Both the position numbers and the translations under genes were made by a program. A stretch of DNA of 64,000 bases from Allocoleopsis franciscana PCC 7113 (GTDB lineage: Bacteria; Cyanobacteriota; Cyanobacteriia; Cyanobacteriales; Coleofasciculaceae), in contig NC_019738.1 of assembly GCF_000317515.1 (NCBI RefSeq), positions 5,606,001 to 5,670,000 on the forward strand. Reading direction: 5' to 3'. The notes under the pieces are model-generated. The model worked only from the letters and a program-made list of their open reading frames with translations. It did no database searches and was not told the DNA's origin. This document shows, piece by piece, positions 1 to 64,000 of this stretch. The number at the start of each line of letters is the position of its first letter. Within the stretch, counting starts at the first letter, position 1.

Positions 1-52
1 CCTTTGAGATAGACGCCTACGGTAGCCAATTTTTGCCCAACTCTTAGGAAAG

Positions 53-76
53 AAGGGTAGATCATGCCTACCCTTT
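53..76. terminator. Hairpin, possible terminator
   Basis: An 8-bp perfect inverted repeat (AAGGGTAG / CTACCCTT) encloses a 7-base loop and is followed by a T. It could end transcription of a gene lying to the left of the window. There is no long U-run, so this is tentative. Confidence 0.35.
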
Positions 77-187
77 ATGAACTCAGCTTCTAAACGTCGC
101 CACAAGACCTATCGGCGGCGTTATTGTCATTAGTGGATAACAGCTCCCCACACAAGCCTGTGATAAGCTGAAGCCACAAGGTGGGTA

Positions 188-326
188 TCAACCTAATCCG
201 TTACTTCAGGCGCGATCGCATTCAGGTCATCATCTTTACAAATCACGACCACTGCCGCTGCGTCTTCACCAACTCTTTGAAAAGCTTGTTATCCTGCGCT
301 GTATAAAGGTTTTACCTAACTTAAGA
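188..326 (-). pseudogene. hisE fragment (decayed phosphoribosyl-ATP pyrophosphatase)
   Basis: Read on the minus strand, this stretch gives a peptide closely parallel to the HisE half of the intact hisIE gene further right. It runs GEDAAAVVVICKDDDLNAIA, aligning with [20 protein letters not shown] of HisIE, and is preceded by QDNKLFKE (His[10 protein letters not shown]). A frameshift separates the two blocks, and a stop (TAG) follows EVTD, where the intact protein continues into DLFYH. The DNA alignment to roughly 5550-5690 is also visible by eye. It is therefore a diverged, non-functional remnant of a second hisE or hisIE copy. Confidence 0.75.
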
Positions 327-330
327 GCTT

Positions 331-946
331 TGAGCAAAAGTCACTGAATTGGCAGTAACCCCATCTTTGAGATAATAATAAATAATATAAGTAATTAGGG
401 AATTATCCCTACCTTACCTTTCGGTTTAAAAACCACAGACTAACGGCTAAGTTGCACCTATCTTAGCGGATGATAACTGAGCCATAAAAGTATTTTGATT
501 AAGGGTTCATCGTTACCATTTACCCCCATAAAACCTATATAGAGCCTCTAATAACTTTAGGTTACACGCCGAATTTCGGGGTAATTAAAGTAGTGGTTGC
601 GGAGGGGTATGGAAACCTCACGATTTTTGTCAACCAGGGCATTCTATCGTCTCTCTATTTTGTCAGTACCAGAGCATCCTGTGCAACCCTAAAAAAATAA
701 AGTCTTTCCTGATATTGACTTTTAAGCTAGAAGGAAAAAATAGGTCAGGGGACAGCAGGCTGAGTATCTGTAGAAAGCCGTTAGAGAAATAAACCTTAAT
801 AAGATATATCTCTCTCCGAGTTTTTTTCATCGTGAGTTATTAATTCTTGCCCAAATGAATTGGGTATTTTGTCAACTCGTTAATGCAGCGAGTTGCGGGG
901 CGTGCTTCGACCAATTGTTGTTTTAAGGATAAGGAGTTCACTGAGC
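331..946. other. Long intergenic region upstream of the surface-protein gene
   Basis: About 600 bases hold no credible gene. The sequence is AT-rich with stops in all frames. I see no confident riboswitch or promoter. The only clear signal is the AAGGAG ribosome-binding site at 931-936, which serves the following gene. Confidence 0.4.
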
Positions 947-3900
947 GTGAAAAGCACACCTTGGTCTATTTGTACAGGTTTATTGCTATCTCTGACTTTG
1001 AGTAATTCAGTTGTTGCTCAAGTCCCAAATCCGGAAGATATTACTCCCAATTCAACAGCTTCAGCGGCGGACTTACGGATTACGCCTCGCTTAGGAGTGG
1101 GCTACAGTACTTCTGGGGGAGGTTACGATGGTTTTACTCGCTTTGAGGGTTTTGTTCCATTACTGCAAAATCCCGGTACAAACCTGACCTTTCTAGAAGG
1201 GCGGCTACTGTTAGATAATAGTGCTGATTTAGGTGGTAACCTGCTGTTGGGTCATCGTCTCTACAACTCACAGTTAAACCGCACATTTGGCGGTTATGTC
1301 TCTTTCGACAATCGCAACACGGGTAAAAGCAGCTTTAACCAATTAGGATTAGGGCTTGAAAGTCTGGGCAAAGTTTGGGACTTTCGAGTGAATGGCTATA
1401 TTCCTCTGGGCAACAGCCGCAAGTTGGCGAGTGAGACGGGTTTTGATACCGGTTTACAGGCGAGTGGTACCCCTTTCTTTCAAGGCAACTATTTAGTTAC
1501 ACAGGCAATCCGAGAAAGCCAACAAGTTCGACGATATGAAGCGGCACTGGGGGGATTTGACATTGAGGCAGGAGCCAAAATTGCCAAGCTAGGAAATAGT
1601 GGCGATTTACGGGGCTATGGTGGAGTGTACTATTACGGTGGTAAAGGTGTTGATTCTGCTCTCGGTTGGCGTGTAAGGCTGGAAGCACGTCCTACAGACA
1701 ACCTAAACCTTGGCGTAGCAGTGCAAGATGACCGTCTTTTTGGCACGAACGTACTGTTTAATGTGGGAGTTACCTTTCCTGGAAATCGTCCCAAGAAATT
1801 CAAGAATGATTCGGAATCTGTTATTGCCCGATTAGGGGAATCCATCTCGCGCACGAATAGTATTGCTATCAAGTCTCAAACTGAAGCGACATCCTTTAGC
1901 CAAAACGTCACTGTCGCGGCAACCAATCCCCAAACCGGTGCGCCTTATGTGTTTCAACACGTCAATTCAGGGCAAGCGGGGGGAAATGGTACGTTTGAAA
2001 ATCCTTTTGCTGCCATTGAAGCGGCTCTCGGTGCGACCCAGTCTGATGGCAATAGTATTGTTTATGTAAGCTCTGCTAGCAATTCTCCTGCATTGTCCAG
2101 CTTTCAGATTAAGGATGGAGTGCAGGTATTATCAAGTGGGCCGATACAGGAAGTTCTTACCAAGGAGTTTGGTTTAGTCAGGCTTCCGGGTTCGGGCAGT
2201 GGTAACTTCCCGAATGTGACGGGAACAGTAACGATGGGCAATAATACCGTACTATCGGGGTTTGCGATCGCATCCAGCAATGCTCCTGGAATTGACGTTA
2301 GGAATATCAGCAATGCGACAATTCGCGATAACACTGTCACCAGTACCGCCCAAGGCGTGCGTTTGGAAAATGTTACGGGAACAGTAACCTTAACCAACAA
2401 CAATATTACGAGTACGGGTGAGGCAGCGCTGGAAGCGACGAACATTAATAATGCCAGCATTACCCAAAGCAGTTTTTCCAGTACCAATTCCGTGACGAAT
2501 GGGATTACCCTAAATGGTGTCAGTGGTAACTTGGATGTAACGAACAGCACGCTGACGGTGATTAATCCCACGATTAGTGGACTCTCGGCGCAGAATATCA
2601 CGGGTACGGTGAATATCGCCGCCAACAGTGGTAGTCAGATTAGCACCAATGGCACGGCGGCTAGCCTTTCCTTGAGAGAAAGTACGGGTAGTGTCAATCT
2701 CTCTGGATTACAAGCCACTGCCACAGGTGGGGCGGTGCTGGAAGCGACGAATATCAACAACGCCAACATTACTCAAAGCACCCTCAGCAGTACCAATTCT
2801 GCAACGAATGGCATTACTCTCAACGGTGTCACTGGCACAGTTGATGTCTCTAACACGAGTGTGAATGTCACCAATCCGACAGGGAATGGAATTTCAGCCC
2901 AAAATGTTGCAGGTACCGTGAATATTGCTGCCAACAGTGGTAGTCAGATTAGCACTAATGGGACAACGGCTAGCCTTTCCTTGAGAGAAAGTACTGGAAG
3001 TGTCAACCTATCGGGATTACAAGCTACGGCAACCGGTGGGGCGGTGTTGGAAGCCACCAACATCAACAACGCCAACATTACTCAAAGCACTCTCAGCAGT
3101 ACTAATTCTGCAACGAATGGCATTACTCTCAATGGTGTTACAGGTACTCTAGGGGTAAGCGATACGACGGTAAATGTCACCACTCCTACACAAAATGGTA
3201 TTTTAGCTAGCAACATTACAGGTACCGTCAACCTTAACGCTAATGCGGGCAGTACCATTACCACCAATAGTACGAATGCAGGCATTGCCCTGGAGCAAAG
3301 TACGGGTAGTGTGAATCTATCAGGATTACAAGTGAATAGTACCGGTGGAGCTGCACTGGAAGCGACGAACCTGAATGAGGCCAATATTACTCAAAGTATC
3401 CTCAGCAGTACCAATTCTGCAACGAATGGCATCACCCTCAATGGTGTGAGTGGCACAGTTGATGTATCTAACAGTACTGTCAATGTCACCAATCCGACGG
3501 GTAACGGGATTTCGGCAGAGAATGTGACGGGAACTGTCAACATCGCTGCCAACAGTGGTAGTCAGGTTACCACCAATGGCACGGCGGCTAGCCTTTCCTT
3601 GAGAGAAAGTACGGGTAGTGTCAATCTCTCTGGATTACAAGCCACTGCCACAGGTGGGGCGGTGCTGGAAGCGACGAATATCAACAACGCCAACATTACT
3701 CAAAGCACCCTCAGCAGTACCAATTCCGCAACGAATGGCATTACTCTCAACGGTGTCACTGGCACAGTTGATGTATCTAACAGTACTGTAAATATCACCA
3801 ATCCCACGGGTAACGGGATTTCAGCCCAAAATGTTGCAGGTACCGTGAATATTGCTGCCAACAGTGGTAGTCAGATTACCACTAATGGCACGGCGGCTAG

Positions 3901-5377
3901 CCTTTCCTTGAGAGAAAGTACGGGTAGTGTCAATCTCTCTGGATTACAAGCCACTGCCACAGGCGGGGCGGTGCTGGAAGCGACGAATATCAACAACGCT
4001 AACATTACTCAAAGCACTCTCAGCAGTACTAATTCTGCAACGAATGGCATTACTCTTAACGGTGTTACAGGTACTCTAGGGGTAAGCGATACGACGGTAA
4101 ATGTCACCACTCCTACACAAAATGGTATTTTAGCTAGCAACATTACAGGTACCGTCAACCTTAACGCTAATGCGGGCAGTACCATTACCACCAATAGTAC
4201 GAATGCAGGCATTGCCTTGGAGCAAAGTACGGGTAGTGTGAATCTATCAGGCTTACAGGTGAATAGTACCGGTGGGGCGGCTTTAGCAGCCACGAATGTG
4301 AACAATGGCAGTCTCACTCAATCTACGCTGACGAGTACCAATTCCGCGACGAATGGCCTTAGTTTCTCCGGCGTTAGTGGTATTTTTGATGTGAATAACA
4401 GCACCATTACAGTTGCCCAACCTACTAATGATGGTATTTCAGTGGTTGATTCTACTGGAACCGTGAGCGTTGTTGCTAATACAGGAAGTCAGATTACCAA
4501 TGCAGTGAATGGTGTTCGGGCTAACAATGTTTCAGGGGGATTAACGGCATCTGGATTGGCAATTGTGGATTCGAGCCAAAACGGAATTTCTGCGACCAAT
4601 AGCCGCAATCTCACGCTGCAAGGTAACACCATTAGTAACAGTGGTGTTGATGGCATTAACCTGAATGAAGTAACAGGTCAAATCGCGATTAATAATAACT
4701 CAATTACCAATTCGGCTGAAGACGCGATTGGGTTAATGAACACAACGGGTCAAGCGGTGTTATCGATGAATCAAAATCAAATCGATGGTGGTATAAATGG
4801 GATTAATCTGTCCCTGAGTGGAGACGCTCAAGTTACTAGCCAGATGGCTAACAATCAGATTCTCAATACCACTAGAGAAGGCTTGTTGGTCAACCTTCAA
4901 GATAATGCTCAACTAAATGTCACTGCTTCTAACAATCAAATGACTAACGCAGGCACTACTGTCGGCAGCAATGGAGTATTGCTCTCCACGGGAGGTAATA
5001 CTCTCTCGACCTTTACTTTCTCTGGCAATACCTTCACGAATATGGGGAATGGCTTTGTCGGTAATAACTTTGGTTTTTACCTAGATGCTAGAGATAATTC
5101 TTCCTCGAATTTAACCTTCTCCAATAATCAGCTTACCAGCGGTACTGGAGTTCTGGCTGGTGTAATTGCAGAGAATAATTCACCTGGAAGTCGGTTATGT
5201 GTACAAATGAATGGAAATACTAGCAGTGGTGCAAGCTTTGTTGATTTTGCTCTCAGCAATAATGCCAGTGCACAATATCAGGTTGTAGATTTTGCAAATG
5301 TAGGCGTTAATAACACTGGCAATTTTGGGGTCTTCGGAGCGCCATTTACTAACGTACAAGTTTGCCCTGTACCTTAA
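947..5377 (+). CDS. Inverse-autotransporter-like surface protein with beta-helix repeats
   Basis: This is a predicted outer-membrane/surface protein of about 1476 residues. I chose the GTG at 947 because AAGGAG lies 10 bases upstream and a signal peptide follows at once (hydrophobic ICTGLLLSLTLSN, then VVAQ). The upstream in-frame TTG at 893 lacks a site. Roughly residues 50-280 resemble the beta-barrel of inverse autotransporters (alternating polar/hydrophobic strands, GYVSFDNRNTG). The rest is rich in N, T, S and G and looks like a right-handed parallel beta-helix. Its core contains seven near-identical units of about 103 residues (309 bp), each starting near GGA-V/A-LEATN. Units with TLGVSDTT recur 927 bp apart, so repeats have been copied in blocks. 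There are no cell-wall anchors. The ligand is unknown; adhesion is inferred from the architecture. Confidence 0.7.
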   Translation: MKSTPWSICTGLLLSLTLSNSVVAQVPNPEDITPNSTASAADLRITPRLGVGYSTSGGGYDGFTRFEGFVPLLQNPGTNLTFLEGRLLLDNSADLGGNLLLGHRLYNSQLNRTFGGYVSFDNRNTGKSSFNQLGLGLESLGKVWDFRVNGYIPLGNSRKLASETGFDTGLQASGTPFFQGNYLVTQAIRESQQVRRYEAALGGFDIEAGAKIAKLGNSGDLRGYGGVYYYGGKGVDSALGWRVRLEARPTDNLNLGVAVQDDRLFGTNVLFNVGVTFPGNRPKKFKNDSESVIARLGESISRTNSIAIKSQTEATSFSQNVTVAATNPQTGAPYVFQHVNSGQAGGNGTFENPFAAIEAALGATQSDGNSIVYVSSASNSPALSSFQIKDGVQVLSSGPIQEVLTKEFGLVRLPGSGSGNFPNVTGTVTMGNNTVLSGFAIASSNAPGIDVRNISNATIRDNTVTSTAQGVRLENVTGTVTLTNNNITSTGEAALEATNINNASITQSSFSSTNSVTNGITLNGVSGNLDVTNSTLTVINPTISGLSAQNITGTVNIAANSGSQISTNGTAASLSLRESTGSVNLSGLQATATGGAVLEATNINNANITQSTLSSTNSATNGITLNGVTGTVDVSNTSVNVTNPTGNGISAQNVAGTVNIAANSGSQISTNGTTASLSLRESTGSVNLSGLQATATGGAVLEATNINNANITQSTLSSTNSATNGITLNGVTGTLGVSDTTVNVTTPTQNGILASNITGTVNLNANAGSTITTNSTNAGIALEQSTGSVNLSGLQVNSTGGAALEATNLNEANITQSILSSTNSATNGITLNGVSGTVDVSNSTVNVTNPTGNGISAENVTGTVNIAANSGSQVTTNGTAASLSLRESTGSVNLSGLQATATGGAVLEATNINNANITQSTLSSTNSATNGITLNGVTGTVDVSNSTVNITNPTGNGISAQNVAGTVNIAANSGSQITTNGTAASLSLRESTGSVNLSGLQATATGGAVLEATNINNANITQSTLSSTNSATNGITLNGVTGTLGVSDTTVNVTTPTQNGILASNITGTVNLNANAGSTITTNSTNAGIALEQSTGSVNLSGLQVNSTGGAALAATNVNNGSLTQSTLTSTNSATNGLSFSGVSGIFDVNNSTITVAQPTNDGISVVDSTGTVSVVANTGSQITNAVNGVRANNVSGGLTASGLAIVDSSQNGISATNSRNLTLQGNTISNSGVDGINLNEVTGQIAINNNSITNSAEDAIGLMNTTGQAVLSMNQNQIDGGINGINLSLSGDAQVTSQMANNQILNTTREGLLVNLQDNAQLNVTASNNQMTNAGTTVGSNGVLLSTGGNTLSTFTFSGNTFTNMGNGFVGNNFGFYLDARDNSSSNLTFSNNQLTSGTGVLAGVIAENNSPGSRLCVQMNGNTSSGASFVDFALSNNASAQYQVVDFANVGVNNTGNFGVFGAPFTNVQVCPVP
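2418..4330 (+). repeat. Tandem ~309-bp coding repeats (about seven units)
   Basis: Seven units of roughly 306-312 bp begin near 2418, 2727, 3033, 3346, 3652, 3958 and 4270. Each encodes LEATN..N..ITQS..SSTNS.TNGI. Several units are almost identical at DNA level, and a TLGVSDTT-type unit is repeated exactly 927 bp downstream. This indicates recent block duplication or gene conversion. Confidence 0.85.
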
Positions 5378-5387
5378 GTTGATTAAT

Positions 5388-5414
5388 CCCACCCTTAAAC
5401 AAGGTGGGCTTTTT
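5388..5414 (+). terminator. Rho-independent terminator
   Basis: A hairpin (CCCACCCTT, short loop, AAGGTGGG) is followed by CTTTTT. It lies 11 bases after the stop of the surface-protein gene, the expected position for its terminator. Confidence 0.75.
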
Positions 5415-5468
5415 CAATACTTTTTTGTAAGGCATGAATACCGCTGAAATAGCTGTCTATTACTTGCT

Positions 5469-6167
5469 TTATTTACGGCGTTCTTGCAATTTACGATACA
5501 CATCTTTCACCTCAACGTTATGGTGAGCTAAGGCGACAAGGGTGTGATAAAACAAATCCGCTACTTCAGAAGCGATCGCATCCTTGTCATTATCCTTACA
5601 AGCCATTACCACTTCGGCGGCTTCTTCACCAATTTTTTTCAGAATCTTATTATCGCCCCCAGCAAACAGTTTACAGGTATAGGAGGTTTCAGTGGGGTTG
5701 TCTCGGCGCTCGCAAATTACGTCAAATACCTGTGACAATGTATCGGCTGGGGGGGCGGCTTTTGTTCCATCCACTTGGTGGAAACAGCTCCGTTCTCCCG
5801 TATGGCAGGCAATATCACCGATTTGCTCGACGGTAACGAGTAAGCAATCACTATCGCAATCATAGCGGAGCGATCGCACTTTCTGGAGATGACCAGACGT
5901 TTCTCCTTTATGCCACAATTGGGAACGCGATCGACTCCAAAACCAAGTTTCCCCAGTTTCCAGGGTTTTTTGTAACGACTCCTGATTCATCCACGCCATC
6001 ATCAAGACAGTACCATCCAAATAGTCTTGTACAATCGTCGGCACTAATCCCCGCTCATCGTAGCGAATTTGATCCACGGGGATGGCTTGGTGTAACGAAT
6101 TCGGTTCAGAAGCAGACCACATAGGGATGGATGACCCAAGCAATGACTCTTCCGTCCACAATACCAT
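5469..6167 (-). CDS. hisIE: Bifunctional phosphoribosyl-AMP cyclohydrolase / phosphoribosyl-ATP pyrophosphatase
   Basis: HisIE catalyses the second and third steps of histidine biosynthesis: HisE removes pyrophosphate from PR-ATP, and HisI then opens the adenine ring of PR-AMP. The HisI domain comes first and shows the hallmark [17 protein letters not shown] and metal-binding DCDSDCLL motifs. The C-terminal HisE domain shows [11 protein letters not shown] and [10 protein letters not shown] place the start at the ATG at 6167 (about 232 residues), since the longer frame begins at a TTG at 6242 with no site and a non-conserved extension. Another ATG lies at 6122. It stands alone on the minus strand, convergent with the preceding gene. 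Confidence 0.92.
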
Positions 6168-6608
6168 CTCGTGAGGGCGTTGGGGTGAGAAATTACAATA
6201 AGACTTACACAACTGGAACAGTTCCAGAAGGATAAAGTACAAAGGAAGAACTGAAACCCTCTAAATAAAATTAGAGGATTGAATAAATTTAGATGTGCGT
6301 AGTTCTTGAAATTTTTGGGGCTAAGATATAGGGATTTTAGGCTTATAGTAAAAAGCGAACTCTCAGTCTGACCTATAATGCTTCTTCCAAATCCTTTATA
6401 TACCACAAATTATGGTGCAGCTTATGTAGGCGACTCCTTTCTACTACTAGATCAGCTTTAAGCTGATTCGATTGATTTAGTGTTGACTTCACCTCCTTTC
6501 GCACTGAAACGCAAATGATGTTATTGCTCTATATAAAAAAAATCGTTCATCACAAAGCTATCAATCTAAGTAAACAAAAAAATTAGCTATAAGATAATGA
6601 CAACTGTT
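6168..6608. other. Intergenic region, AT-rich
   Basis: About 440 bases separate hisIE from the next minus-strand gene. Only short shadow frames are present and I see no RNA gene or repeat. The promoter of hisIE should lie near its left edge. Confidence 0.4.
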
Positions 6609-7463
6609 TTAATAGAGTAAACCTATAAAATTCTGAAGTTGATTGGCTACCTCTTGAACCCGGTTGTAATTTATCATACCAGGAAACTTATATTTTTTAT
6701 TCGACTGAAGAACAATCATCAATTGATACCACTGCCAATGGTCGCTATCAACATAGTTCATCACTTCAACTGATTTAATCTCGCTGAGCGTGTATGTTTG
6801 GGTCTGAGTTCCCAGCACTGTATGGATTTGGCGAATGTATAAATTGCGTGTTTTATCAAGGATAATGGTTCGAGACCGCACAGATGCATACAGTACCAAA
6901 GCTCCAATTAAAGTAAAGGGTAAGAACAAGATTAATCCTCCCAAAAAGCTCCCACTCAAACGTGTATCTTCTTCAATTTTGAATAAGGTAGCCTGTGAAT
7001 TAATAAAAGTTTTGATTTTTTGAGCGACTTCGGGCTGAAATGTTGGTTTAAAACCTGACTCTATCGCATATTGCGTCTCAAACAGCCTGGTTTTACTAGA
7101 CTTGGTAATCAGGGAAACCCAAACTTTTGCAGTTCCCCCACCTTTCCCATTTGACCACTCTGCTGACTCAAGCTTTGCATCAGTGACTTGCTGGATAGGT
7201 TGATTACTAACTTTTGGCACGAAACCCAGATATTGAGACTTCGACCATACACAATCAATGAGTTTAGGTTCAACTCGTTGGCAGGATAAAGTTGTTACGC
7301 CAAACTCAGACGCAATCAGAACAATCATCCCTAACGGTATTCCACTAAAACCAAGCGCCCAAACTATGATGAATAAATTAATCAGTATCCCATGCTGATG
7401 TTTGAGAATCAGTTTTGATTTATTTTGCTCAACAATGCCCAAGTTAGGTAGGAGAGTAGCCAT
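6609..7463 (-). CDS. Hypothetical membrane protein, two transmembrane segments
   Basis: I do not recognise this 284-residue protein. It has one hydrophobic segment near residues 27-50 (LINLFIIVWALGFSGIPLGM) and another near 173-195 (GGLILFLPFTLIGALVLYAS). A polar loop of about 120 residues lies between them, probably extracytoplasmic. The cytoplasmic C-terminal part (IILDKTRNLYIRQIHTVLG, then LSEIKSVEVM) resembles the small PH-like domains of bacterial membrane proteins, with strands alternating around a WQWYQLMIVL block. That likeness is only by inspection. The ATG at 7463 begins MATLLPNLGI. It forms no operon with its neighbours. Confidence 0.6.
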   Translation of the reverse strand: MATLLPNLGIVEQNKSKLILKHQHGILINLFIIVWALGFSGIPLGMIVLIASEFGVTTLSCQRVEPKLIDCVWSKSQYLGFVPKVSNQPIQQVTDAKLESAEWSNGKGGGTAKVWVSLITKSSKTRLFETQYAIESGFKPTFQPEVAQKIKTFINSQATLFKIEEDTRLSGSFLGGLILFLPFTLIGALVLYASVRSRTIILDKTRNLYIRQIHTVLGTQTQTYTLSEIKSVEVMNYVDSDHWQWYQLMIVLQSNKKYKFPGMINYNRVQEVANQLQNFIGLLY

Positions 7464-7868
7464 CTGAAGTAATTAAAGTAATCTTTTCAAAAATCTGTCT
7501 TGAAAGTGGGGAGTCAGGAGTCAGGAGTCTTGCAACATGACATTAACAGATGGATGTCGTTCGGGCATCTGTGCCATTAGAGTCAGTAGGAAAGACTTTA
7601 AAACAAGGAAGCGAGTTTTTACAGCAAGAAGCGCGAAGAACGAGGTACCGCTGCATATCTTAAAATATACCCTCGTGACACAGGTGTTGCGATCGCTCTC
7701 ATCGCTACTAGCCACTAGCACCCATCCAACCCCTGGTTTGTAATGGAATTGATATATCCTAATTCAGGAATTTTCCTGAGTGAGATAATCAACTAACATA
7801 GGCATTCACAACAAGGTGTACCCTTATCCCCAGATAAACCTTGAAACGTCCTACTTACGGAGACAACC
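7464..7868. other. Intergenic region with short direct repeats
   Basis: About 400 bases lie between divergent genes. Around 7508-7530 there are three tandem GAGTCAG-type repeats, a common kind of cyanobacterial intergenic repeat. The open frames here overlap on both strands and look spurious. The hemL promoter must lie in the right half. Confidence 0.4.
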
Positions 7869-9167
7869 TTGGTTAATACCACAATTAAAACGACCAAATC
7901 AGAAGAAATCTTCGCCGCTGCCCAAAAGCTGATGCCAGGAGGTGTCAGTTCTCCCGTCCGGGCGTTCAAATCGGTGGGTGGACAGCCCATTGTTTTTGAC
8001 CACGTCAAAGGAGCCTACATATGGGACATAGATGGCAACCAGTACATCGACTATGTGGGTACTTGGGGGCCAGCCATTTGCGGTCATGCTCATCCAGACG
8101 TGATTTCTGCTCTCCATGAGGCTCTGGAAAAAGGCACTAGCTTTGGCGCACCTTCTGTGCTAGAGAATGTGCTGGCATCAATGGTAATTGATGCTGTCCC
8201 TAGCATTGAAATGGTGCGGTTCGTTAATTCCGGAACCGAAGCCTGTATGGCTGTGATCCGGTTGATGCGGGCGTTTACTGGGCGTGACAAAATTATCAAG
8301 TTTGAAGGCTGCTATCACGGTCACGCGGATATGCTGTTAGTTCAGGCCGGTTCTGGCGTTGCGACGCTAGGCTTGCCCGATTCTCCTGGTGTGCCCAAGT
8401 CTGCCACTAGCAATACCGTAACGGCTCCTTACAATGATTTGGAAGCCGTAAAAGCACTATTTGAATCCTCTCCGGATGAAATTGCCGGTGTGATTTTAGA
8501 GCCAGTAGTCGGGAATGCGGGTTTTATTCCTCCCGATGCTGGGTTCCTGGAAGGCTTACGAGTACTAACCCAGGAGTATGGCGCTTTGTTGGTGTTTGAT
8601 GAAGTGATGACGGGATTCCGCATTGCTTACGGCGGTGCTCAAGAAAAATTCGGCATTACACCTGATTTGACAACACTAGGCAAAGTCATTGGTGGTGGAT
8701 TGCCGGTGGGAGCTTACGGCGGACGTAAAGATATTATGTCAATGGTGGCACCCGCAGGCCCGATGTACCAAGCGGGTACGCTTTCGGGTAATCCCCTAGC
8801 GATGACGGCTGGCATTAAAACGTTGGAATTGCTGCAAAAACCGGGTACTTACGAACAGCTTGAGCGCATTACCAAGAAGCTATCAGACGGTTTGTTGCAA
8901 ATTGCTAAAGAAACGGGTCACGAAGTCTACGGTGGGCAAATCAGCGCCATGTTCGGCATGTTTTTCACCGGTGAACCCGTTCACAACTATGCAGATGCGA
9001 AAAAGTCTGACTTAAGCAAGTTCAGTCGTTTTCATCGCGGAATGTTAGAGCATGGTGTTTACTTGGCACCGTCTCAGTTTGAGGCAGGGTTTACATCCCT
9101 TGCTCATACGGATGAAGATATTGACCGCACTTTAGAAGCGGCGCGGGAGGTTCTGTCAAATCTTTAA
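7869..9167 (+). CDS. hemL: Glutamate-1-semialdehyde 2,1-aminomutase
   Basis: This PLP enzyme converts glutamate-1-semialdehyde to 5-aminolevulinate, the committed precursor of haem and chlorophyll. It is 432 residues, the usual length in cyanobacteria. It has the class-III aminotransferase features: [15 protein letters not shown] (PLP phosphate region), CYHGHAD near 148, [10 protein letters not shown] near 242-251, and the PLP lysine K272 in [11 protein letters not shown]. The start is a TTG at 7869 preceded at 5 bases by GGAGA, and the [16 protein letters not shown]-terminus is the usual one. It appears monocistronic. Confidence 0.96.
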
Positions 9168-9366
9168 TTCCATTAGGGATTTTTGGCTCAATGATCGATT
9201 AAAAGTCTCAGATTAACCGTCTGAAGGTTATTCTTTCCAGAGATATTGATAGGGGCGAAACATTCGTGGTAGAAGCCTGGGAAGCGAACCAGATTTACTG
9301 TCACGAATGCTTCGCTTTTATTGTTTCCCCAAAGAGCAGAGTTATTAGTCGATAAAAGAGCAGAAC

Positions 9367-9852
9367 TCACCTCAACCTAAACTTAGTTGGGCTTTTTGCT
9401 TTTAACGTTCTAGACACCAACTCTCCATAGGACAGCTCAGCTTTACTACTGCGGGAAGAGGGTGTACTAGGAGCATAAGCTTGCCGCAACAAAAGTAAGG
9501 GAATACTAAGGAGTCCTAAAACAATTACGATGCCGGCTGTGAGCCAGACTAAAAGGCGTGAAGGTCGGTAATCGCCTCGTTCAATTTGCCAAAAAACCTG
9601 ATTGTAACGCCACACCGCTAGGACAATTACAAAGATTCCGACAATGACAAGACCCACACCAAGGGTCTGGTAACTAATGAAGGAGCGAGTCGGGATGACT
9701 TCTTGAGTAACAGCCGTTTCCAATTGCCGTAGAAACAGACCAAAGCGGGCTAAAGCAAAACCAAACCCAATCAGCGCAATAGATGTACGTAGCCAAGCTA
9801 AGAAAGTACGCTCGTTGGCTTGATGCTCTCGCTGGTGGTCAATTTCTGGCAT
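9367..9852 (-). CDS. DUF202 family membrane protein
   Basis: A 161-residue inner-membrane protein with the DUF202 pattern. A short polar N-terminus with ANERTFLAWLRTSIALIGFGFALARFG (the family signature) leads to helix 1, followed by helices near residues 63-83 (GVGLVIVGIFVIVLAVWRY) and 105-123 (LLVWLTAGIVIVLGLLSIPL). Family members (YidH-like) have no settled function. The tail is polar and Ser/Lys-rich. The ATG at 9852 starts MPEIDHQREHQ. It is convergent with hemL. Confidence 0.88.
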   Translation of the reverse strand: MPEIDHQREHQANERTFLAWLRTSIALIGFGFALARFGLFLRQLETAVTQEVIPTRSFISYQTLGVGLVIVGIFVIVLAVWRYNQVFWQIERGDYRPSRLLVWLTAGIVIVLGLLSIPLLLLRQAYAPSTPSSRSSKAELSYGELVSRTLKAKSPTKFRLR

Positions 9853-10007
9853 TCTCGCCCTTGGTTCGCTGTTTTAAAGTTAGCTTTTTTTCTGCAAGAG
9901 CGATCGCAAAAATTAATGGGGATTGTCGTTTGGAGCCTGGATATCAAGGCTTAAGCCCATTTGCTCCTAAATTTCCAACAATCCCACATCGGTTAATCCC
10001 AAACGCC

Positions 10008-10499
10008 CTAACGATAGTTAGTAAATTGCAGCGCCACAGGCAAATCTTCCTGTTTCAATCGCTGCATCACTCCTTGTAAGTCATCTTTAGAGCTGCTGGA
10101 AACCCTAACGGCATCCCCTTGAATTGATCCTTGTACTTTCTTGAATTCGTCGCGAATCAGCTTAGTGATTTTCTTAGCTATTTCCTGACTAATTCCTTTT
10201 TTGAGCTTAATTTCTTGACGGACGCGATTACCGCTAGCGGACTCGACTTTGCCGTATTCAAAGATTTTTTGTGAGAGGTTGCGCTTCGCCGCTTTGGTTC
10301 GGAGAATCGTATGAATAGCCTCTAGGGTGAATTCGCTATCGGTATTGACGGTAATGACTTCTTCGCCTAATTCAACCGTAGTCTTTGTGTCTTTTAGGTC
10401 GTAACGGCTGCTGATTTCCCGAATGGCTTGGTCTACTGTGTTAACCAGCTCTTGTCGGTCAAAGTCGCTGACAACATCGAATGAAAATGTGGAAGCCAT
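10008..10499 (-). CDS. YajQ-family nucleotide-binding protein
   Basis: A 163-residue soluble protein matching the YajQ/DUF520 family from end to end. It has the N-terminal [19 protein letters not shown], an internal [11 protein letters not shown], and the C-terminal [22 protein letters not shown] with TNYR at the end. Family members bind nucleotides, and some bind cyclic di-GMP and act as effectors. Which applies here cannot be told from sequence. The ATG at 10499 gives the canonical [12 protein letters not shown] start. Confidence 0.94.
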
Positions 10500-10604
10500 A
10501 AAGTAAAGAAGTTAAGAATCGTTCGTTTATTACTAACAACTAACAACCAACGGCTTAAAGTTCAAGACGGAAGTTTTTGCTGCTCTACAAAATTTAGAGT
10601 AGCT

Positions 10605-11018
10605 TCATGGAGTATTGGCACTCAGTAGGCTTAAGACAAAGAGGGTGGCACTGCAAGCTGAGCCGATGGCGTACATGAGCGATCGGGCTAAGGGGATGTC
10701 AAGGATATAAAAAACTGAGTATAGCGTTCGGGCAATGAGAAACGCGATCGCAGATCCCACCGCTAAGGATGAGTGTTGTCCCGTCACATAAGCCATCAGT
10801 GCCGCTGCCGTGAAAATCATAAAGGCTTCAAACGAGTTCTGATGTGCCCAGGTCGCACGCTGAGCATAGGGAGGTAACTTGTCAAACATCGCACGCGGCG
10901 CACTCAGGTCATATCCCACCTGAACACGCCCAGATGCGACGACCAGAAACGGCAGATAAATGAGTGCTGCCGCTGCGACAATACAGTAAAGCAGAATTAC
11001 AGAATCCTGTAGATTCAT
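10605..11018 (-). CDS. MAPEG family membrane protein
   Basis: A 137-residue protein with four hydrophobic helices in the pattern of the MAPEG family (membrane-associated proteins of eicosanoid and glutathione metabolism). The second helix region holds RATWAHQNSFEAFMIFTAAALMAY, the typical family core, and RTLYSVFYILDIPLARSLMYAIG follows. Substrate is unknown in bacteria. It starts 3 bases after the stop of the DrpA-like gene, so the two are probably cotranscribed, though no functional link is obvious. Confidence 0.88.
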   Translation of the reverse strand: MNLQDSVILLYCIVAAAALIYLPFLVVASGRVQVGYDLSAPRAMFDKLPPYAQRATWAHQNSFEAFMIFTAAALMAYVTGQHSSLAVGSAIAFLIARTLYSVFYILDIPLARSLMYAIGSACSATLFVLSLLSANTP

Positions 11019-11021
11019 AAT

Positions 11022-11525
11022 TTAGTCAAAGTAAAACAGAGTGACCAGCTTGCGCTGCTCTTCTGCGTCTTCGCAAGTTTTGAGCAGGGTTCGGCTGTCA
11101 TGAAACGCAAAGCAAATGAGCTGCTGACATCGGGAGACAATTTCCTGATTACACAGCGCACTGGCTTCACTGAGGGACAGATTATCGTTTTCTGGATTTT
11201 CCACCAAATGCATCACCAGCTCCAGCTGCTTGCGTGATTCTCGTGGCTGACGTTCTAGGCTTTGGGGCAAAATCACAGTGAGTAAGCTGGGGTCAGCACG
11301 CATGGCACCGCGAATGGCGGCGGCGTTTGTGCCGGTAGCCCCAGAAGTGATGATACGATTGCCCTCTAGAACTAGGGCGTAGCTCATCATCTCAATGAGG
11401 TTTTGATGAGTGATGGGAACGTGACGCGACCCTAAAAGCGCAATCCGCTTAGAACCCGTTTGCTGGATTGTCGCAAGCTCTTGCGCTAATGTATCGACAC
11501 CGACGATGTCTACTGATTGAGTCAA
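11022..11525 (-). CDS. DprA/Smf-like Rossmann-fold protein (DrpA-like)
   Basis: A 167-residue soluble protein with a lone Rossmann-like fold related to the DNA-processing DprA/Smf/LOG group. It has IALLGSRHVPITHQNLIEMM at the N-terminus and a glycine-rich ITSGATGTNAAAIRGAM loop (DprA: SGxAxGID), with ILPQSLERQPRES after it. In cyanobacteria such proteins are labelled 'DNA recombination-mediator protein A'. It lacks the DprA C-terminal winged helix, so a role in transformation is only suggested. It is the first gene of a pair with the MAPEG gene. Confidence 0.75.
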   Translation of the reverse strand: MTQSVDIVGVDTLAQELATIQQTGSKRIALLGSRHVPITHQNLIEMMSYALVLEGNRIITSGATGTNAAAIRGAMRADPSLLTVILPQSLERQPRESRKQLELVMHLVENPENDNLSLSEASALCNQEIVSRCQQLICFAFHDSRTLLKTCEDAEEQRKLVTLFYFD

Positions 11526-11686
11526 AGATGCCGTTTTTTAGCTGAACAACCCAGCTATTCTAACAGAAGCCGTCGCCATTAAGACGCAATAATTTAGGTT
11601 TTAGTTGCGGATTGCCTGCCAAAATTCGTCATTTTTTTTTATTTGCGTTTTGCCTGATGTCTGTGCTAACATTCTAAATTGTGTTC

Positions 11687-11760
<74 letters not shown>

Positions 11761-11804
11761 TTTACGTAATCATGCTGAAATTGATGATTGGTAAGGGTTT
11801 CAAG

Positions 11805-11870
11805 TGTCGATTGCCAAATTATTTGTCGTCGTTGTCAAATTAGTGTCATTTTGACAAATTGTTTGTCATC
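11805..11870 (+). repeat. CAST end, CRISPR side (terminal inverted repeat and TnsB-site motifs)
   Basis: The first 26 bases starting TGTCGATTGCCAAATTATTT are identical to the inverted opposite end. Further internal copies of the TTGTCAAATTA / TGACAAATT motif follow at about 11832-11848 and 11850-11868. This is the multi-site layout expected for TnsB binding at V-K ends. Confidence 0.9.
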
Positions 11871-11905
11871 GAGCTATAGCTTTTAAAGCAGCTATCTATA
11901 TATAG

Positions 11906-11936
11906 GGACACAACTGGACTCGCTTTCAACCCACCC
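11906..11936 (-). ncRNA. Delocalised homing crRNA: truncated repeat plus 17-nt tRNA-Val spacer
   Basis: On the minus strand, 11936-11923 reads GGGTGGGTTGAAAG, the 3' end of a V-K repeat. It is followed at once by a 17-base spacer (11922-11906) identical to the tRNA-Val 3' end. Shortened repeats with about 17-nt spacers against tRNA genes are the known chromosomal homing guides of V-K CASTs. Downstream bases (CTATATATAG...) do not match the tRNA, so the match ends at base 17. Confidence 0.9.
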
Positions 11937-12005
11937 TTTTCTAGAAATAGTTTTCGGCTTCTACGCTTTTTTCAACCCACCCCTAGGTGGGATGGTCGTT
12001 GAAAC
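11937..12005 (-). CRISPR. Minimal CRISPR array: one full 37-nt repeat and one 32-nt spacer
   Basis: The minus strand of 12005-11969 is a 37-nt repeat beginning GTTTCAACGACCATCCCACC and ending GGGTGGGTTGAAAA, closely resembling the ShCAST direct repeat as I recall it. A 32-nt spacer (11968-11937) follows, and then the truncated homing repeat. No second full repeat is present, so the array is reduced to one ordinary spacer plus the homing unit. The target of the ordinary spacer cannot be read from this window. Confidence 0.85.
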
Positions 12006-12149
12006 TCTTCCCACCTAGACCCTTGTCTACACTGCCCTTTCAGAAGCCTTTTTGACGGCTCCCGAAAATCCTTACTCAATCTCCTGGAAAACTAGAAGAT
12101 TGCTGGTTGCTGAAATTAGTGAAACCCAGATTAGACAAAGGTTTTGAAC

Positions 12150-12196
12150 TTTTGACGGTTCCCTGGGGATTTTGCCCCCGCTTTTAGCCGTCAAAA
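12150..12196 (-). terminator. Strong inverted repeat beyond the tracrRNA, likely terminator
   Basis: TTTTGACGGTT at 12150-12160 pairs with AGCCGTCAAAA at 12186-12196, with an inner G5/C4 stem. It lies just after the tracrRNA anti-repeat and is flanked by A/T runs on both sides. A tracrRNA terminator or processing hairpin is likely. A related TTTTTGACGGCTCC half occurs again at about 12049-12062. Confidence 0.55.
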
Positions 12197-12199
12197 AAT

Positions 12200-12424
12200 A
12201 TTTAGAGTGGATTCCTCCTTGCTCGGAGGTGATTGGGTAGCCACCACTGCGGAACCCGCACCCGTATTGCTGGGAGCGCACCTTATTCCTGTCCGAAGAC
12301 AGCAGCATCGGGGTGGGCAGCTACCAGGGTCAGAAAGCACAACTGTCTTCCAACAGTCAAACTAACCCTGATTTTTCACAGCTCAGCGGTTCGATTGAAC
12401 ATGAACTGCGGCGCTATTGCTTAT
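12200..12424 (-). ncRNA. V-K tracrRNA
   Basis: Downstream of cas12k on the same strand, this region carries blocks I recall from the ShCAST tracrRNA: AATAGCGCCGCAGTTCATG near the 5' end, then GGGTTAGTTTGACTGT, CTTTCTGACCCTGGTAGCTG, GATGCTGCTGTC and GGTGCGCTCCCAGCAATA. The anti-repeat AATCCACTC (12213-12205) can pair fully, with two G-U pairs, to GGGTGGGTT of the repeat. A possible promoter (TTGACC, 19-bp spacer, TAGAAT at 12436-12431) overlaps the end of cas12k. The ends are approximate. Confidence 0.88.
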
Positions 12425-12463
12425 TCAATTATTCTAATGTCAAGGTTCAAATATTGGTCAAAC

Positions 12464-14371
12464 TTAGGGGTTGAGACGGGAGTGATAAGCTGCGATCGCC
12501 ATTTCTTTTGCCTTTTCCTGGGGGCTGCCTCGGACAGGCTGTTGTCCTTGTTCGATTGAGATGCCTATCTTTGCTGCCTGAACCTGAATGTTCTCAATCA
12601 ATCTGCCGTAACTCCATTGATGAACATTAACCCGATACTGTTTGGCGTACTTTTGCTGTCCTTCGACATAACTGGGAATTTTTTGCTCAGCTCTAGTTTG
12701 AATCTCGCTGTGCACTAGCTCTCGCATATCTCCCAGCTTGGGAAGGACAATGCTGCCTGCCTGGTAGGTTTGAGCTAAGGTGACAATTTCTTTAGCCAAC
12801 AGTCGGTCTACATATTCCCCTAGCTCGGATTCCCCAAATTGATTAGAGGTAGCATTTTTCTGTGCTTTGTGGCGTTGGTGAGACTGGCGTTGTTTTTCTT
12901 GTCGTTGACGGTTGAAAAGTTTGTAGTTATCTCCGAGTAGTTGTCGGATGCTGCGGTAGGCGATCGCTTCGCCTGTAGTGCCATCTACGATCGCTGCTGT
13001 AGCGGGTTTCCCAAGGCCCAAGCTAATACCCACAGCAATGTGCGACCGCCCCTGATACAGAGGTTGGCTAGGACGAGGGAAGGGGTTATTGAGACGGGCG
13101 AGGGTGGAGTTTTTGCGCTTAATGAAAGCTTGTTGTTTGTCGTTAAGGTCGCCTTTCTCTTTCATTCTGGCAAGGGTTTTGGCGATATCATCGGCTTTCT
13201 CTTGACGCACTTGCTCAGTGCCTTCAGCCGTCCAAAGGCGAGTGTCTAGAGTGCAGTAGAGAGTCAGGTGATGGATGTTCCAAGCGTCGCCTTTTCCCTT
13301 CCCTAATGCCCAAGCAATCTGTCCTGAGCGCAGGGTAAACAAGCTACTGGAGTGCTGGTCTTTGCTCTCTCGCTTGATTTGTTGGTCTTCCAGGAAGCGT
13401 TGAAACCACTTGAGCTGGCGTTGGTCACAGTAGATTTGAAAGGTGTGTTCGCTCAAGCCGTTGAATTTTACGCAGAGGCGACCTTTGGAATTTTTGCTCC
13501 AGGTCAGGTCTTCGTTACTTTCATAAGTAACTGGAAAGGGGACAGACTGGGGTTTGGTTAAGAGCCTGTCTTGCCAAGAACGAGCTTGAGACTCATTTTC
13601 AGGGACGGTGCTAGTGGCAGCGATCAATGTCTCTAACCACTTTTCCCCGGTTAAGTTTCGACCTTTGGGAATACGGCTGGCTAGTTGTTCTTCTAACCTT
13701 GAAATCTTGATTTCAGTTTTGCGGCGGCGCTTGGCAAATTTTTCTTTGTCTTCCTCTTGGTCAGGAATTTTGCAGCCATTTTTGAGCAAGTAGCAGATGG
13801 CGTTCTTGGTCAGGAGGTCTTCTATATCGTCGTAAACCTGGAAGAGAGTTTTAGAGATACTGCGATTAGAGCCTAAGTCTTGGGGTTTCTTGCTCTTTTT
13901 GCCTTTGGTTTGAGTGGGTTGAGGCGACTCGTTCTTAGAGGTCAGGGGAACCAGGATTTCACTGGCTTTGGTGCGAATGACCTCTAGAGTACAACCGCTC
14001 TGGTTGACTAATTCCTCGTCGCTTTTGAGCATTCCTAACCAGCGCATCTGTCCCTCTAGTTTGCGCTGTAACCGTTGCTGCACCTTCAACCAAGATTTGT
14101 AGATGTAGTCTACCAGCGCGCTCGCAGAAGCATAAAAACGACCAGGCTGACCGATGAAGCGAGAATCAGTCCTGAGGGGTTCACACAGTTGTTTGATGAT
14201 GCCAGCAGGAATTTTGCGTTTTTGTCGCCAAGTCTCGAAATCAGGATGCTGACCGATTTGTTCGAGGAGTTCGTTAATTAGAGGCGTATTTCGTTCTGCC
14301 ATCAATGTCCAGATCTGGTGGCGAGTTGAAACGTTTGCAACTAGGCGGCATTGAATGGTGATTTGGCTCAT
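12464..14371 (-). CDS. cas12k: Cas12k, RNA-guided target selector of V-K CAST
   Basis: Cas12k binds the crRNA-tracrRNA and recognises a GTN PAM target without cutting, recruiting TniQ, TnsC and TnsB. The product is 635 residues, near the 639 of ShCas12k. It has a lysine-rich basic N-terminal half, and a degenerate RuvC-like core starts about residue 440 (HIAVGISLGLGKPATAAIVD). There the usual catalytic D of RuvC-I is replaced, as expected for this nuclease-dead family. The C-terminal RuvC relics include GSIVLPKLGDM and HQWSYGRLIENIQ. The ATG at 14371 lies 19 bases from the 28-bp operator-like motif and about 40 bases below a TATAAT. The tracrRNA follows directly. Identity rests on length, motifs and neighbourhood together. 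Confidence 0.95.
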   Translation of the reverse strand: MSQITIQCRLVANVSTRHQIWTLMAERNTPLINELLEQIGQHPDFETWRQKRKIPAGIIKQLCEPLRTDSRFIGQPGRFYASASALVDYIYKSWLKVQQRLQRKLEGQMRWLGMLKSDEELVNQSGCTLEVIRTKASEILVPLTSKNESPQPTQTKGKKSKKPQDLGSNRSISKTLFQVYDDIEDLLTKNAICYLLKNGCKIPDQEEDKEKFAKRRRKTEIKISRLEEQLASRIPKGRNLTGEKWLETLIAATSTVPENESQARSWQDRLLTKPQSVPFPVTYESNEDLTWSKNSKGRLCVKFNGLSEHTFQIYCDQRQLKWFQRFLEDQQIKRESKDQHSSSLFTLRSGQIAWALGKGKGDAWNIHHLTLYCTLDTRLWTAEGTEQVRQEKADDIAKTLARMKEKGDLNDKQQAFIKRKNSTLARLNNPFPRPSQPLYQGRSHIAVGISLGLGKPATAAIVDGTTGEAIAYRSIRQLLGDNYKLFNRQRQEKQRQSHQRHKAQKNATSNQFGESELGEYVDRLLAKEIVTLAQTYQAGSIVLPKLGDMRELVHSEIQTRAEQKIPSYVEGQQKYAKQYRVNVHQWSYGRLIENIQVQAAKIGISIEQGQQPVRGSPQEKAKEMAIAAYHSRLNP

Positions 14372-14389
14372 ACAGCGTAATGCTTTATT

Positions 14390-14417
14390 GGTTCAATAAA
14401 ACCATATGTGTATTATA
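14390..14417. promoter_or_regulatory. Likely CvkR operator / promoter between cas12k and cvkR
   Basis: This 28-bp motif (core CAATAAAACCATATGTGTA) shares 25 of 28 bases with the one before tnsB. On the minus strand it starts with TATAAT, a good -10 for cas12k. On the plus strand it contains TATTAT at 14411-14416, with TTGGTT 17 bp upstream, a possible cvkR promoter. A repressor bound here would cover both. Confidence 0.75.
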
Positions 14418-14441
14418 GCGGCCTTTGTAGAATCGTAATTG

Positions 14442-14870
14442 ATGCAAGAAACATTTTTTACGAGTAAACAGGCGGCTAAAATTACGGGCTGTACTCTCCG
14501 TCAGTTGCAATATTGGCGGGAGAAAGGGGTAGTTGTACCTGTAATTAGTGGAACTGGGACGGGACGGAGTCTTTATTACTCCCGGTCTGATTTGGTTGAG
14601 TTGGCGGTAATGGAATATTGGTTGAGTGTGGGATTGAGCTTTGATCTGGCGCGTCAATCTCTTAAGATGCTCAAGGACAAAGAGCCGGAGTTCTTTAATC
14701 CCGAAAAGGCAAGGCGTTGGATGTTGGCGTGGAATTCCAAGATGCGATCGCTTAAACTGTTGGAGTTTGATTTGGAAGACGCGATCGCGTCTCTGAAATC
14801 CGGTCAGCCTGTGATTCCCCTGTGGTTGGATGCGATTCATGAGGAGTTGACGAAAAGGTTGGTAGGGTAG
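14442..14870 (+). CDS. MerR-type regulator, CvkR-like repressor of the CAST
   Basis: A 142-residue protein with an N-terminal MerR winged helix-turn-helix (FTSKQAAKITGCTLRQLQYWREKGVVVPV). A wing follows (GRSLYYSRSDLVELAVMEYWLSVGLSFDLARQSLKML), and then a short C-terminal alpha-helical part with no metal-binding cysteines. Divergent MerR-type genes next to cas12k are the CvkR repressors of V-K CASTs, shown in Anabaena to repress CAST genes. I use the ATG at 14442, as a TTG lies one codon before it. The shared 28-bp motif upstream of cas12k and tnsB supports the same role here. It converges with the next gene, 23 bp away. Confidence 0.85.
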   Translation: MQETFFTSKQAAKITGCTLRQLQYWREKGVVVPVISGTGTGRSLYYSRSDLVELAVMEYWLSVGLSFDLARQSLKMLKDKEPEFFNPEKARRWMLAWNSKMRSLKLLEFDLEDAIASLKSGQPVIPLWLDAIHEELTKRLVG

Positions 14871-14893
14871 CTCATCGCAAATACTGGCGATAG

Positions 14894-16561
14894 TTATTGA
14901 TTAATCGATATCGATTGATGGAACCCATTCCCGTTCCCGTTTTTGTATTCCCTAGCCGAAGCCTCAAACGGTTCAACGTTCAAAGGCTTACCCATTGCGT
15001 TTCCGATCAAACTCATTAATGCCCTTGCCCGTGCAGCAAAAAATCCCTCAAAGTCATCTCGCCGCAGCATAGTTGGGTCAATAGCGTGCGATCGCAACAT
15101 ATCATTGAGTTTAGTAGGGAATATTCCTTCGCTCTCAAACTGTTTGAGGTAAAGCGAAGGGGGTTTGGAGCCGATTTTTTTGTTGGTACTGGCTGACAAG
15201 GGGGTGCGATTGACTAAGCAGTTGTAATATTTGGGTTCTATGCCTTGCTTTCTACACCAGGCAACAGGGAAGATGTGGTGCGATTCAACCCGTTGTTCAA
15301 AATAAAGTACATCGTTAATTTCTTCCCCCGTACTCCAATCAATTGCCCCTTGAAGCCGCAACAAAGCTGACAATCCTTGGTATACAGCACCGTAACGTTT
15401 TCTCACACCCAGCAGCCGATATACCGAAAAATCGGCAGAGGAAATAGTCGTTGGTGGTAAACCTCCTAACAGCCAGAAGGGAACTTCTAGTACGTCATGC
15501 GCTGCTCGCACTTCATGTCCACGGGTATACACTTCTCCAAACATCCCCGACCACAGCCAATGCCTTAATCGAGAACGAATCTGTTCGGATTCGGATTGCT
15601 TGCCCAGTAATGTTAAAATTGCCGTCAAAGCAACGAGCTGGATGGGGTAGGCTATGTCGATTGCGTCAAAGATTTTTTGAGAGTGCAGGAAGCGAGCCGC
15701 CTCTTCAAACCCTCTCATCACAGGGTCTGCCCATGTCTGGTATTCTTCGGGTGATACCTTTAAGGCTTCCATGCGCCGACAGCTAATCGCGGGTAACTTC
15801 TCACAATTCACATTTGCCAGGAGGGCTTTTTGGCGACGGGCATAAGAAGCTACCAAGCTAATGGCTTGAATAAAGTCAGTATTCCTCAAAGAACGTAAGA
15901 CTTTCAGGGACTTAAGGCGAGTCTCTCGACGCTTCCAATCATCTCTCAGGCTGAAGTTATCCGCACAGTAGCTAGCCGTCATGAGGTCGAAAAAATTCAG
16001 GTCGCATCCAGAAGTGTTGGTATCCTCGAAAACCTGGCAAACTGCCTCTTTTGGTAAAGACTCCCGCAGTTGAATGACGGGCATCTGGTAATGTTCAAAC
16101 TTTTTGAGGACTTCCAGCTCTAAGGTATCGAGGAGTTTGAGTTTTTCGCTATTGTATCCCCAAAATTTAGAGTATTTGCTTCTCCATTCCGAAAAAAAGA
16201 AGACTTTTGACAGGGGGAACAGTCCGATTAAATATTCTCGGCATGGCATAGAAATATCAATTACCCCATTAGATGTTTGGAGTTTTTTGGTTTCGGGTAG
16301 AGCAAGAATTGCTTCTCGGCGATCGCTATTTGGGTCGAGACATTTCTCAATATCCAGGTAGTACCATTTTTTGATGAGTTTTTGAGATTTTTGGTCTTTG
16401 ATGACAACAGGTTGCCCGGACAGTAACACCATAAATAGGGTGGTCAGGCGCTGCTGACCGTCGAGAATGAGTAAGTTAGGTGGTTGGGGTTCTGGTAGGG
16501 CGACACTATCGACAAGGCGGGGTTTGAATTGAACTTGATGGTTGCCTTGTTGGAGCATCAT
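14894..16561 (-). CDS. DUF262-DUF1524 (GmrSD-like) nuclease, probably 5'-truncated
   Basis: GmrSD-family proteins are type IV restriction-like enzymes against modified phage DNA. The N-terminal part holds the DUF262 motif ILDGQQRLTTLFMVLL at residues 32-47. The C-terminal HNH-like DUF1524 motif is ESHHIFPVAW near residue 430, followed by NCLVNRTPLSASTNKKIG. The only ATGs are at 16561 and 16558. In the same frame, upstream codons still encode VWDDSQIRRVLASVSLAYPI, which is conserved DUF262 sequence, until a TAG at 16634-16636. So the family's first tens of residues are missing or out of frame. It is probably inactive or decaying cargo, unless a non-standard start is used. Confidence 0.75.
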   Translation of the reverse strand: MMLQQGNHQVQFKPRLVDSVALPEPQPPNLLILDGQQRLTTLFMVLLSGQPVVIKDQKSQKLIKKWYYLDIEKCLDPNSDRREAILALPETKKLQTSNGVIDISMPCREYLIGLFPLSKVFFFSEWRSKYSKFWGYNSEKLKLLDTLELEVLKKFEHYQMPVIQLRESLPKEAVCQVFEDTNTSGCDLNFFDLMTASYCADNFSLRDDWKRRETRLKSLKVLRSLRNTDFIQAISLVASYARRQKALLANVNCEKLPAISCRRMEALKVSPEEYQTWADPVMRGFEEAARFLHSQKIFDAIDIAYPIQLVALTAILTLLGKQSESEQIRSRLRHWLWSGMFGEVYTRGHEVRAAHDVLEVPFWLLGGLPPTTISSADFSVYRLLGVRKRYGAVYQGLSALLRLQGAIDWSTGEEINDVLYFEQRVESHHIFPVAWCRKQGIEPKYYNCLVNRTPLSASTNKKIGSKPPSLYLKQFESEGIFPTKLNDMLRSHAIDPTMLRRDDFEGFFAARARALMSLIGNAMGKPLNVEPFEASAREYKNGNGNGFHQSISINQ

Positions 16562-16699
16562 GACAGCACCGATAGGGTATGCCAGAGAAACGCTAGCGAG
16601 GACGCGACGTATCTGGGAATCATCCCAAACAGACTACACCAATTCGTCTACAGGTTACATATGCCGCCTAAGCGAGTTGCAATTTATCAGTAAAGCGCT

Positions 16700-16933
16700 A
16701 TGGGCAAGAAAGGCAAAAAAAGTCGCAAGGGTGTTGGAGAAATGTATGACGAAGCTAAGGTAGATACGCTCCTGACTTTGACACCAACGGCGAGGAGTAA
16801 TTTAGACAAACAAGCCAAAGAGCTGGAAGTTAGCCGCAGTGAGGTAGTGGAACGCTTTGCCCGTGGTCTGCTCAATTCTCCAGGAGCAGTGGTACTTTCG
16901 GATGAGGAGAGGGCTGTCCTGGGAAAATCCTAA
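16700..16933 (+). CDS. Small ribbon-helix-helix-like protein
   Basis: A 77-residue basic protein. After a lysine-rich start comes VDTLLTLTPTARSNLDKQAK and ELEVSRSEVVERFARGLL, the strand-helix-helix rhythm of Arc/CopG-type DNA-binding proteins. Frame -1 from the GGGAAAA at about 16920-16926 continues as ILKQAIAQAQEELAGRGLFE and ends at a TGA near 17068. The present stop (16931-16933) may therefore result from a frameshift in a longer protein of about 120 residues. The role is unknown; it could be an antitoxin-like or regulatory cargo protein. Confidence 0.5.
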   Translation: MGKKGKKSRKGVGEMYDEAKVDTLLTLTPTARSNLDKQAKELEVSRSEVVERFARGLLNSPGAVVLSDEERAVLGKS

Positions 16934-17067
16934 AGCAGGCGATCGCTCAAGCACAGGAGGAACTGGCTGGGCGGGGTCTGTTTGAGGGTCAAAAAGCTTC
17001 TGGAGAGGAAGCGATTAATCTACAACAGCAGATTGACCAGTGGCAGTTGCTATTGGAGAAATTTGAT

Positions 17068-17499
17068 TGACTGTGGAGTGATTAGGTTGCTGGATGCGAT
17101 CGAAGCATCCAAGGGGCAGCTTCAAAATCAGGCGATCGCGCTTCAGATGTAGAACTCCAAAAACTTGCCCAACGGCTGGTTAAACCGGATGGTGAAGCGT
17201 GGGAGGAGGGGGAACTGGTGGATATTCGACTGGCTGAGGATTTGAAGCGGAGACGGCAGTAGAAGCGATCGCAAAAGTCAAAACGATAACTGAAAAGGCA
17301 AGTTTCAGCGATAGCGAACCGTAGAGTGTTCAGAATATAAGATATAAATTTATAAAATGCTACATTAATAAGTTTGCTCTATTTTTCCGTAGAGTTCAGA
17401 TTCTCTGATTGACGATAAGGTAAACTGATACCGAATTAGGTGTTTTTTGGAACATTTGTACTAAATAACATCGTCAAGACAAGCGACTCATCTCAGGTA
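17068..17499. other. Region between the small gene and hsdM, with coding remnants
   Basis: A plus-strand frame at about 17148-17262 encodes LQKLAQRLVKPDGEAWEEGE without a start codon and ends in a TAG. It is rich in GCGATCGC and looks like a gene remnant. After it comes AT-rich sequence that should hold the hsdM promoter. I cannot name a convincing -35/-10 pair. Confidence 0.35.
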
Positions 17500-19581
17500 A
17501 TGATGGCTGACCACCACCAACTCTCTAACTTCATCTGGCAAATTGCCGACTTGCTGCGGGGACCTTACCGCCCTCCGCAGTACGAGCGTGTGATGTTACC
17601 TATGACGGTGCTGCGTCGCTTCGATTGTGTGCTTGCACCCACAAAGCAGCAGGTGTTGGCGGAGGCAGCCAAGTGGGAAGAAAAATTTAAAGGGAATGAT
17701 GCCGCTCTTGACCCAATTCTGAATAAAGCGGTAGGTAAGGGTTTTCGTTTTCACAATCGCTCGCCCCTCGACTTTGAGAAACTCAAGGGCGACCCTGACA
17801 ATATTGATAAGCATCTCATCAGCTACATCGAGAGCTTCTCGAAGAATGTTCGAGATATCTTCGAGAAATTTGAGTTTACCAATGAAGTGGAGCGAATGCG
17901 TGAGGCAAACATCCTCTACCTCGTTGTCTCTAAGTTCTGTGACGTTGATCTACACCCTGGTACTGACGATGCCCCCAAGGTAGACAACATCGCGATGGGA
18001 TTGCTGTTCGAGGATTTGATTCGTCGGTTCAATGAAGCCGCCAACGAAACTGCTGGAGATCACTTTACGCCTCGCGAAGTAATTCGCCTGATGGTGGATA
18101 TTTTGTTTGACCCCGACGATGACATCCTGACCAAACCGGGGATTGTGAGTAAACTGCTTGACCCTGCCTGCGGTACGGGTGGGATGCTGGCTGAAGCACA
18201 AAATTATCTGCGGCGCGAATATAACTCAGAGGCTCGATTGTACGTGTATGGACAAGACTTTAACCCTCGTGCTTATGCTATTGCTGCTTCAGACTTGCTG
18301 ATGAAGGGTAATGAGAACAGTGCGATTCGCTTCGGTGACTCGCTCATCGATGATCAGTACCCGGATGATCGCTTCGACTACCTGCTGGCTAACCCGCCTT
18401 TTGGGGTGGACTGGAAGAAGCAACAGAAAGAGGTAAAACGCGAACACGAGAAACAGGGATTTGCTGGACGGTTTGGGGCTGGTTTGCCAAGGATTAATGA
18501 TGGTGCGCTGCTGTTTTTGCAGCACATGATCAGCAAGTTTGAACTCTATCAACCCACGCAGAATAAATTCGGTTCACGATTGGCAATTGTGTTTAATGGC
18601 TCACCTTTATTTACAGGGGGGGCGGGTAGTGGAGAAAGTGAGATTCGCAGGTGGATTATTGAAAATGACTGGCTGGAAGCTATTATTGCCCTGCCGGAGC
18701 AGATGTTTTACAACACGGGCATTGGTACCTATCTTTGGATCGTCACTAACCGTAAGCAATCCCACCGCAAGGGTAAGATTCAACTGATCGATGCCCGTGC
18801 CCGTTGGCAACCGATGCGCCGTAGCCTTGGTGATAAACGCCGCTACATGGGTGAGGACGACATTGCAGCAGTGGTGTGTGAGTACGGCAAGTTTGTGGAA
18901 ACAGAAACCAGCAAAATTTTCGATAATGAAGACTTTGGCTATAACCGTGTGCCGATTGAGCGCCCTTTGCGCTTGGTTTACCAGATGAACACAGATCGTA
19001 AGAGCCGTTTTCTGGATGCGGTGCCCCATTTGCTGGACGATGTGCAGGCAATTGACAGAGAGCTAGGACGAGAACCACGAGAAGACTGGAGTGAGTTTGA
19101 TCGGCTAATGAAAAAGTTGCTCAAACAACGGGAGAGCAGGTGGAAAAATCCAGAACGCAAGCTCTTCCGTGATGTCTTTACCGAACGTGACCCAGAAGCT
19201 AAGCCAGTTATTCTCGATCAACGGGAGGCGAAGGGCGACCCCAATGCTCGTATTTGGGGTTGGTTTCCGGTACCCAATCGCAAATTGGAGCGGATGTATG
19301 AGCCAGATTCGCAACTCCGGGATTTTGAAAATGTGCGCTTGGTAGATACAGAAAACCCAGAGAAAAATGAGAAAGAAATTATTCACTACTTCTGTCATGA
19401 GGTAGAGCCACACTTATCGGATTCATGGGCAGATAAACAGAAAATTCGTAGTGCCTATGAAATTAACTTCAATCGGCATTTTTATAAGTACACGCCGCCC
19501 CGGTCGCTAGAGGACATTGATGCGGATATTAAGAAAATGGAGGCGGAAATTATCCGTTTGCTTCATGAAGTAACGTCATGA
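17500..19581 (+). CDS. hsdM: Type I restriction-modification methyltransferase subunit
   Basis: HsdM makes N6-methyladenine marks as part of the HsdM2S complex and of the HsdR-containing restriction enzyme. An N-terminal HsdM_N helical domain (LSNFIWQIADLLRGPYRPPQY) leads into the N6-adenine methylase. SAM-binding motif I is DPACGTGGML near residue 221, and catalytic motif IV is NPPFG near 298. Another family-typical block is GDHFTPREVIRLMV. I choose the ATG at 17500 (693 residues), because the longer frame starts at a GTG (17440) with non-conserved residues. Its stop overlaps the hsdS start by 4 bases (ATGA). It is the first gene of a five-gene coupled operon. Confidence 0.95.
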   Translation: MMADHHQLSNFIWQIADLLRGPYRPPQYERVMLPMTVLRRFDCVLAPTKQQVLAEAAKWEEKFKGNDAALDPILNKAVGKGFRFHNRSPLDFEKLKGDPDNIDKHLISYIESFSKNVRDIFEKFEFTNEVERMREANILYLVVSKFCDVDLHPGTDDAPKVDNIAMGLLFEDLIRRFNEAANETAGDHFTPREVIRLMVDILFDPDDDILTKPGIVSKLLDPACGTGGMLAEAQNYLRREYNSEARLYVYGQDFNPRAYAIAASDLLMKGNENSAIRFGDSLIDDQYPDDRFDYLLANPPFGVDWKKQQKEVKREHEKQGFAGRFGAGLPRINDGALLFLQHMISKFELYQPTQNKFGSRLAIVFNGSPLFTGGAGSGESEIRRWIIENDWLEAIIALPEQMFYNTGIGTYLWIVTNRKQSHRKGKIQLIDARARWQPMRRSLGDKRRYMGEDDIAAVVCEYGKFVETETSKIFDNEDFGYNRVPIERPLRLVYQMNTDRKSRFLDAVPHLLDDVQAIDRELGREPREDWSEFDRLMKKLLKQRESRWKNPERKLFRDVFTERDPEAKPVILDQREAKGDPNARIWGWFPVPNRKLERMYEPDSQLRDFENVRLVDTENPEKNEKEIIHYFCHEVEPHLSDSWADKQKIRSAYEINFNRHFYKYTPPRSLEDIDADIKKMEAEIIRLLHEVTS

Positions 19582-20966
19582 GCGATGAATCGCAAACGCT
19601 TACAAAAGTGTTCAATAGTTCCGCTACTGCCTACGATTCTGTTATTAATTGGGTAGAAACAATTCCATCCCATTGGTCAATTGAACTTCTTAAATTCCAT
19701 CTTTTGGGAATTGAACAAGGCTGGTCACCACAAAGCGATAACTTTCCAGCCGATGAAAATGAGTGGGGTGTGCTTAAAGTCGGTGCGGTCAATGGATGGG
19801 AATTTAATCCAAATGAGAATAAACGTCTTCCCGCTGATTTGGAGCCGCTGACTGAGTATGAAATTAAACCTGGAGATTTACTCGTAAGTCGGGCTAACAC
19901 TCCTGAACTAGTGGGCAGTGCCGCATTGGTTAAGCAAGTTCGCCCTAAGTTGTTGCTCTGCGACAAATTGTATCGCCTGAAAATAAACTGTAGGACACTC
20001 TGCCCAGAATACCTTGTATTTTATTTGCGTTCGCCAGTTGCACGTTACGAATTTGAGCGTGACGCAACAGGCGCTAGCAGTTCTATGCAAAATATTTCAC
20101 AAGAATCAGTAAAAAATCTTTTCATTCCAGTTCCACCAGTTACTGAACAACGCAAGATTGCATCTTACGTCGATCGCCAAACCGCCAAAATCGACACCCT
20201 CATCACTGCCAAACAACGCCTCCTCGAACTCCTCACCGAGAAACGTCGCTCTCTCATCACCCACGCCGTCACCCGTGGGCTAAATCCTGATGCTCCCCTG
20301 CGCGATTCGGGAATTGAATGGTTGGGTGAGATTCCCGCACATTGGAATATTGAACGGCTTCGGTGGTTTATTAAAACTCTTGAACAAGGTTGGAGTCCTC
20401 AAGCAGAAGAACGAGAACCGGGACAAGAGGAATGGGGAGTTTTGAAATTGAACGCTGTTAAAGATGGGCAGTTCGATCCATCTAAAGCTAAAGCTCTTCC
20501 TGCATCTATAGAAATTCCAGTCTCCTTGGAAATTCGTTCGGGTGACTTTTTAATAACACGAGCTAATACACCTGAGCTAGTTGGAGATATCTGCTATGTT
20601 CATGAAACCAGATCTCAACTTATACTGAGTGACTTAATTTACCGTTTACGACTTGATGAATCAAAGCTTGATGGTAAATTTTTAAGTTACTTTCTGCAAG
20701 CTCCAAGTGGACGACTACAAATTGAGGCAGATGCTAGAGGTTCTAGTGCATCTATGGTTAAGATTTCTCAGGGACACATCCTAGACTGGTTATTGATTTT
20801 GCCTCCCTTGAGTGAACAACAGGCGATCGTTGCTTATATAGAGTCCGAAATCTCTAAACTCGCTAATCTAAAAGAAGCCACTGAGCATACTATGGAACTC
20901 TTGCAAGAGCGACGTGTTGCTCTCATCTCAGCCGCAGTCACTGGACAGATTCGTATCTCAGCCTAG
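19578..20966 (+). CDS. hsdS: Type I restriction-modification specificity subunit
   Basis: HsdS holds two target recognition domains (TRDs) that read the two half-sites, separated by coiled-coil spacers. TRD1 covers about residues 25-190 and TRD2 about 245-405, with helical spacers after each (IASYVDRQTAKIDTLITAKQ; IVAYIESEISKLANLKEA). The two TRDs resemble each other closely: EQGWSPQ, EWGVLK, LP and RANTPELVG recur at the same places in both. The half-sites are therefore probably similar, giving a near-palindromic bipartite target. At 462 residues it is a usual length. It overlaps hsdM by 4 bases and ends 2 bases before the next gene. Confidence 0.94.
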   Translation: MSDESQTLTKVFNSSATAYDSVINWVETIPSHWSIELLKFHLLGIEQGWSPQSDNFPADENEWGVLKVGAVNGWEFNPNENKRLPADLEPLTEYEIKPGDLLVSRANTPELVGSAALVKQVRPKLLLCDKLYRLKINCRTLCPEYLVFYLRSPVARYEFERDATGASSSMQNISQESVKNLFIPVPPVTEQRKIASYVDRQTAKIDTLITAKQRLLELLTEKRRSLITHAVTRGLNPDAPLRDSGIEWLGEIPAHWNIERLRWFIKTLEQGWSPQAEEREPGQEEWGVLKLNAVKDGQFDPSKAKALPASIEIPVSLEIRSGDFLITRANTPELVGDICYVHETRSQLILSDLIYRLRLDESKLDGKFLSYFLQAPSGRLQIEADARGSSASMVKISQGHILDWLLILPPLSEQQAIVAYIESEISKLANLKEATEHTMELLQERRVALISAAVTGQIRISA

Positions 20967-20968
20967 AC

Positions 20969-22234
20969 ATGCAACTCAACCGCCTCACCCTCACCCAGTT
21001 CCGCGCTTTCGAGCAGGCAGACTTTGATTTTCATCCAGGGATGAATCTGATCGTTGGCATTAATGGTGTAGGCAAGTCTTCTGTACTGGATGCTCTTCGG
21101 ATTATGTTGTCACAGGTACTACCAAAATTCACAGCATCCAAAAGTAAGCCTCTCGACTTCGAGACAACCGATATTACAGTTGGGCGTGGTGCCCTCACTG
21201 CCGAACTTGAATTCAACGCAGCAGAGATTGACTTCCAATACCTCGTACATAAACCACGCCAAGATTATGTAATCGACATTAGCCGAGAAGGAGAAGTTCG
21301 TGACCAAACCTATAATTTGGTTGAACGGCAAGATTTGACTCCGGATGAGAAGGAAATTCCAAAGAGTCTTAAAACTCGACGGGAACAACCTCTTGTAGTG
21401 TATTTCTCAACGCGCCGCTCTTTATATAGTATGGCTGCACCTTCTAAGCAATTTACAGCAGGTGGTCAGGCAGTTGCCTTTGCTGATGCTCTAAAGGGTG
21501 ATCGTGAACTGCGTCCGCGTGAGTTCGCTGAGTGGTGGTTGGTACAGGAGGTGCTTATCCAAGAAGGTAAAACAGAGGCACAACGGTATTTTGATACATT
21601 TGAGAGCTTAGTGAGATATTTTCTTGAAAACTGCTCCAATTTACGTGCCGTCAGAGAACCACAAGTTACTCTAATGCTTAATAAAGCAGGGGTATCATTT
21701 GATGTGCGTCAGTTATCAGATGGAGAACGTGGCATTCTGGCATTGGTGCTTGACTTAGCAAGACGCCTTTCATGGGCTAATCCTAAGCTAGACGACCCTT
21801 TACAGAAGGGTAAGGCTATTGTACTCATTGATGAACTTGACCTGCACTTACATCCCCGTTGGCAACGCTCAATTGTAGAAAAATTGACTCGAACGTTTCA
21901 GAGTTGTCAATTCATTGCTACGACCCACTCACCACAGATCATTGGTGAGGTGTCACCTGAAAATATCCTAATTCTTGAAAATGGTGAGCTTCCATACCAA
22001 CCAGAACAATCGCTTGGTATGGATAGTAATTGGGTGCTGAGCTATCTAATGGAGGCTTCTGAGCGTGATATAGAAACCAAACAAAAATTAAAACGTATCG
22101 CTGACCTGATTGAAGATGAGGAGTATGACAGGGCGACTGATGCAATCGATGATTTACGAGTAGAGGTTGGTGAATTCCCAGAATTAGTACGTTTGCAAAC
22201 ACGCATTGATAGGATACGTTTGCTAGGGGATTAG
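20969..22234 (+). CDS. SMC/ABC-like AAA ATPase, Septu PtuA-like
   Basis: A 421-residue ATPase of the AAA_21/SMC-like kind. Walker A is GINGVGKS at residues 30-37, the ABC signature-like LSDGERGILALVLDLA is near 250, Walker B IVLIDELDLHLHP is near 285, and the switch H is in FIATTHSPQIIGE. There is no Toprim domain, so it is not an OLD nuclease. It is followed with no gap by a TIGR02646-type HNH gene, the arrangement of Septu (PtuA ATPase plus PtuB nuclease), also found as effector of retron Ec78. It starts 2 bases after hsdS, so it is cotranscribed with the restriction-modification genes. Plain anti-phage 'AAA' cargo of another type is the alternative. Confidence 0.82.
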   Translation: MQLNRLTLTQFRAFEQADFDFHPGMNLIVGINGVGKSSVLDALRIMLSQVLPKFTASKSKPLDFETTDITVGRGALTAELEFNAAEIDFQYLVHKPRQDYVIDISREGEVRDQTYNLVERQDLTPDEKEIPKSLKTRREQPLVVYFSTRRSLYSMAAPSKQFTAGGQAVAFADALKGDRELRPREFAEWWLVQEVLIQEGKTEAQRYFDTFESLVRYFLENCSNLRAVREPQVTLMLNKAGVSFDVRQLSDGERGILALVLDLARRLSWANPKLDDPLQKGKAIVLIDELDLHLHPRWQRSIVEKLTRTFQSCQFIATTHSPQIIGEVSPENILILENGELPYQPEQSLGMDSNWVLSYLMEASERDIETKQKLKRIADLIEDEEYDRATDAIDDLRVEVGEFPELVRLQTRIDRIRLLGD

Positions 22235-22954
22235 ATGAAATACATCCGCAAAGGTTCTGGACCAAGAGAACTGCGTCAGTGGTTCAGGACTCTACCACTA
22301 AATGAAAATGGCAAGCCAATTAATTGCCGCTACGATGATGACATTTACCAAGATTTAAAAGAAAAAATTATCAAGGCTCTGCTAGAGGAACAAGGGTACT
22401 TGTGCTGCTATACGGGTATCCGTATCTCGGAAGAAAATACCCATATTGAACATTTGAAACCACAGAGTATTTCACAGCAGGATGAGAACGATCACGATGA
22501 TGTGATGTACAGTAATATGCTAGCAGCCTATCCCAAAGGTGATTGCCAATTTGGCGCTCAAGCAAGGGGTGATTGGTACGAGCTTGACTTCTTTATTCAT
22601 CCACTAGATGGTTCGTGTGAAACAAAATTCCACTTTGATATGGAAGGAGGTATTAAACCTGTTTCACAAACTGATCTTGCTGCAAAAAAAACCATTGCCC
22701 ACCTAAAGCTTGCCCACCCTTTGCTAGTGGATCTGAGAAAGCAGGCAATTGACGAACTTTTATTTCCTGAAGATGAGGTCTTAAGCGAAGCCAAATTACG
22801 AAGAATTGTTGAAAACGGTTACAGCATCCGTGACAAGAAGGGACGATACCCTCATTTCTGTTTCATAATCGAGCAGGTTGCACGACAACTTTTGCACAAG
22901 GTCGAACAAGATCGTAAACGTAGGCAGGCTATTCACAAGCAAAAGCGCAAATGA
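22235..22954 (+). CDS. HNH endonuclease, Septu PtuB-like (TIGR02646-type)
   Basis: A 239-residue protein with the TIGR02646 layout. The N-terminus is MKYIRKGSGPRELRQW. The CCYTG motif at residues 57-61 is followed by the HNH-type HIEHLKPQ at 70-77 and the YSNMLAAYP block at 92-100, which supplies the N of the nuclease. The C-terminal half is helical and basic. In Septu, PtuB is the DNA-cutting subunit held by the PtuA ATPase. The ATG directly abuts the ptuA stop, and its TGA overlaps the hsdR ATG (ATGA), so expression is tightly coupled to both neighbours. Confidence 0.85.
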   Translation: MKYIRKGSGPRELRQWFRTLPLNENGKPINCRYDDDIYQDLKEKIIKALLEEQGYLCCYTGIRISEENTHIEHLKPQSISQQDENDHDDVMYSNMLAAYPKGDCQFGAQARGDWYELDFFIHPLDGSCETKFHFDMEGGIKPVSQTDLAAKKTIAHLKLAHPLLVDLRKQAIDELLFPEDEVLSEAKLRRIVENGYSIRDKKGRYPHFCFIIEQVARQLLHKVEQDRKRRQAIHKQKRK

Positions 22955-25900
22955 TATCTAATTCCTCTGCTTCTCGTCATAGTGAAGCCGCTTTCGAGAG
23001 TGTGATTGAGGAGCATCTATTAGCGCATGGCTATGTTAGAGTCAACAGCCAGTTTGATCGCACCCGTGCCATTTTTCCTGATGAAGCAATCAACTTCATC
23101 CGCACGACCCAACCAAAAGAGTGGGCAAAGCTAGAGGCACTCCACGGAGAGAATACCGCCACGCAAATTCTTACTGACCTGTGTAAGTGGATGGATGCCT
23201 ATGGTTCCCTCCACACCCTACGCCACGGCTTCAAATGTTATGGGCGTACCCTGCGGATTGCCTACTTCAAAGCCGCGCACGGTCTAAATCCTGGCTTAGA
23301 AGCACGCTACGCTACTAACTGTGTCGGCATCACTCGCCAACTTCATTACAGCGATCGCGATCCTGCCAAATCCCTTGATGTTACCCTCAGTCTCAACGGC
23401 ATCCCAATCGCCACCTTAGAACTGAAGAACCCGCTAACCGGACAGACATTTGAGAATGCCAAACAGCAGTATCGCAAAGACCGTGACCCTCGTGAACCTG
23501 TCTTTGAATTCAAGCGGCGAACTCTAGTCCATTTTGCAGTTGATACCGAAGAGGTATGGATGACAACCCGCTTGGCAAGTGATGCAACTCACTTTCTGCC
23601 GTTTAACCAGGGTTGTGAAGGTGGAGCAGGTAATCCATCAGATCCAAATGGGCGCACTTATCGCACTGCCTATCTTTGGGAGGAAGTTTTACAGCGAGAT
23701 AGCTTACTCGATTTGCTTGCCCGCTTCCTACATCTGCAAATAGAAGAAAAGCACGACGACGACGGGCGAAAGTTCAAAAAGGAGAGCATGATCTTTCCCC
23801 GCTACCATCAGCTTCAGGCAGTACGGCGGCTAACTGACGCGGCAAGACGTGAAGGAGTGGGGCACAACTATCTCATTGAGCATTCCGCAGGCAGTGGCAA
23901 GAGTAATACCATCGGTTGGCTAACTCACCGTCTTGCCTCCCTGCATGATGACCAAGATCGTCGAGTTTTCGATAGCGTCATTGTCATTACCGATCGCCGC
24001 GTACTCGATCAACAATTGCAGGACACTATCTATCAATTCGAGCATCGCCAGGGAGTCGTGCAGAAAATCGACGAAGACTCACGGCAGCTAGCTCAAGCGC
24101 TCGAAAGTGCTGTTCCGATTATTATCACCACACTACAGAAATTCCCCTTTGTCTCTAGACAGTTACTCAAACTCACTGAAGAGCGCAACGAACAGGGACG
24201 CGGAGTACTACCCACCCGTCGCTGTGCTGTCATCATCGACGAAGCCCATAGCTCTCAATCCGGTGAAACGGCAACCGAGCTAAAAGGGATACTGGGTGGT
24301 GAAGATTTGCAGGAAGAAGCTCGAAAACGCGCTCAAGAAGAAGGGCTGGAAAACCAAGAAGAACTTTTTCGTAGCATGGCGAAGCGTGCTCGTCAGGCGA
24401 ACCTGAGTTTCTTCGCATTCACGGCTACACCCAAGCATAAAACACTCAAAGTCTTCAGTGACAATGGCAAGCCGTTCCATCGCTACACCATGCGACAGGC
24501 AATCGAAGAAGGCTTCATCATGGACGTACTCCACAACTACACCACTTACAAATCCTATTACCAGTTGATCAAAGCCTGTAAAAACGATCCTAATGTAGAG
24601 CGCAAGAACGCTGCTCGTGCCTTGGCTCGCTTCATGCGCCTCCATCCTCACAATATTGCCCAGAAGACAGAAGTAATGGTTGAACACTTCAACACCTTCT
24701 CGCGGCACAAAATTGGTGGACGAGCTAAAGCAATGGTCGTGACTGGCTCTCGTCTTGAGGCAGTGCGTTATAAACAGAGCTTTGACAAATACATCAAAGA
24801 GAAGGGTTATCCCATCAAGACGTTGGTTGCCTTCTCAGGTGTAGTGACAGACGACAAAATCAAGGACAAGACCTACAGCGAAGAAGCAATGAACCAGGGC
24901 ATTCGTGAGCGTGAACTGCCGGAGCGTTTTGCCACCAATGAGTATCAGGTTTTGCTCGTCGCTGAGAAATATCAAACTGGTTTCGATCAACCCCTGCTAC
25001 ATACCATGTATGTGGATAGACGACTAGCAGGCATCCAGGCAGTACAGACCCTTTCCCGTCTCAATCGCACTCATCCCCAGAAAGAAGACACGTTCGTCTT
25101 AGATTTCATCAATGATCGCGAAGAGATTCGAGAAGCGTTTCAGCAATTCTATGAAGGTGCCGAAATAGGAGAAGAAGCTAAACCTGAGCAGCTCTATCAA
25201 CTCCAGGCGGAACTCGACGCCCAAGGGATTTATCTGCAAGAAGAGATTGAGTATTTTTGTCAAATCTACTTCAAACCGAAGCAACGCCAAAGTGTTTCTG
25301 ACCATCAAGCGATGAACGCAGCACTCGATCCAGCCGTTGATCGATTCCGTTCTTTGTATGCAGACAACCCAGAAGAAGCTGAGGTATGGCGTAGGAAAGT
25401 AGCAGCCTTTCGCAATCTTTACTCCTTCCTCAGCCAGATCATTCCCTATCAAGATTCAGACTTAGAGCGGCTCTACATCTTTTTGCGCCACCTATCGCCT
25501 AAACTCCCTCGTCATAAGAACGAAGCCCAGTACGATTTTGATAGCGATATCCAGCTTGAGTATTACCGTCTTCAGAAGATTAGCGAAGGCTCGATTGTTC
25601 TGAGGAAAGGTTACAGCCAGCCTCTAGACGGACCCAAAGCAGTTGGTACTGGTGTTGTCCGTGAAAGCCCTGTCAAACTCTCGCAACTGATTGACACAAT
25701 CAATAGTCGTTTTGGCACCGATTTTAATCAGGCAGATCAACTCTTTTTTGATCAAATAGTGGAGGCTGCTGCAAATTCCGAGGAGCTACAACAAGCGGCA
25801 CAAGTCAACTCAGCCGACAAGTTCGCCTTGCTTTTCAATCAGATGCTGGAGTCTCTTTTTGTCGAGCGTGTAGATCAAAACGAAACGATTTTTGCACGAT

Positions 25901-25998
25901 ATATGAATGATCGCGATTTTCAGAAAGTGGTGTCCGACTGGCTAGTCTCCGAAGTGTATCAGCGTCTCATTGGCAACAAACCACCTACGATGAAGTAA
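22951..25998 (+). CDS. hsdR: Type I restriction enzyme R subunit
   Basis: HsdR adds ATP-dependent translocation and cleavage to the HsdM/HsdS complex. The N-terminal PD-(D/E)xK nuclease shows D143 and ELK at 157-159 (in SLDVTLSLNGIPIATLELKN). The SF2 motor has Walker A (HSAGSGKSN, about 311-319), DEAH (IIDEAHSSQSG, about 428), motif III (FFAFTATPK) and motif VI (QAVQTLSRLNRT). At 1015 residues it is full length, and all catalytic motifs look intact. It is the last gene of the operon, overlapping ptuB by 4 bases. Confidence 0.95.
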   Translation: MISNSSASRHSEAAFESVIEEHLLAHGYVRVNSQFDRTRAIFPDEAINFIRTTQPKEWAKLEALHGENTATQILTDLCKWMDAYGSLHTLRHGFKCYGRTLRIAYFKAAHGLNPGLEARYATNCVGITRQLHYSDRDPAKSLDVTLSLNGIPIATLELKNPLTGQTFENAKQQYRKDRDPREPVFEFKRRTLVHFAVDTEEVWMTTRLASDATHFLPFNQGCEGGAGNPSDPNGRTYRTAYLWEEVLQRDSLLDLLARFLHLQIEEKHDDDGRKFKKESMIFPRYHQLQAVRRLTDAARREGVGHNYLIEHSAGSGKSNTIGWLTHRLASLHDDQDRRVFDSVIVITDRRVLDQQLQDTIYQFEHRQGVVQKIDEDSRQLAQALESAVPIIITTLQKFPFVSRQLLKLTEERNEQGRGVLPTRRCAVIIDEAHSSQSGETATELKGILGGEDLQEEARKRAQEEGLENQEELFRSMAKRARQANLSFFAFTATPKHKTLKVFSDNGKPFHRYTMRQAIEEGFIMDVLHNYTTYKSYYQLIKACKNDPNVERKNAARALARFMRLHPHNIAQKTEVMVEHFNTFSRHKIGGRAKAMVVTGSRLEAVRYKQSFDKYIKEKGYPIKTLVAFSGVVTDDKIKDKTYSEEAMNQGIRERELPERFATNEYQVLLVAEKYQTGFDQPLLHTMYVDRRLAGIQAVQTLSRLNRTHPQKEDTFVLDFINDREEIREAFQQFYEGAEIGEEAKPEQLYQLQAELDAQGIYLQEEIEYFCQIYFKPKQRQSVSDHQAMNAALDPAVDRFRSLYADNPEEAEVWRRKVAAFRNLYSFLSQIIPYQDSDLERLYIFLRHLSPKLPRHKNEAQYDFDSDIQLEYYRLQKISEGSIVLRKGYSQPLDGPKAVGTGVVRESPVKLSQLIDTINSRFGTDFNQADQLFFDQIVEAAANSEELQQAAQVNSADKFALLFNQMLESLFVERVDQNETIFARYMNDRDFQKVVSDWLVSEVYQRLIGNKPPTMK

Positions 25999-26107
25999 GG
26001 TCAGTAGGTCGAGGCAGCAGCATCACCACCATCTTAGTCGGCACTAGGGCTTCCTATGCCTCAATCTGCTGCTATAGTTGCTGGATGTGATCGCCTTAGA
26101 TATGTGA

Positions 26108-26527
26108 TTATGGAGTTTCAAGGACAGCAGTTGTTATCTGCTTCACAGTCTTTGCCCAGCTCTTAGCTCTATAACCTCCCATCAGAAGCCAACGAATCCA
26201 TTCAATCGAAGGATGTTCTGCGTTTCTCCACCCTGGCGCTCTTTGATCGAATTCGTTATTCTCAAAAAAATCCAATATTTCATCAATATCTTTGAGAGTT
26301 AATGGGCTTGCCTGAGCAAGAGCTTGAGGTAGCCTAAATTTTTCCCTACCTCCATACTTCTCGTATAGATAGATTCCTAACTGCGCCTCCTTCTTTACTG
26401 ACACTGGAGGAATTAACCTAACTTCTTCCTCTTGGCTGCCGTTTGCTTCTTCCTGCTTACGACTGGCGAGTAACAGCATCAAGGAGAGGGCTGCAATGTG
26501 GATTTTAACACTACTAGATGCAAGCAT
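26108..26527 (-). CDS. Hypothetical protein (CAST cargo)
   Basis: I do not recognise this 139-residue protein. It opens with a short hydrophobic stretch (IHIAALSLMLLLAS), which could be a weak membrane segment or signal. A charged KQEEANGSQEEE linker follows, and then a helical part with LTLKDIDEILDFFENNEFD and IEWIRWLLMGGYRAKSWAK. It lies on the strand of the tns genes but is separated from tniQ by a decayed fragment, and it converges with hsdR. Nothing ties it to transposition. Confidence 0.5.
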   Translation of the reverse strand: MLASSSVKIHIAALSLMLLLASRKQEEANGSQEEEVRLIPPVSVKKEAQLGIYLYEKYGGREKFRLPQALAQASPLTLKDIDEILDFFENNEFDQRAPGWRNAEHPSIEWIRWLLMGGYRAKSWAKTVKQITTAVLETP

Positions 26528-26572
26528 TTTAGCTACCGGGATGAGGGTTCAAAGAACATAACGTAAGCGAAA

Positions 26573-26720
26573 CTAAGCTCTACGGGACTTCTGTCGTTTC
26601 GCCATCCTAGCAAACGGCAGAAAACAATGGGGACACTCTCCTTCCACCCATAACGCAGGAATTGGGAATGGAGTCTCACAGTTAATGCATTTCCCTAACA
26701 AGCGCAACTGATGGCGATGC
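26573..26720 (-). pseudogene. Remnant of a second tniQ (C-terminal zinc-ribbon part)
   Basis: Read on the minus strand from about 26720, this gives HRHQLRLLGKCINCETPFPI then PALWVEGECPHCFLPFARM and a stop at 26573. It aligns with the C-terminus of the intact TniQ (DRHQLHLHTECPNCKAKFKI...), with 25 of 43 positions identical, including all four cysteines in this part. No start or N-terminal part is present. It lies directly downstream of tniQ. It is a diverged relic of another TniQ, not a recent copy. Confidence 0.8.
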
Positions 26721-26793
26721 CGAAGGCGGTTCGCTATGCGACCATCGCATCCAGAGCGTTGTAGTTATTGATACTTACCTAAAAAGTGCAAAG

Positions 26794-27300
26794 TTAGTAT
26801 GGCTTCTGATACTCCGCCATCTGAGCAAACGTCATAAAGCACCGATGGCAATGTCCATCCACCCACAAAGCCGGAATCTTGAACTTTGCCTTACAGTTTG
26901 GACATTCTGTGTGTAAGTGCAACTGATGGCGATCGCATACTAGCGCCGTCTTAAACTGCCACTCTATCCGATGACAAGGCACTTGAGCATAACAAGCCCC
27001 ACATAACCGAATTGGCTGATGCTTCAACCCCACCCCCTGAGGTGGCAGCATCTTCCTCAACCGTTCCGCATCCACCTGCACCACCGCTGCTAATGCCTCC
27101 AATTCCTGTCGAGAAGGAAACGGATTGAGGTAAAATTTCTCCCACCGTGCCACCACCGCCCCAATCCCCGCCTCTCTACCCAACCCACTGGGAGACAGTT
27201 CATTTTCCCGTCGAAACCGCCCCAGAAAATGACTCAGACTTTCCCCCTCATAAGGTTCTACCAAAAACAACCAAGGTTGAATCTCCCGGCTTTCGCTCAT
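26794..27300 (-). CDS. tniQ: TniQ, target-adaptor protein of the CAST
   Basis: TniQ joins the Cas12k-RNA complex to the TnsC filament. The 168-residue length equals the short TniQ of V-K systems (about 167). The N-terminal part carries the TniQ signature PWLFLVEPYEGESLSHFLGR and FRRENELSPSGLGREAG. The C-terminal half has zinc-binding CxxC pairs: LCGACYAQVPCHR, TECPNCKAKF, and GHCHRCFMTF. The ATG at 27300 overlaps the tnsC stop by 4 bases, so it is translated from the tnsBC transcript. Confidence 0.95.
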   Translation of the reverse strand: MSESREIQPWLFLVEPYEGESLSHFLGRFRRENELSPSGLGREAGIGAVVARWEKFYLNPFPSRQELEALAAVVQVDAERLRKMLPPQGVGLKHQPIRLCGACYAQVPCHRIEWQFKTALVCDRHQLHLHTECPNCKAKFKIPALWVDGHCHRCFMTFAQMAEYQKPY

Positions 27301-28133
27301 TTGTACTCCTCTGCAACCTCTTTCAACATCGCTTGATCAATCTTGTTCAACTTCTTCTCCAACGCCCGAATTGCCGCCTCACGCAGAATCATATCCATCA
27401 AACCGATATAGCCCCCCGTTGCCTCCCCCAAAGTTTTCAGCATCGTCTTCTTTCCCAAATTTGATGCTACGGGCAACTTCAATACATCCCGCTCCCAAAT
27501 CTCTACTGTTTGCTTAAACTCCGGCCCAGATAACTTACCAAAGCGGTGACAAGCCCGAAAGCGGTTGTAAACTTGCTCATCCCGCTTAATTACAGCATCC
27601 AAACGGTCAGTTCCCACCAACACTACCGAAATGCCTAAGTTGTCAAAAATGTCACGCACATCCGCAAACGTTTTCGGCTTCAAACGGTCAGCTTCATCGA
27701 TAATCAACATCTCCACCTGACACCCCTTGAGAACCTGTAACGTCCGAGTGCGAATCTCTGCCACCGTCCCCTTGACCATCTTGTATTTCAGATGCTCGAT
27801 AATTACCCCAAACAGTTCCCTAGCACCGCAATCCTGAGACGGTTGAACATAGACCACAGGCACAATTGGCGGCTTTCCTACTTCCTGCTTTGGCTTATGC
27901 CTTAACCTGTAAGCATCACAAGCCATCGTCTTTCCCGTCCGCGATTCCCCAACCACTCGACAGCATTGCCGCGATCGCCGCTTTCCCTCCAGCCAATCAT
28001 GGAGCTTGCGAACTTGCTCCAACATCACAATATTGCTGCCCCTGAGACGTTGAATTTCAGCTTCTAATCCATCCTGTTGAGGCTGAATCGCACCTAAGTG
28101 TGTAGCAACATCTTGCGCTTCTGTTTTACTCAT
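27297..28133 (-). CDS. tnsC: TnsC, AAA+ ATPase of the CAST
   Basis: TnsC forms ATP-dependent filaments on DNA that link target selection to the TnsB transposase. Walker A is GESRTGKT (residues 62-69 from this start) and Walker B is MLIIDEADRL (about 142-151). A sensor region follows in SVVLVGTDRL. The length of 278 residues matches V-K TnsC (ShTnsC 276). I prefer the ATG at 28133, three bases past the tnsB stop. A GTG at 28142 would add three residues and overlap tnsB by 7 bases. Confidence 0.95.
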   Translation of the reverse strand: MSKTEAQDVATHLGAIQPQQDGLEAEIQRLRGSNIVMLEQVRKLHDWLEGKRRSRQCCRVVGESRTGKTMACDAYRLRHKPKQEVGKPPIVPVVYVQPSQDCGARELFGVIIEHLKYKMVKGTVAEIRTRTLQVLKGCQVEMLIIDEADRLKPKTFADVRDIFDNLGISVVLVGTDRLDAVIKRDEQVYNRFRACHRFGKLSGPEFKQTVEIWERDVLKLPVASNLGKKTMLKTLGEATGGYIGLMDMILREAAIRALEKKLNKIDQAMLKEVAEEYK

Positions 28134-28135
28134 CC

Positions 28136-29800
28136 TTACCACCCGTAATCATCGCGTAACTCGTCATAGTTCAGAACCTCAACTCGCTCCACCTCAAGCG
28201 TTGCTGACACAGGTTCAACGTCCTCTGCTTCTAGCTCAATAGGTTGAGATTGCTTCGTTACCGAATACAAATCAGCCTGTTCGGCTTTCTGACGTTCCTT
28301 TTTGGTTTTCTTTTGAGCTACAAAAATGTCGCGATCGCGCACTTCCTCCAAAATGGTGCGGTTGCTAATTGTCTTGCCCTTCTCCCGAATCTTCTTACTA
28401 GCGTCTTTAGCCTCCTCTAGAGATAGTTGCTCAGTCTCCAAACCCTCAGCATGAGCCTTAGCCAAAAACACTTCTCGGTCATGCTCTCGTCGATATACCA
28501 AAATTGTTGTGATGTCTCTGGGGTCATAGCGCAACACCACCCGCTCTCCGGCATAACCCGCCAAGCATTCACCTTGATACATCAGATTCTCAAAACGGAT
28601 GTACCCGTCTCGGTAAATTGAGCGGTTCGTTTGCTTCATCAAACAAATATCCAACTCGCGATCGTTCATCAAATTTGGTACAGCCAGTAACCCAGCCTCC
28701 CACCGTTGAAAGCGAGTCTGCTCACCCATGCGAGCATCAATTCTCTGGTTATAGTTATCTACGATGTAGCGCACGAGCAACTGCTCTAAATCCCGTAGTG
28801 TCAAACGAGCATCCTTTTGGGCATCCTCTGGACGCTTCTGCACATTTGACCCAACATACCCAGGCAGCATTGAAAATAACTCCGTGTTGAATGTGCCAAA
28901 CGGACGCTCAACTACACCCCCTTCGGAAGGGCGATCGCGCAACATACAGGTAAACCCCAACTCAACCCCAATCTGCCTCAGATGATTGGAGCGAAAATCC
29001 TTGCCCCCATCGGTATAAAAGTATTCCGGCTTCCCATAAGTTCCCCAAGCACAATGGAGCTTGTATTCATTGCTGTACTGCTTCGGCAATATGGCGTGAC
29101 GCAATGCTAAAGCCACCACATCAGAACTCGGTGCATCAAAGCCCAAACGTATCCCCATGATGCAGCGAGAGTAAGTATCGATTACCGTCGTCAACCAAGG
29201 ACGACCAATAACGTCCCCATCCTTATCCACTAGCAACACATCGACCAGGGTATGGTCGCACTGCCAAAGGTGGTTGCTATACTCCACTGAGATATCTTCC
29301 CCAGTACGAGTTTTGACCGAGAGCATTGAACCCCGCCAGCCCGGAGAGCGCACGCTCTTTTTTTGCTCTTGAGCATCAATAATCGGTTGCAGGACTCGAT
29401 ACACCGTTCTGAAATTGGGATACTTATCTTCTCCTAACTCCGCAGCCCTGGCTTGAACTCTAAGAGCAACTTGCTTGCGTGTCATCCGCTTACTGCCCTT
29501 ATTGCCCTCTCTGTAGGTCTTGATAATAAAGTCCTGCCACTCTTGAGAGATTCGATGTTGACCTTTGTCAGCCCTATCGCTGGGAGCTAGACCAGCTAAA
29601 CCTTCCTGCTCCCACTGCTTTACCAACCGCTGTACTGTCCTGACTGACTTCCCCAGCTTCTTGGCAGCGTCCTTGAGTCTTTGCCCATAAGTGGTGCGAT
29701 CGCATGGTTCAAGCAAACTCTCGATAATTTCCTGCTTGAGTTTTGCCTCATCCGAAAGCTCGGTCACAATTTCATGGGCATTGCTTTTGTCTTGCTCCAT
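28136..29800 (-). CDS. tnsB: TnsB, DDE transposase of the CAST
   Basis: TnsB binds the transposon ends and joins their 3' ends to target DNA. The 554-residue protein has N-terminal helix-turn-helix domains (GKSVRTVQRLVKQWEQEG) and an RNase H-fold core. The catalytic triad is D182 (WQCDHT), D264 (FYTDGGKDF) and E298 (GVVERPFGT). Its spacing of 82 and 34 equals that of ShTnsB. A Mu-type C-terminal domain follows, with the TnsC-contacting tail at the end. There is no TnsA in the element, in line with V-K systems, which form cointegrates. The operator-like motif begins 13 bases upstream of the ATG. Confidence 0.96.
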   Translation of the reverse strand: MEQDKSNAHEIVTELSDEAKLKQEIIESLLEPCDRTTYGQRLKDAAKKLGKSVRTVQRLVKQWEQEGLAGLAPSDRADKGQHRISQEWQDFIIKTYREGNKGSKRMTRKQVALRVQARAAELGEDKYPNFRTVYRVLQPIIDAQEQKKSVRSPGWRGSMLSVKTRTGEDISVEYSNHLWQCDHTLVDVLLVDKDGDVIGRPWLTTVIDTYSRCIMGIRLGFDAPSSDVVALALRHAILPKQYSNEYKLHCAWGTYGKPEYFYTDGGKDFRSNHLRQIGVELGFTCMLRDRPSEGGVVERPFGTFNTELFSMLPGYVGSNVQKRPEDAQKDARLTLRDLEQLLVRYIVDNYNQRIDARMGEQTRFQRWEAGLLAVPNLMNDRELDICLMKQTNRSIYRDGYIRFENLMYQGECLAGYAGERVVLRYDPRDITTILVYRREHDREVFLAKAHAEGLETEQLSLEEAKDASKKIREKGKTISNRTILEEVRDRDIFVAQKKTKKERQKAEQADLYSVTKQSQPIELEAEDVEPVSATLEVERVEVLNYDELRDDYGW

Positions 29801-29812
29801 TTTTAATATATA

Positions 29813-29840
29813 TGTTCAATAAAAACATATGTGTATAATA
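29813..29840. promoter_or_regulatory. Likely CvkR operator / promoter of tnsB
   Basis: This 28-bp motif (core CAATAAAAACATATGTGTA) differs at only three positions from the one before cas12k and has the same orientation and distance to its gene. On the minus strand it starts TATTATAC, a candidate -10. The palindrome ACATATGT in its middle fits a dimeric MerR-type protein. Confidence 0.75.
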
Positions 29841-29847
29841 CTAAAAA

Positions 29848-30064
29848 TGACAGATAATTTGACAAACTTATAAAAAAGTTTGATTCAAAAATCCGACAAA
29901 TAATTTGGCAAATATCTGAGATGAGACACTTAATTTGTCAATGAGGTGTTCAACAGATTTAGGCAGACTAAAAAGCCTATAATCTGTATCTAGAAACGAT
30001 TACACGCTCTTGATGTATCGCGACAATTATTTTGACAAGACGACAAATAATTTGGCAATCGACA
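29848..30064 (-). repeat. CAST end, tnsB side, with multiple TnsB-site motifs
   Basis: The outermost 26 bases (30064 inward) are the exact inverse of the other end. Related TGACAAATTA-like motifs recur at 30021-30038, 29923-29942, 29893-29913 and 29848-29866. The more spread-out motif array is typical of the tnsB-side end. A TATAATCTGTAT-like stretch lies near 29978-29989. Confidence 0.88.
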
Positions 30065-30605
30065 AGTGGAGTGAGTAGTCCAGCAGTAGTATTCCCAGAA
30101 TCTCCGCGCTTATAGATCGGAGAGTTTCAAAAGAATTTAAAGGCTTCACCATCGCCTGTACTAGTGGCGATAGGCTACAGTAATTGTTACAGATTGTCAT
30201 ATAAGAGTTAAATTCGGCTTCAGTATGGGCGCAAGGAAGCGATCGCCAACCCATCTCCAAAAATGTAAGAAGAAGAAAATGAGATGTGCGATCGCTGCCA
30301 ATTGTTCCTGTAAAACGTAAGTTTTATGAAAATCACATAATGCTTTGAGGAGAATAAAAAGCCTTGATGAATTCTCCCGAAATTACTTGCTGTCCCTGTA
30401 AGAAGTAGCATAATGAATTCAAGTTCATCCTACCGAACTACCGAGTGACTAGAGCATTCCTTCTTCTAATAGGATGAGTCTTCAAAAAACCTCATTCGCA
30501 TCTGCCACAAAACCTACTTGCTCTACACAATGCGTTACGTATTGCAGTTACTTAACTCATCGAACGCTTTCCACCGTTTAACTATCAATTTTTGAGGCAG
30601 AACAA
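30065..30605. other. Flank beyond the transposon, no gene seen
   Basis: About 540 bases contain only short frames. There is no tRNA fragment and no copy of the left flank TCAAG next to the end. GCGATCGC-type sites occur. The right edge leads to the small gene at 30606. Confidence 0.4.
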
Positions 30606-30767
30606 ATGGAAATCATAGCTATTGTTGTTCTTGGTCTTTCTGCATTCGTAGGCTTTTCTACCTCCGATCGCAAGTCCAATATTAAAGTGGATCGCCGCAG
30701 TGAGGAAGATCCAGATTGGGCATTCACTGAAGCTTGCGACTCTGATGGCAATAGTGGTAAAGCATAA
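30606..30767 (+). CDS. Small membrane peptide (53 residues)
   Basis: A short gene with a good ribosome-binding site: GAGG lies about 9 bases before the ATG. It encodes one hydrophobic N-terminal helix (MEIIAIVVLGLSAFVGF) and a hydrophilic acidic tail (RRSEEDPDWAFTEACDSDG). I do not recognise it. Size and layout suggest a single-pass membrane peptide. Confidence 0.55.
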   Translation: MEIIAIVVLGLSAFVGFSTSDRKSNIKVDRRSEEDPDWAFTEACDSDGNSGKA

Positions 30768-31244
30768 GGATTGCCCTAGAAGATTACGACTTATGCATTG
30801 CCTCGATATTTGGTGTGAAAGCTGGGCAACCTCGGCTGGAGTTCATAGGAGTAGATTGCCCCTAAAGATGGTGTATGTGCGTAAGTCCTGAGATAATTGA
30901 TACCTCCGTTGCCGCTTGAAGTGTTGGAACAAAGGCGACTGCGCTGTACCACCAGCAAGCCCTAGATCGCCAGGTGAGGAGGAGTGGTTCAGGCTTATGA
31001 CAGCGGCAATGGGAGTATCGTGTTCACCAATAGGAGTCAGGGACTCTTTAGGCTTCCCGCCGCTTAAAGTTAAGATGTAATAAATTTTATTTCAAAAAAT
31101 AAATAAAATATCTTAACCCTACCTAAATTAGCGTACATTTAGACGCCAAGGATATTTAATCGTATGAGGTGATTATAAAGGCAGATAATTATTAGCCATC
31201 ATTTCAATACAAGCTTCTGCTCCCAGTAATGGAGGGAATTAGGT
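30768..31244. other. Intergenic region
   Basis: About 480 bases contain no convincing gene. An AT-rich stretch around 31075-31125 may hold a promoter for the next gene, whose GGAGG site is at 31231-31235. Confidence 0.4.
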
Positions 31245-31595
31245 ATGTTATGGGTTTTCATCATTTCACTGGCAATTGTCCTAGTTTGTGCCTATATCTG
31301 TAGAAATTCTTCTGATGGAATCGCTGCTCTCGCCACCTCAATTTTACTGATCAGCTTATTCTTGAGTTTGCTGTGTGCACCTTGGCCAATCCAGTGTTTA
31401 CTTCTCCTCTTAGTATTGCTGAGCAATAAACGATACTTTTTGCCTTCTGAATCCCTAGCCGAGGCTCAGGATGACAAAAAAATCCAACTCACTTATCGTG
31501 GGGTTAAGTACGAAGCAACGACTCCCCCAATGGAGACGAGTCAGGATAAAATAACCGGCAAATATCGGGGTCAAGTCTGGCGGGTTCGTACATAG
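31245..31595 (+). CDS. DUF4278 domain protein with membrane segments
   Basis: A 116-residue protein. Residues 1-65 are strongly hydrophobic (two or three helices, for example FIISLAIVLVCAYIC and LLISLFLSLLCAPWP). The C-terminus has the DUF4278 pattern: LTYRGVKYEATTPP, then ITGKYRGQVWRV. The family is common in cyanobacteria and has no known function. The ATG has GGAGG 9 bases upstream. Confidence 0.8.
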   Translation: MLWVFIISLAIVLVCAYICRNSSDGIAALATSILLISLFLSLLCAPWPIQCLLLLLVLLSNKRYFLPSESLAEAQDDKKIQLTYRGVKYEATTPPMETSQDKITGKYRGQVWRVRT

Positions 31596-31727
31596 ACCAA
31601 CCTCTCTTCATCGCTCCTCATGGGTATGAGTCTTCATCATCACGTTTTGTAATGTAAATTCTGGATTTTACTTGAGTGTCGGTGGATTATCCTGTAACGA
31701 ATGCCGACTCTGGAGTAAAAAGACAAC

Positions 31728-33368
31728 ATGGCAAAACCCGTCACCTCTGACATGCTCGACCCTAAAACGCCGGAGGATGTCGTAATTCAAGCACAGGCGC
31801 GTGAACCTGTTACCGATCCAACCCTTGGCATTGCTGTTAATGTAAATAGGCAAGGAACTCCCCGACATCGTCTGGTTACCATTGGGGACTCTCTAACTCA
31901 GGGCTTTCAAAGTGGAGCAATTTTTAATACAAAACTCTCCTATCCCAGCATCATTAGCAGGGAAATGGGGTGGAATCAGTTCCGTTATCCAACCTATGAT
32001 GGGCCAGGAAGCGGATTTCCGCTTAACTTAGAACACCTAGTTCGACAGATCGAAAATAAGTTAGGTGACACCATTGATTGGTGGGAATTTGCTTCCTTCT
32101 TATCGCTGGTACGGAATTACTTAGATGAAGTAGAAGATTATTGGGAACGTGGACCTGGCTCTATTCCACCCGATCCCAGCGGCAAGATTAACCACAACTT
32201 AGCCGTTTATGGATGGGATCTTAGGAATACCCTCTCACGCACTGCACAAACTTGTCAAAGAATTTTAGATGAGAATCCAGCTAAGGATGATTATCTGCGG
32301 CAGGTTGTCGAATATCACAACGAACGCGCGGCGATACGAGTGTTGAACACCGCACGAGATATACGAGGCAATGCCCTCACGCCTTTACAGGCAGCAGCAG
32401 CACTCTCCCAGGTGGGAACAACAGAAACCCTGGACGGAGATGGGATTGAAACGCTGATTATTCTCATCGGTTCTAATAATGCTCTAGGCAGTATTCTCAC
32501 CTTCAATGTGCAGTGGACGGCGGAGGGTTATGACGAGATGGCGATTAATGACCGCTATACCGTTTGGCGTCCGATTCACTTTAAGGCAGAACTGGATAGG
32601 CTGGTAACGGAAGTCAAAAAAATCCGTGCCCGACATGTGATTTGGGGAACAGTGCCTCACGTCACGATCGCGCCTTTTGCTCGTGGTGTAAATAAAGATA
32701 CTCAGGGTAACAAAGCCCAACCCGGGTCGCGATACTTCCCCTACTACACCTTGCCTTGGATTAGCGCCGAAGATTTTGACCCCAACAGGCACCCGAAGAT
32801 CACAGGACCCGAAGCGAGGGCAATTGATTGCGCGATTGACCAGTACAACGACTACATTACAGAAGTGGTACGCCAAGGGCGAACTGAAGGCCGAGATTGG
32901 TATGTATTTGAAACGGCTGGCTTACTCGATCGCTTAGCCTCTCGACGCTATCTTGAAGACCCCGACGCCAGACCCGATTGGTGGGACAAAGTGGGAGGTC
33001 AGTATCAGTTGCCACCAGCATTGCAAGCGCTTTCCCCAGTCCCAGATTCTCGCTTTTATCGTTCAGGTCCTCAGGGTCGCACCAGTGGGGGGTTATTCTC
33101 ACTCGATGGGATTCATCCAACGACCATTGGCTATGGGATTATGGCTCAGGAATTGATCAAAATTATGCAGTTGGCGGGGGTTAAGTTTTATGGGAGTGAT
33201 GGAAAAACGGAACGTTCAGGCGAAGTTAAAGTGGATTTTAATCGCCTAATTGCGGAGGATAGTCTGATTTCTGATCCACCGCGATCGCTCTCCAATGCAG
33301 TGAGTTTAATCAATATGATTGACAAAAACTTCAATATCTTTAGTAGTATGCTCAAAGGTAGCTACTAA
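31728..33368 (+). CDS. SGNH/GDSL-type hydrolase
   Basis: A 546-residue predicted esterase/lipase-like hydrolase. The block I serine is S55 in TIGDSLTQGF. Block III is LIILIGSNNALG (GxNN in place of GxND), and the C-terminal Asp-His pair is D460/H463 in LDGIHPTTIGYG. No clear signal peptide or membrane anchor is seen. It is longer than typical GDSL enzymes, with large insertions between blocks I and III. The substrate cannot be told. It is monocistronic with a strong terminator. Confidence 0.85.
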   Translation: MAKPVTSDMLDPKTPEDVVIQAQAREPVTDPTLGIAVNVNRQGTPRHRLVTIGDSLTQGFQSGAIFNTKLSYPSIISREMGWNQFRYPTYDGPGSGFPLNLEHLVRQIENKLGDTIDWWEFASFLSLVRNYLDEVEDYWERGPGSIPPDPSGKINHNLAVYGWDLRNTLSRTAQTCQRILDENPAKDDYLRQVVEYHNERAAIRVLNTARDIRGNALTPLQAAAALSQVGTTETLDGDGIETLIILIGSNNALGSILTFNVQWTAEGYDEMAINDRYTVWRPIHFKAELDRLVTEVKKIRARHVIWGTVPHVTIAPFARGVNKDTQGNKAQPGSRYFPYYTLPWISAEDFDPNRHPKITGPEARAIDCAIDQYNDYITEVVRQGRTEGRDWYVFETAGLLDRLASRRYLEDPDARPDWWDKVGGQYQLPPALQALSPVPDSRFYRSGPQGRTSGGLFSLDGIHPTTIGYGIMAQELIKIMQLAGVKFYGSDGKTERSGEVKVDFNRLIAEDSLISDPPRSLSNAVSLINMIDKNFNIFSSMLKGSY

Positions 33369-33418
33369 AGAATCAACCCTTCATATCCTCATTTTAGGTT
33401 TTTCATTAATATGCCAAT

Positions 33419-33457
33419 AGGTTCCCTTCCTAGTTATTGAGAGGGAACCTTTATTTT
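33419..33457 (+). terminator. Rho-independent terminator
   Basis: AGGTTCCCT pairs with AGGGAACCT across a short loop and is followed by TTATTTTT. It lies 50 bases after the SGNH hydrolase stop. Confidence 0.85.
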
Positions 33458-33491
33458 TGGTCTAATTTGATTAGCTGGTACAGGAAAAGAA

Positions 33492-33625
33492 TAGACCTCT
33501 TGCAAAAATGTTTAGACCCCTCCCCAACCCTCCCCTTATAAAGGGGAGGGAGCCTGATTTTCTTGTTTCCTCCCAAAACATCGGGGGAATTAAGGGAAGT
33601 TTATCGGACTTATGCAAGAGGTCTA
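33492..33625. repeat. MITE-like element with 13-bp terminal inverted repeats
   Basis: TAGACCTCTTGCA at 33492-33504 is exactly inverted at 33613-33625, enclosing 134 bp in total. The inside contains a CTCCCCTTATAAAGGGGAG palindrome. It encodes nothing convincing. Its size and ends suggest a non-autonomous transposon. A 14-base piece of the end (CCTCTTGCATAAGT) recurs at 60043-60056. Confidence 0.75.
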
Positions 33626-34107
33626 ATAAAAGCCCTAAAAGCCCATTCCTCCTCCATCTAAAGTATGGGTGGGGTCTAGACCATAACAGCCAAATGACAG
33701 CACCTGCCAGGAGCAAAAGCAATAGCAGTAACATGACTGTGGAAGAAGGCTTTGGGTCAATCAGAGGAATGGATCGGGTCAGATAGGGAACCCCCCTTAC
33801 CCGAAATAACGTCTTTAAAACTGTACAGAGGTTAAACCAAGAAAGTTATTTTCTTGGAACACAGCTTACTTCAACACTCATGACGAGATATTCGGCGTTG
33901 AGAGTTTGGGGACTCATCAATTGAGTCCCTTTGCTGAAGCGATGAACATTCGGTGTGGAGTCTATTGGCGTATTCTGGATTAATATTTGCACACCCAGCT
34001 TAGATTGGACTGATTTTATCAGCAATTGATAGTACTCCTACCATTAGGATGGATTACGCCAGCAGCCGCCATGCTATTTGTAATCTGAGGCGCGAGACAA
34101 GACAAAC
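33626..34107. other. Intergenic region upstream of the TamB-like gene
   Basis: About 480 bases. A minus-strand frame entering the repeat encodes a very hydrophobic start (LLLLLLLLAGAVIWLLW), but its remaining codons lie within the MITE-like element, so I do not call it a gene. No other gene is evident. Confidence 0.4.
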
Positions 34108-37100
34108 ATGACCAACGCCCCTAATCCAGGCAACGAACCGGAACCCACTTCTGGAAACCAACCCGAACAGTCCTCTGCCTCTCCCGTGAGGCGACGGCAG
34201 TGGCATCGCTTAGCAATCATTCTCAGCCTAATTTTGCTGTCTGGGATTGGCGGAGGTCTAACCTGGGTGTGGTTTTTTGTCTACCGACAATTAGCGCCAC
34301 AGGTCGAGACAACGGTTACCAAACTTCTCAATCGTCCAGTCAAGCTGGGGCGTGTCGAAAGCTTTTCTCCCACAGGTTTACGGTTTGGTGCCTCTAGTTT
34401 ACCTGCAACCGCCACAGACCCTGATCGCGCTTCTGCTGAAGCCGTCGAGGTGTCCTTTAACTTACTGCCACTGCTGACCGATCGCACCCTACCCCTTGAT
34501 GTCACCCTAGTTAAGCCCAAAGCCTACATCGAACAGGCTAAAGACGGCAAGTGGGTTGACCTCGACATTCAGACGTTACCGAAAGGTCAGCTCGATATCA
34601 AGCTCAACGTCTTGCGGATAAGGGATGCCGATGTTGTGCTGGTACCGAGGGGAGCATCGGGGAACTCGAAGAAACCCATTCCCCTGTCTCTATCCTCCGG
34701 GAAAGCTCTTTTCCTCAATAACAATAAGCTGATTCAGTTTGATACTGGAGGTGAGTTGGCGGCTGGGGGAAATCTCAGGATTAACGGCAATACCATTCCC
34801 GCCACCGGAGAAATTAATGCCGCCATTTTAGGCAATGACCTCAGTGCGCCAGAGGTTGGTCGCTTAATCCAGTTGCCGCTGATTTTACAAGCCGGAGCCA
34901 TTGATGGCAATCTGGAAGTGAAATCCATCCCTAAAGAACCGTTGACGTTTTTGGGCACCGCTGCCCTAAAAAACGTTACAGCCCAACTCGATCCTCTACC
35001 CAAGTCCTTTGCCAACACCACTGGTCAATTGCGTTTTAAAGGCACACAAATTCGGTTAGAGAAGGTCAACACACTATTTGGTCAAATACCCGCCCAAGCG
35101 AATGGGACAATAGATACCCAAAAGGGCTTTAACTTATCGGCACAAACTCAACCCGTTCAATTGCCGCAGGTTTTACAAACCTTTGATATCAAAACCTTGC
35201 CTGTAGACGCTTCAGCCCAGGTCAAAGCTGACCTTCAGGTGACTGGAACTCCCAATAAACCTGTGGTTTCGGGTAAATTTACCACCACGAATGTAGCTCA
35301 AATTGATAAAGTCAAATTTCGGGTAATCGCCTCCGACTTTAGTGTTGTCGGTTCCACCTTATCCGTGAGCAACCTCCGCGCCTTGCCCCGTTTAGGCGGT
35401 TTGATCACAGGGAATGGTCAAGTAGAACTCGGTGAAAAGGGCGGCGGTGTCACCTTCAACTTCCAGGGGAGTAACCTGCCTGGAGATGCGATCGCCTTAA
35501 CTTACGATTTTAAACCCCCAGTTCCCCTCGGTCTCATTTCCGGTCGCACACAAATTGTCGGTTCCTTCAAAGACGCAGACAATCTTCGCGCTACGGGTTC
35601 AGCCAATCTCAAAATCGCCGAAGGTTTCGTAGCTGTCAGGGATATCCAAGTCACCAAAAAGCGCTTCACGGCACAAGTCCAAGCCTCAGATTTACAGGTA
35701 GGGCGCTTGGCAGAAGTCCCTCCCCAGTTTCGTGTCCCGGTTTCAGCCAACTTGCGGATTTCTGGTCCTTTGACAAACATCAACGCGGCTACGATTCAGG
35801 GAAGTGGTACCGGGAGTTTGAATCTCGCTGGTGGGAAAGTTCGAGCAACAAATATCCAACTGGCGAATGGTCGCTTTACAGCCCAAGTGCAAGCCTCTGG
35901 ATTACAAACCGGGCGTCTAGCAGAGGTTCCTCCTCAATTTCGCGCTCCCGTTTCCGGTAACTTTACCCTTTCTGGCCCACTCACGGAGTTTAGTACAGCG
36001 AAAGTTCAGGGCAGTGGTTCTGCCAGTTTGAATCTAGCCGGAGGGACGGTGAGGGCAACGAATGTCCAACTGGCGGATGGTAACTTCACGGCACAAGTTC
36101 AAGCCTCTGGGGTTGAGGTACAGCGTTTGGCAAACGTTCCCCCTCAAATCCGGGGGCCTGTTTCCGGTACCTTTAATGTGTCAGGCCCTTTAACCGAATT
36201 GAGCATGGCTACAATTCAGGGCAGTGGTACTGGCAGGTTGAACGTCGCCGGAGGAACCATTCGCGCCACTAACGTGCAACTGGCAAAGGGTAACTTTACC
36301 GCCCAAGTTCAAGCTTCTGGGGTACCCGTAGAGCGTTTGGCAAACGTTCCGCCCCAAGTGCGGGGGCCTGTTTCCGGTACCTTTAATGTTGCAGGTGATT
36401 TAGCTTCCTTGAGTCCTTCCACCCTTCAAGCGAGTGGTTCGGGGAGTTTAAATGTCGCTGGCGGCACCGTCAGGGCAAGCAATATCCAACTCGCCAATGG
36501 GAATTTTACCGCCCAAGTTCAAGCCTCTGGAGTACCCGTAGAGCGTCTAGGTAACGTTCCGCCCCAAGTGCGGGGGCCTCTTTCAGGTACCTTTAATCTG
36601 GCCGGTAGTGTAGCGAACTTGAGTCCTGCGACCCTTCAAGCCAGCGGTTCGGGGACTTTAAATGTCGCTGGCGGCACAGTTCGAGCAAGCAACATCCAAC
36701 TTGCCAATGGTAACTTTACCGCCCAAGTCCAAGCCTCTGGGGTACAGGTAGAACGTCTGGCGCAGGTACCCCCCCAGTTTCGCGGTGCTCTCACGGGAGA
36801 CTTTAATCTAGCGGGTTCCCTGAATAACTTGAGTCCCTCCACGATTCAGGGAAGCGGTTCTGGACGATTGAATATTGCTGAAGGCACCATCAATGCTTCT
36901 AATGTGCAACTTCGCGATGGTCGTTTTCAGGCGAATGTTGAGGCCGCCGGTGTCCCCTTAGCCAGTTTTTCCCCGGATTTACGAGGACGATTGAATGGTC
37001 AATTGGATGTTTCTGGTTCTTTAGCCGCCCTTTCTCCTAATGCCATTCAGGCTCGTGGGCAAGTGAATTTTAGTGAAGGAATTGCTTTAATTGATCGTTC

Positions 37101-40080
37101 GCTCACGGCTGTGATTGATTGGAACGGTCAACAGCAACAGTTGCAAATTCAACAGGCGACCGCAGAAGGATTTCAGGCCAATGGTGTGGTGAATGTCAAC
37201 CTCGCCAATCAGGGTTTACAAGCCATTCGGGGGTTCGATCTGAATGTTCAAGCCAACAACTTGAACTTAAAACAACTATCAGCCAATTTTCCCACTGCGA
37301 TTAATGTAGCGGGACAAGCGGATTTCAATGGTCGCATTGCAGGCAGCGTCACGGCTCCCAATGTGAATGGAACAATCGCACTGCGGGATTTTGCGGTTGA
37401 GGGTCTGGCGTTTGAATCTCCCCTTGCTGGGAGTGTCAATACAGCAGCCGGACAAGGGTTGAGCCTGAATCTGGCGGGTGCGAATGACCGAATTGCAGTA
37501 GCACTTGGATCTGATTACCAACCCGTCTCCTTTGATATTAAGCGGGGTGAGACGATCGCTCAAGGCCAGCGACAAGGAGATGTGTTACAAGTCACGACCC
37601 AGAATTTCCCGATCGCCCTACTCAAAGAGTTTACGCCTGTACCCCCTGCGATCGCGACCCAACCGCTGGAAGGAGATATCTCCGGCAGCTTGGATGTTAA
37701 CCTCAAGACGTTTGAGGTTTCTCTCAATAATATTGCGATCACAGGGCCGATCTTTAACGTCCGCCGCAACGACTCCTCCCCATCCATTGATAATGAATAC
37801 TTGCTTTCGGGTAAAATTTCCCGGACAGCGGCTGGCCCTGAATTCCAAAACGTTAAACTGACAGTCAAACAGGGAGAACTCCCGGTGGTTGTCGCTGCCT
37901 TGCAAGCGTTTCAACTGATCAATGCTACCCCAGCAAATCTCAGCTTCAATCCCCAGGGCGGGACTCTGGTTACACCCATCCTCTTGGAGGATGTACCCCT
38001 ACAAACTCAGCTACGGCGTCTTTCAGAAATCAAGGCACTGGAGCAACAGCAGCGTGAGCAACGGGAAACCTCATCTGTCTTACCCGACCTTGCCAAACTT
38101 GAAGGTCAGTTCACGGGTACTGTAACAGTAGATGGCTCTTTGGCTTCGGGTATCACCACTTCCATTAATATTGAAGGTCAAGATTGGAAATGGGATAACT
38201 ACAACCTTGAGCAGGTGAGTGTGTTGGGTGAAGGGAGATTTGAAAATGGAGTTCTTTCTCTGTTACCCCTACGCATTCAATCCGGAAACAGTCTCATCTC
38301 CTATTCTGGAACTATCGGCGGAGAGGCGCAATCGGGTCAGCTTCAATTACAGAATATTCCCATTGACCAACTCCAAACCGTTCTCGCCAAAGTTCCCAAC
38401 GTACCGCCTAATTTGGTTGGCTTTACTGGTTTATTGAACGCTACCGCGACACTCTCCGGCAGCATTCAAAATCCCCAGGCTAGAGGAGTCATTACCCTTG
38501 CCGATGCCACGCTTAACCAGACGAATGTGCAGAAAGCGCTGGCTACTTTTAGTTACAACGACGCCCGTCTCAACTTTAATAGCGAACTCCTGCTTGCCGA
38601 GTCGGAAAATCCTCTTACCATCGGCGGTAGTATTCCCTTTAAGCTACCGGTTGCCACTGTCGCACCAGCCAGTGACACACTCAACCTCAACATCAATGTG
38701 CAAAATGATGGAATTGCCCTGTTAAATCTGTTTACAGGGGGGCAAGTGAGCTGGGTGGATGGCACCGGCGCGGTACAGGTTGCGGTTTCTGGAATCTTGA
38801 ATCAGCAGACCAATCGACCGGAACAACTGGTTGCCCAGGGAAATGCAAATATCGAGAATGCCACCATTCAAGCGTCCGCTCTACCCGATCCCTTAACCAA
38901 TGTCAATGGTAAAGTGAAATTCAACTTTAACAATATTGAAATTCTTGAAACGCTGACAGGTCAGTACAGTGGGGGTACGGTAACGGCAGTGGGTTCTCTC
39001 CCAATTGCTCAGAGAGGTGATCAAGACGAGCGCATTGCGGTTGATATTGGTGAACTGGGATTAAACCTGAAAGGACTTTATCGGGGTCGGGTTCAAGGAA
39101 ACGTGGCGATTGCTGGCACGGTACTAAATCCTAAAATTGGGGGTGAAGTCACTCTCTTTAATGGAGATGTATACCTGGCGGAACAAACGGCAGCTACGGG
39201 TGGTGGCGGTGGCGGTGGTATTGGGGAGGATGCAACCTCATCAAATGGCATTGAGTTCGATAACTTAAAGCTAAAGCTGGATAGAAATATCCAAATCACG
39301 AAAGCGCCTATCTTGAATTTCCTCGCCGATGGCACACTCACTTTGAATGGCTCTTTAGGTAACATTGAACCGCAGGGAACCATTGATATTAAGCGCGGTC
39401 AAGTTAATCTCTTTACCACCCAGTTCCGCTTGGCACGGGGTTATGAAAATACAGCCGTGTTTACGCGCAAGCAAGGACTAGACCCCATCCTCAATGTGCG
39501 CCTCGTGGCATCAGTATCAGAAGGCACACAGAGGCGACTGGCAAATGACCCCCTATCCGCTGAGATTAACGATGCTCCATCACTGACGGGTGTGGGTAGC
39601 CTACAAACTGTTCGTATTCAGGCTAAGGTTGAAGGTCCTGCCAGCCAACTCACGGACAACCTAGAACTAACCAGTTCCCCATCCCGCACTAAATCAGAAA
39701 TTGTAGCGCTCTTGGGCGGTAGTTTTGTTGATACATTAGGTCGCGGAGATACGACGCTGGGTTTGGTCAACCTTGCAGGGTCGGCATTGCTGGGTAATGT
39801 ACAAAATATTATCGGTGATGCCTTGGGCTTGAGTGAGTTTCGTCTATCTCCCACAATTATTACCAATGAAAAACGGCGAACCTCGGCTTTAGGATTGAGT
39901 GCGGAAGCTGGGGTTGATATTGGTCGTAATTTCTCGGTGTCTGTGTCGAAAGAGTTGACGACAGATCAAGCGGCTCAGTTTGGTCTGCGTTATCGACTTA
40001 ATGAGAAGACGCTTCTGCGCGGTTCCACTGATTTTTCGGGCGATAGTCGGGCGGTGGTTGAGTATGAAACTCGATTTTAG
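34108..40080 (+). CDS. TamB-like translocation/assembly module protein
   Basis: A 1990-residue AsmA/TamB-type envelope protein. TamB-like proteins bridge inner and outer membranes as long beta-groove tubes, now thought to carry lipids and to aid outer-membrane protein assembly. The N-terminus is cytoplasmic with RRRQWHR, then one membrane helix (AIILSLILLSGIGGGLTWVWF). Beta-rich repeats follow, and the conserved C-terminal DUF490 region includes LTLNGSLGNIEPQGTIDIKR and ends LRGSTDFSGDSRAVVEYETRF. The central part contains seven exact-period 70-residue repeats (TAQVQASGV.VERL..VPPQ.RG). Monocistronic; the ATG at 34108 precedes the polar N-terminus. Confidence 0.9.
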   Translation: MTNAPNPGNEPEPTSGNQPEQSSASPVRRRQWHRLAIILSLILLSGIGGGLTWVWFFVYRQLAPQVETTVTKLLNRPVKLGRVESFSPTGLRFGASSLPATATDPDRASAEAVEVSFNLLPLLTDRTLPLDVTLVKPKAYIEQAKDGKWVDLDIQTLPKGQLDIKLNVLRIRDADVVLVPRGASGNSKKPIPLSLSSGKALFLNNNKLIQFDTGGELAAGGNLRINGNTIPATGEINAAILGNDLSAPEVGRLIQLPLILQAGAIDGNLEVKSIPKEPLTFLGTAALKNVTAQLDPLPKSFANTTGQLRFKGTQIRLEKVNTLFGQIPAQANGTIDTQKGFNLSAQTQPVQLPQVLQTFDIKTLPVDASAQVKADLQVTGTPNKPVVSGKFTTTNVAQIDKVKFRVIASDFSVVGSTLSVSNLRALPRLGGLITGNGQVELGEKGGGVTFNFQGSNLPGDAIALTYDFKPPVPLGLISGRTQIVGSFKDADNLRATGSANLKIAEGFVAVRDIQVTKKRFTAQVQASDLQVGRLAEVPPQFRVPVSANLRISGPLTNINAATIQGSGTGSLNLAGGKVRATNIQLANGRFTAQVQASGLQTGRLAEVPPQFRAPVSGNFTLSGPLTEFSTAKVQGSGSASLNLAGGTVRATNVQLADGNFTAQVQASGVEVQRLANVPPQIRGPVSGTFNVSGPLTELSMATIQGSGTGRLNVAGGTIRATNVQLAKGNFTAQVQASGVPVERLANVPPQVRGPVSGTFNVAGDLASLSPSTLQASGSGSLNVAGGTVRASNIQLANGNFTAQVQASGVPVERLGNVPPQVRGPLSGTFNLAGSVANLSPATLQASGSGTLNVAGGTVRASNIQLANGNFTAQVQASGVQVERLAQVPPQFRGALTGDFNLAGSLNNLSPSTIQGSGSGRLNIAEGTINASNVQLRDGRFQANVEAAGVPLASFSPDLRGRLNGQLDVSGSLAALSPNAIQARGQVNFSEGIALIDRSLTAVIDWNGQQQQLQIQQATAEGFQANGVVNVNLANQGLQAIRGFDLNVQANNLNLKQLSANFPTAINVAGQADFNGRIAGSVTAPNVNGTIALRDFAVEGLAFESPLAGSVNTAAGQGLSLNLAGANDRIAVALGSDYQPVSFDIKRGETIAQGQRQGDVLQVTTQNFPIALLKEFTPVPPAIATQPLEGDISGSLDVNLKTFEVSLNNIAITGPIFNVRRNDSSPSIDNEYLLSGKISRTAAGPEFQNVKLTVKQGELPVVVAALQAFQLINATPANLSFNPQGGTLVTPILLEDVPLQTQLRRLSEIKALEQQQREQRETSSVLPDLAKLEGQFTGTVTVDGSLASGITTSINIEGQDWKWDNYNLEQVSVLGEGRFENGVLSLLPLRIQSGNSLISYSGTIGGEAQSGQLQLQNIPIDQLQTVLAKVPNVPPNLVGFTGLLNATATLSGSIQNPQARGVITLADATLNQTNVQKALATFSYNDARLNFNSELLLAESENPLTIGGSIPFKLPVATVAPASDTLNLNINVQNDGIALLNLFTGGQVSWVDGTGAVQVAVSGILNQQTNRPEQLVAQGNANIENATIQASALPDPLTNVNGKVKFNFNNIEILETLTGQYSGGTVTAVGSLPIAQRGDQDERIAVDIGELGLNLKGLYRGRVQGNVAIAGTVLNPKIGGEVTLFNGDVYLAEQTAATGGGGGGGIGEDATSSNGIEFDNLKLKLDRNIQITKAPILNFLADGTLTLNGSLGNIEPQGTIDIKRGQVNLFTTQFRLARGYENTAVFTRKQGLDPILNVRLVASVSEGTQRRLANDPLSAEINDAPSLTGVGSLQTVRIQAKVEGPASQLTDNLELTSSPSRTKSEIVALLGGSFVDTLGRGDTTLGLVNLAGSALLGNVQNIIGDALGLSEFRLSPTIITNEKRRTSALGLSAEAGVDIGRNFSVSVSKELTTDQAAQFGLRYRLNEKTLLRGSTDFSGDSRAVVEYETRF
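35671..37140 (+). repeat. Seven 210-bp tandem coding repeats in the TamB-like gene
   Basis: The AQVQAS segment recurs at 35671, 35881, 36091, 36301, 36511, 36721 and, degenerate, 36931: exactly 210 bp apart. Middle units (36301-36720) are the most alike and the outer ones more diverged, as expected for expansion by unequal recombination. Each unit adds 70 residues to the beta-groove. Confidence 0.88.
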
Positions 40081-40091
40081 GGTGGCTGAGG

Positions 40092-40703
40092 CTACCTGGG
40101 TGCTTTATTCCAACCACTGGCGATCGCTTCTGATTCAGTACAAAACCATCTCTCGCCCTTTGCAGTATCAATGTTAGTAGATTCATAATCTTCCATCCCT
40201 GGAAGATGATACAACTTGTTTCCAGTATTAATAGAAATGTTGCCTTTGATATTGCACCCAGGTTTCGCAACAGATGTAATTGGAGATGGAAAATCGCTAG
40301 AACTAAATTTTATTGCAACAATTGCAATAATAGTTATAACTCCAAACTTCATGAGGGATTCAACTAGCCTACGATTCTTTTTATTATGCCTCTTAGGCAA
40401 TGGATTTGTAGAAGAATTAGTCCGAGATTCTTTTGGAACTTGGCTTTGAGATTGATTTCTGGGCAGGTTTAAGGGGCGTAATGCAACACCTTGAATTGAT
40501 GCATTAGAGGCTCGTACTTTGCCATCTGACTCAGTAGCTAGCTCGTACAAAATTGTATCTCCGACTTGGGGACGGCGACTTGTCCCTTTTAAGGCACTGA
40601 TATGCAGAAAAACCTCTTTACTACCATCATCCGGTTTGATGAAGCCAAAACCTCGCTCATCTTTCCAGGTTTTTAATCGACCTTGATATAGAACAGGATT
40701 CAT
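40092..40703 (-). CDS. Cold-shock domain / membrane helix / sunset-domain fusion protein
   Basis: A 203-residue protein with three parts. Residues 1-70 are a cold-shock domain (nucleic-acid binding), with RNP1 GFGFI at 18-22 and RNP2 VFLHI at 31-35. A basic, Ser/Asn-rich linker follows, then a membrane helix near 118-131 (FGVITIIAIVAIKF). The C-terminal part (CNIKGNISINTGNKLYHLPG, then ERWFCTESEAIASGW) is the 'sunset' domain often attached to nucleases or secreted proteins. A membrane-tethered RNA/DNA-binding protein with a periplasmic sunset domain is inferred. It converges with the TamB-like gene. Confidence 0.82.
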   Translation of the reverse strand: MNPVLYQGRLKTWKDERGFGFIKPDDGSKEVFLHISALKGTSRRPQVGDTILYELATESDGKVRASNASIQGVALRPLNLPRNQSQSQVPKESRTNSSTNPLPKRHNKKNRRLVESLMKFGVITIIAIVAIKFSSSDFPSPITSVAKPGCNIKGNISINTGNKLYHLPGMEDYESTNIDTAKGERWFCTESEAIASGWNKAPR

Positions 40704-40837
40704 CTAATAATTTTGTTGCCTTCCTTATAGACATAGATTATCGCAAAAAGCTTTGGGATTGCCAGTCCTCATCGCTACTATTGATTACCAGATTCTCTCT
40801 TGCTCACTTTTTATAGTCTTCGAGCAAAAGACCAGTT

Positions 40838-41929
40838 TCAATCATTACTGGCGTAATCAGGTAGCGCCATGAAATTCTGGATTTGCTCTTGTGAGTATCG
40901 ACGCATATCTGCTCCCGCTTGAAACGCTTTTGTCCAATCCACAATCCAACTTAAAGTCGTTTTCACATCCAGTTTTGGCATCCATCCTAGCTTGGTGTGA
41001 GCCTTGGAACAGTCTACTTTCAGGTAAGATTCTTCGTGAGGGTGAGAGTTTTTGTCCAACTCCCAAGTAATATCACTCCCCCAAAGCGCAATCAGTTGTT
41101 CCACCATCCACACTACAGACTTGGGGTGGATATCAGAGGAACCGAAGTTCCAAGCTTCACTAAAGGATTGCCTGTCTGAATACAACCGTTCTGTTAGCAT
41201 CAAATAACCATTCAGGGGTTCTAATACGTGCTGCCAAGGACGAGTGGCGTGGGGATTGCGAACGAACAAGGGTTTATTCTGCATTAAACAGCGCAAAGCG
41301 TCGGGAACTAAACGATCTTCCGACCAATCTCCTCCACCAATCACATTTCCGACTCGTGCCGTTGCTATAGCAGTTGGCGCTGTTGCAGAGTCGCTTGGGG
41401 TGAAAAATGAATTGCGGTAAGCCGAGGTTACGAGTTCTGCACAAGCTTTACTACTACTGTAGGGGTCGTATCCTCCCAGCCGTTCATCTTCTCGATAGCT
41501 CCAAACCCAGTTGCGGTTATGGTAACACTTGTCTGAAGTCACACAAACCACTGCTTTCACGCCACCCACTTGCCGGACGGCTTCTAGCAGGTGAACGGTT
41601 CCCATGACATTGGTACTGTAGGTTTCCACGGGAAATTGGTAGGACTTGCGTACCAAGGGTTGAGCAGCTAGATGCATCACGATTTCCGGCTTGAAGTCGC
41701 TCATCACCTGCTGTAAGTGAGCCAAGTCTCGGATATCTCCTAGTATTGAGGTCATCCCCTCGGCAACGGCTGCCAGTTCAAACATACTGGGTTGAGTTGG
41801 TGCTTCCAACCCATAGCCCACGACTTGTGCACCTAAAGTCTGCAACCAGAGCGCTACCCAGCTTCCTTTGAAACCAGTGTGTCCTGTAATTAAAACGCGC
41901 TTTCCCTGCCAAAATTTGGGGTTGATCAT
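40838..41929 (-). CDS. rfbG: CDP-glucose 4,6-dehydratase
   Basis: An NAD-dependent short-chain dehydrogenase of the extended class, making CDP-4-keto-6-deoxy-glucose for dideoxy- or deoxysugars of surface polysaccharides. The 363-residue length is typical. NAD-binding TGHTGFKGSW is at residues 15-24. The SDR catalytic residues are T131 (VTSDKCYHN) and Y157/K161 (YDPYSSSK). Further family blocks are VGNVIGGGDWSEDRLVPD and RPWQHVLEPLNGY. No other rfb gene is next to it here, so the rest of the pathway must lie elsewhere. Confidence 0.9.
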   Translation of the reverse strand: MINPKFWQGKRVLITGHTGFKGSWVALWLQTLGAQVVGYGLEAPTQPSMFELAAVAEGMTSILGDIRDLAHLQQVMSDFKPEIVMHLAAQPLVRKSYQFPVETYSTNVMGTVHLLEAVRQVGGVKAVVCVTSDKCYHNRNWVWSYREDERLGGYDPYSSSKACAELVTSAYRNSFFTPSDSATAPTAIATARVGNVIGGGDWSEDRLVPDALRCLMQNKPLFVRNPHATRPWQHVLEPLNGYLMLTERLYSDRQSFSEAWNFGSSDIHPKSVVWMVEQLIALWGSDITWELDKNSHPHEESYLKVDCSKAHTKLGWMPKLDVKTTLSWIVDWTKAFQAGADMRRYSQEQIQNFMALPDYASND

Positions 41930-42496
41930 GACTGTTACTCTAAACGCTCAAGCGGCTTCCCAGCTTACTGACCCGAAGATAGCACCCAGAAAACGGAAGT
42001 TTTCAATATTAATTTTGTTTAATATACGACTCCAATGATATCTATAGATAGGAACCCATAGAATTTGGCTCAAAGCCAAGAAATAGATAACCACCCATAA
42101 TTTATTTATCAGTATCATTTAAGATTTTTTTAGGATTTGCATGGCTCAGCTAATTATTCATCGGTTGAAGGTGGTAAGCTGATAGCAAGTTACAAATGAA
42201 TAAATAAATCTCATCGCTCAAGCAGCGAAAGAGCCTAAGAAATTATTCTCTAAGCTCCGAATGAGTGATTCATGTAACTTATTCTTGCCATCCGCTTAAT
42301 AAGAGTAATTCCTGATTTAGGCAAATAAACGTTACAAAATTGTCTAAATGTAGGTCGCTAAGTTCTTAGGGACTAAGCGTAGGTTGCTTATGGCAGCCAA
42401 ACCCTACAACAGAGTCCACAAAGTCGCCATTCTCTATAAACAGAGCAATGGTTCAGTATTTCTATACATGAAGAAGATTAATTGCAAGGAGGTTCT
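41930..42496. promoter_or_regulatory. Long upstream region of the nrt-type operon
   Basis: About 570 bases between divergent genes. I looked for a GTA-N8-TAC NtcA box and found none that is exact; GTATTTCTATAC near 42458 has a 6-base spacer. The AAGGAGG at 42486-42492 is the ribosome-binding site of the next gene. The region probably holds the operon promoter. Confidence 0.45.
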
Positions 42497-43855
42497 ATGA
42501 GCAATTTCTCGAATTATTCCCGTCGCAGATTTTTGTTAACGGCTGGAGCATCAGCAGCAGCATCTCTATTATTAAAAGGTTGCTTAGGCAATCCCCCCGA
42601 TCCCAGTGCCAAGACTATAGCACAGACAACTCCTGCGGCTAACTTGTCGCCAGAACAAAAGCCAGAAACTACTAAGGTAAATCTGGGATATATCCCCATT
42701 GTGGAAGCGGCACCGCTTATTATTGCTCAAGAAAAAGGCTTCTTTGCAAAGTACGGGATGACCGATGTAAATCTGGCAAAGCAGGCATCTTGGGGTTCAA
42801 TGCGCGACAACACTGAAATTGGCTCAGCTGGCGGTGGTGTTGATGGCGGTCAATATCAAATGCCAATGCCTCATCTAATTACTGAAGGTGTCATCACCAA
42901 AGGTAATCAAAAAATCCCCATGTATCTCTTGGCGCAATTGATTACTCACGGGAATGGAATCGCGCTTGCCAACAAACACAAAGGACAGGGACTTGGAACA
43001 AAGATAGACACGGGCAAATCAGTTTTTGAAAAGCTCAACTCTGCAAAAACTCCCTTCACCGCTGCCCAAACATTCCCAGCTGTTAATCAGGATTTTTGGA
43101 TTCGCTACTGGTTAGCCGCTAGTGGAATTAATCCTGATACGGATATCAAATTGCTGACAGTGCCAGCAGCTCAAACCGTTGCGAATATGAAGACGGGTAC
43201 AATGGATGCCTTCAGTACGGGTGACCCTTGGCCTTATCGAATTGTCACCGACAAGATTGGCTTTTTGGCGACATTGACAGCCCAAATGTGGAAGAATCAC
43301 CCAGAAGAATACTTGGCATTAAGAGCCGATTGGGTTGATAAAAATCCCAAGGCAACTAAAGCTCTTTTGAAAGGTGTCATGGAAGCCCAACAGTGGTTGG
43401 ATAATTTTGACAACCGGAAAGAAGCGGCTGAAATTCTGGCTGGACGCAATTACTTTAATCTCCCAGCTGAAGTTCTGATGGAGCCATTCATGGGCAAATA
43501 CGACATGGGAGATGGTCGGGTCATTGATGATAAGAAGATGGCAGCCTACTACTGGAAAGATGAAAAAGGTAGTGTTTCCTATCCTTACAAAAGCCACGAC
43601 CTTTGGTTCCTAACCGAAAGCGTTCGTTGGGGTTTCTTGCCTAAAGATTACTTGTCAAAAGCTAAGGAAGTTATCGATAAAGTCAACCGGGAAGATATTT
43701 GGAAAGAAGCGGCTAAAGAAGCAGGTATTGCTGAATCCGATATTCCGACCAGTACATCCCGTGGCGTTGAAGAATTTTTTGATGGAGTTAAATTTGACCC
43801 AGAGAAACCAGAGGAATATCTGAAGAGTTTGAAAATCAAGAAAGTTGAGATTTAG
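42497..43855 (+). CDS. nrtA: Nitrate/bicarbonate-type ABC transporter substrate-binding lipoprotein
   Basis: A NrtA/CmpA-family periplasmic binding protein. The N-terminus has a twin-arginine-type signal ([20 protein letters not shown]) followed by a lipobox LLKGC, so it is probably a membrane-anchored lipoprotein. The mature protein shows family blocks [54 protein letters not shown] and [12 protein letters not shown]. The ATG at 42497 (452 residues) has AAGGAGG 4 bases upstream; the longer frame begins at a TTG. Nitrate (NrtA) and bicarbonate (CmpA) versions are very alike, and I cannot decide from sequence. Neither nirA nor narB lies beside it. Confidence 0.85.
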
Positions 43856-43949
43856 TAATTGAGGAATGGGTCATCGAAGACCACCAATAACCTTGTTTGA
43901 CTTTTGCTTGAGCAATAACGATTAACTACAGTTAAGGAAGACTAAAGCC

Positions 43950-44789
43950 ATGACAACACTCCAGAGACGCGCTTCAGCCAATACCTCCGAGAATGCATTG
44001 GTATCCCGATTGAAAAAGGTATTGCCCGACCTTATTCCACCGCTGGTTGCGATCGCAATCTTTTTAGTGGTTTGGCAGATATTTTCTCTGACTCCAGGAG
44101 CAACACTACCAGGCCCCATCAAGGTGGTGCAAGATACCTGGATACTAATTGGGTGGCCTTTTTATGACAGAGGTGGTATAGATAAAGGTTTATTTTGGCA
44201 GGTTTTTGCCAGTCTACAACGGGTAGCGATCGGTTACACCCTAGCAGCAATTGTGGGCATTGGCTTGGGCATCTTAGTGGGTACGAGTAAATTGATGTCA
44301 AAAGCTTTAGACCCCATTTTTCAGTTCCTGCGAGTTGTCGCACCCTTAGCATGGGTACCCATTGCATTGTCAGCTCTGCGGCAGAACGAACCAGCAGCCC
44401 TTTTCGTAATTTTTATCACAGCTATTTGGCCCATCTTAATCAACACATCGGTAGGAGTCAGACAAATCCCCAGCGATTACAATAACGTCGCCAAAGTTCT
44501 CCAACTCTCCAAACAAGAATATTTCTTCAACATCCTTATCCCCGCTACTATTCCCTACATCTTTACGGGTTTAAGGATTGCGCTGGGTTTAGCTTGGTTG
44601 GCAATTATCGCAGCAGAAATTGTCATGTCCGGTATTGTTGGAATCGGCTTTTTCATCTGGGACGCCTATCAAAACAACAATGTTAGTGAAGTCATCTTAG
44701 CTGTGGTGTATATCGGTGCTGTTGGCTTAATTCTAGACAAGCTCATGCTGTGGCTCGAATCACGGATTGTGGCGCAGGATCAGAAGTAG
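43950..44789 (+). CDS. nrtB: Nitrate/bicarbonate-type ABC transporter permease
   Basis: A 279-residue permease of the NrtB/CmpB/SsuC class with about six membrane helices (for example LIPPLVAIAIFLVVWQIF and AIVGIGLGILVGTS). The EAA-like loop is QIPSDYNNVAKVLQLSKQEY followed by FFNILIPATIPYIFTGLRIALGLAWL, where the ATPases dock. The ATG at 43950 has AAGGAAG upstream. It lies 94 bases after nrtA. Confidence 0.9.
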   Translation: MTTLQRRASANTSENALVSRLKKVLPDLIPPLVAIAIFLVVWQIFSLTPGATLPGPIKVVQDTWILIGWPFYDRGGIDKGLFWQVFASLQRVAIGYTLAAIVGIGLGILVGTSKLMSKALDPIFQFLRVVAPLAWVPIALSALRQNEPAALFVIFITAIWPILINTSVGVRQIPSDYNNVAKVLQLSKQEYFFNILIPATIPYIFTGLRIALGLAWLAIIAAEIVMSGIVGIGFFIWDAYQNNNVSEVILAVVYIGAVGLILDKLMLWLESRIVAQDQK

Positions 44790-44997
44790 AGATGGGAATG
44801 GGTAAGGGAAATTACACATTAAAAATCACCCATTACCCATTACTAATTCGCAATTACCCATTAAGCTAATCGGCATAAAACATTGCATAGCTTGGACGGG
44901 CTGGATGCCATTCCACAAGAAAAAGGCACCAAACCTAACTCGCTCTCTTCAAGGCAAAACAGCTAACCAATCACCCACTACCAATTACCAAAAACCC
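44790..44997. repeat. Intergenic ACCCATTAC-type short repeats
   Basis: Between the permease and the next gene, copies of CCCATTAC / AATTACCCATTA occur at about 44826-44868. These are low-complexity cyanobacterial intergenic repeats inside the operon. The frame that runs through them into nrtC encodes no conserved sequence. Confidence 0.5.
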
Positions 44998-47001
44998 ATG
45001 AGCGTCTTTGTTGCCGTTGACCAGATTGAAAAAGTTTTTCCCTTAGCCGGGGGTGGCAAGTACATCGCCCTCAAAGGAATTGACCTCCAGATTAAAAAAG
45101 GAGAATTTGTCTCCCTGATCGGTCACTCCGGTTGTGGTAAGTCCACACTATTAAACATGATTGCTGGTCTGGATCTACCCAGCGAGGGATTAGTAACTCT
45201 GGAAGGACAACGAATCCAACAACCGGGTCCAGACCGAATGGTTGTGTTCCAAAATTATTCCCTACTGCCTTGGCGCACGGTACGAGAAAATATTGCCCTC
45301 GCCGTGAACTCGGTGATGAAGGATTTGCCTGCGGGCGATCGCAAAACCATCGTAGAGCAACACATTGACATGGTAGGGTTGCGTCCTCATGCTGATAAGC
45401 AGCCTGCGATGTTATCGGGTGGACAAAAACAGCGAGTTGCGATCGCCCGCGCCCTCGCCATTCGCCCCAAATTGCTACTCCTTGATGAACCCTTTGGCGC
45501 ATTGGATGCCTTGACACGGGGCAACCTGCAAGAGCAATTGATGAAAATCTGTGAAGAAAACGAAGTCACTGCGGTCATGGTTACCCATGATGTCGATGAA
45601 GCGGTACTGTTGTCTGACCGGATTGTGATGCTCACCAATGGGCCAGAATCTAAGATTGGTCAGATTCTAGAAGTAGACATTCCCCGCCCTCGCAAGCGCA
45701 TGGAGGTGGTAGAACATCCCAGCTACTACAGCTTGCGTTCTGAGATGATTTACTTCCTCAATCAGCAAAAGCGGATTAAAAAGATTCGGGCGAGAAAAAC
45801 AGCCGTTATTGCTCGTCATGGTTTGGAAAAAGTTAACCTTGACATTGGTTTTGTCCCCTTAACCGCTTGTGCTCCCCTGGCTGTTGCTCAAGAAAAAGGC
45901 TTCTTCAAAAAACATGGCTTAGATGAAGTTAACCTCGTGCGCGAAACCAGTTGGCGCGGCATTGTGGATGGCATGGCTGGAGGTTATTTAGATGCGGCTC
46001 AAATGCCATCCGGAATGCCCCTATGGTTAACCTTGGGTGGTCACGAGAACCGACCCTTGCCAGTCGTTACTGCCCTAACCATGACTCGCAATGGCAATGG
46101 CATCACCCTAGATAAGCGATTTTACGACCAGGGGATACATACTCTCGCTGATTTTAGAAAGATGCTGTTAGACTCCCCGTCTCAACAGCACAGAATGGGG
46201 ATGGTTCATCCTTCCTCCATGCACAACCTACTGTTGCGTTACTGGCTAGCTGCCGGTGGCATCGACCCCGACCAAGATGTAGAACTAAAAACGATTCCTC
46301 CTGCCCAGATGGTCGTCGATTTGCAAGCGGGAACCATCGATGGTTACTGTGTGGGAGAACCCTGGAACATCCGGGCGGCAATGGAAGGAGTCGGCTTTAC
46401 TGTCGTCACAGACTTAGAACTTTGGCCCGGACATCCAGGAAAAGTTCTCGGTGTTCGCGAAGACTGGGCTGATGCCTATCCCAACACCCATATTGCTTTG
46501 ACCAAAGCGTTGCTAGAGGCTTGTCAGTACTGTGCCGATCCAGCCAATGAACTAGAGGTGCGTAAAATTACGGCTCAACGGGAATATGTGAGTACCGATC
46601 TCAACTATATCCACCTAGGAGACCCCAAAGCCTCTACCTGTAGCCTAGATGTCCCCATGCGCGAATATGCCCATCACCTGTTTTACGGAGATGGTGTGAA
46701 TCGTCCTAGTCGGACTGAGCAACTTTGGCACATGACTCAATTGGCACGTTGGGATCACACTCCTTTCCCCAGAAACTGGGTGGAAATCTTGGAACGAGTA
46801 TGCCGAGTGCGCGTATTCAGTATTGCCGCACGAGAGCTGGGTCTTTCTGATATTAGTTACACCAAAAGCGGGATTCAACTGTTCGACGGTACCCCCTTTA
46901 ATGCCGAAGACCCAATTGGATACCTCAACAGTCTGCGGATTAAACGCAATTTCAGCATTGCAGAAGTTGCCCTCGATTCACGTCCTACCGTAGCTGCTTA
47001 G
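44998..47001 (+). CDS. nrtC: ABC transporter ATPase fused to a substrate-binding-like domain (NrtC type)
   Basis: A two-part protein found only in the cyanobacterial Nrt/Cmp transporters. The N-terminal ATPase (about residues 1-260) has Walker A GHSGCGKST (42-50), signature LSGGQKQRVAIARAL and Walker B LLLLDEPFGALD. The C-terminal part (from about 278) resembles NrtA: IGFVPLTACAPLAVAQEKGF, PSSMHNLLLRYWLAAGG and GYCVGEPWNIR. It lacks the signal peptide and is a cytoplasmic regulatory domain; in NrtC it mediates ammonium inhibition. I use the ATG at 44998 (667 residues) where the ABC domain starts. Confidence 0.92.
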   Translation: MSVFVAVDQIEKVFPLAGGGKYIALKGIDLQIKKGEFVSLIGHSGCGKSTLLNMIAGLDLPSEGLVTLEGQRIQQPGPDRMVVFQNYSLLPWRTVRENIALAVNSVMKDLPAGDRKTIVEQHIDMVGLRPHADKQPAMLSGGQKQRVAIARALAIRPKLLLLDEPFGALDALTRGNLQEQLMKICEENEVTAVMVTHDVDEAVLLSDRIVMLTNGPESKIGQILEVDIPRPRKRMEVVEHPSYYSLRSEMIYFLNQQKRIKKIRARKTAVIARHGLEKVNLDIGFVPLTACAPLAVAQEKGFFKKHGLDEVNLVRETSWRGIVDGMAGGYLDAAQMPSGMPLWLTLGGHENRPLPVVTALTMTRNGNGITLDKRFYDQGIHTLADFRKMLLDSPSQQHRMGMVHPSSMHNLLLRYWLAAGGIDPDQDVELKTIPPAQMVVDLQAGTIDGYCVGEPWNIRAAMEGVGFTVVTDLELWPGHPGKVLGVREDWADAYPNTHIALTKALLEACQYCADPANELEVRKITAQREYVSTDLNYIHLGDPKASTCSLDVPMREYAHHLFYGDGVNRPSRTEQLWHMTQLARWDHTPFPRNWVEILERVCRVRVFSIAARELGLSDISYTKSGIQLFDGTPFNAEDPIGYLNSLRIKRNFSIAEVALDSRPTVAA

Positions 47002-47145
47002 AGGTTGGCAGGTTGCAGGTTAGCACGTTAATTAGTTGTTCCAATTTCCTAACCTTCCAACCTTCTAACCTACCCCTACGGGGAACCCTACGCGAACAAC
47101 TTTCAAACTTTCCCACCTTCAAACCTTCAACTTTTTTATAGACCC
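47002..47145. repeat. Intergenic AACCTTC-type heptamer repeats
   Basis: Repeated (A)ACCTTC/CAAC units at about 47050-47132, and a GGTTGGCAGGTTGCAGGTTA-type inverse set at 47004-47025. Such heptamer arrays are common between cyanobacterial genes. The two sets could form a long imperfect hairpin in the nrtC-nrtD spacer. Confidence 0.5.
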
Positions 47146-48006
47146 ATGCCTAACCGCCCCCTAGCCTTTAGCGATAGCCAAACCTTCACGACGCGGAAGT
47201 CAGTGGCAACTGCCACTAAGCCTGAAGCATTCCTGACAATTGAGGATGTTTCCAAAGTTTATCCGACCAAGAAAGGGTCTTTCACTGTACTTGACGGCGT
47301 TAACCTGACTGTAGAAGAAGGTGAATTTATCTGCGTTATCGGTCACTCTGGTTGTGGCAAATCAACGCTGTTGAACATGGTATCGGGTTTCGCCTTTCCC
47401 ACCCATGGAGAAGTGCGGGTGCAAGGAAAGCCGATCACCAAGCCAGGGCCAGACCGTATGGTGGTGTTCCAAAACTATGCCCTATTGCCTTGGCGGACGG
47501 CTTTTGAGAATATTTACCTAGCTGTTCACGCCGTTTACCCTAACAAGTCGCAAGCTGAGAAAAGAGCGATCGTGCGGGAACATCTAGCCATGGTGGGTCT
47601 GTCGGAAGCCGCTGACAAAAAACCACCGCAAATGTCTGGCGGGATGAGACAACGGGTTTCCATTGCACGAGCTTTAGCAGTTCGTCCCCAAGTCTTGATT
47701 TTGGATGAGCCGTTTGGTGCATTGGATGCCATCACCAAGGAAGAGTTACAGGAAGAACTGCTGAAGATTTGGAACGATCATCGCTGCACGGTTTTGATGA
47801 TTACTCATGATATCGATGAGGCGCTGTTCCTAGCCGATCGCTTGGTAATGATGACCAATGGCCCTGCGGCTAAAATCGGTGAGATTATGGAGATTCCTTT
47901 CCCTCGTCCACGCGATCGCGCCCGCATCATGGAAGACCCGGAATACTACAAGCTGCGGAATCACGCCCTAGATTACCTCTTCCACCGCTTCGCTCACGAT
48001 GAATAG
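47146..48006 (+). CDS. nrtD: Nitrate/bicarbonate-type ABC transporter ATPase
   Basis: A 286-residue ABC ATPase of NrtD/CmpD type, the partner of NrtC. Walker A is GHSGCGKST (66-74), signature MSGGMRQRVSIARALA and Walker B VLILDEPFGALD, with the switch H in MITHDIDEALFLADR. The C-terminal tail RPRDRARIMEDPEYYKLRNH is typical. It is the last gene of the operon and is followed by a clear terminator. Confidence 0.92.
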   Translation: MPNRPLAFSDSQTFTTRKSVATATKPEAFLTIEDVSKVYPTKKGSFTVLDGVNLTVEEGEFICVIGHSGCGKSTLLNMVSGFAFPTHGEVRVQGKPITKPGPDRMVVFQNYALLPWRTAFENIYLAVHAVYPNKSQAEKRAIVREHLAMVGLSEAADKKPPQMSGGMRQRVSIARALAVRPQVLILDEPFGALDAITKEELQEELLKIWNDHRCTVLMITHDIDEALFLADRLVMMTNGPAAKIGEIMEIPFPRPRDRARIMEDPEYYKLRNHALDYLFHRFAHDE

Positions 48007-48023
48007 TTTTTTTTCTGGAGAAT

Positions 48024-48051
48024 CTCCCCTTGACAAAAGGGGAGGTTTTTT
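48024..48051 (+). terminator. Rho-independent terminator of the nrt-type operon
   Basis: CTCCCCTT pairs with AAGGGGAG around a 5-base loop, followed by GTTTTTT. It lies 18 bases beyond the nrtD stop. Confidence 0.88.
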
Positions 48052-48129
48052 CAACAAACATCCTCAGAGTTAGTTTTCTCAGCTCTTATCCCCATTTCTT
48101 TCGTAGGGGATTATAAAACTGCTGCCAGA

Positions 48130-49053
48130 ATGCACGACTGGGCAACCGGTTGTGATAGGTTTATTACCAAATCGGGTAAATTTCCCCTCATGACGAGATG
48201 GTTTAACCCATTCAGGCGTTCTCAATTCCTAATGACGGCGGCATTTTGGGTGCCCTTGTTTTGCTTTGGCGGTAGCTCACTCATCCAGGTGGCTCCAACT
48301 TATGCCCAGCAAAACTTGCCACAACCTCGAATTTTTGATGAATTACCGCCCCCCTCCTCTTTCCCTTCCCCCTCCTCCATCCCAACGTTTAACGTTCCTA
48401 CCTCGCCGTCGCCCCCTGTTCCCTCCAATCCACCCCCTAATCCAACTCCCCCGGAGCGCGAGTTTAACTTCCAGGCACCCCCCACACCCATCCCGTCTGC
48501 TGAACCAACGATGAACTCGAATCTGTACCGAGTTGATATTGATGGGGATAGTCCTTTTGTGTTATCCCAAGTCCGGCAGATTGAACCGCAAGCCTTTGTG
48601 CGACGAGGAGAGGGGGTAATTCAAGCGGGAGTATTTACCAATGCCTATAATGCCGAGTCACGGGTTCGTGTTTTGGCAGAACGAGGGATTCGGGCACAAG
48701 TGACTCCAATCACGGGTAGTCTGGAGGCTAGTTTTCGGGAGCCGATGAGTCCGTTCCCGCCTGGGACTGATGCAGGTTTGGAGAATGCTGAAAGACTCCG
48801 GAGCAATTCTGTGCCGGATAATGTTGCTGCACGCGGGTATTTTGTGGTCATTCCAGGAGACAGAAGAAACTTACCCAACCTAGCTGCCGACATCATCCAA
48901 CTTGGAGTCAGCGAGAGTGCTGTGAATCAAAGAGAAGCGCCTAGAGGTCCTCACGTTGCCGTTGGCCCTTTTGATAGTCGAAAGGAGGCTGATCGGTGGA
49001 GTAACTATTTTCAGTCTTTGGGAATGGATGCTCGCGTTTATTTTGGGGATTGA
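48130..49053 (+). CDS. Secreted proline-rich protein with SPOR-like C-terminal domain
   Basis: A 307-residue predicted secreted protein. After an N-terminal signal (AAFWVPLFCFGGSSLIQVAP, then TYAQ) comes a Pro/Ser-rich linker (PPPSSFPSPSSIPTF...). Two SPOR-like stretches follow: VIQAGVFTNAYNAESRVRVL and HVAVGPFDSRKEADRWSNYF. SPOR domains bind denuded peptidoglycan at division sites. The start is not certain; the ATG at 48190 (MTRWFNPFRRSQF) would fit a signal peptide better than the ATG at 48130. Confidence 0.75.
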   Translation: MHDWATGCDRFITKSGKFPLMTRWFNPFRRSQFLMTAAFWVPLFCFGGSSLIQVAPTYAQQNLPQPRIFDELPPPSSFPSPSSIPTFNVPTSPSPPVPSNPPPNPTPPEREFNFQAPPTPIPSAEPTMNSNLYRVDIDGDSPFVLSQVRQIEPQAFVRRGEGVIQAGVFTNAYNAESRVRVLAERGIRAQVTPITGSLEASFREPMSPFPPGTDAGLENAERLRSNSVPDNVAARGYFVVIPGDRRNLPNLAADIIQLGVSESAVNQREAPRGPHVAVGPFDSRKEADRWSNYFQSLGMDARVYFGD

Positions 49054-49534
49054 TCGGCTCATGAGATGGAGTCCGGTAGGATTGCACTAGGTTTTTTTTA
49101 ACGCAGAGGTTCGCAGAGATTGGCACAGAGGAACGCAGAGTTTGTGGGGTTTGTAGTGAGGACTCTACCTGGAAAGATTCTGTATTGACTTTGCTATAGC
49201 GTCAGCGTTGCTGCGTTCGCCATTAGCGTTGCCGAAGCATCGCGCAGATGTCACCACCCAAAAGATCGAGCTTTCTTAATAATTGTATCCATTATTGCTA
49301 TCCTCACAATTTCCTCATTTTTTTTACCTAGCTTGAAGGGATCAGCTCTCAGCCACGGGTGGGGTATTTTCGCTGCGCTGCGCTAGATCAAGACAAATTG
49401 CTTGTTCGAGAAATCAGGAGGATTACCGGAGATGAACAAGTAACAAGTGAACGGTTTTAACCTGATGAAAAGGGTCCTGGGCTATCAAAACGGATTTCAA
49501 TTCATTTTAACAAAAACTAACTGAGAGGAAATCA
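49054..49534. other. Intergenic region with CGCAGAG-type repeats
   Basis: About 480 bases with no gene. At 49100-49140 there are four GCAGAG/CACAGAG repeats in tandem, a widespread cyanobacterial intergenic repeat. The ribosome-binding site GAGAGGAA lies just before the KaiB-like gene. Confidence 0.5.
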
Positions 49535-49885
49535 ATGGAAAATGAATCTACTAATAATTCTAGCGAAGCCTTTGAGCAAGCCATTTCTATTTCTGAACTT
49601 GATGATAGATACTACTGCCTCCGTTTGTATATAGCTGGAACTACTATACACTCTATTCGTGCTATTGAAAATATCAAGAGAATTTGTGAAGGCTATCTTC
49701 AAGGGCGATACGAGCTAGAAGTTATTGATGTTTACCAACAGCCGGGATTTGGAAAGCAGGAAAATATTCTTGCCGTCCCTACATTGATTAAAAGACTTCC
49801 TCCCCCTTTACAGAGGGTTATTGGCGATATGTCTAAGACGGAAAAAGTACTCGTTGGTTTGGATATTGTGCCTAAAAAAACTTAA
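49535..49885 (+). CDS. KaiB-family protein
   Basis: A 116-residue protein homologous along its length to the clock protein KaiB (thioredoxin-like, fold-switching). YCLRLYIAGTTIHSIRAIEN aligns with KaiB LRLYVAGNTPKSMRAL, ILAVPTLIKRLPPPLQRVIGD with [21 protein letters not shown], and KVLVGLDI with RVLIGLDL. It has a longer N-terminus than KaiB, and no kaiC or kaiA is in the window. It lies 18 bases before a PAS kinase and seems to belong to that operon, so a signalling role in place of the core clock is inferred. Confidence 0.88.
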   Translation: MENESTNNSSEAFEQAISISELDDRYYCLRLYIAGTTIHSIRAIENIKRICEGYLQGRYELEVIDVYQQPGFGKQENILAVPTLIKRLPPPLQRVIGDMSKTEKVLVGLDIVPKKT

Positions 49886-49903
49886 AAATAAGGGCTGGCA
49901 ATT

Positions 49904-52660
49904 ATGGCTAATCAAGAGAAATCAAGGGCAGAACTTGAACAAGATGTTCAAGAACTCCGTGAGCGCCTTGAGGTAGCCGAAGAAACTTTACGAGCTATAA
50001 CACAAGGAGAAGTGGATGCTTTAGTTGTCTGTGGAGCGCAAGGTGAGCAGATTTTTACGTTGCAAAGTGCTGATTATCCCTATCGGCGCTTTGTCGAAGA
50101 AATGAAAGAAGGAGCAGCTACCGTTAATGCTGAGGGAATGATTTTATATTGTAATAATCGTTTAACATCTTGGCTGAAACATCCATTAGAAAAAATCATT
50201 GGTTCAGACCTTCAACAATACATTTTACCTCAAGACCAGCTGATACTTCAAACCTTATTTCAGCAAGCTCAAGCAGGAGTTGGGAAAGGAAAATTATCCC
50301 TCAGGGCTACTGATGGAACTGAGATTCCTGTACAGGTGTCTATCAGCACCTTGACGATGAACGATGTCAAAATTAGCGGCTTAATCGTAACTGACTTAAC
50401 CGAACAAAAACGGAACGAAAAAATTATTACTGCACAGACAGTCCAACTCATTCGGGCGAATACCCAACTTCAACAAGAACTGCAAGAGCGTCAAAAAGTA
50501 GAGGAGGCACTCCAAGAAAACCAATCCGTACTCAATGCGATTATCGAGGGAACAACCGATATCATTGCGGCGCTGGATCTGGACTACAAGTATATCGCCT
50601 TCAACAGCGCGGCTAAAGCAGAGATGCTGAATATTTTTGGTCGAGAAATTGAAATCGGAACAAACCTGATTGAAGCCCTTGCTCACTTACCGGAGGAACA
50701 AGCAAAGGTTGCTCAAATTTGGAGTCGCGCGCTTGCCGGTGAAGAGTTCACTATTATTCAGGAATTTGGCGATACAGTCCGCGAACGAAATTACTACGAA
50801 ATCACGTTTAGCAGCATCAGGGACAAAAACGGTCAGCGAATTGGGGCATCTCACATTGCTAAGAATATTAGCGATCGCCTAGCAATAGAACAAGTACTTC
50901 GAGAAAGTGAAGAGCGGTTCCGCAATGCTTTTGACTATGCCCCAATTGGTAAGGCACTCGTTGCCCTTGATGGACGCTTCCTCAAAGTCAACCGCTCCTT
51001 GTGCGAGATTACAGGCTACTCCGAGCAAGAATTGCTGGCAACAACGTTCCAAGCCCTGACCCATCCCAACGATTTGGATATAGATCTCGATTATGCCAAT
51101 CAACTGCTTAGTGGTGAAATTCGCTCTTACCAGATGGAAAAGCGCTACTTCCACAAACAGGGGCATATCGTGTGGATTCTCTTGAGTGGTTGTCTCGTTC
51201 GGGATCATCAAGGTCAACCGTTGTACTTTATTGCTCAAATTCAAGACATTACTGAGCGCAAACGATCTGAAGAGGCATTGCAAGAGAGTGAGGCAAAGTT
51301 GAAAGCCATTCTAGACAATGTCCCAGGCTTCGTTTACCTCAAAGACCTCCAGGGTCGGCACCTGATGGTGAACCGTTACTGCCTCGAAGCGTTTCATATC
51401 ACCCCAGAGCAATTAGTCGGCAAAACTAATGCCGAATTCTTCCCACCTGAACTTGCACAACGAATTGAGGAAAATGATCGAGAAGTTTTGCAGACAGGAA
51501 TGCCCTGTCAATACGAGGAAGAGGTATTGCTCGATGATGGGATTCATACCCAGTATTCGGTGAAGTTTCCGCTCTTGGATGCCTCTGGCGAACCCTACGC
51601 GATTTGTGGCATTTCTACAGATATTAGCGATCGAAAATTTGCCGAAAAAGAACTAGAGCTTCAGGCTGTGATTACCAGAAACATGGCTGAAGGAATTTGC
51701 CTGGTCAGAGCAGATAATGGTGTAATCGTCTATGCCAATCCGAAATTCGAGAGGATGTTTGGTTACAACCCAGGTGAACTCAATGGCAAACACGTATCAA
51801 TTGTGAATTATGCCGACGAGTCCATGGGTGCTGAAGAGGTCAACCAAGCCATCCGACGCGAAGTTCTACAGCACGGTGAAGCCACCTATGAGGTACACAA
51901 TGTCAAAAAAGATGGCACTCCATTTTGGTGCAGAGCAACGACTTCAATCTTCGACCACCCTGAATATGGAACAGTTCTGGTAGCCGTCCATCAAGACATC
52001 ACAGAACACAAGCAAGCCGCCGATCTAATTAAAGCCTCACTCAAAGAAAAAGAGGTATTGCTCAAAGAAATTCACCATCGCGTCAAAAACAATTTGCAAA
52101 TTGTTACTAGCCTTCTCCAGATGCAGGCTAGGCGAACTAAAGAGCCCCAGGCGGTTGAAGTCTTGCGAGATAGCAAAAATCGGATTGCCTCCATTGCACT
52201 GGTTCACGAAAAACTCTACCGCTCTGAAGATTTAGCTAATATTGATTTTGGTCAATATATTCCCGATTTAACGACACATCTATTTGATACCTATAACGTT
52301 AGCTCAAATACCGTTAGCTTAAATATTAATGTAGAAAATATTTTGCTACAGATTGATACAGCAATACCTTGTGGATTGATTATCAATGAATTGGTTTCTA
52401 ATTCGCTTAAATATGCTTTTCCAGCTAATCGCAAAGGGGAAATTCAGATTGAATTTTATAGTAACAAAATTGATGAAAATTTGACCTTGATTGTCCGAGA
52501 TAATGGCATGGGAATACCTAAAGAGTTTGATATCGAGACTGCTCATTCATTAGGACTGACTCTCGTTCAGGGATTGGTTGAGCAGCTAGAAGGAACAATT
52601 GAACTCGATCGCCACCAAGGAACAGAATTTAAGATTACCTTCCCAGGGAACAAAATTTGA
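49904..52660 (+). CDS. Multi-PAS histidine kinase (HisKA_2 type)
   Basis: A 918-residue soluble sensor kinase with an N-terminal coiled coil (ELEQDVQELRERLEVAEETL). About five PAS/PAC domains follow, each ending in TDLTEQKR-, AKNISDR-, QDITERKR-, TDISDRK- and QDITEHK-like sequences. The HisKA_2 phosphoacceptor site is H724 in LLKEIHHRVKNNLQI, then an HATPase (GLIINELVSNSLKYAFP, LIVRDNGMGIP). There is no membrane segment. It lies 18 bases after the KaiB-like gene, and its stop overlaps the start of the next gene. Confidence 0.9.
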   Translation: MANQEKSRAELEQDVQELRERLEVAEETLRAITQGEVDALVVCGAQGEQIFTLQSADYPYRRFVEEMKEGAATVNAEGMILYCNNRLTSWLKHPLEKIIGSDLQQYILPQDQLILQTLFQQAQAGVGKGKLSLRATDGTEIPVQVSISTLTMNDVKISGLIVTDLTEQKRNEKIITAQTVQLIRANTQLQQELQERQKVEEALQENQSVLNAIIEGTTDIIAALDLDYKYIAFNSAAKAEMLNIFGREIEIGTNLIEALAHLPEEQAKVAQIWSRALAGEEFTIIQEFGDTVRERNYYEITFSSIRDKNGQRIGASHIAKNISDRLAIEQVLRESEERFRNAFDYAPIGKALVALDGRFLKVNRSLCEITGYSEQELLATTFQALTHPNDLDIDLDYANQLLSGEIRSYQMEKRYFHKQGHIVWILLSGCLVRDHQGQPLYFIAQIQDITERKRSEEALQESEAKLKAILDNVPGFVYLKDLQGRHLMVNRYCLEAFHITPEQLVGKTNAEFFPPELAQRIEENDREVLQTGMPCQYEEEVLLDDGIHTQYSVKFPLLDASGEPYAICGISTDISDRKFAEKELELQAVITRNMAEGICLVRADNGVIVYANPKFERMFGYNPGELNGKHVSIVNYADESMGAEEVNQAIRREVLQHGEATYEVHNVKKDGTPFWCRATTSIFDHPEYGTVLVAVHQDITEHKQAADLIKASLKEKEVLLKEIHHRVKNNLQIVTSLLQMQARRTKEPQAVEVLRDSKNRIASIALVHEKLYRSEDLANIDFGQYIPDLTTHLFDTYNVSSNTVSLNINVENILLQIDTAIPCGLIINELVSNSLKYAFPANRKGEIQIEFYSNKIDENLTLIVRDNGMGIPKEFDIETAHSLGLTLVQGLVEQLEGTIELDRHQGTEFKITFPGNKI

Positions 52661-54339
52661 TGATGCTCAATAGAAATCCACCCAAAATCAATAGTTATAA
52701 AACGGTTAAAATCCTAGTTGTTGAAGACGAAAAAATCATCGCGCTCAACGTCAGAGAAAGTTTGGAATCTCTGGGATATATCGTTCCAGCGATCGCAGAT
52801 TCCGGAGAGAAAGCTATTGAAAAAGCCACACAGCTCCGTCCAGATTTAGTGCTAATGGATATCCGACTCAAAGGCAACATGGATGGCATCCAAGCTGCGG
52901 AGCAAATTTGGAATAGTATGCAAATTCCGGTCATCTACGTAACCGGACATTCTGATAAAAGTACTCTGGAACGAGCCAAAATAACAGTTCCCTTTGGCTA
53001 CATCCTCAAACCCGTCAAAGAGCAGGAATTATACGTAGCGATTGAAACCGCCTTGCAGCGATATGAACGAGAGCAATTGCTCAGCGCCATCTTAAAAGGA
53101 ATGGGAGATGGAGTAATTTTGGTTAACCCCCAAGGTCGCGTCCAATTTCTCAATCAGGTCGCTGAATCCCTGACCGGTTGGCGACAGGATGAAGCCAGAG
53201 ATCGAGAGTTTATCGAGGTCTTCAAGATTGTTAGTGAGCAGACTCAGCAACCTGTAAACAACCCTGTAACAGCCGCTCTCCAACAAGATACCACCGTCTA
53301 TCTGGAAGACCGTGTTCTGTTGCTTTCTAAGAATGGCACACCTATTCCCATTGGAGACAGCGCGGCTCCAGTTAAAGATAATAAGGGTGTAATTACAGGT
53401 GTTGTTTTAGTGTTCCGAGACATCACTCAACGTCGATTAGCTGAGGAACGAAATTTAGCAATGGAGCGTGCCCGATACTTAGAACTCCAAATAGCAGAAC
53501 TCCAACGATTGAATCAGCTTAAAGATGATTTCTTGAGTACAGTCTCCCATGAATTGCGAACGCCCCTGTCGAATATCAAAATGGCGGTTCGACTGCTGGA
53601 AACTGTCCTCGATCAACAAAGCATCTTAGGCTCTCAAACACACTTCAACTCCCAGTCAATGAATCGTTACCTGAAAATTCTAGAAGACCAATGCAACCAA
53701 GAACTGATGCTGGTCAACGATTTGCTGGATATGCGAGCGATCGATGCTGATGCCTACCCCCTGGAATTGACTTCAATTGAGCTACAGAATTGGATTCCCC
53801 ATATTGTAGAGAGTTTTGAAGCTCGTACCCAGACTCAGCAGCAGAACTTGCAAGTCAGCCTTCCCCCAGAACTGCCGCCGTTGGTCTCGGATTTGTCCAG
53901 CCTCACCCGCATCTTGTCAGAGTTGCTCAATAATGCTTGTAAATACACCCCTGCTGGAGAACAAATTGTAGTAACTGTTCAAGTGATCTCAGAGGATAAG
54001 GAGAACCAGGGGGACAAAACAGTAGAATCACTCCCCTCATCTCCCCTTACCCCAGCCCTCCGTTGCCCTCCCAGGGGCGTCCAGATTGACGTGAGTAATT
54101 CTGGAGTTGAAATTCCCACGGAGGAACTTGCGCGAATCTTTGACCCTTTCTATCGCATTCCTAAAAATGACCCCTGGAAATATGGTGGAACTGGGTTGGG
54201 ACTATCACTGGTGAAAAAGCTGCTAGTACGGCTTCAAGGAAATCTGGACGTGACCAGTACTCAAGGTTGGACAACCTTTAGACTTTTTTTACCAAATTTA
54301 GAATTACCTTTCCAGGAGGTGGACTGTGATTTTGATTGA
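52660..54339 (+). CDS. Receiver-PAS-histidine kinase hybrid (first copy)
   Basis: A 559-residue protein with an N-terminal receiver domain (VVEDEKIIAL, phospho-acceptor D67 in LVLMDIRLKGN, K in GYILKPVKE). One PAS domain follows, then HisKA (FLSTVSHELRTPLSNI, H297) and an HATPase (ELLNNACKYTPAG, GGTGLGLSLVKKLL). The ATG at 52660 overlaps the upstream stop by one base (TGATG), so it is translationally coupled. The receiver could be the target of the upstream HisKA_2 kinase. A Pro/Arg-rich insert (SSPLTPALRCPPRG) lies in the HATPase. Confidence 0.9.
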   Translation: MMLNRNPPKINSYKTVKILVVEDEKIIALNVRESLESLGYIVPAIADSGEKAIEKATQLRPDLVLMDIRLKGNMDGIQAAEQIWNSMQIPVIYVTGHSDKSTLERAKITVPFGYILKPVKEQELYVAIETALQRYEREQLLSAILKGMGDGVILVNPQGRVQFLNQVAESLTGWRQDEARDREFIEVFKIVSEQTQQPVNNPVTAALQQDTTVYLEDRVLLLSKNGTPIPIGDSAAPVKDNKGVITGVVLVFRDITQRRLAEERNLAMERARYLELQIAELQRLNQLKDDFLSTVSHELRTPLSNIKMAVRLLETVLDQQSILGSQTHFNSQSMNRYLKILEDQCNQELMLVNDLLDMRAIDADAYPLELTSIELQNWIPHIVESFEARTQTQQQNLQVSLPPELPPLVSDLSSLTRILSELLNNACKYTPAGEQIVVTVQVISEDKENQGDKTVESLPSSPLTPALRCPPRGVQIDVSNSGVEIPTEELARIFDPFYRIPKNDPWKYGGTGLGLSLVKKLLVRLQGNLDVTSTQGWTTFRLFLPNLELPFQEVDCDFD

Positions 54340-55870
54340 TAAAACCCCACCCAAAATTGACTCTTTTAAAATGGTTAAAATTCTAGTTGTTGAAGATGAA
54401 AGAATCATTGCCCTAAACCTAACAGAAAATTTAGAATCTCTTGGCTATGCTGTTGTGGGAATCGCGGCTTCTGGAGAAAAAGCGGTTGAAAAAGCGACAC
54501 AACTATGTCCAGATTTAGTATTGATGGATATCCAACTCAAAGGCAACATTGATGGTATCCAAGCCGCTGAGCAAATTTGGGAAAGTCTCTCGATTCCCGT
54601 CATCTTTGTAACAGGACATTCCGATCAAAGTACTCTGGAACGAGCGACAATAATAGCCCCCTTCGGGTATATTCTCAAACCAGTGAAAGAGAAGGAATTA
54701 TCTGTAGCGATTTCCATCGCCTTGCAGCGATATGAACGAGAGCAATTGCTCAGTGCCATTCTTAGGGGTATGGGGGATGCGGTGATTGTGGTTGATAAAG
54801 AACACCGTGTCAAGTCTCTCAATAAGGTGGCTGAATCACTAACAGGTTGGCAGGTTTCTGAAGCGAGAGAGCGGCTGTTGACAGAGGTACTCAATCTTGT
54901 TGATGAACAGACTCAGCAGCCTGTAGACAACCCAGTCACAGCAGCACTCCAACAGGATGCCATCCTCTATTTGCGAGAGAATACTCTATTAATGTCCAAG
55001 AATGGTACAACCATTCCCATTGGAGATAGCGCTGCTCCAATTAAGGATAATAAGGGTGCTCTAGCCGGAGCCGTTTTGGTTTTTAGAGATATTAGCGACC
55101 GTAAAAGAGCAGAACTTGCCATTCGCCAACAGTTAGAAAAAGAGCAAAAACTCAACCAACTCCAAACCCAATTTATCCACACTGTCTCTCATGAATACCG
55201 CACACCTTTGAGTGTCATCCTTGCCTGTTCTCATCTATTAGAAAACAATGTTGAGCGATTAGACACAGAGAAGCAACTCCGAAATTGTCAGAAAATTCAA
55301 AACTCTGTCAAGTATATGGTTGAGTTGCTAGAAAATGTTTGGCTCTATAAGCAAGCCGAGTCGGGTCAACTAAAATTGAACCCAGCCCGGCTGAATTTAC
55401 AGAAGTTTTGTAGCCAGTTAGTCGAAGAATACCAACTCATGCATAGTGATAGGCAAGAGATTCAATTCATTTTGCGTGGCAAGCGTACCACGGCCTGTGT
55501 GGATAAAAAATTACTCCAACAAATTTTGGGTAATCTACTTTCCAACGCCCTCAAGTATTCTCCTGATAAAGGTACAGTGAGTATAACAATGACTTGTAAG
55601 AATAACCGAGTTATCTTTCAAGTTTGCGATCAGGGTATTGGCATCCCTCTCGAAGACCAACCTCATATTTTTGAGCCATTCCATCGAGCAGCAAATGTTG
55701 ATGTTATCCGTGGCACAGGGATGGGGTTGGCAATTGTTAAAAAGGCAGTGGATATACATGGAGGAGAGATATCCTTTGAGAGTGAAGTTGATGTTGGCAC
55801 TACCTTCTCTGTTATCCTACCAATGGTTCAGGCAGAACCCTCTTCTGTCACTCTCCCAGAATTCAAATAA
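54326..55870 (+). CDS. Receiver-PAS-histidine kinase hybrid (second copy)
   Basis: A 514-residue paralogue of the preceding gene, with the same domain order. The receiver acceptor is D68 (LVLMDIQLKGN), followed by a PAS domain with the same DNPVTAALQQDA block, HisKA (HTVSHEYRTPLSV, H289) and an HATPase (GNLLSNALKYSPDKG, GTGMGLAIVKKA). The two receivers are very similar (DGIQAAEQIW, GHSD.STLERA in both), but the kinase halves have diverged. It starts at a GTG with a strong AGGAGG site inside the end of the previous gene (14-base overlap). Confidence 0.9.
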   Translation: MILIDKTPPKIDSFKMVKILVVEDERIIALNLTENLESLGYAVVGIAASGEKAVEKATQLCPDLVLMDIQLKGNIDGIQAAEQIWESLSIPVIFVTGHSDQSTLERATIIAPFGYILKPVKEKELSVAISIALQRYEREQLLSAILRGMGDAVIVVDKEHRVKSLNKVAESLTGWQVSEARERLLTEVLNLVDEQTQQPVDNPVTAALQQDAILYLRENTLLMSKNGTTIPIGDSAAPIKDNKGALAGAVLVFRDISDRKRAELAIRQQLEKEQKLNQLQTQFIHTVSHEYRTPLSVILACSHLLENNVERLDTEKQLRNCQKIQNSVKYMVELLENVWLYKQAESGQLKLNPARLNLQKFCSQLVEEYQLMHSDRQEIQFILRGKRTTACVDKKLLQQILGNLLSNALKYSPDKGTVSITMTCKNNRVIFQVCDQGIGIPLEDQPHIFEPFHRAANVDVIRGTGMGLAIVKKAVDIHGGEISFESEVDVGTTFSVILPMVQAEPSSVTLPEFK

Positions 55871-56022
55871 AGAAATAAAACCTCTTGATCTCTACAAGAC
55901 AAGTAGAACAATAGATGTAGAATTACAGATTCTCAAAAATTTAGCCAGGAAGGCACAGCCAACAGTATCATTTATTTATTGATGTTGATGAATATTGGGC
56001 AGGCTATAAAGACTTATAAGAA

Positions 56023-58026
56023 TTAGTTGTGAGAGTGATTGTTGTTTTCTTCGCTGTTGAAAGGTCTCTCAAAAATTAACGGTAGTGTTACGGTAAAAGT
56101 GGCTCCCAGCCCTTCTCTTGAACTTTTTGCGTAGACTGTCCCACCGTGAAGTTCTACTAAATGGCGGACAATCGCTAGTCCTAGACCTAATCCACCGAAA
56201 ACTCTGGTTGTTGTACTATCCTCTTGACGAAAATGCTCAAAAACGTGGGGGAGGAAGTCCGGATTGATACCTTGGCCTGTATCACTTACCTGGATTTGAG
56301 CATAAGAGGTTGAAGGTTGAATATTGGCAGGTTGTACTGTATTAGCAAAATCGTAGACGAGGTGATCTTCTCTACTTTCAACGTTCAACTGGTTGACTTT
56401 CAACCTTGTAACAACAGACAGCCGGACTTCTACCTTTCCCCCTTCGGGTGTAAACTTAATTGCATTCGAGAGCAGATTCCAAATCACTTGTTGTAGGCGA
56501 TTAGAATCACCCAAAACTTGTCCTACTTTTGGGTCAAAAAAAGTCTGAATTTGAATAGATTTAGCTTGGGCCGCTAAATACACAGTATCAATAGCAGCTT
56601 CAATGGTCGATACTAAATTGACCGGAGAGACATTGAGGCTCAGCTTGCCTTGCAAAATCCGAGAGACATCCAACAAATCTTCAATCAGTTGTGTTAACAA
56701 CTTGGCATTGCGTTCGATCGTCACTAACGCACGTTCCGTTGTGGCTTCATTGCACTGACGGGTTCGGAGTACATTTGACCATCCCAAGATGGGATTGAGA
56801 GGAGTTCTAAGTTCGTGGGAGAGGACAGCAAGAAATTCATCTTTCAGGCGGTTGGCTGCCTCCGCTGCCTTTTGTGCCGCTTCGCTATCAGCACGGGCGA
56901 TTTGTTCGCGTGAGAGCAGTTCATCCTTCTCTCGATTGGATTCTTCTAGGCGAGTGTTAGCTTTTTGGAGTTCACTGTTGAGTTGAAGAAGCTGTTCATT
57001 GAGTTGGGCGCGAGCTTGATGCTCTAGAACCCGTACCCCTTCCACGGCTAGTGCAACTTGAGTTTTGCTCTGTTGGGTGGTGGCACATCCCACCAACAAA
57101 CTCACGGCACACTGCACCAGCAAACTGAGTTTGTGAACCGACAAAACTTCTGCGGGTAAAGGGAAGCTAGGCAATGAGATGGCATCAGGATAAGTGAGGA
57201 GATAAGCCAGCAGTGTCACTAGTACACAGAAGCTGGAAGTCAACATGCCACCTGTTACCCCAAAACGAGTTGCCGCCCAGAGCATGGGTATAAAGCTCAA
57301 AAACGAGAACTGCTGAAACACAAAGCCAGCATTATTGCTTTTTGAAACAGTGAGGGCGGCTGTGGCGATGGTGAGCAGCATGATGGTGACCACTTCTACC
57401 CAGAATCTACGGGATTGGCAATCCCTGACAAGATGGGGTTCGTTGGCTGGGTGAGGAAGCGATAACCAGCCCCAGCGTTGCAAGCAGGGAGTTAGTACTA
57501 ACAGGGCTGTGGGTGCGATCGCCAGTGTTCCCAAGGCATTGCCTAGCCACCAGTGCAAAATGCTTCGATCAAGTCCAGATAAAGGCATCTTGCCCACAAA
57601 GACTAAAGCGAAACTCCCGACAAAAGCGGAGGTAGCACAGGCGGCTAAGGGTGCACTCAAAGTAAAGGCGACGGCATCCCTCAGCGTTGAGAGGGAAAGG
57701 GTTGCCATAAAGCAGCGCCGATAAAGAAACCAAGCCACTAAGGGTTCCGTGGCGTCGGTTAAAGCCATGATTTGAGTCCAGCCTTCATTCCCCCACTGCG
57801 GTGCAATTAATATTGAACTGACGGCTGTCAGCAGCACTCCCACCGGCCCAAACCACAGAGTCAGTGCGATCGCCACACCAGACGGGGGAAACCACAAAGA
57901 CACAGCAGGCTGAATTCGGTAAATCAGCGCCATGCCGTGAGCTAAAAGCAAAACCAACAAACCTAATGGAAGAATTAGCCACCAACGTTGGGGCACAAAG
58001 ACAATAGAATTTAACTTCCTAGGCAT
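56023..58026 (-). CDS. MASE1-domain sensor histidine kinase
   Basis: A 667-residue membrane kinase. The N-terminal half is a MASE1 sensor of about eight helices (SLWFPPSGVAIALTLWFGPV, then WWLGNALGTLAIAPTALLVL). A coiled coil follows at about 335-395 (LNEQLLQLNSELQKANTRLE). The HisKA site is FLAVLSHELRTPLNPILGW with H404, and the HATPase has NLLSNAIKFTPEGGKV and GGLGLGLAIVRHLVELHGG. No receiver is attached. It is convergent with the KaiB-like/kinase operon and divergent from nnr. Confidence 0.92.
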   Translation of the reverse strand: MPRKLNSIVFVPQRWWLILPLGLLVLLLAHGMALIYRIQPAVSLWFPPSGVAIALTLWFGPVGVLLTAVSSILIAPQWGNEGWTQIMALTDATEPLVAWFLYRRCFMATLSLSTLRDAVAFTLSAPLAACATSAFVGSFALVFVGKMPLSGLDRSILHWWLGNALGTLAIAPTALLVLTPCLQRWGWLSLPHPANEPHLVRDCQSRRFWVEVVTIMLLTIATAALTVSKSNNAGFVFQQFSFLSFIPMLWAATRFGVTGGMLTSSFCVLVTLLAYLLTYPDAISLPSFPLPAEVLSVHKLSLLVQCAVSLLVGCATTQQSKTQVALAVEGVRVLEHQARAQLNEQLLQLNSELQKANTRLEESNREKDELLSREQIARADSEAAQKAAEAANRLKDEFLAVLSHELRTPLNPILGWSNVLRTRQCNEATTERALVTIERNAKLLTQLIEDLLDVSRILQGKLSLNVSPVNLVSTIEAAIDTVYLAAQAKSIQIQTFFDPKVGQVLGDSNRLQQVIWNLLSNAIKFTPEGGKVEVRLSVVTRLKVNQLNVESREDHLVYDFANTVQPANIQPSTSYAQIQVSDTGQGINPDFLPHVFEHFRQEDSTTTRVFGGLGLGLAIVRHLVELHGGTVYAKSSREGLGATFTVTLPLIFERPFNSEENNNHSHN

Positions 58027-58218
58027 GGGTGTGGCGTCAATTAAGTCTATCTGACTTGATAAATTTTGATCAATATCAGGGTCATGCTGCGCTACTTCCC
58101 CACCCGCAACCGATGAAGCTGAAAGTGGTGCTGATTTCTCTATCCTAAAAGAAGGATTTGATTAACCCCACCCCCTTGTTGAGTAGATATATTCAGATTT
58201 CTCAGGTAATTTAGACCC

Positions 58219-59784
58219 TTGGCACATACTACGAATCGGCAAGAACAAATCGAGCAAGTTGTCGTCACAGCCCAGCAAATGCGCGAGATTGAAGGGCGCA
58301 TCTTTGAGGCAGGAATGCCAGTTGCCGCGTTGATGGAAAAAGTGGCTGGGTTGATTTCCCTTCGTCTTCAGGCGCTTTTTCCCCTTTCTCACTATCACCG
58401 TGTCGGTGTATTAGTGGGGCCAGGTCATAATGGCGGGGATGCTGCTGTGGTGGCGCGAGAGTTGCATTTACAGGGTTATGAGGTACTGATTTATCGCCCG
58501 ATCGCTAAACTCAAGGAACTCACCTCTGGGCATACCCAGTATGCCGCCAGTTTGGGCATTCCCGTTTACGAGCAGATTGAGCCGTTGCAAAACTGTGACC
58601 TAATCATTGATGGGTTGTTTGGGTTTGGTCAAACGCGATCGCTCTCTGGGAACCTCGCGGATGCCGTTAACCGATTCAATCAGGGGTCTCAACCCATTGT
58701 CAGTATTGACCTGCCTTCAGGTATCCATACTGATACCGGAGAAGTGCTGGGAACAGCGGTTCGCGCAACCCGCACCTTTTGCTTAGGATTATGGAAACTC
58801 GCCTTTCTGCAAGACCAAGCCTTGGAGTATATCGGGAAAGCGGAGTTAATTGATTTTGGCATCCCAGCCCAGGATGTTTGGGCAATCTTGAAACAGCCCG
58901 CAGGACTGTTACGCATGAGTGCCACCGTGGCGCGAAACTATCTGCCCTTGCCTCGCCCAGCCGTCACTTATAAATATAAAGAAGGACACCTGCTGTTAAT
59001 TTGTGGCTCACGTCGGTATGCGGGTGGGGCCATTTTGACGGGATTGGGAGCGCGTGCTAGTGGGGTGGGGATGCTCTCGATGGCTGTCCCCGAATCCCTC
59101 AAACCCTTGCTCGTGAGTCATTTGCCAGAAGCGCTGATTATCGGTTGCCCGGAAACTCCAGCAGGCGCGATCGCTCATTTACCCGAAGCCATAGACTTGG
59201 AAGATTACAGTGCGATCGCTTGTGGCCCTGGCTTGACACGAGAGGCTAAACCTGTTATAGAATCTGTGATCGAGGCTCAATGTCCTCTGGTTCTCGATGC
59301 AGATGGCTTAAATATCCTTGCTGAACTCAGAACCATCCCAACTTTGTTGAGGCGTAAGACGCCCACGGTGTTAACCCCTCATGTTGGGGAGTTTAAGCGT
59401 TTATTCCCCGACTCAGCCGGTTTACTTCCAGACCGAGTCAGTGCGGTTTGGAAGGCGTCCCAGTTGAGTCGGGCTGTGGTGTTGTTAAAAGGGGCGAGAA
59501 CGGCGATCGCTCATGCTGGAAGCTCTGTGTGGCTGATTCCGGAAAGCACACCCGCTCTGGCTCGTGGGGGTAGTGGGGATGTTCTCACCGGATTGATCGG
59601 GGGTCTAGTGGCGTATCCATCCTTGAGTGAACAGCCTTTAGAAGCCATTGTCGCAACGGCGGCTTGGTGGCACGCTCAAGCGGGTATTTTGGCGGCGCAG
59701 GAGCGGACTGAGTTGGGGGTCGATGCGTTTACCTTGACCCAGTATTTGATGCAGGTGGTGCAAAAAGCAACGTTGATGCCGTAG
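58219..59784 (+). CDS. nnr: Bifunctional NAD(P)H-hydrate epimerase / ADP-dependent dehydratase
   Basis: This enzyme repairs damaged NAD(P)HX. The N-terminal YjeF/NnrE epimerase (about residues 1-215) shows GVLVGPGHNGGDAAVVAREL and VSIDLPSGIHTDTGEVLG. The C-terminal ribokinase-like NnrD dehydratase shows VTYKYKEGHLLLICGSRRYA, CGPGLT, LDADGLN, LTPHVGEFKRLF and LARGGSGDVLTGLIGG. At 521 residues it is the usual length. The start is a TTG at 58219 (MAHTTNRQEQ), and the N-terminal frame has no ATG nearby. Confidence 0.94.
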   Translation: MAHTTNRQEQIEQVVVTAQQMREIEGRIFEAGMPVAALMEKVAGLISLRLQALFPLSHYHRVGVLVGPGHNGGDAAVVARELHLQGYEVLIYRPIAKLKELTSGHTQYAASLGIPVYEQIEPLQNCDLIIDGLFGFGQTRSLSGNLADAVNRFNQGSQPIVSIDLPSGIHTDTGEVLGTAVRATRTFCLGLWKLAFLQDQALEYIGKAELIDFGIPAQDVWAILKQPAGLLRMSATVARNYLPLPRPAVTYKYKEGHLLLICGSRRYAGGAILTGLGARASGVGMLSMAVPESLKPLLVSHLPEALIIGCPETPAGAIAHLPEAIDLEDYSAIACGPGLTREAKPVIESVIEAQCPLVLDADGLNILAELRTIPTLLRRKTPTVLTPHVGEFKRLFPDSAGLLPDRVSAVWKASQLSRAVVLLKGARTAIAHAGSSVWLIPESTPALARGGSGDVLTGLIGGLVAYPSLSEQPLEAIVATAAWWHAQAGILAAQERTELGVDAFTLTQYLMQVVQKATLMP

Positions 59785-60216
59785 CGATCGCTCGTTTCAA
59801 ACCCTTGAGGCGAACCGATCCTCCTGAGAATGTGAAGTTTTTTAACATGTTGCGTAACTTCTCAGTAAACGCCTGACCAGTTAATAGAGGCACTAGATCA
59901 GCTTGAGCAAAATAACTCACCCATCCAAATTCCCCTCTGGTTTTCAAAGTTATCGGGACACGTTCAGTGTAAAGGTCTAGTTTTTTAGGGAAGCCAAACC
60001 CACGCCACTATTCGTACTCAGGGAGCCTATCTGCAAATTCGTCCTCTTGCATAAGTGACCAAGCGCTGGAGGTAAATACTACTACCAGGTAGCCAAGTTT
60101 GACGGGAAGTCAATAATTCCTCGCCGATGAGTACGGCATCGCGTTTAAACTATGGGATTGCCCCTCCACAGTCACTTTATAAATCAACTTCTACCAAACT
60201 CATTTCTATTTAACTT
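59785..60216. other. Intergenic region with a MITE-end fragment
   Basis: About 430 bases with no gene. CCTCTTGCATAAGT at 60043-60056 matches the end of the MITE-like element at 33492-33625 in inverted form, probably a relic of the same family. No full second end is seen. Confidence 0.5.
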
Positions 60217-62724
60217 ATGTTTCTCGAAACATCATCTGAAACTCTCGGCTCTCTATCTTCTGATACCCTCAAGCATTTGAATACAGCTTACCTAGGGTTA
60301 TCAGGCTCAGATTTGTCGTCACTAGAACTGAGCGACTTATGGGGAGGAAACATAGTCCAGGGGAGTTCTCTCGATCCCTTGAGTGTAGCTGCTTCTGAAA
60401 GAAGCTTAGAGACAACTTACACAATCGAACAGTTCAATGATTCTCTGATTGATAGCCAAACCTCTATTAGCGGAATCCAGGGAACCAAGTGGAACGACCT
60501 GAATGGCAACGGAGTCCAGGATACAGGAGAAGCGGGTCTAGCGGGTTGGACAATTTACCTCGACCAGAACAACAATGGCACGTTAGACACAGGTGAAACA
60601 TCCACGACGACAGACGCTAACGGGAATTACAGCTTCACAGGCTTAGCCGCAGGAACTTATACCGTGGCTGAGGTGATGCAATCGGGTTGGCAACAGACTT
60701 CTCCAGGGGCTGTGACCAACGGCAGTTTTGAAACGGGGAGTTTAACGGGTTGGAATACCATCGGCAGTACCGAAGTCCAGACAGCTTCCTATGGTGTCAC
60801 TCCCACCCAGGGAACCTACCAGGCTGTGCTGACTAATGGTTCGGGTTCTGTGACGGATTCTGCCTTGGAAAGTTTTTTTGGATGGTCTGCCGGAACTTTG
60901 GATGGCATGGGTAATGGCAATGCCACTGAAGGTTCGGCGATGAAGTTGTCAACAATCACAGTAGCAGCCGGAAGCACGTTGACCTTTGATTGGAACTTCC
61001 TAACCAATGAATCAACACCCAGCAGCTATAACGATTTTGCCTTTGTCTCCATCAATGGCTTGACGGAATTGGCAGACACCAATAGTACCTTCGCTCTTTC
61101 CCCCACCGTTTTCACTGAACAGACAGGATACAAAAAGTTCTCCTATACCTTCAGGGCAGCAGGCACTTATACGATTGGGCTTGGGGTTGTCGATGCGGGG
61201 GATAAAACGGTTGATTCGGCACTAGTGGTTGACAATTTTTCGCTGACACCCAATGGAGTTTATCAAGTAAATCTCGCTTCAGGTCAGACGGTTAACAACA
61301 TTAACTTTGGTAGCAAAGGCGTATCAGTACTCGCTGAGCCTAACGACACCATTCCCAGTGCGATTGACAGCGGACTCAGCTCGTCTAATCCTGGTACCTT
61401 TAAGGACAAAGGTGCGATCGGTGACAATCCTAACGTAGCGTCAGATCTTGATGTAGACTTCGTCAAGTTCGATCTTAAGGCAGGCGACAAAGCCACCATC
61501 GACATCGATACCAACCCACTTGTCTCTTCTTTAGATTCCTTTGTGCAGGTATTTGACTCGGCGGGAAATCTGGTGGCTTTCAATGACAATGGTGCCGCCT
61601 CTGGTGAAACCTCTTCCTTAGATTCTTTCCTGGAGTTTACTGCGACCACGACTGGCACCTATTACCTGGCTGTGAGTGGTAAAGGCAATTCGTCCTACAA
61701 CCCCAATGTACAGGGTAGTGGTGCTTCAGGGAGTACTGGCGGTTATAACTTAGAGGTTTCGGTGATTCCCAAGTTTAGCAGCAACTTTGGCTACGGTCTG
61801 GTTGATGCCGCAGCCGCTGTCGCGAGTGCTACTGGACAGGACAGTGCCTTCGCTGATGTTGCGTATTTTGGTGGGCAGAATGATTGGGGAGTCAATGCGG
61901 TTAAGGCTCCCGAAGCTTGGGCACAAGGGTTCACGGGTGAAGGCATCGTTGTCGCCGTTATCGATACGGGGGTTGACTACAAGCACCCTGATTTAGATGC
62001 CAATATCTGGGTCAACGAGGGTGAAATTGCAGGCAATGGTGTTGATGATGATGGCAATGGCTATATCGATGATGTCAATGGTTGGGATTTTGTGGCTGGC
62101 GATAATGATGCCATGGATGTGTATGGTCACGGCACCCATGTTGCCGGTACAATCGCCGCTGAAAAGAATGATTTTGGAGTCACTGGCATTGCCTACAATG
62201 CCAAAATCATGCCTGTGAAAGTACTCGATGACAATGGCAGTGGTAGCAATGTTGATGTTGCTGCTGGAATTAAATATGCCGCTGATAACGGTGCTGATGT
62301 GATTAACCTCAGCTTGGGAGGAGGATATTCTTCTGAGATTAAAGATGCCGTTGAATATGCGACAGCCAAAGGTGCGGTTGTGGTTATGGCAGCAGGAAAT
62401 GAATCTGGCAGCCAACCCGGTTTTCCAGCTAGCTTCGCGAACCAATGGGGTGTTGCGGTTGGAGCCGTCGATAGTAATAACAAGATGGCTGACTTTTCTA
62501 ACAAGGCAGGAAGCACAGAACTGGATTACGTTGTCGCTCCAGGAGTCGATGTGTACTCTACAACTCCAGGTAACACCTATCAGTCCTTTAATGGCACATC
62601 AATGGCTACTCCCCATGTAGCTGGTGTCGCAGCGCTGATTTTAAGTGCTAATCCGAACCTCACGCCTGCTGAAGTTGAGAGTCTCCTGACTAAAACCGCA
62701 AATCCGACAGCTATTACCGTCTAG
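60217..62724 (+). CDS. Multidomain subtilisin-like (S8) protease
   Basis: An 835-residue predicted extracellular serine protease. An SdrD_B-like module (GIQGTKWNDLNGNGVQDTGE, about 86-165) comes first, then a beta-sandwich segment (about 168-345, NGSFETGSLTGWN) and a pre-peptidase C-terminal-like (PPC) domain at about 374-515 (PNDT..., VDFVKFDLKAGDKATIDIDT). The catalytic S8 domain lies at the C-terminus, with triad D583 (VIDTGVDYKHPDL), H638 (YGHGTHVAGT) and S795 (FNGTSMATPHVAG). The oxyanion N728 is in AAGNESG. A stray FGYGLVDAAAAVA, which normally ends an S8 domain, sits before it at 524-536. There is no classical signal peptide. Confidence 0.9.
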   Translation: MFLETSSETLGSLSSDTLKHLNTAYLGLSGSDLSSLELSDLWGGNIVQGSSLDPLSVAASERSLETTYTIEQFNDSLIDSQTSISGIQGTKWNDLNGNGVQDTGEAGLAGWTIYLDQNNNGTLDTGETSTTTDANGNYSFTGLAAGTYTVAEVMQSGWQQTSPGAVTNGSFETGSLTGWNTIGSTEVQTASYGVTPTQGTYQAVLTNGSGSVTDSALESFFGWSAGTLDGMGNGNATEGSAMKLSTITVAAGSTLTFDWNFLTNESTPSSYNDFAFVSINGLTELADTNSTFALSPTVFTEQTGYKKFSYTFRAAGTYTIGLGVVDAGDKTVDSALVVDNFSLTPNGVYQVNLASGQTVNNINFGSKGVSVLAEPNDTIPSAIDSGLSSSNPGTFKDKGAIGDNPNVASDLDVDFVKFDLKAGDKATIDIDTNPLVSSLDSFVQVFDSAGNLVAFNDNGAASGETSSLDSFLEFTATTTGTYYLAVSGKGNSSYNPNVQGSGASGSTGGYNLEVSVIPKFSSNFGYGLVDAAAAVASATGQDSAFADVAYFGGQNDWGVNAVKAPEAWAQGFTGEGIVVAVIDTGVDYKHPDLDANIWVNEGEIAGNGVDDDGNGYIDDVNGWDFVAGDNDAMDVYGHGTHVAGTIAAEKNDFGVTGIAYNAKIMPVKVLDDNGSGSNVDVAAGIKYAADNGADVINLSLGGGYSSEIKDAVEYATAKGAVVVMAAGNESGSQPGFPASFANQWGVAVGAVDSNNKMADFSNKAGSTELDYVVAPGVDVYSTTPGNTYQSFNGTSMATPHVAGVAALILSANPNLTPAEVESLLTKTANPTAITV

Positions 62725-62741
62725 CAATAGTTAATCGGTTA

Positions 62742-62766
62742 GGGAGGAGAAACTTTCTTCTCCCTG
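62742..62766 (+). terminator. Probable terminator of the protease gene
   Basis: AGGGAGGAGAA and TTCTTCTCCCT form a hairpin 18 bases beyond the protease stop. A strong U-run is lacking, so efficiency is uncertain. Confidence 0.55.
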
Positions 62767-62915
62767 CTACAAAATCTTAGTGCAAGCAGGCAGTTCAGTC
62801 AGATGACAGCAATACTGGTTAAAGAGGCGTTAAAGGCGAGAGGGACGATTTCCCAAAAACAACCCCTCCTCTCTAGTACCGGGGTCAAAGGCAGGGGAAC
62901 GAAAGGAGGTGAGGA

Positions 62916-63797
62916 GTGAGCGAGGCTGAGGCTATCGCTATGGTATACACCATACCCAAACTTTCTACCAAACCGGGCTATAAACCCCAGGCTTTTGACA
63001 CGAGCATTGAAACCGACCTGCTAACCTTCTATTTACTTCGTCAGCGCTCACCCCAGGAGCGGTTAAGAATGGCAGCATCGCTAACTCGCAGCGCCCGCAG
63101 GCTTTCGTTAGCTTGTCTGGGTCAACAGTTTAGCCATCTCAATTCACAGCAGTTGGCTTTTAAAATCGCAAGAGCGTGGTTGCAAGAATATTGCCCACCT
63201 GATTTCGTCCCTATAGATAATCCTTCCATGTGGATTCAGGATTCAGTTTCGTTAGCTGCTAAACTCCATCCCATCTTTGAACAATTGTCCATTCCCTACT
63301 ACATTACGGGAGGAGTAGCGGCGATCGCCTATGGAGAACCTCGCACCACACAGGATTTAGACTTAGTGATGGCGATTTCTCCAGATGGCATCGATTCACT
63401 TGTCAGGGCACTCACGGGGGCGGGTTTCTATGTTCCTGGCGTAGATGATGTTAAATCTGACCGAATGAGAACGCTGCAAATTACCGACATGGAAAGCATC
63501 TCTCGTGCCGATTTGATGGTATCCGGGAATGATGAATTTGACCGTCAAAAATTTGAGCGGCGGCGCAGATTTTCTTCTTTAGGAGTAGAAGGGCTTTATT
63601 TTGCTTCTCCGGAGGATGTCATTTTGAACAAACTGCGGTGGCGGCAACGTTCTGGTTCTGAAAAGCAGTGGCGCGATGTTCTGGGTGTGTTGAAGGTTCA
63701 GAACGAGTCTCTAGACTTTAGATACCTCAGAGATTGGGGAGAAGAATTAGGACTTACTGAGGAGTTAGACCGGGCGTTTACTGAGGCAGGAATTTAA
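62916..63797 (+). CDS. Nucleotidyltransferase-like protein (AbiEii-/MNT-like fold)
   Basis: A 293-residue protein. Residues 108-200 look like a nucleotidyltransferase: YYITGGVAAIAYGEPRTTQD with the acidic pair DLDLVM. A conserved block SLGVEGLYFASPEDVILNKL with RQRSGSEKQWRDVLGVL follows, as in AbiEii- and DUF6036-type proteins. The N-terminal 100 residues are helical (RQRSPQERLRMAASLTRSAR) and not part of that fold. It starts with a GTG at 62916 preceded by AAAGGAGG. No AbiEi-like antitoxin gene precedes it, so a toxin role is unsupported. Confidence 0.72.
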   Translation: MSEAEAIAMVYTIPKLSTKPGYKPQAFDTSIETDLLTFYLLRQRSPQERLRMAASLTRSARRLSLACLGQQFSHLNSQQLAFKIARAWLQEYCPPDFVPIDNPSMWIQDSVSLAAKLHPIFEQLSIPYYITGGVAAIAYGEPRTTQDLDLVMAISPDGIDSLVRALTGAGFYVPGVDDVKSDRMRTLQITDMESISRADLMVSGNDEFDRQKFERRRRFSSLGVEGLYFASPEDVILNKLRWRQRSGSEKQWRDVLGVLKVQNESLDFRYLRDWGEELGLTEELDRAFTEAGI

Positions 63798-63833
63798 AGG
63801 AAGATTTATTCTCGCTCATTCCAACAATTAGTT

Positions 63834-63858
63834 ATATATAGCGCGTAGCGCTATATAT
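63834..63858. repeat. Perfect palindromic hairpin
   Basis: ATATATAGCGC and GCGCTATATAT form an 11-bp perfect stem with a GTA loop, 36 bases past the stop of the last gene. It may be a terminator-like or REP-type element. The flanking GC-rich CGCTTC.../TCGCTTCGC stretch is also repetitive. Confidence 0.7.
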
Positions 63859-64000
63859 CTGAGTTGACTACCCCTCGCTCCAAGAAGGATAGTCTCTAAC
63901 TTTCGCGCTCTGCGCTTCACTCTTCTCGCTTCGCTATTGTCAATTGGTGTTTTTCTGTTAAACACATCGCGATGCCTTTTTCATAGTAAGCGGCCTCATT

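Follow-up and report, generated by a model that had tools for sequence, protein, structure and literature searches.

A 17-nt anchor spacer identical to part of tRNA-Val(GAC) in a type V-K CAST of Allocoleopsis franciscana PCC 7113

The 64,000-nucleotide stretch of Allocoleopsis franciscana PCC 7113 DNA that we analyzed (the window; positions below are counted along it) contains an intact type V-K CAST of 18,260 bp (11805-30064). Near its CRISPR-proximal end lies the pair of features that marks an anchor in such systems, a truncated repeat followed by a spacer of ~17 nt identical to a protospacer in the flanking DNA, here within a tRNA-Val(GAC) gene. We are nearly certain that this 17-nt spacer is the homing (anchor) guide of the element. 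The match, the PAM, the offset, the transposon ends, and the gene set can be read directly in the window, and the arrangement recurs in independent insertions. The interpretation offered in an earlier note on this DNA is thus supported, now also by the anatomy of the element and by its relatives. The guide is an ordinary example of a published design, the anchor spacer with truncated repeat (PMC9938897; PMC11406308), and not a discovery; PMC11406308 also cites a preprint by Hsieh and Peters and Saito et al. 2021 for it. The value of the window is that it provides a clean, complete natural case of RNA-guided homing.

Guide, target, and offset at tRNA-Val(GAC)

As the earlier note had claimed, the spacer (GGACACAACTGGACTCG in the forward reading of 11906-11922) matches bases 11743-11759 of the tRNA gene exactly in reverse complement. 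The protospacer reads CGAGTCCAGTTGTGTCC, its inverted copy occupies 11906-11922, and on the 3' side the identity between the two extends no further than 17 nt. Across the 7.97-Mb genome, this 17-mer has only two copies, one in tRNA-Val(GAC) and one in the spacer. The note was also right that GTT precedes the protospacer, which fits a GTN PAM, and that the element starts 62 bp past it, its first TGT being at 11805. While 62 lies inside the 60- to 66-bp window that had been given for V-K systems, that window, reportedly the experimental value for ShCAST, is narrower than the natural range. Natural V-K elements combine a GTN PAM with a PAM-to-end distance of 46 to 82 nt (PMC9938897), and the median in our own survey was 59 bp, so the offset seen here is ordinary.

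Both a tracrRNA region and a CRISPR array are found downstream of cas12k (Table 1). According to duplex prediction, the truncated repeat (R*) retains the repeat portion that pairs with the anti-repeat. A short crRNA from this locus would read R* plus CGAGUCCAGUUGUGUCC, and such an RNA is probably made. Using 11805-12463 as a query and counting any match at E <= 0.001, we found a homologous region in 137 of 389 genomes of the order. The 32-nt array spacer had no protospacer in viral contigs by exact search, and its plasmid matches were noise only.

In V-K systems, Cas12k with crRNA and tracrRNA binds a GTN-flanked target, TniQ and TnsC come next, and TnsB inserts the element ~60 bp downstream; the tRNA survives (PMC9938897, PMC11406308). 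Applied to the window, R* and the 17-nt spacer would yield a short crRNA that pairs with the tracrRNA and loads nuclease-dead Cas12k, which would then bind the GTT-flanked T-arm of tRNA-Val(GAC). TniQ and TnsC would be recruited, and TnsB would join the transposon ~60 bp downstream without disrupting the tRNA gene. The insertion in the window was probably directed by this guide, and the element is probably still active.

Element anatomy and known systems

Table 1. Features of the V-K CAST and its attachment site in the window.
Feature	Positions	Strand	Evidence or remark
tRNA-Val(GAC), attachment gene	11687..11760	+	ARAGORN; Rfam RF00005, 69.6 bits
PAM GTT	11740..11742	+	Sequence; GTN in 42/42 surveyed anchors
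17-nt protospacer, T-arm/acceptor 3' side of tRNA gene	11743..11759	+	17/17 identity to spacer
Host DNA, protospacer to element	11760..11804	.	Sister genome G001 aligns to about 11790
CRISPR-proximal transposon end TGTCGATTGCCAAATTATTTGTCG	11805..11828	+	Perfect 24-nt inverted copy at far end
17-nt anchor (homing) spacer	11906..11922	-	17/17 identity to protospacer; 2 genome copies
Truncated repeat R* GGGTGGGTTGAAAG, 14 nt	11923..11936	-	13/14 nt equal the full repeat's 3' end; direct repeat D2
Sole full-length array spacer, 32 nt	11937..11968	-	Between R* and full repeat
Only full 37-nt CRISPR repeat	11969..12005	-	Rfam CRISPR-DR15, 49 bits
tracrRNA region, CCCACCCC anti-repeat to repeat and R*	12006..12463	-	Duplex prediction
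cas12k, 635 aa	12464..14371	-	NF038191 V_Cas12k 1011 bits (cut-off 150); ShCas12k PDB structures E 4e-285
25-nt motif, cas12k/merR promoter copy, candidate CvkR operator	14392..14416	+	0 expected in shuffles
MerR-family regulator, CvkR-like by position	14439..14870	+	PF13411; position as in PMC9938897
Defense cargo as a whole	14894..25998	.	Pfam, PADLOC
GmrSD-like protein (cargo)	14894-16561	-	Pfam, PADLOC
HsdM (cargo)	from 17440	+	Pfam, PADLOC
HsdS (cargo)	from 19578	+	Pfam, PADLOC
PtuA (cargo)	from 20969	+	Pfam, PADLOC
PtuB (cargo)	from 22235	+	Pfam, PADLOC
HsdR (cargo)	22951-25998	+	Pfam, PADLOC
tniQ, 168 aa	26794..27300	-	PF06527
tnsC, 281 aa	27297..28142	-	PF05621 TniB
tnsB, 554 aa	28136..29800	-	Mu-transpos_C; ShCAST TnsB structures E 7e-258
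25-nt motif, tnsB promoter copy	29815..29839	+	
tnsB-proximal transposon end, perfect inverted repeat	30041..30064	-	

The element is bounded by TGT...ACA inverted ends that agree at 24/24 positions, with TnsB repeats at both ends, and the 24-nt end motif has no further copy in the genome within 3 mismatches. The CRISPR-proximal end is the RE in ShCAST usage. The same end is named "left end" in PMC9938897. The transposition genes comprise tnsB, tnsC, and a short tniQ, and tnsA is absent: no TnsA match was found among the element's larger ORFs that were scanned. Within the cargo, PtuA and PtuB sit between HsdS and HsdR of a type I restriction operon (17440-25998). A 25-nt motif (TTCAATAAAANCATATGTGTATNAT) has only two copies in the window, one before cas12k/merR and one before tnsB. 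CvkR reportedly binds these two promoters (PMC9938897), which agrees with where the motif occurs. The letters of the motif differ from the published CvkR consensus, and we regard the motif as a candidate CvkR operator.

We found no essential difference from V-K anchor systems already described. Shared features include a 17-nt spacer after a stub of ~12 nt by the CRISPR-proximal end, the GTN PAM, a tRNA-gene protospacer that points toward the element, an offset within the natural range, a MerR gene divergent from cas12k, and the order tnsB-tnsC-tniQ-cargo-cas12k-tracrRNA-array-R*. The array in the window is minimal, with one full repeat, one spacer, and R*. Compared with ShCAST from Scytonema hofmannii, Cas12k and TnsB align near full length and insertion likewise lands some 60 bp beyond a GTN PAM, whereas the attachment gene and the cargo differ. 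The end sequence in the window is TGTCGATTGCC, as opposed to the TGTACAGTGAC type of ShCAST. A tRNA-Val homing site is also known from a type I-B2 CAST, PmcCAST, for which a tRNA-Val target has been used experimentally (PMC10293859); an element of this kind in the sister genome is described below. Unlike the window element, a type I-B2 CAST has its site chosen by a TnsD protein and not by an RNA guide, and it carries a TnsAB fusion and Cascade genes.

Anchors in relatives and in other Cas12k loci

To place the window among other V-K elements, we scanned named genome contigs and obtained 80 Cas12k loci, of which 64 with at least 1,500 nt of downstream sequence were kept. An anchor was called when the sequence after a stub ending in GAAAG matched nearby inverted DNA for 14 nt or more; no PAM was required. 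A stub and anchor were present in 42 of the 64 other loci, and this GAAAG-stub rule detected none in the remaining 22. All 42 anchors had a GTN PAM (GTA 20, GTT 11, GTG 11; expectation, 1/16 each), nearly all targeted tRNA genes, and the match was exactly 17 nt in 26. The offset had a median of 59 bp and fell between 58 and 64 bp in 27 of 41 anchors. For the Kamptonema locus L073 it is uncertain because there are two candidate ends, at 43 or 63 bp. As a null, matches in direct orientation numbered four, three of which contained CRISPR-repeat sequence.

Where tRNA-Val differs between hosts, the guide co-varies with the tRNA-Val of its own host: it is CGAGTCCAGTTGTGTCC in the window, CGAGTCCTGTTGTGTCC in Kamptonema, and CGAATCCAGTTACGTCC in Nostocales, each identical to the local gene. 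The earlier note had proposed a comparison with other CASTs at tRNA-Val(GAC), and that comparison bore it out, with the same T-arm guide and similar offsets. In a genome from another family (G454), the stub, guide, and target are identical and the offset is 61 bp; the flanks and the end sequence differ. In a genome from another genus (G019), the end sequence of the window element recurs with 99% identity across 91 nt and lies 63 bp beyond the same PAM. There, the DNA between the PAM and the transposon end is unrelated to that of the window, which points to an independent insertion. The G019 contig stops soon past the transposon end, before the guide position. A search for the rest of that element found no V-K TnsB, apart from one weak 36% match elsewhere. 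In another genome (G575, locus L255, C63:125584-125608), a guide of the CGAGTCCTGTTGTGTCC family adjoins tRNA-Val and has no exact target nearby, possibly a case of guide-target mismatch.

Despite the exact match, it could be argued that a piece of intergenic DNA resembles a tRNA gene by chance, since the match is only 17 nt long. The chance of an inverted match of this length is ~1e-6 (~2e4 position pairs over ~200 bp x 4^-17), an estimate taken before a repeat stub, orientation, PAM, and offset are required. Together with the two sole genomic copies and the recurrence of this layout at 42 other loci, this makes coincidence a negligible explanation, one that the Cas12k-locus survey refutes.

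Alternatively, the element could have arrived by another route (through an array spacer, by untargeted transposition, or by recombination). Its guide would then be a later copy of the local tRNA that marks the site but had no part in the insertion. Such copying predicts, just as homing does, that every guide matches the tRNA of its own site, including in hosts whose tRNAs differ; V-K attachment sites are known to shift even among close relatives (PMC11406308), and the far flank in the window is not a clean insertion product. What separates the two accounts is the geometry: a fixed offset of 58 to 64 bp with a GTN PAM is predicted by guided insertion but not by post hoc copying. In addition, two lineages with different ends share an identical guide at an identical site. 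We therefore consider arrival by another route very improbable and favor the anchor spacer as the homing guide. Distinct CAST lineages use one and the same 17-nt guide at this tRNA-Val, a gene that in the sister species holds a type I-B CAST.

Shared attachment sites and the far junction

The same genome contains a second V-K CAST (L002/L064; G000 C1 4021458-4023353), with guide GCGCACTTCGTTCGGGA. It targets tRNA-Pro(CGG) with a 17/17 match, a GTA PAM, and an offset of 62 bp, its Cas12k is 47% identical to that of the window element, and it has no target-site duplication. In the sister genome G001, a type I-B CAST occupies the same tRNA-Val(GAC) (L062/L063; C1 about 352.7-377.6 kb), so two CAST types use one attachment gene within the genus. 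That element encodes a TnsAB fusion, TniQ, Cas6/8/7/5, and a TnsD-like TniQ; its end lies 50 bp beyond the position that corresponds to the PAM in the window, and a target-site duplication is absent. G001 also holds its own V-K CAST at tRNA-Phe. A joined-flank query for an empty site found none in 20 genomes of the family. Relatives other than G001 mostly diverge just past the tRNA, and because G001, the nearest relative, carries a different CAST at the same tRNA, no empty site can be demonstrated.

The earlier note had concluded that the element documents its own arrival. This holds for the CRISPR-proximal side; the far junction lacks the 5-bp target-site duplication (TCAAG at 11800-11804 versus AGTGG at 30065-30069), so arrival is recorded on one side only. 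The sequence CAAGTG happens to span both junctions. Such a duplication is expected of a fresh insertion and does not define the family. In a small sample of 16 V-K elements delimited by ends matching at 19/24 positions or better, only one (in G370) had a duplication; it was absent from the window element and from 14 of the 15 others. A simple composite element was also considered and is unsupported, since a search up to position 64000 gave no further far end in which ACA is followed by TCAAG.

In several genomes, the tnsB-side end of the CAST nearest the tRNA abuts another CAST-type end with 0 to 2 bp between them (L266/L265 in G425, L239/L240 in G639, and L254 in G096), and abutting ends also occur at the less well delimited L229 (G399) and L257/L258 (G188). 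These abutting ends suggest that CASTs stack at a single attachment site and do so without producing the duplication that would be expected. Insertion keeps the protospacer and PAM intact, and the tRNA site thus remains targetable. It is conceivable, though we think it rather unlikely, that V-K elements, which lack TnsA and are replicative, repeatedly stack, recombine, or delete adjacent DNA at the tRNA site and that the window element is one product. If true, such turnover would explain both the missing far-flank duplications (15/16) and the abutting CAST ends. The full-text literature that we searched, itself incomplete, yielded no report or explanation of either observation. The missing duplications at natural V-K sites raise a testable question, namely what becomes of such a site once an element without TnsA has inserted and the target is preserved, and together with the stacked ends they are the part of our findings that deserves follow-up. 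In G096, the same guide is repeated 9.4 kb away, where the distant copy adjoins an apparent end of an older element.
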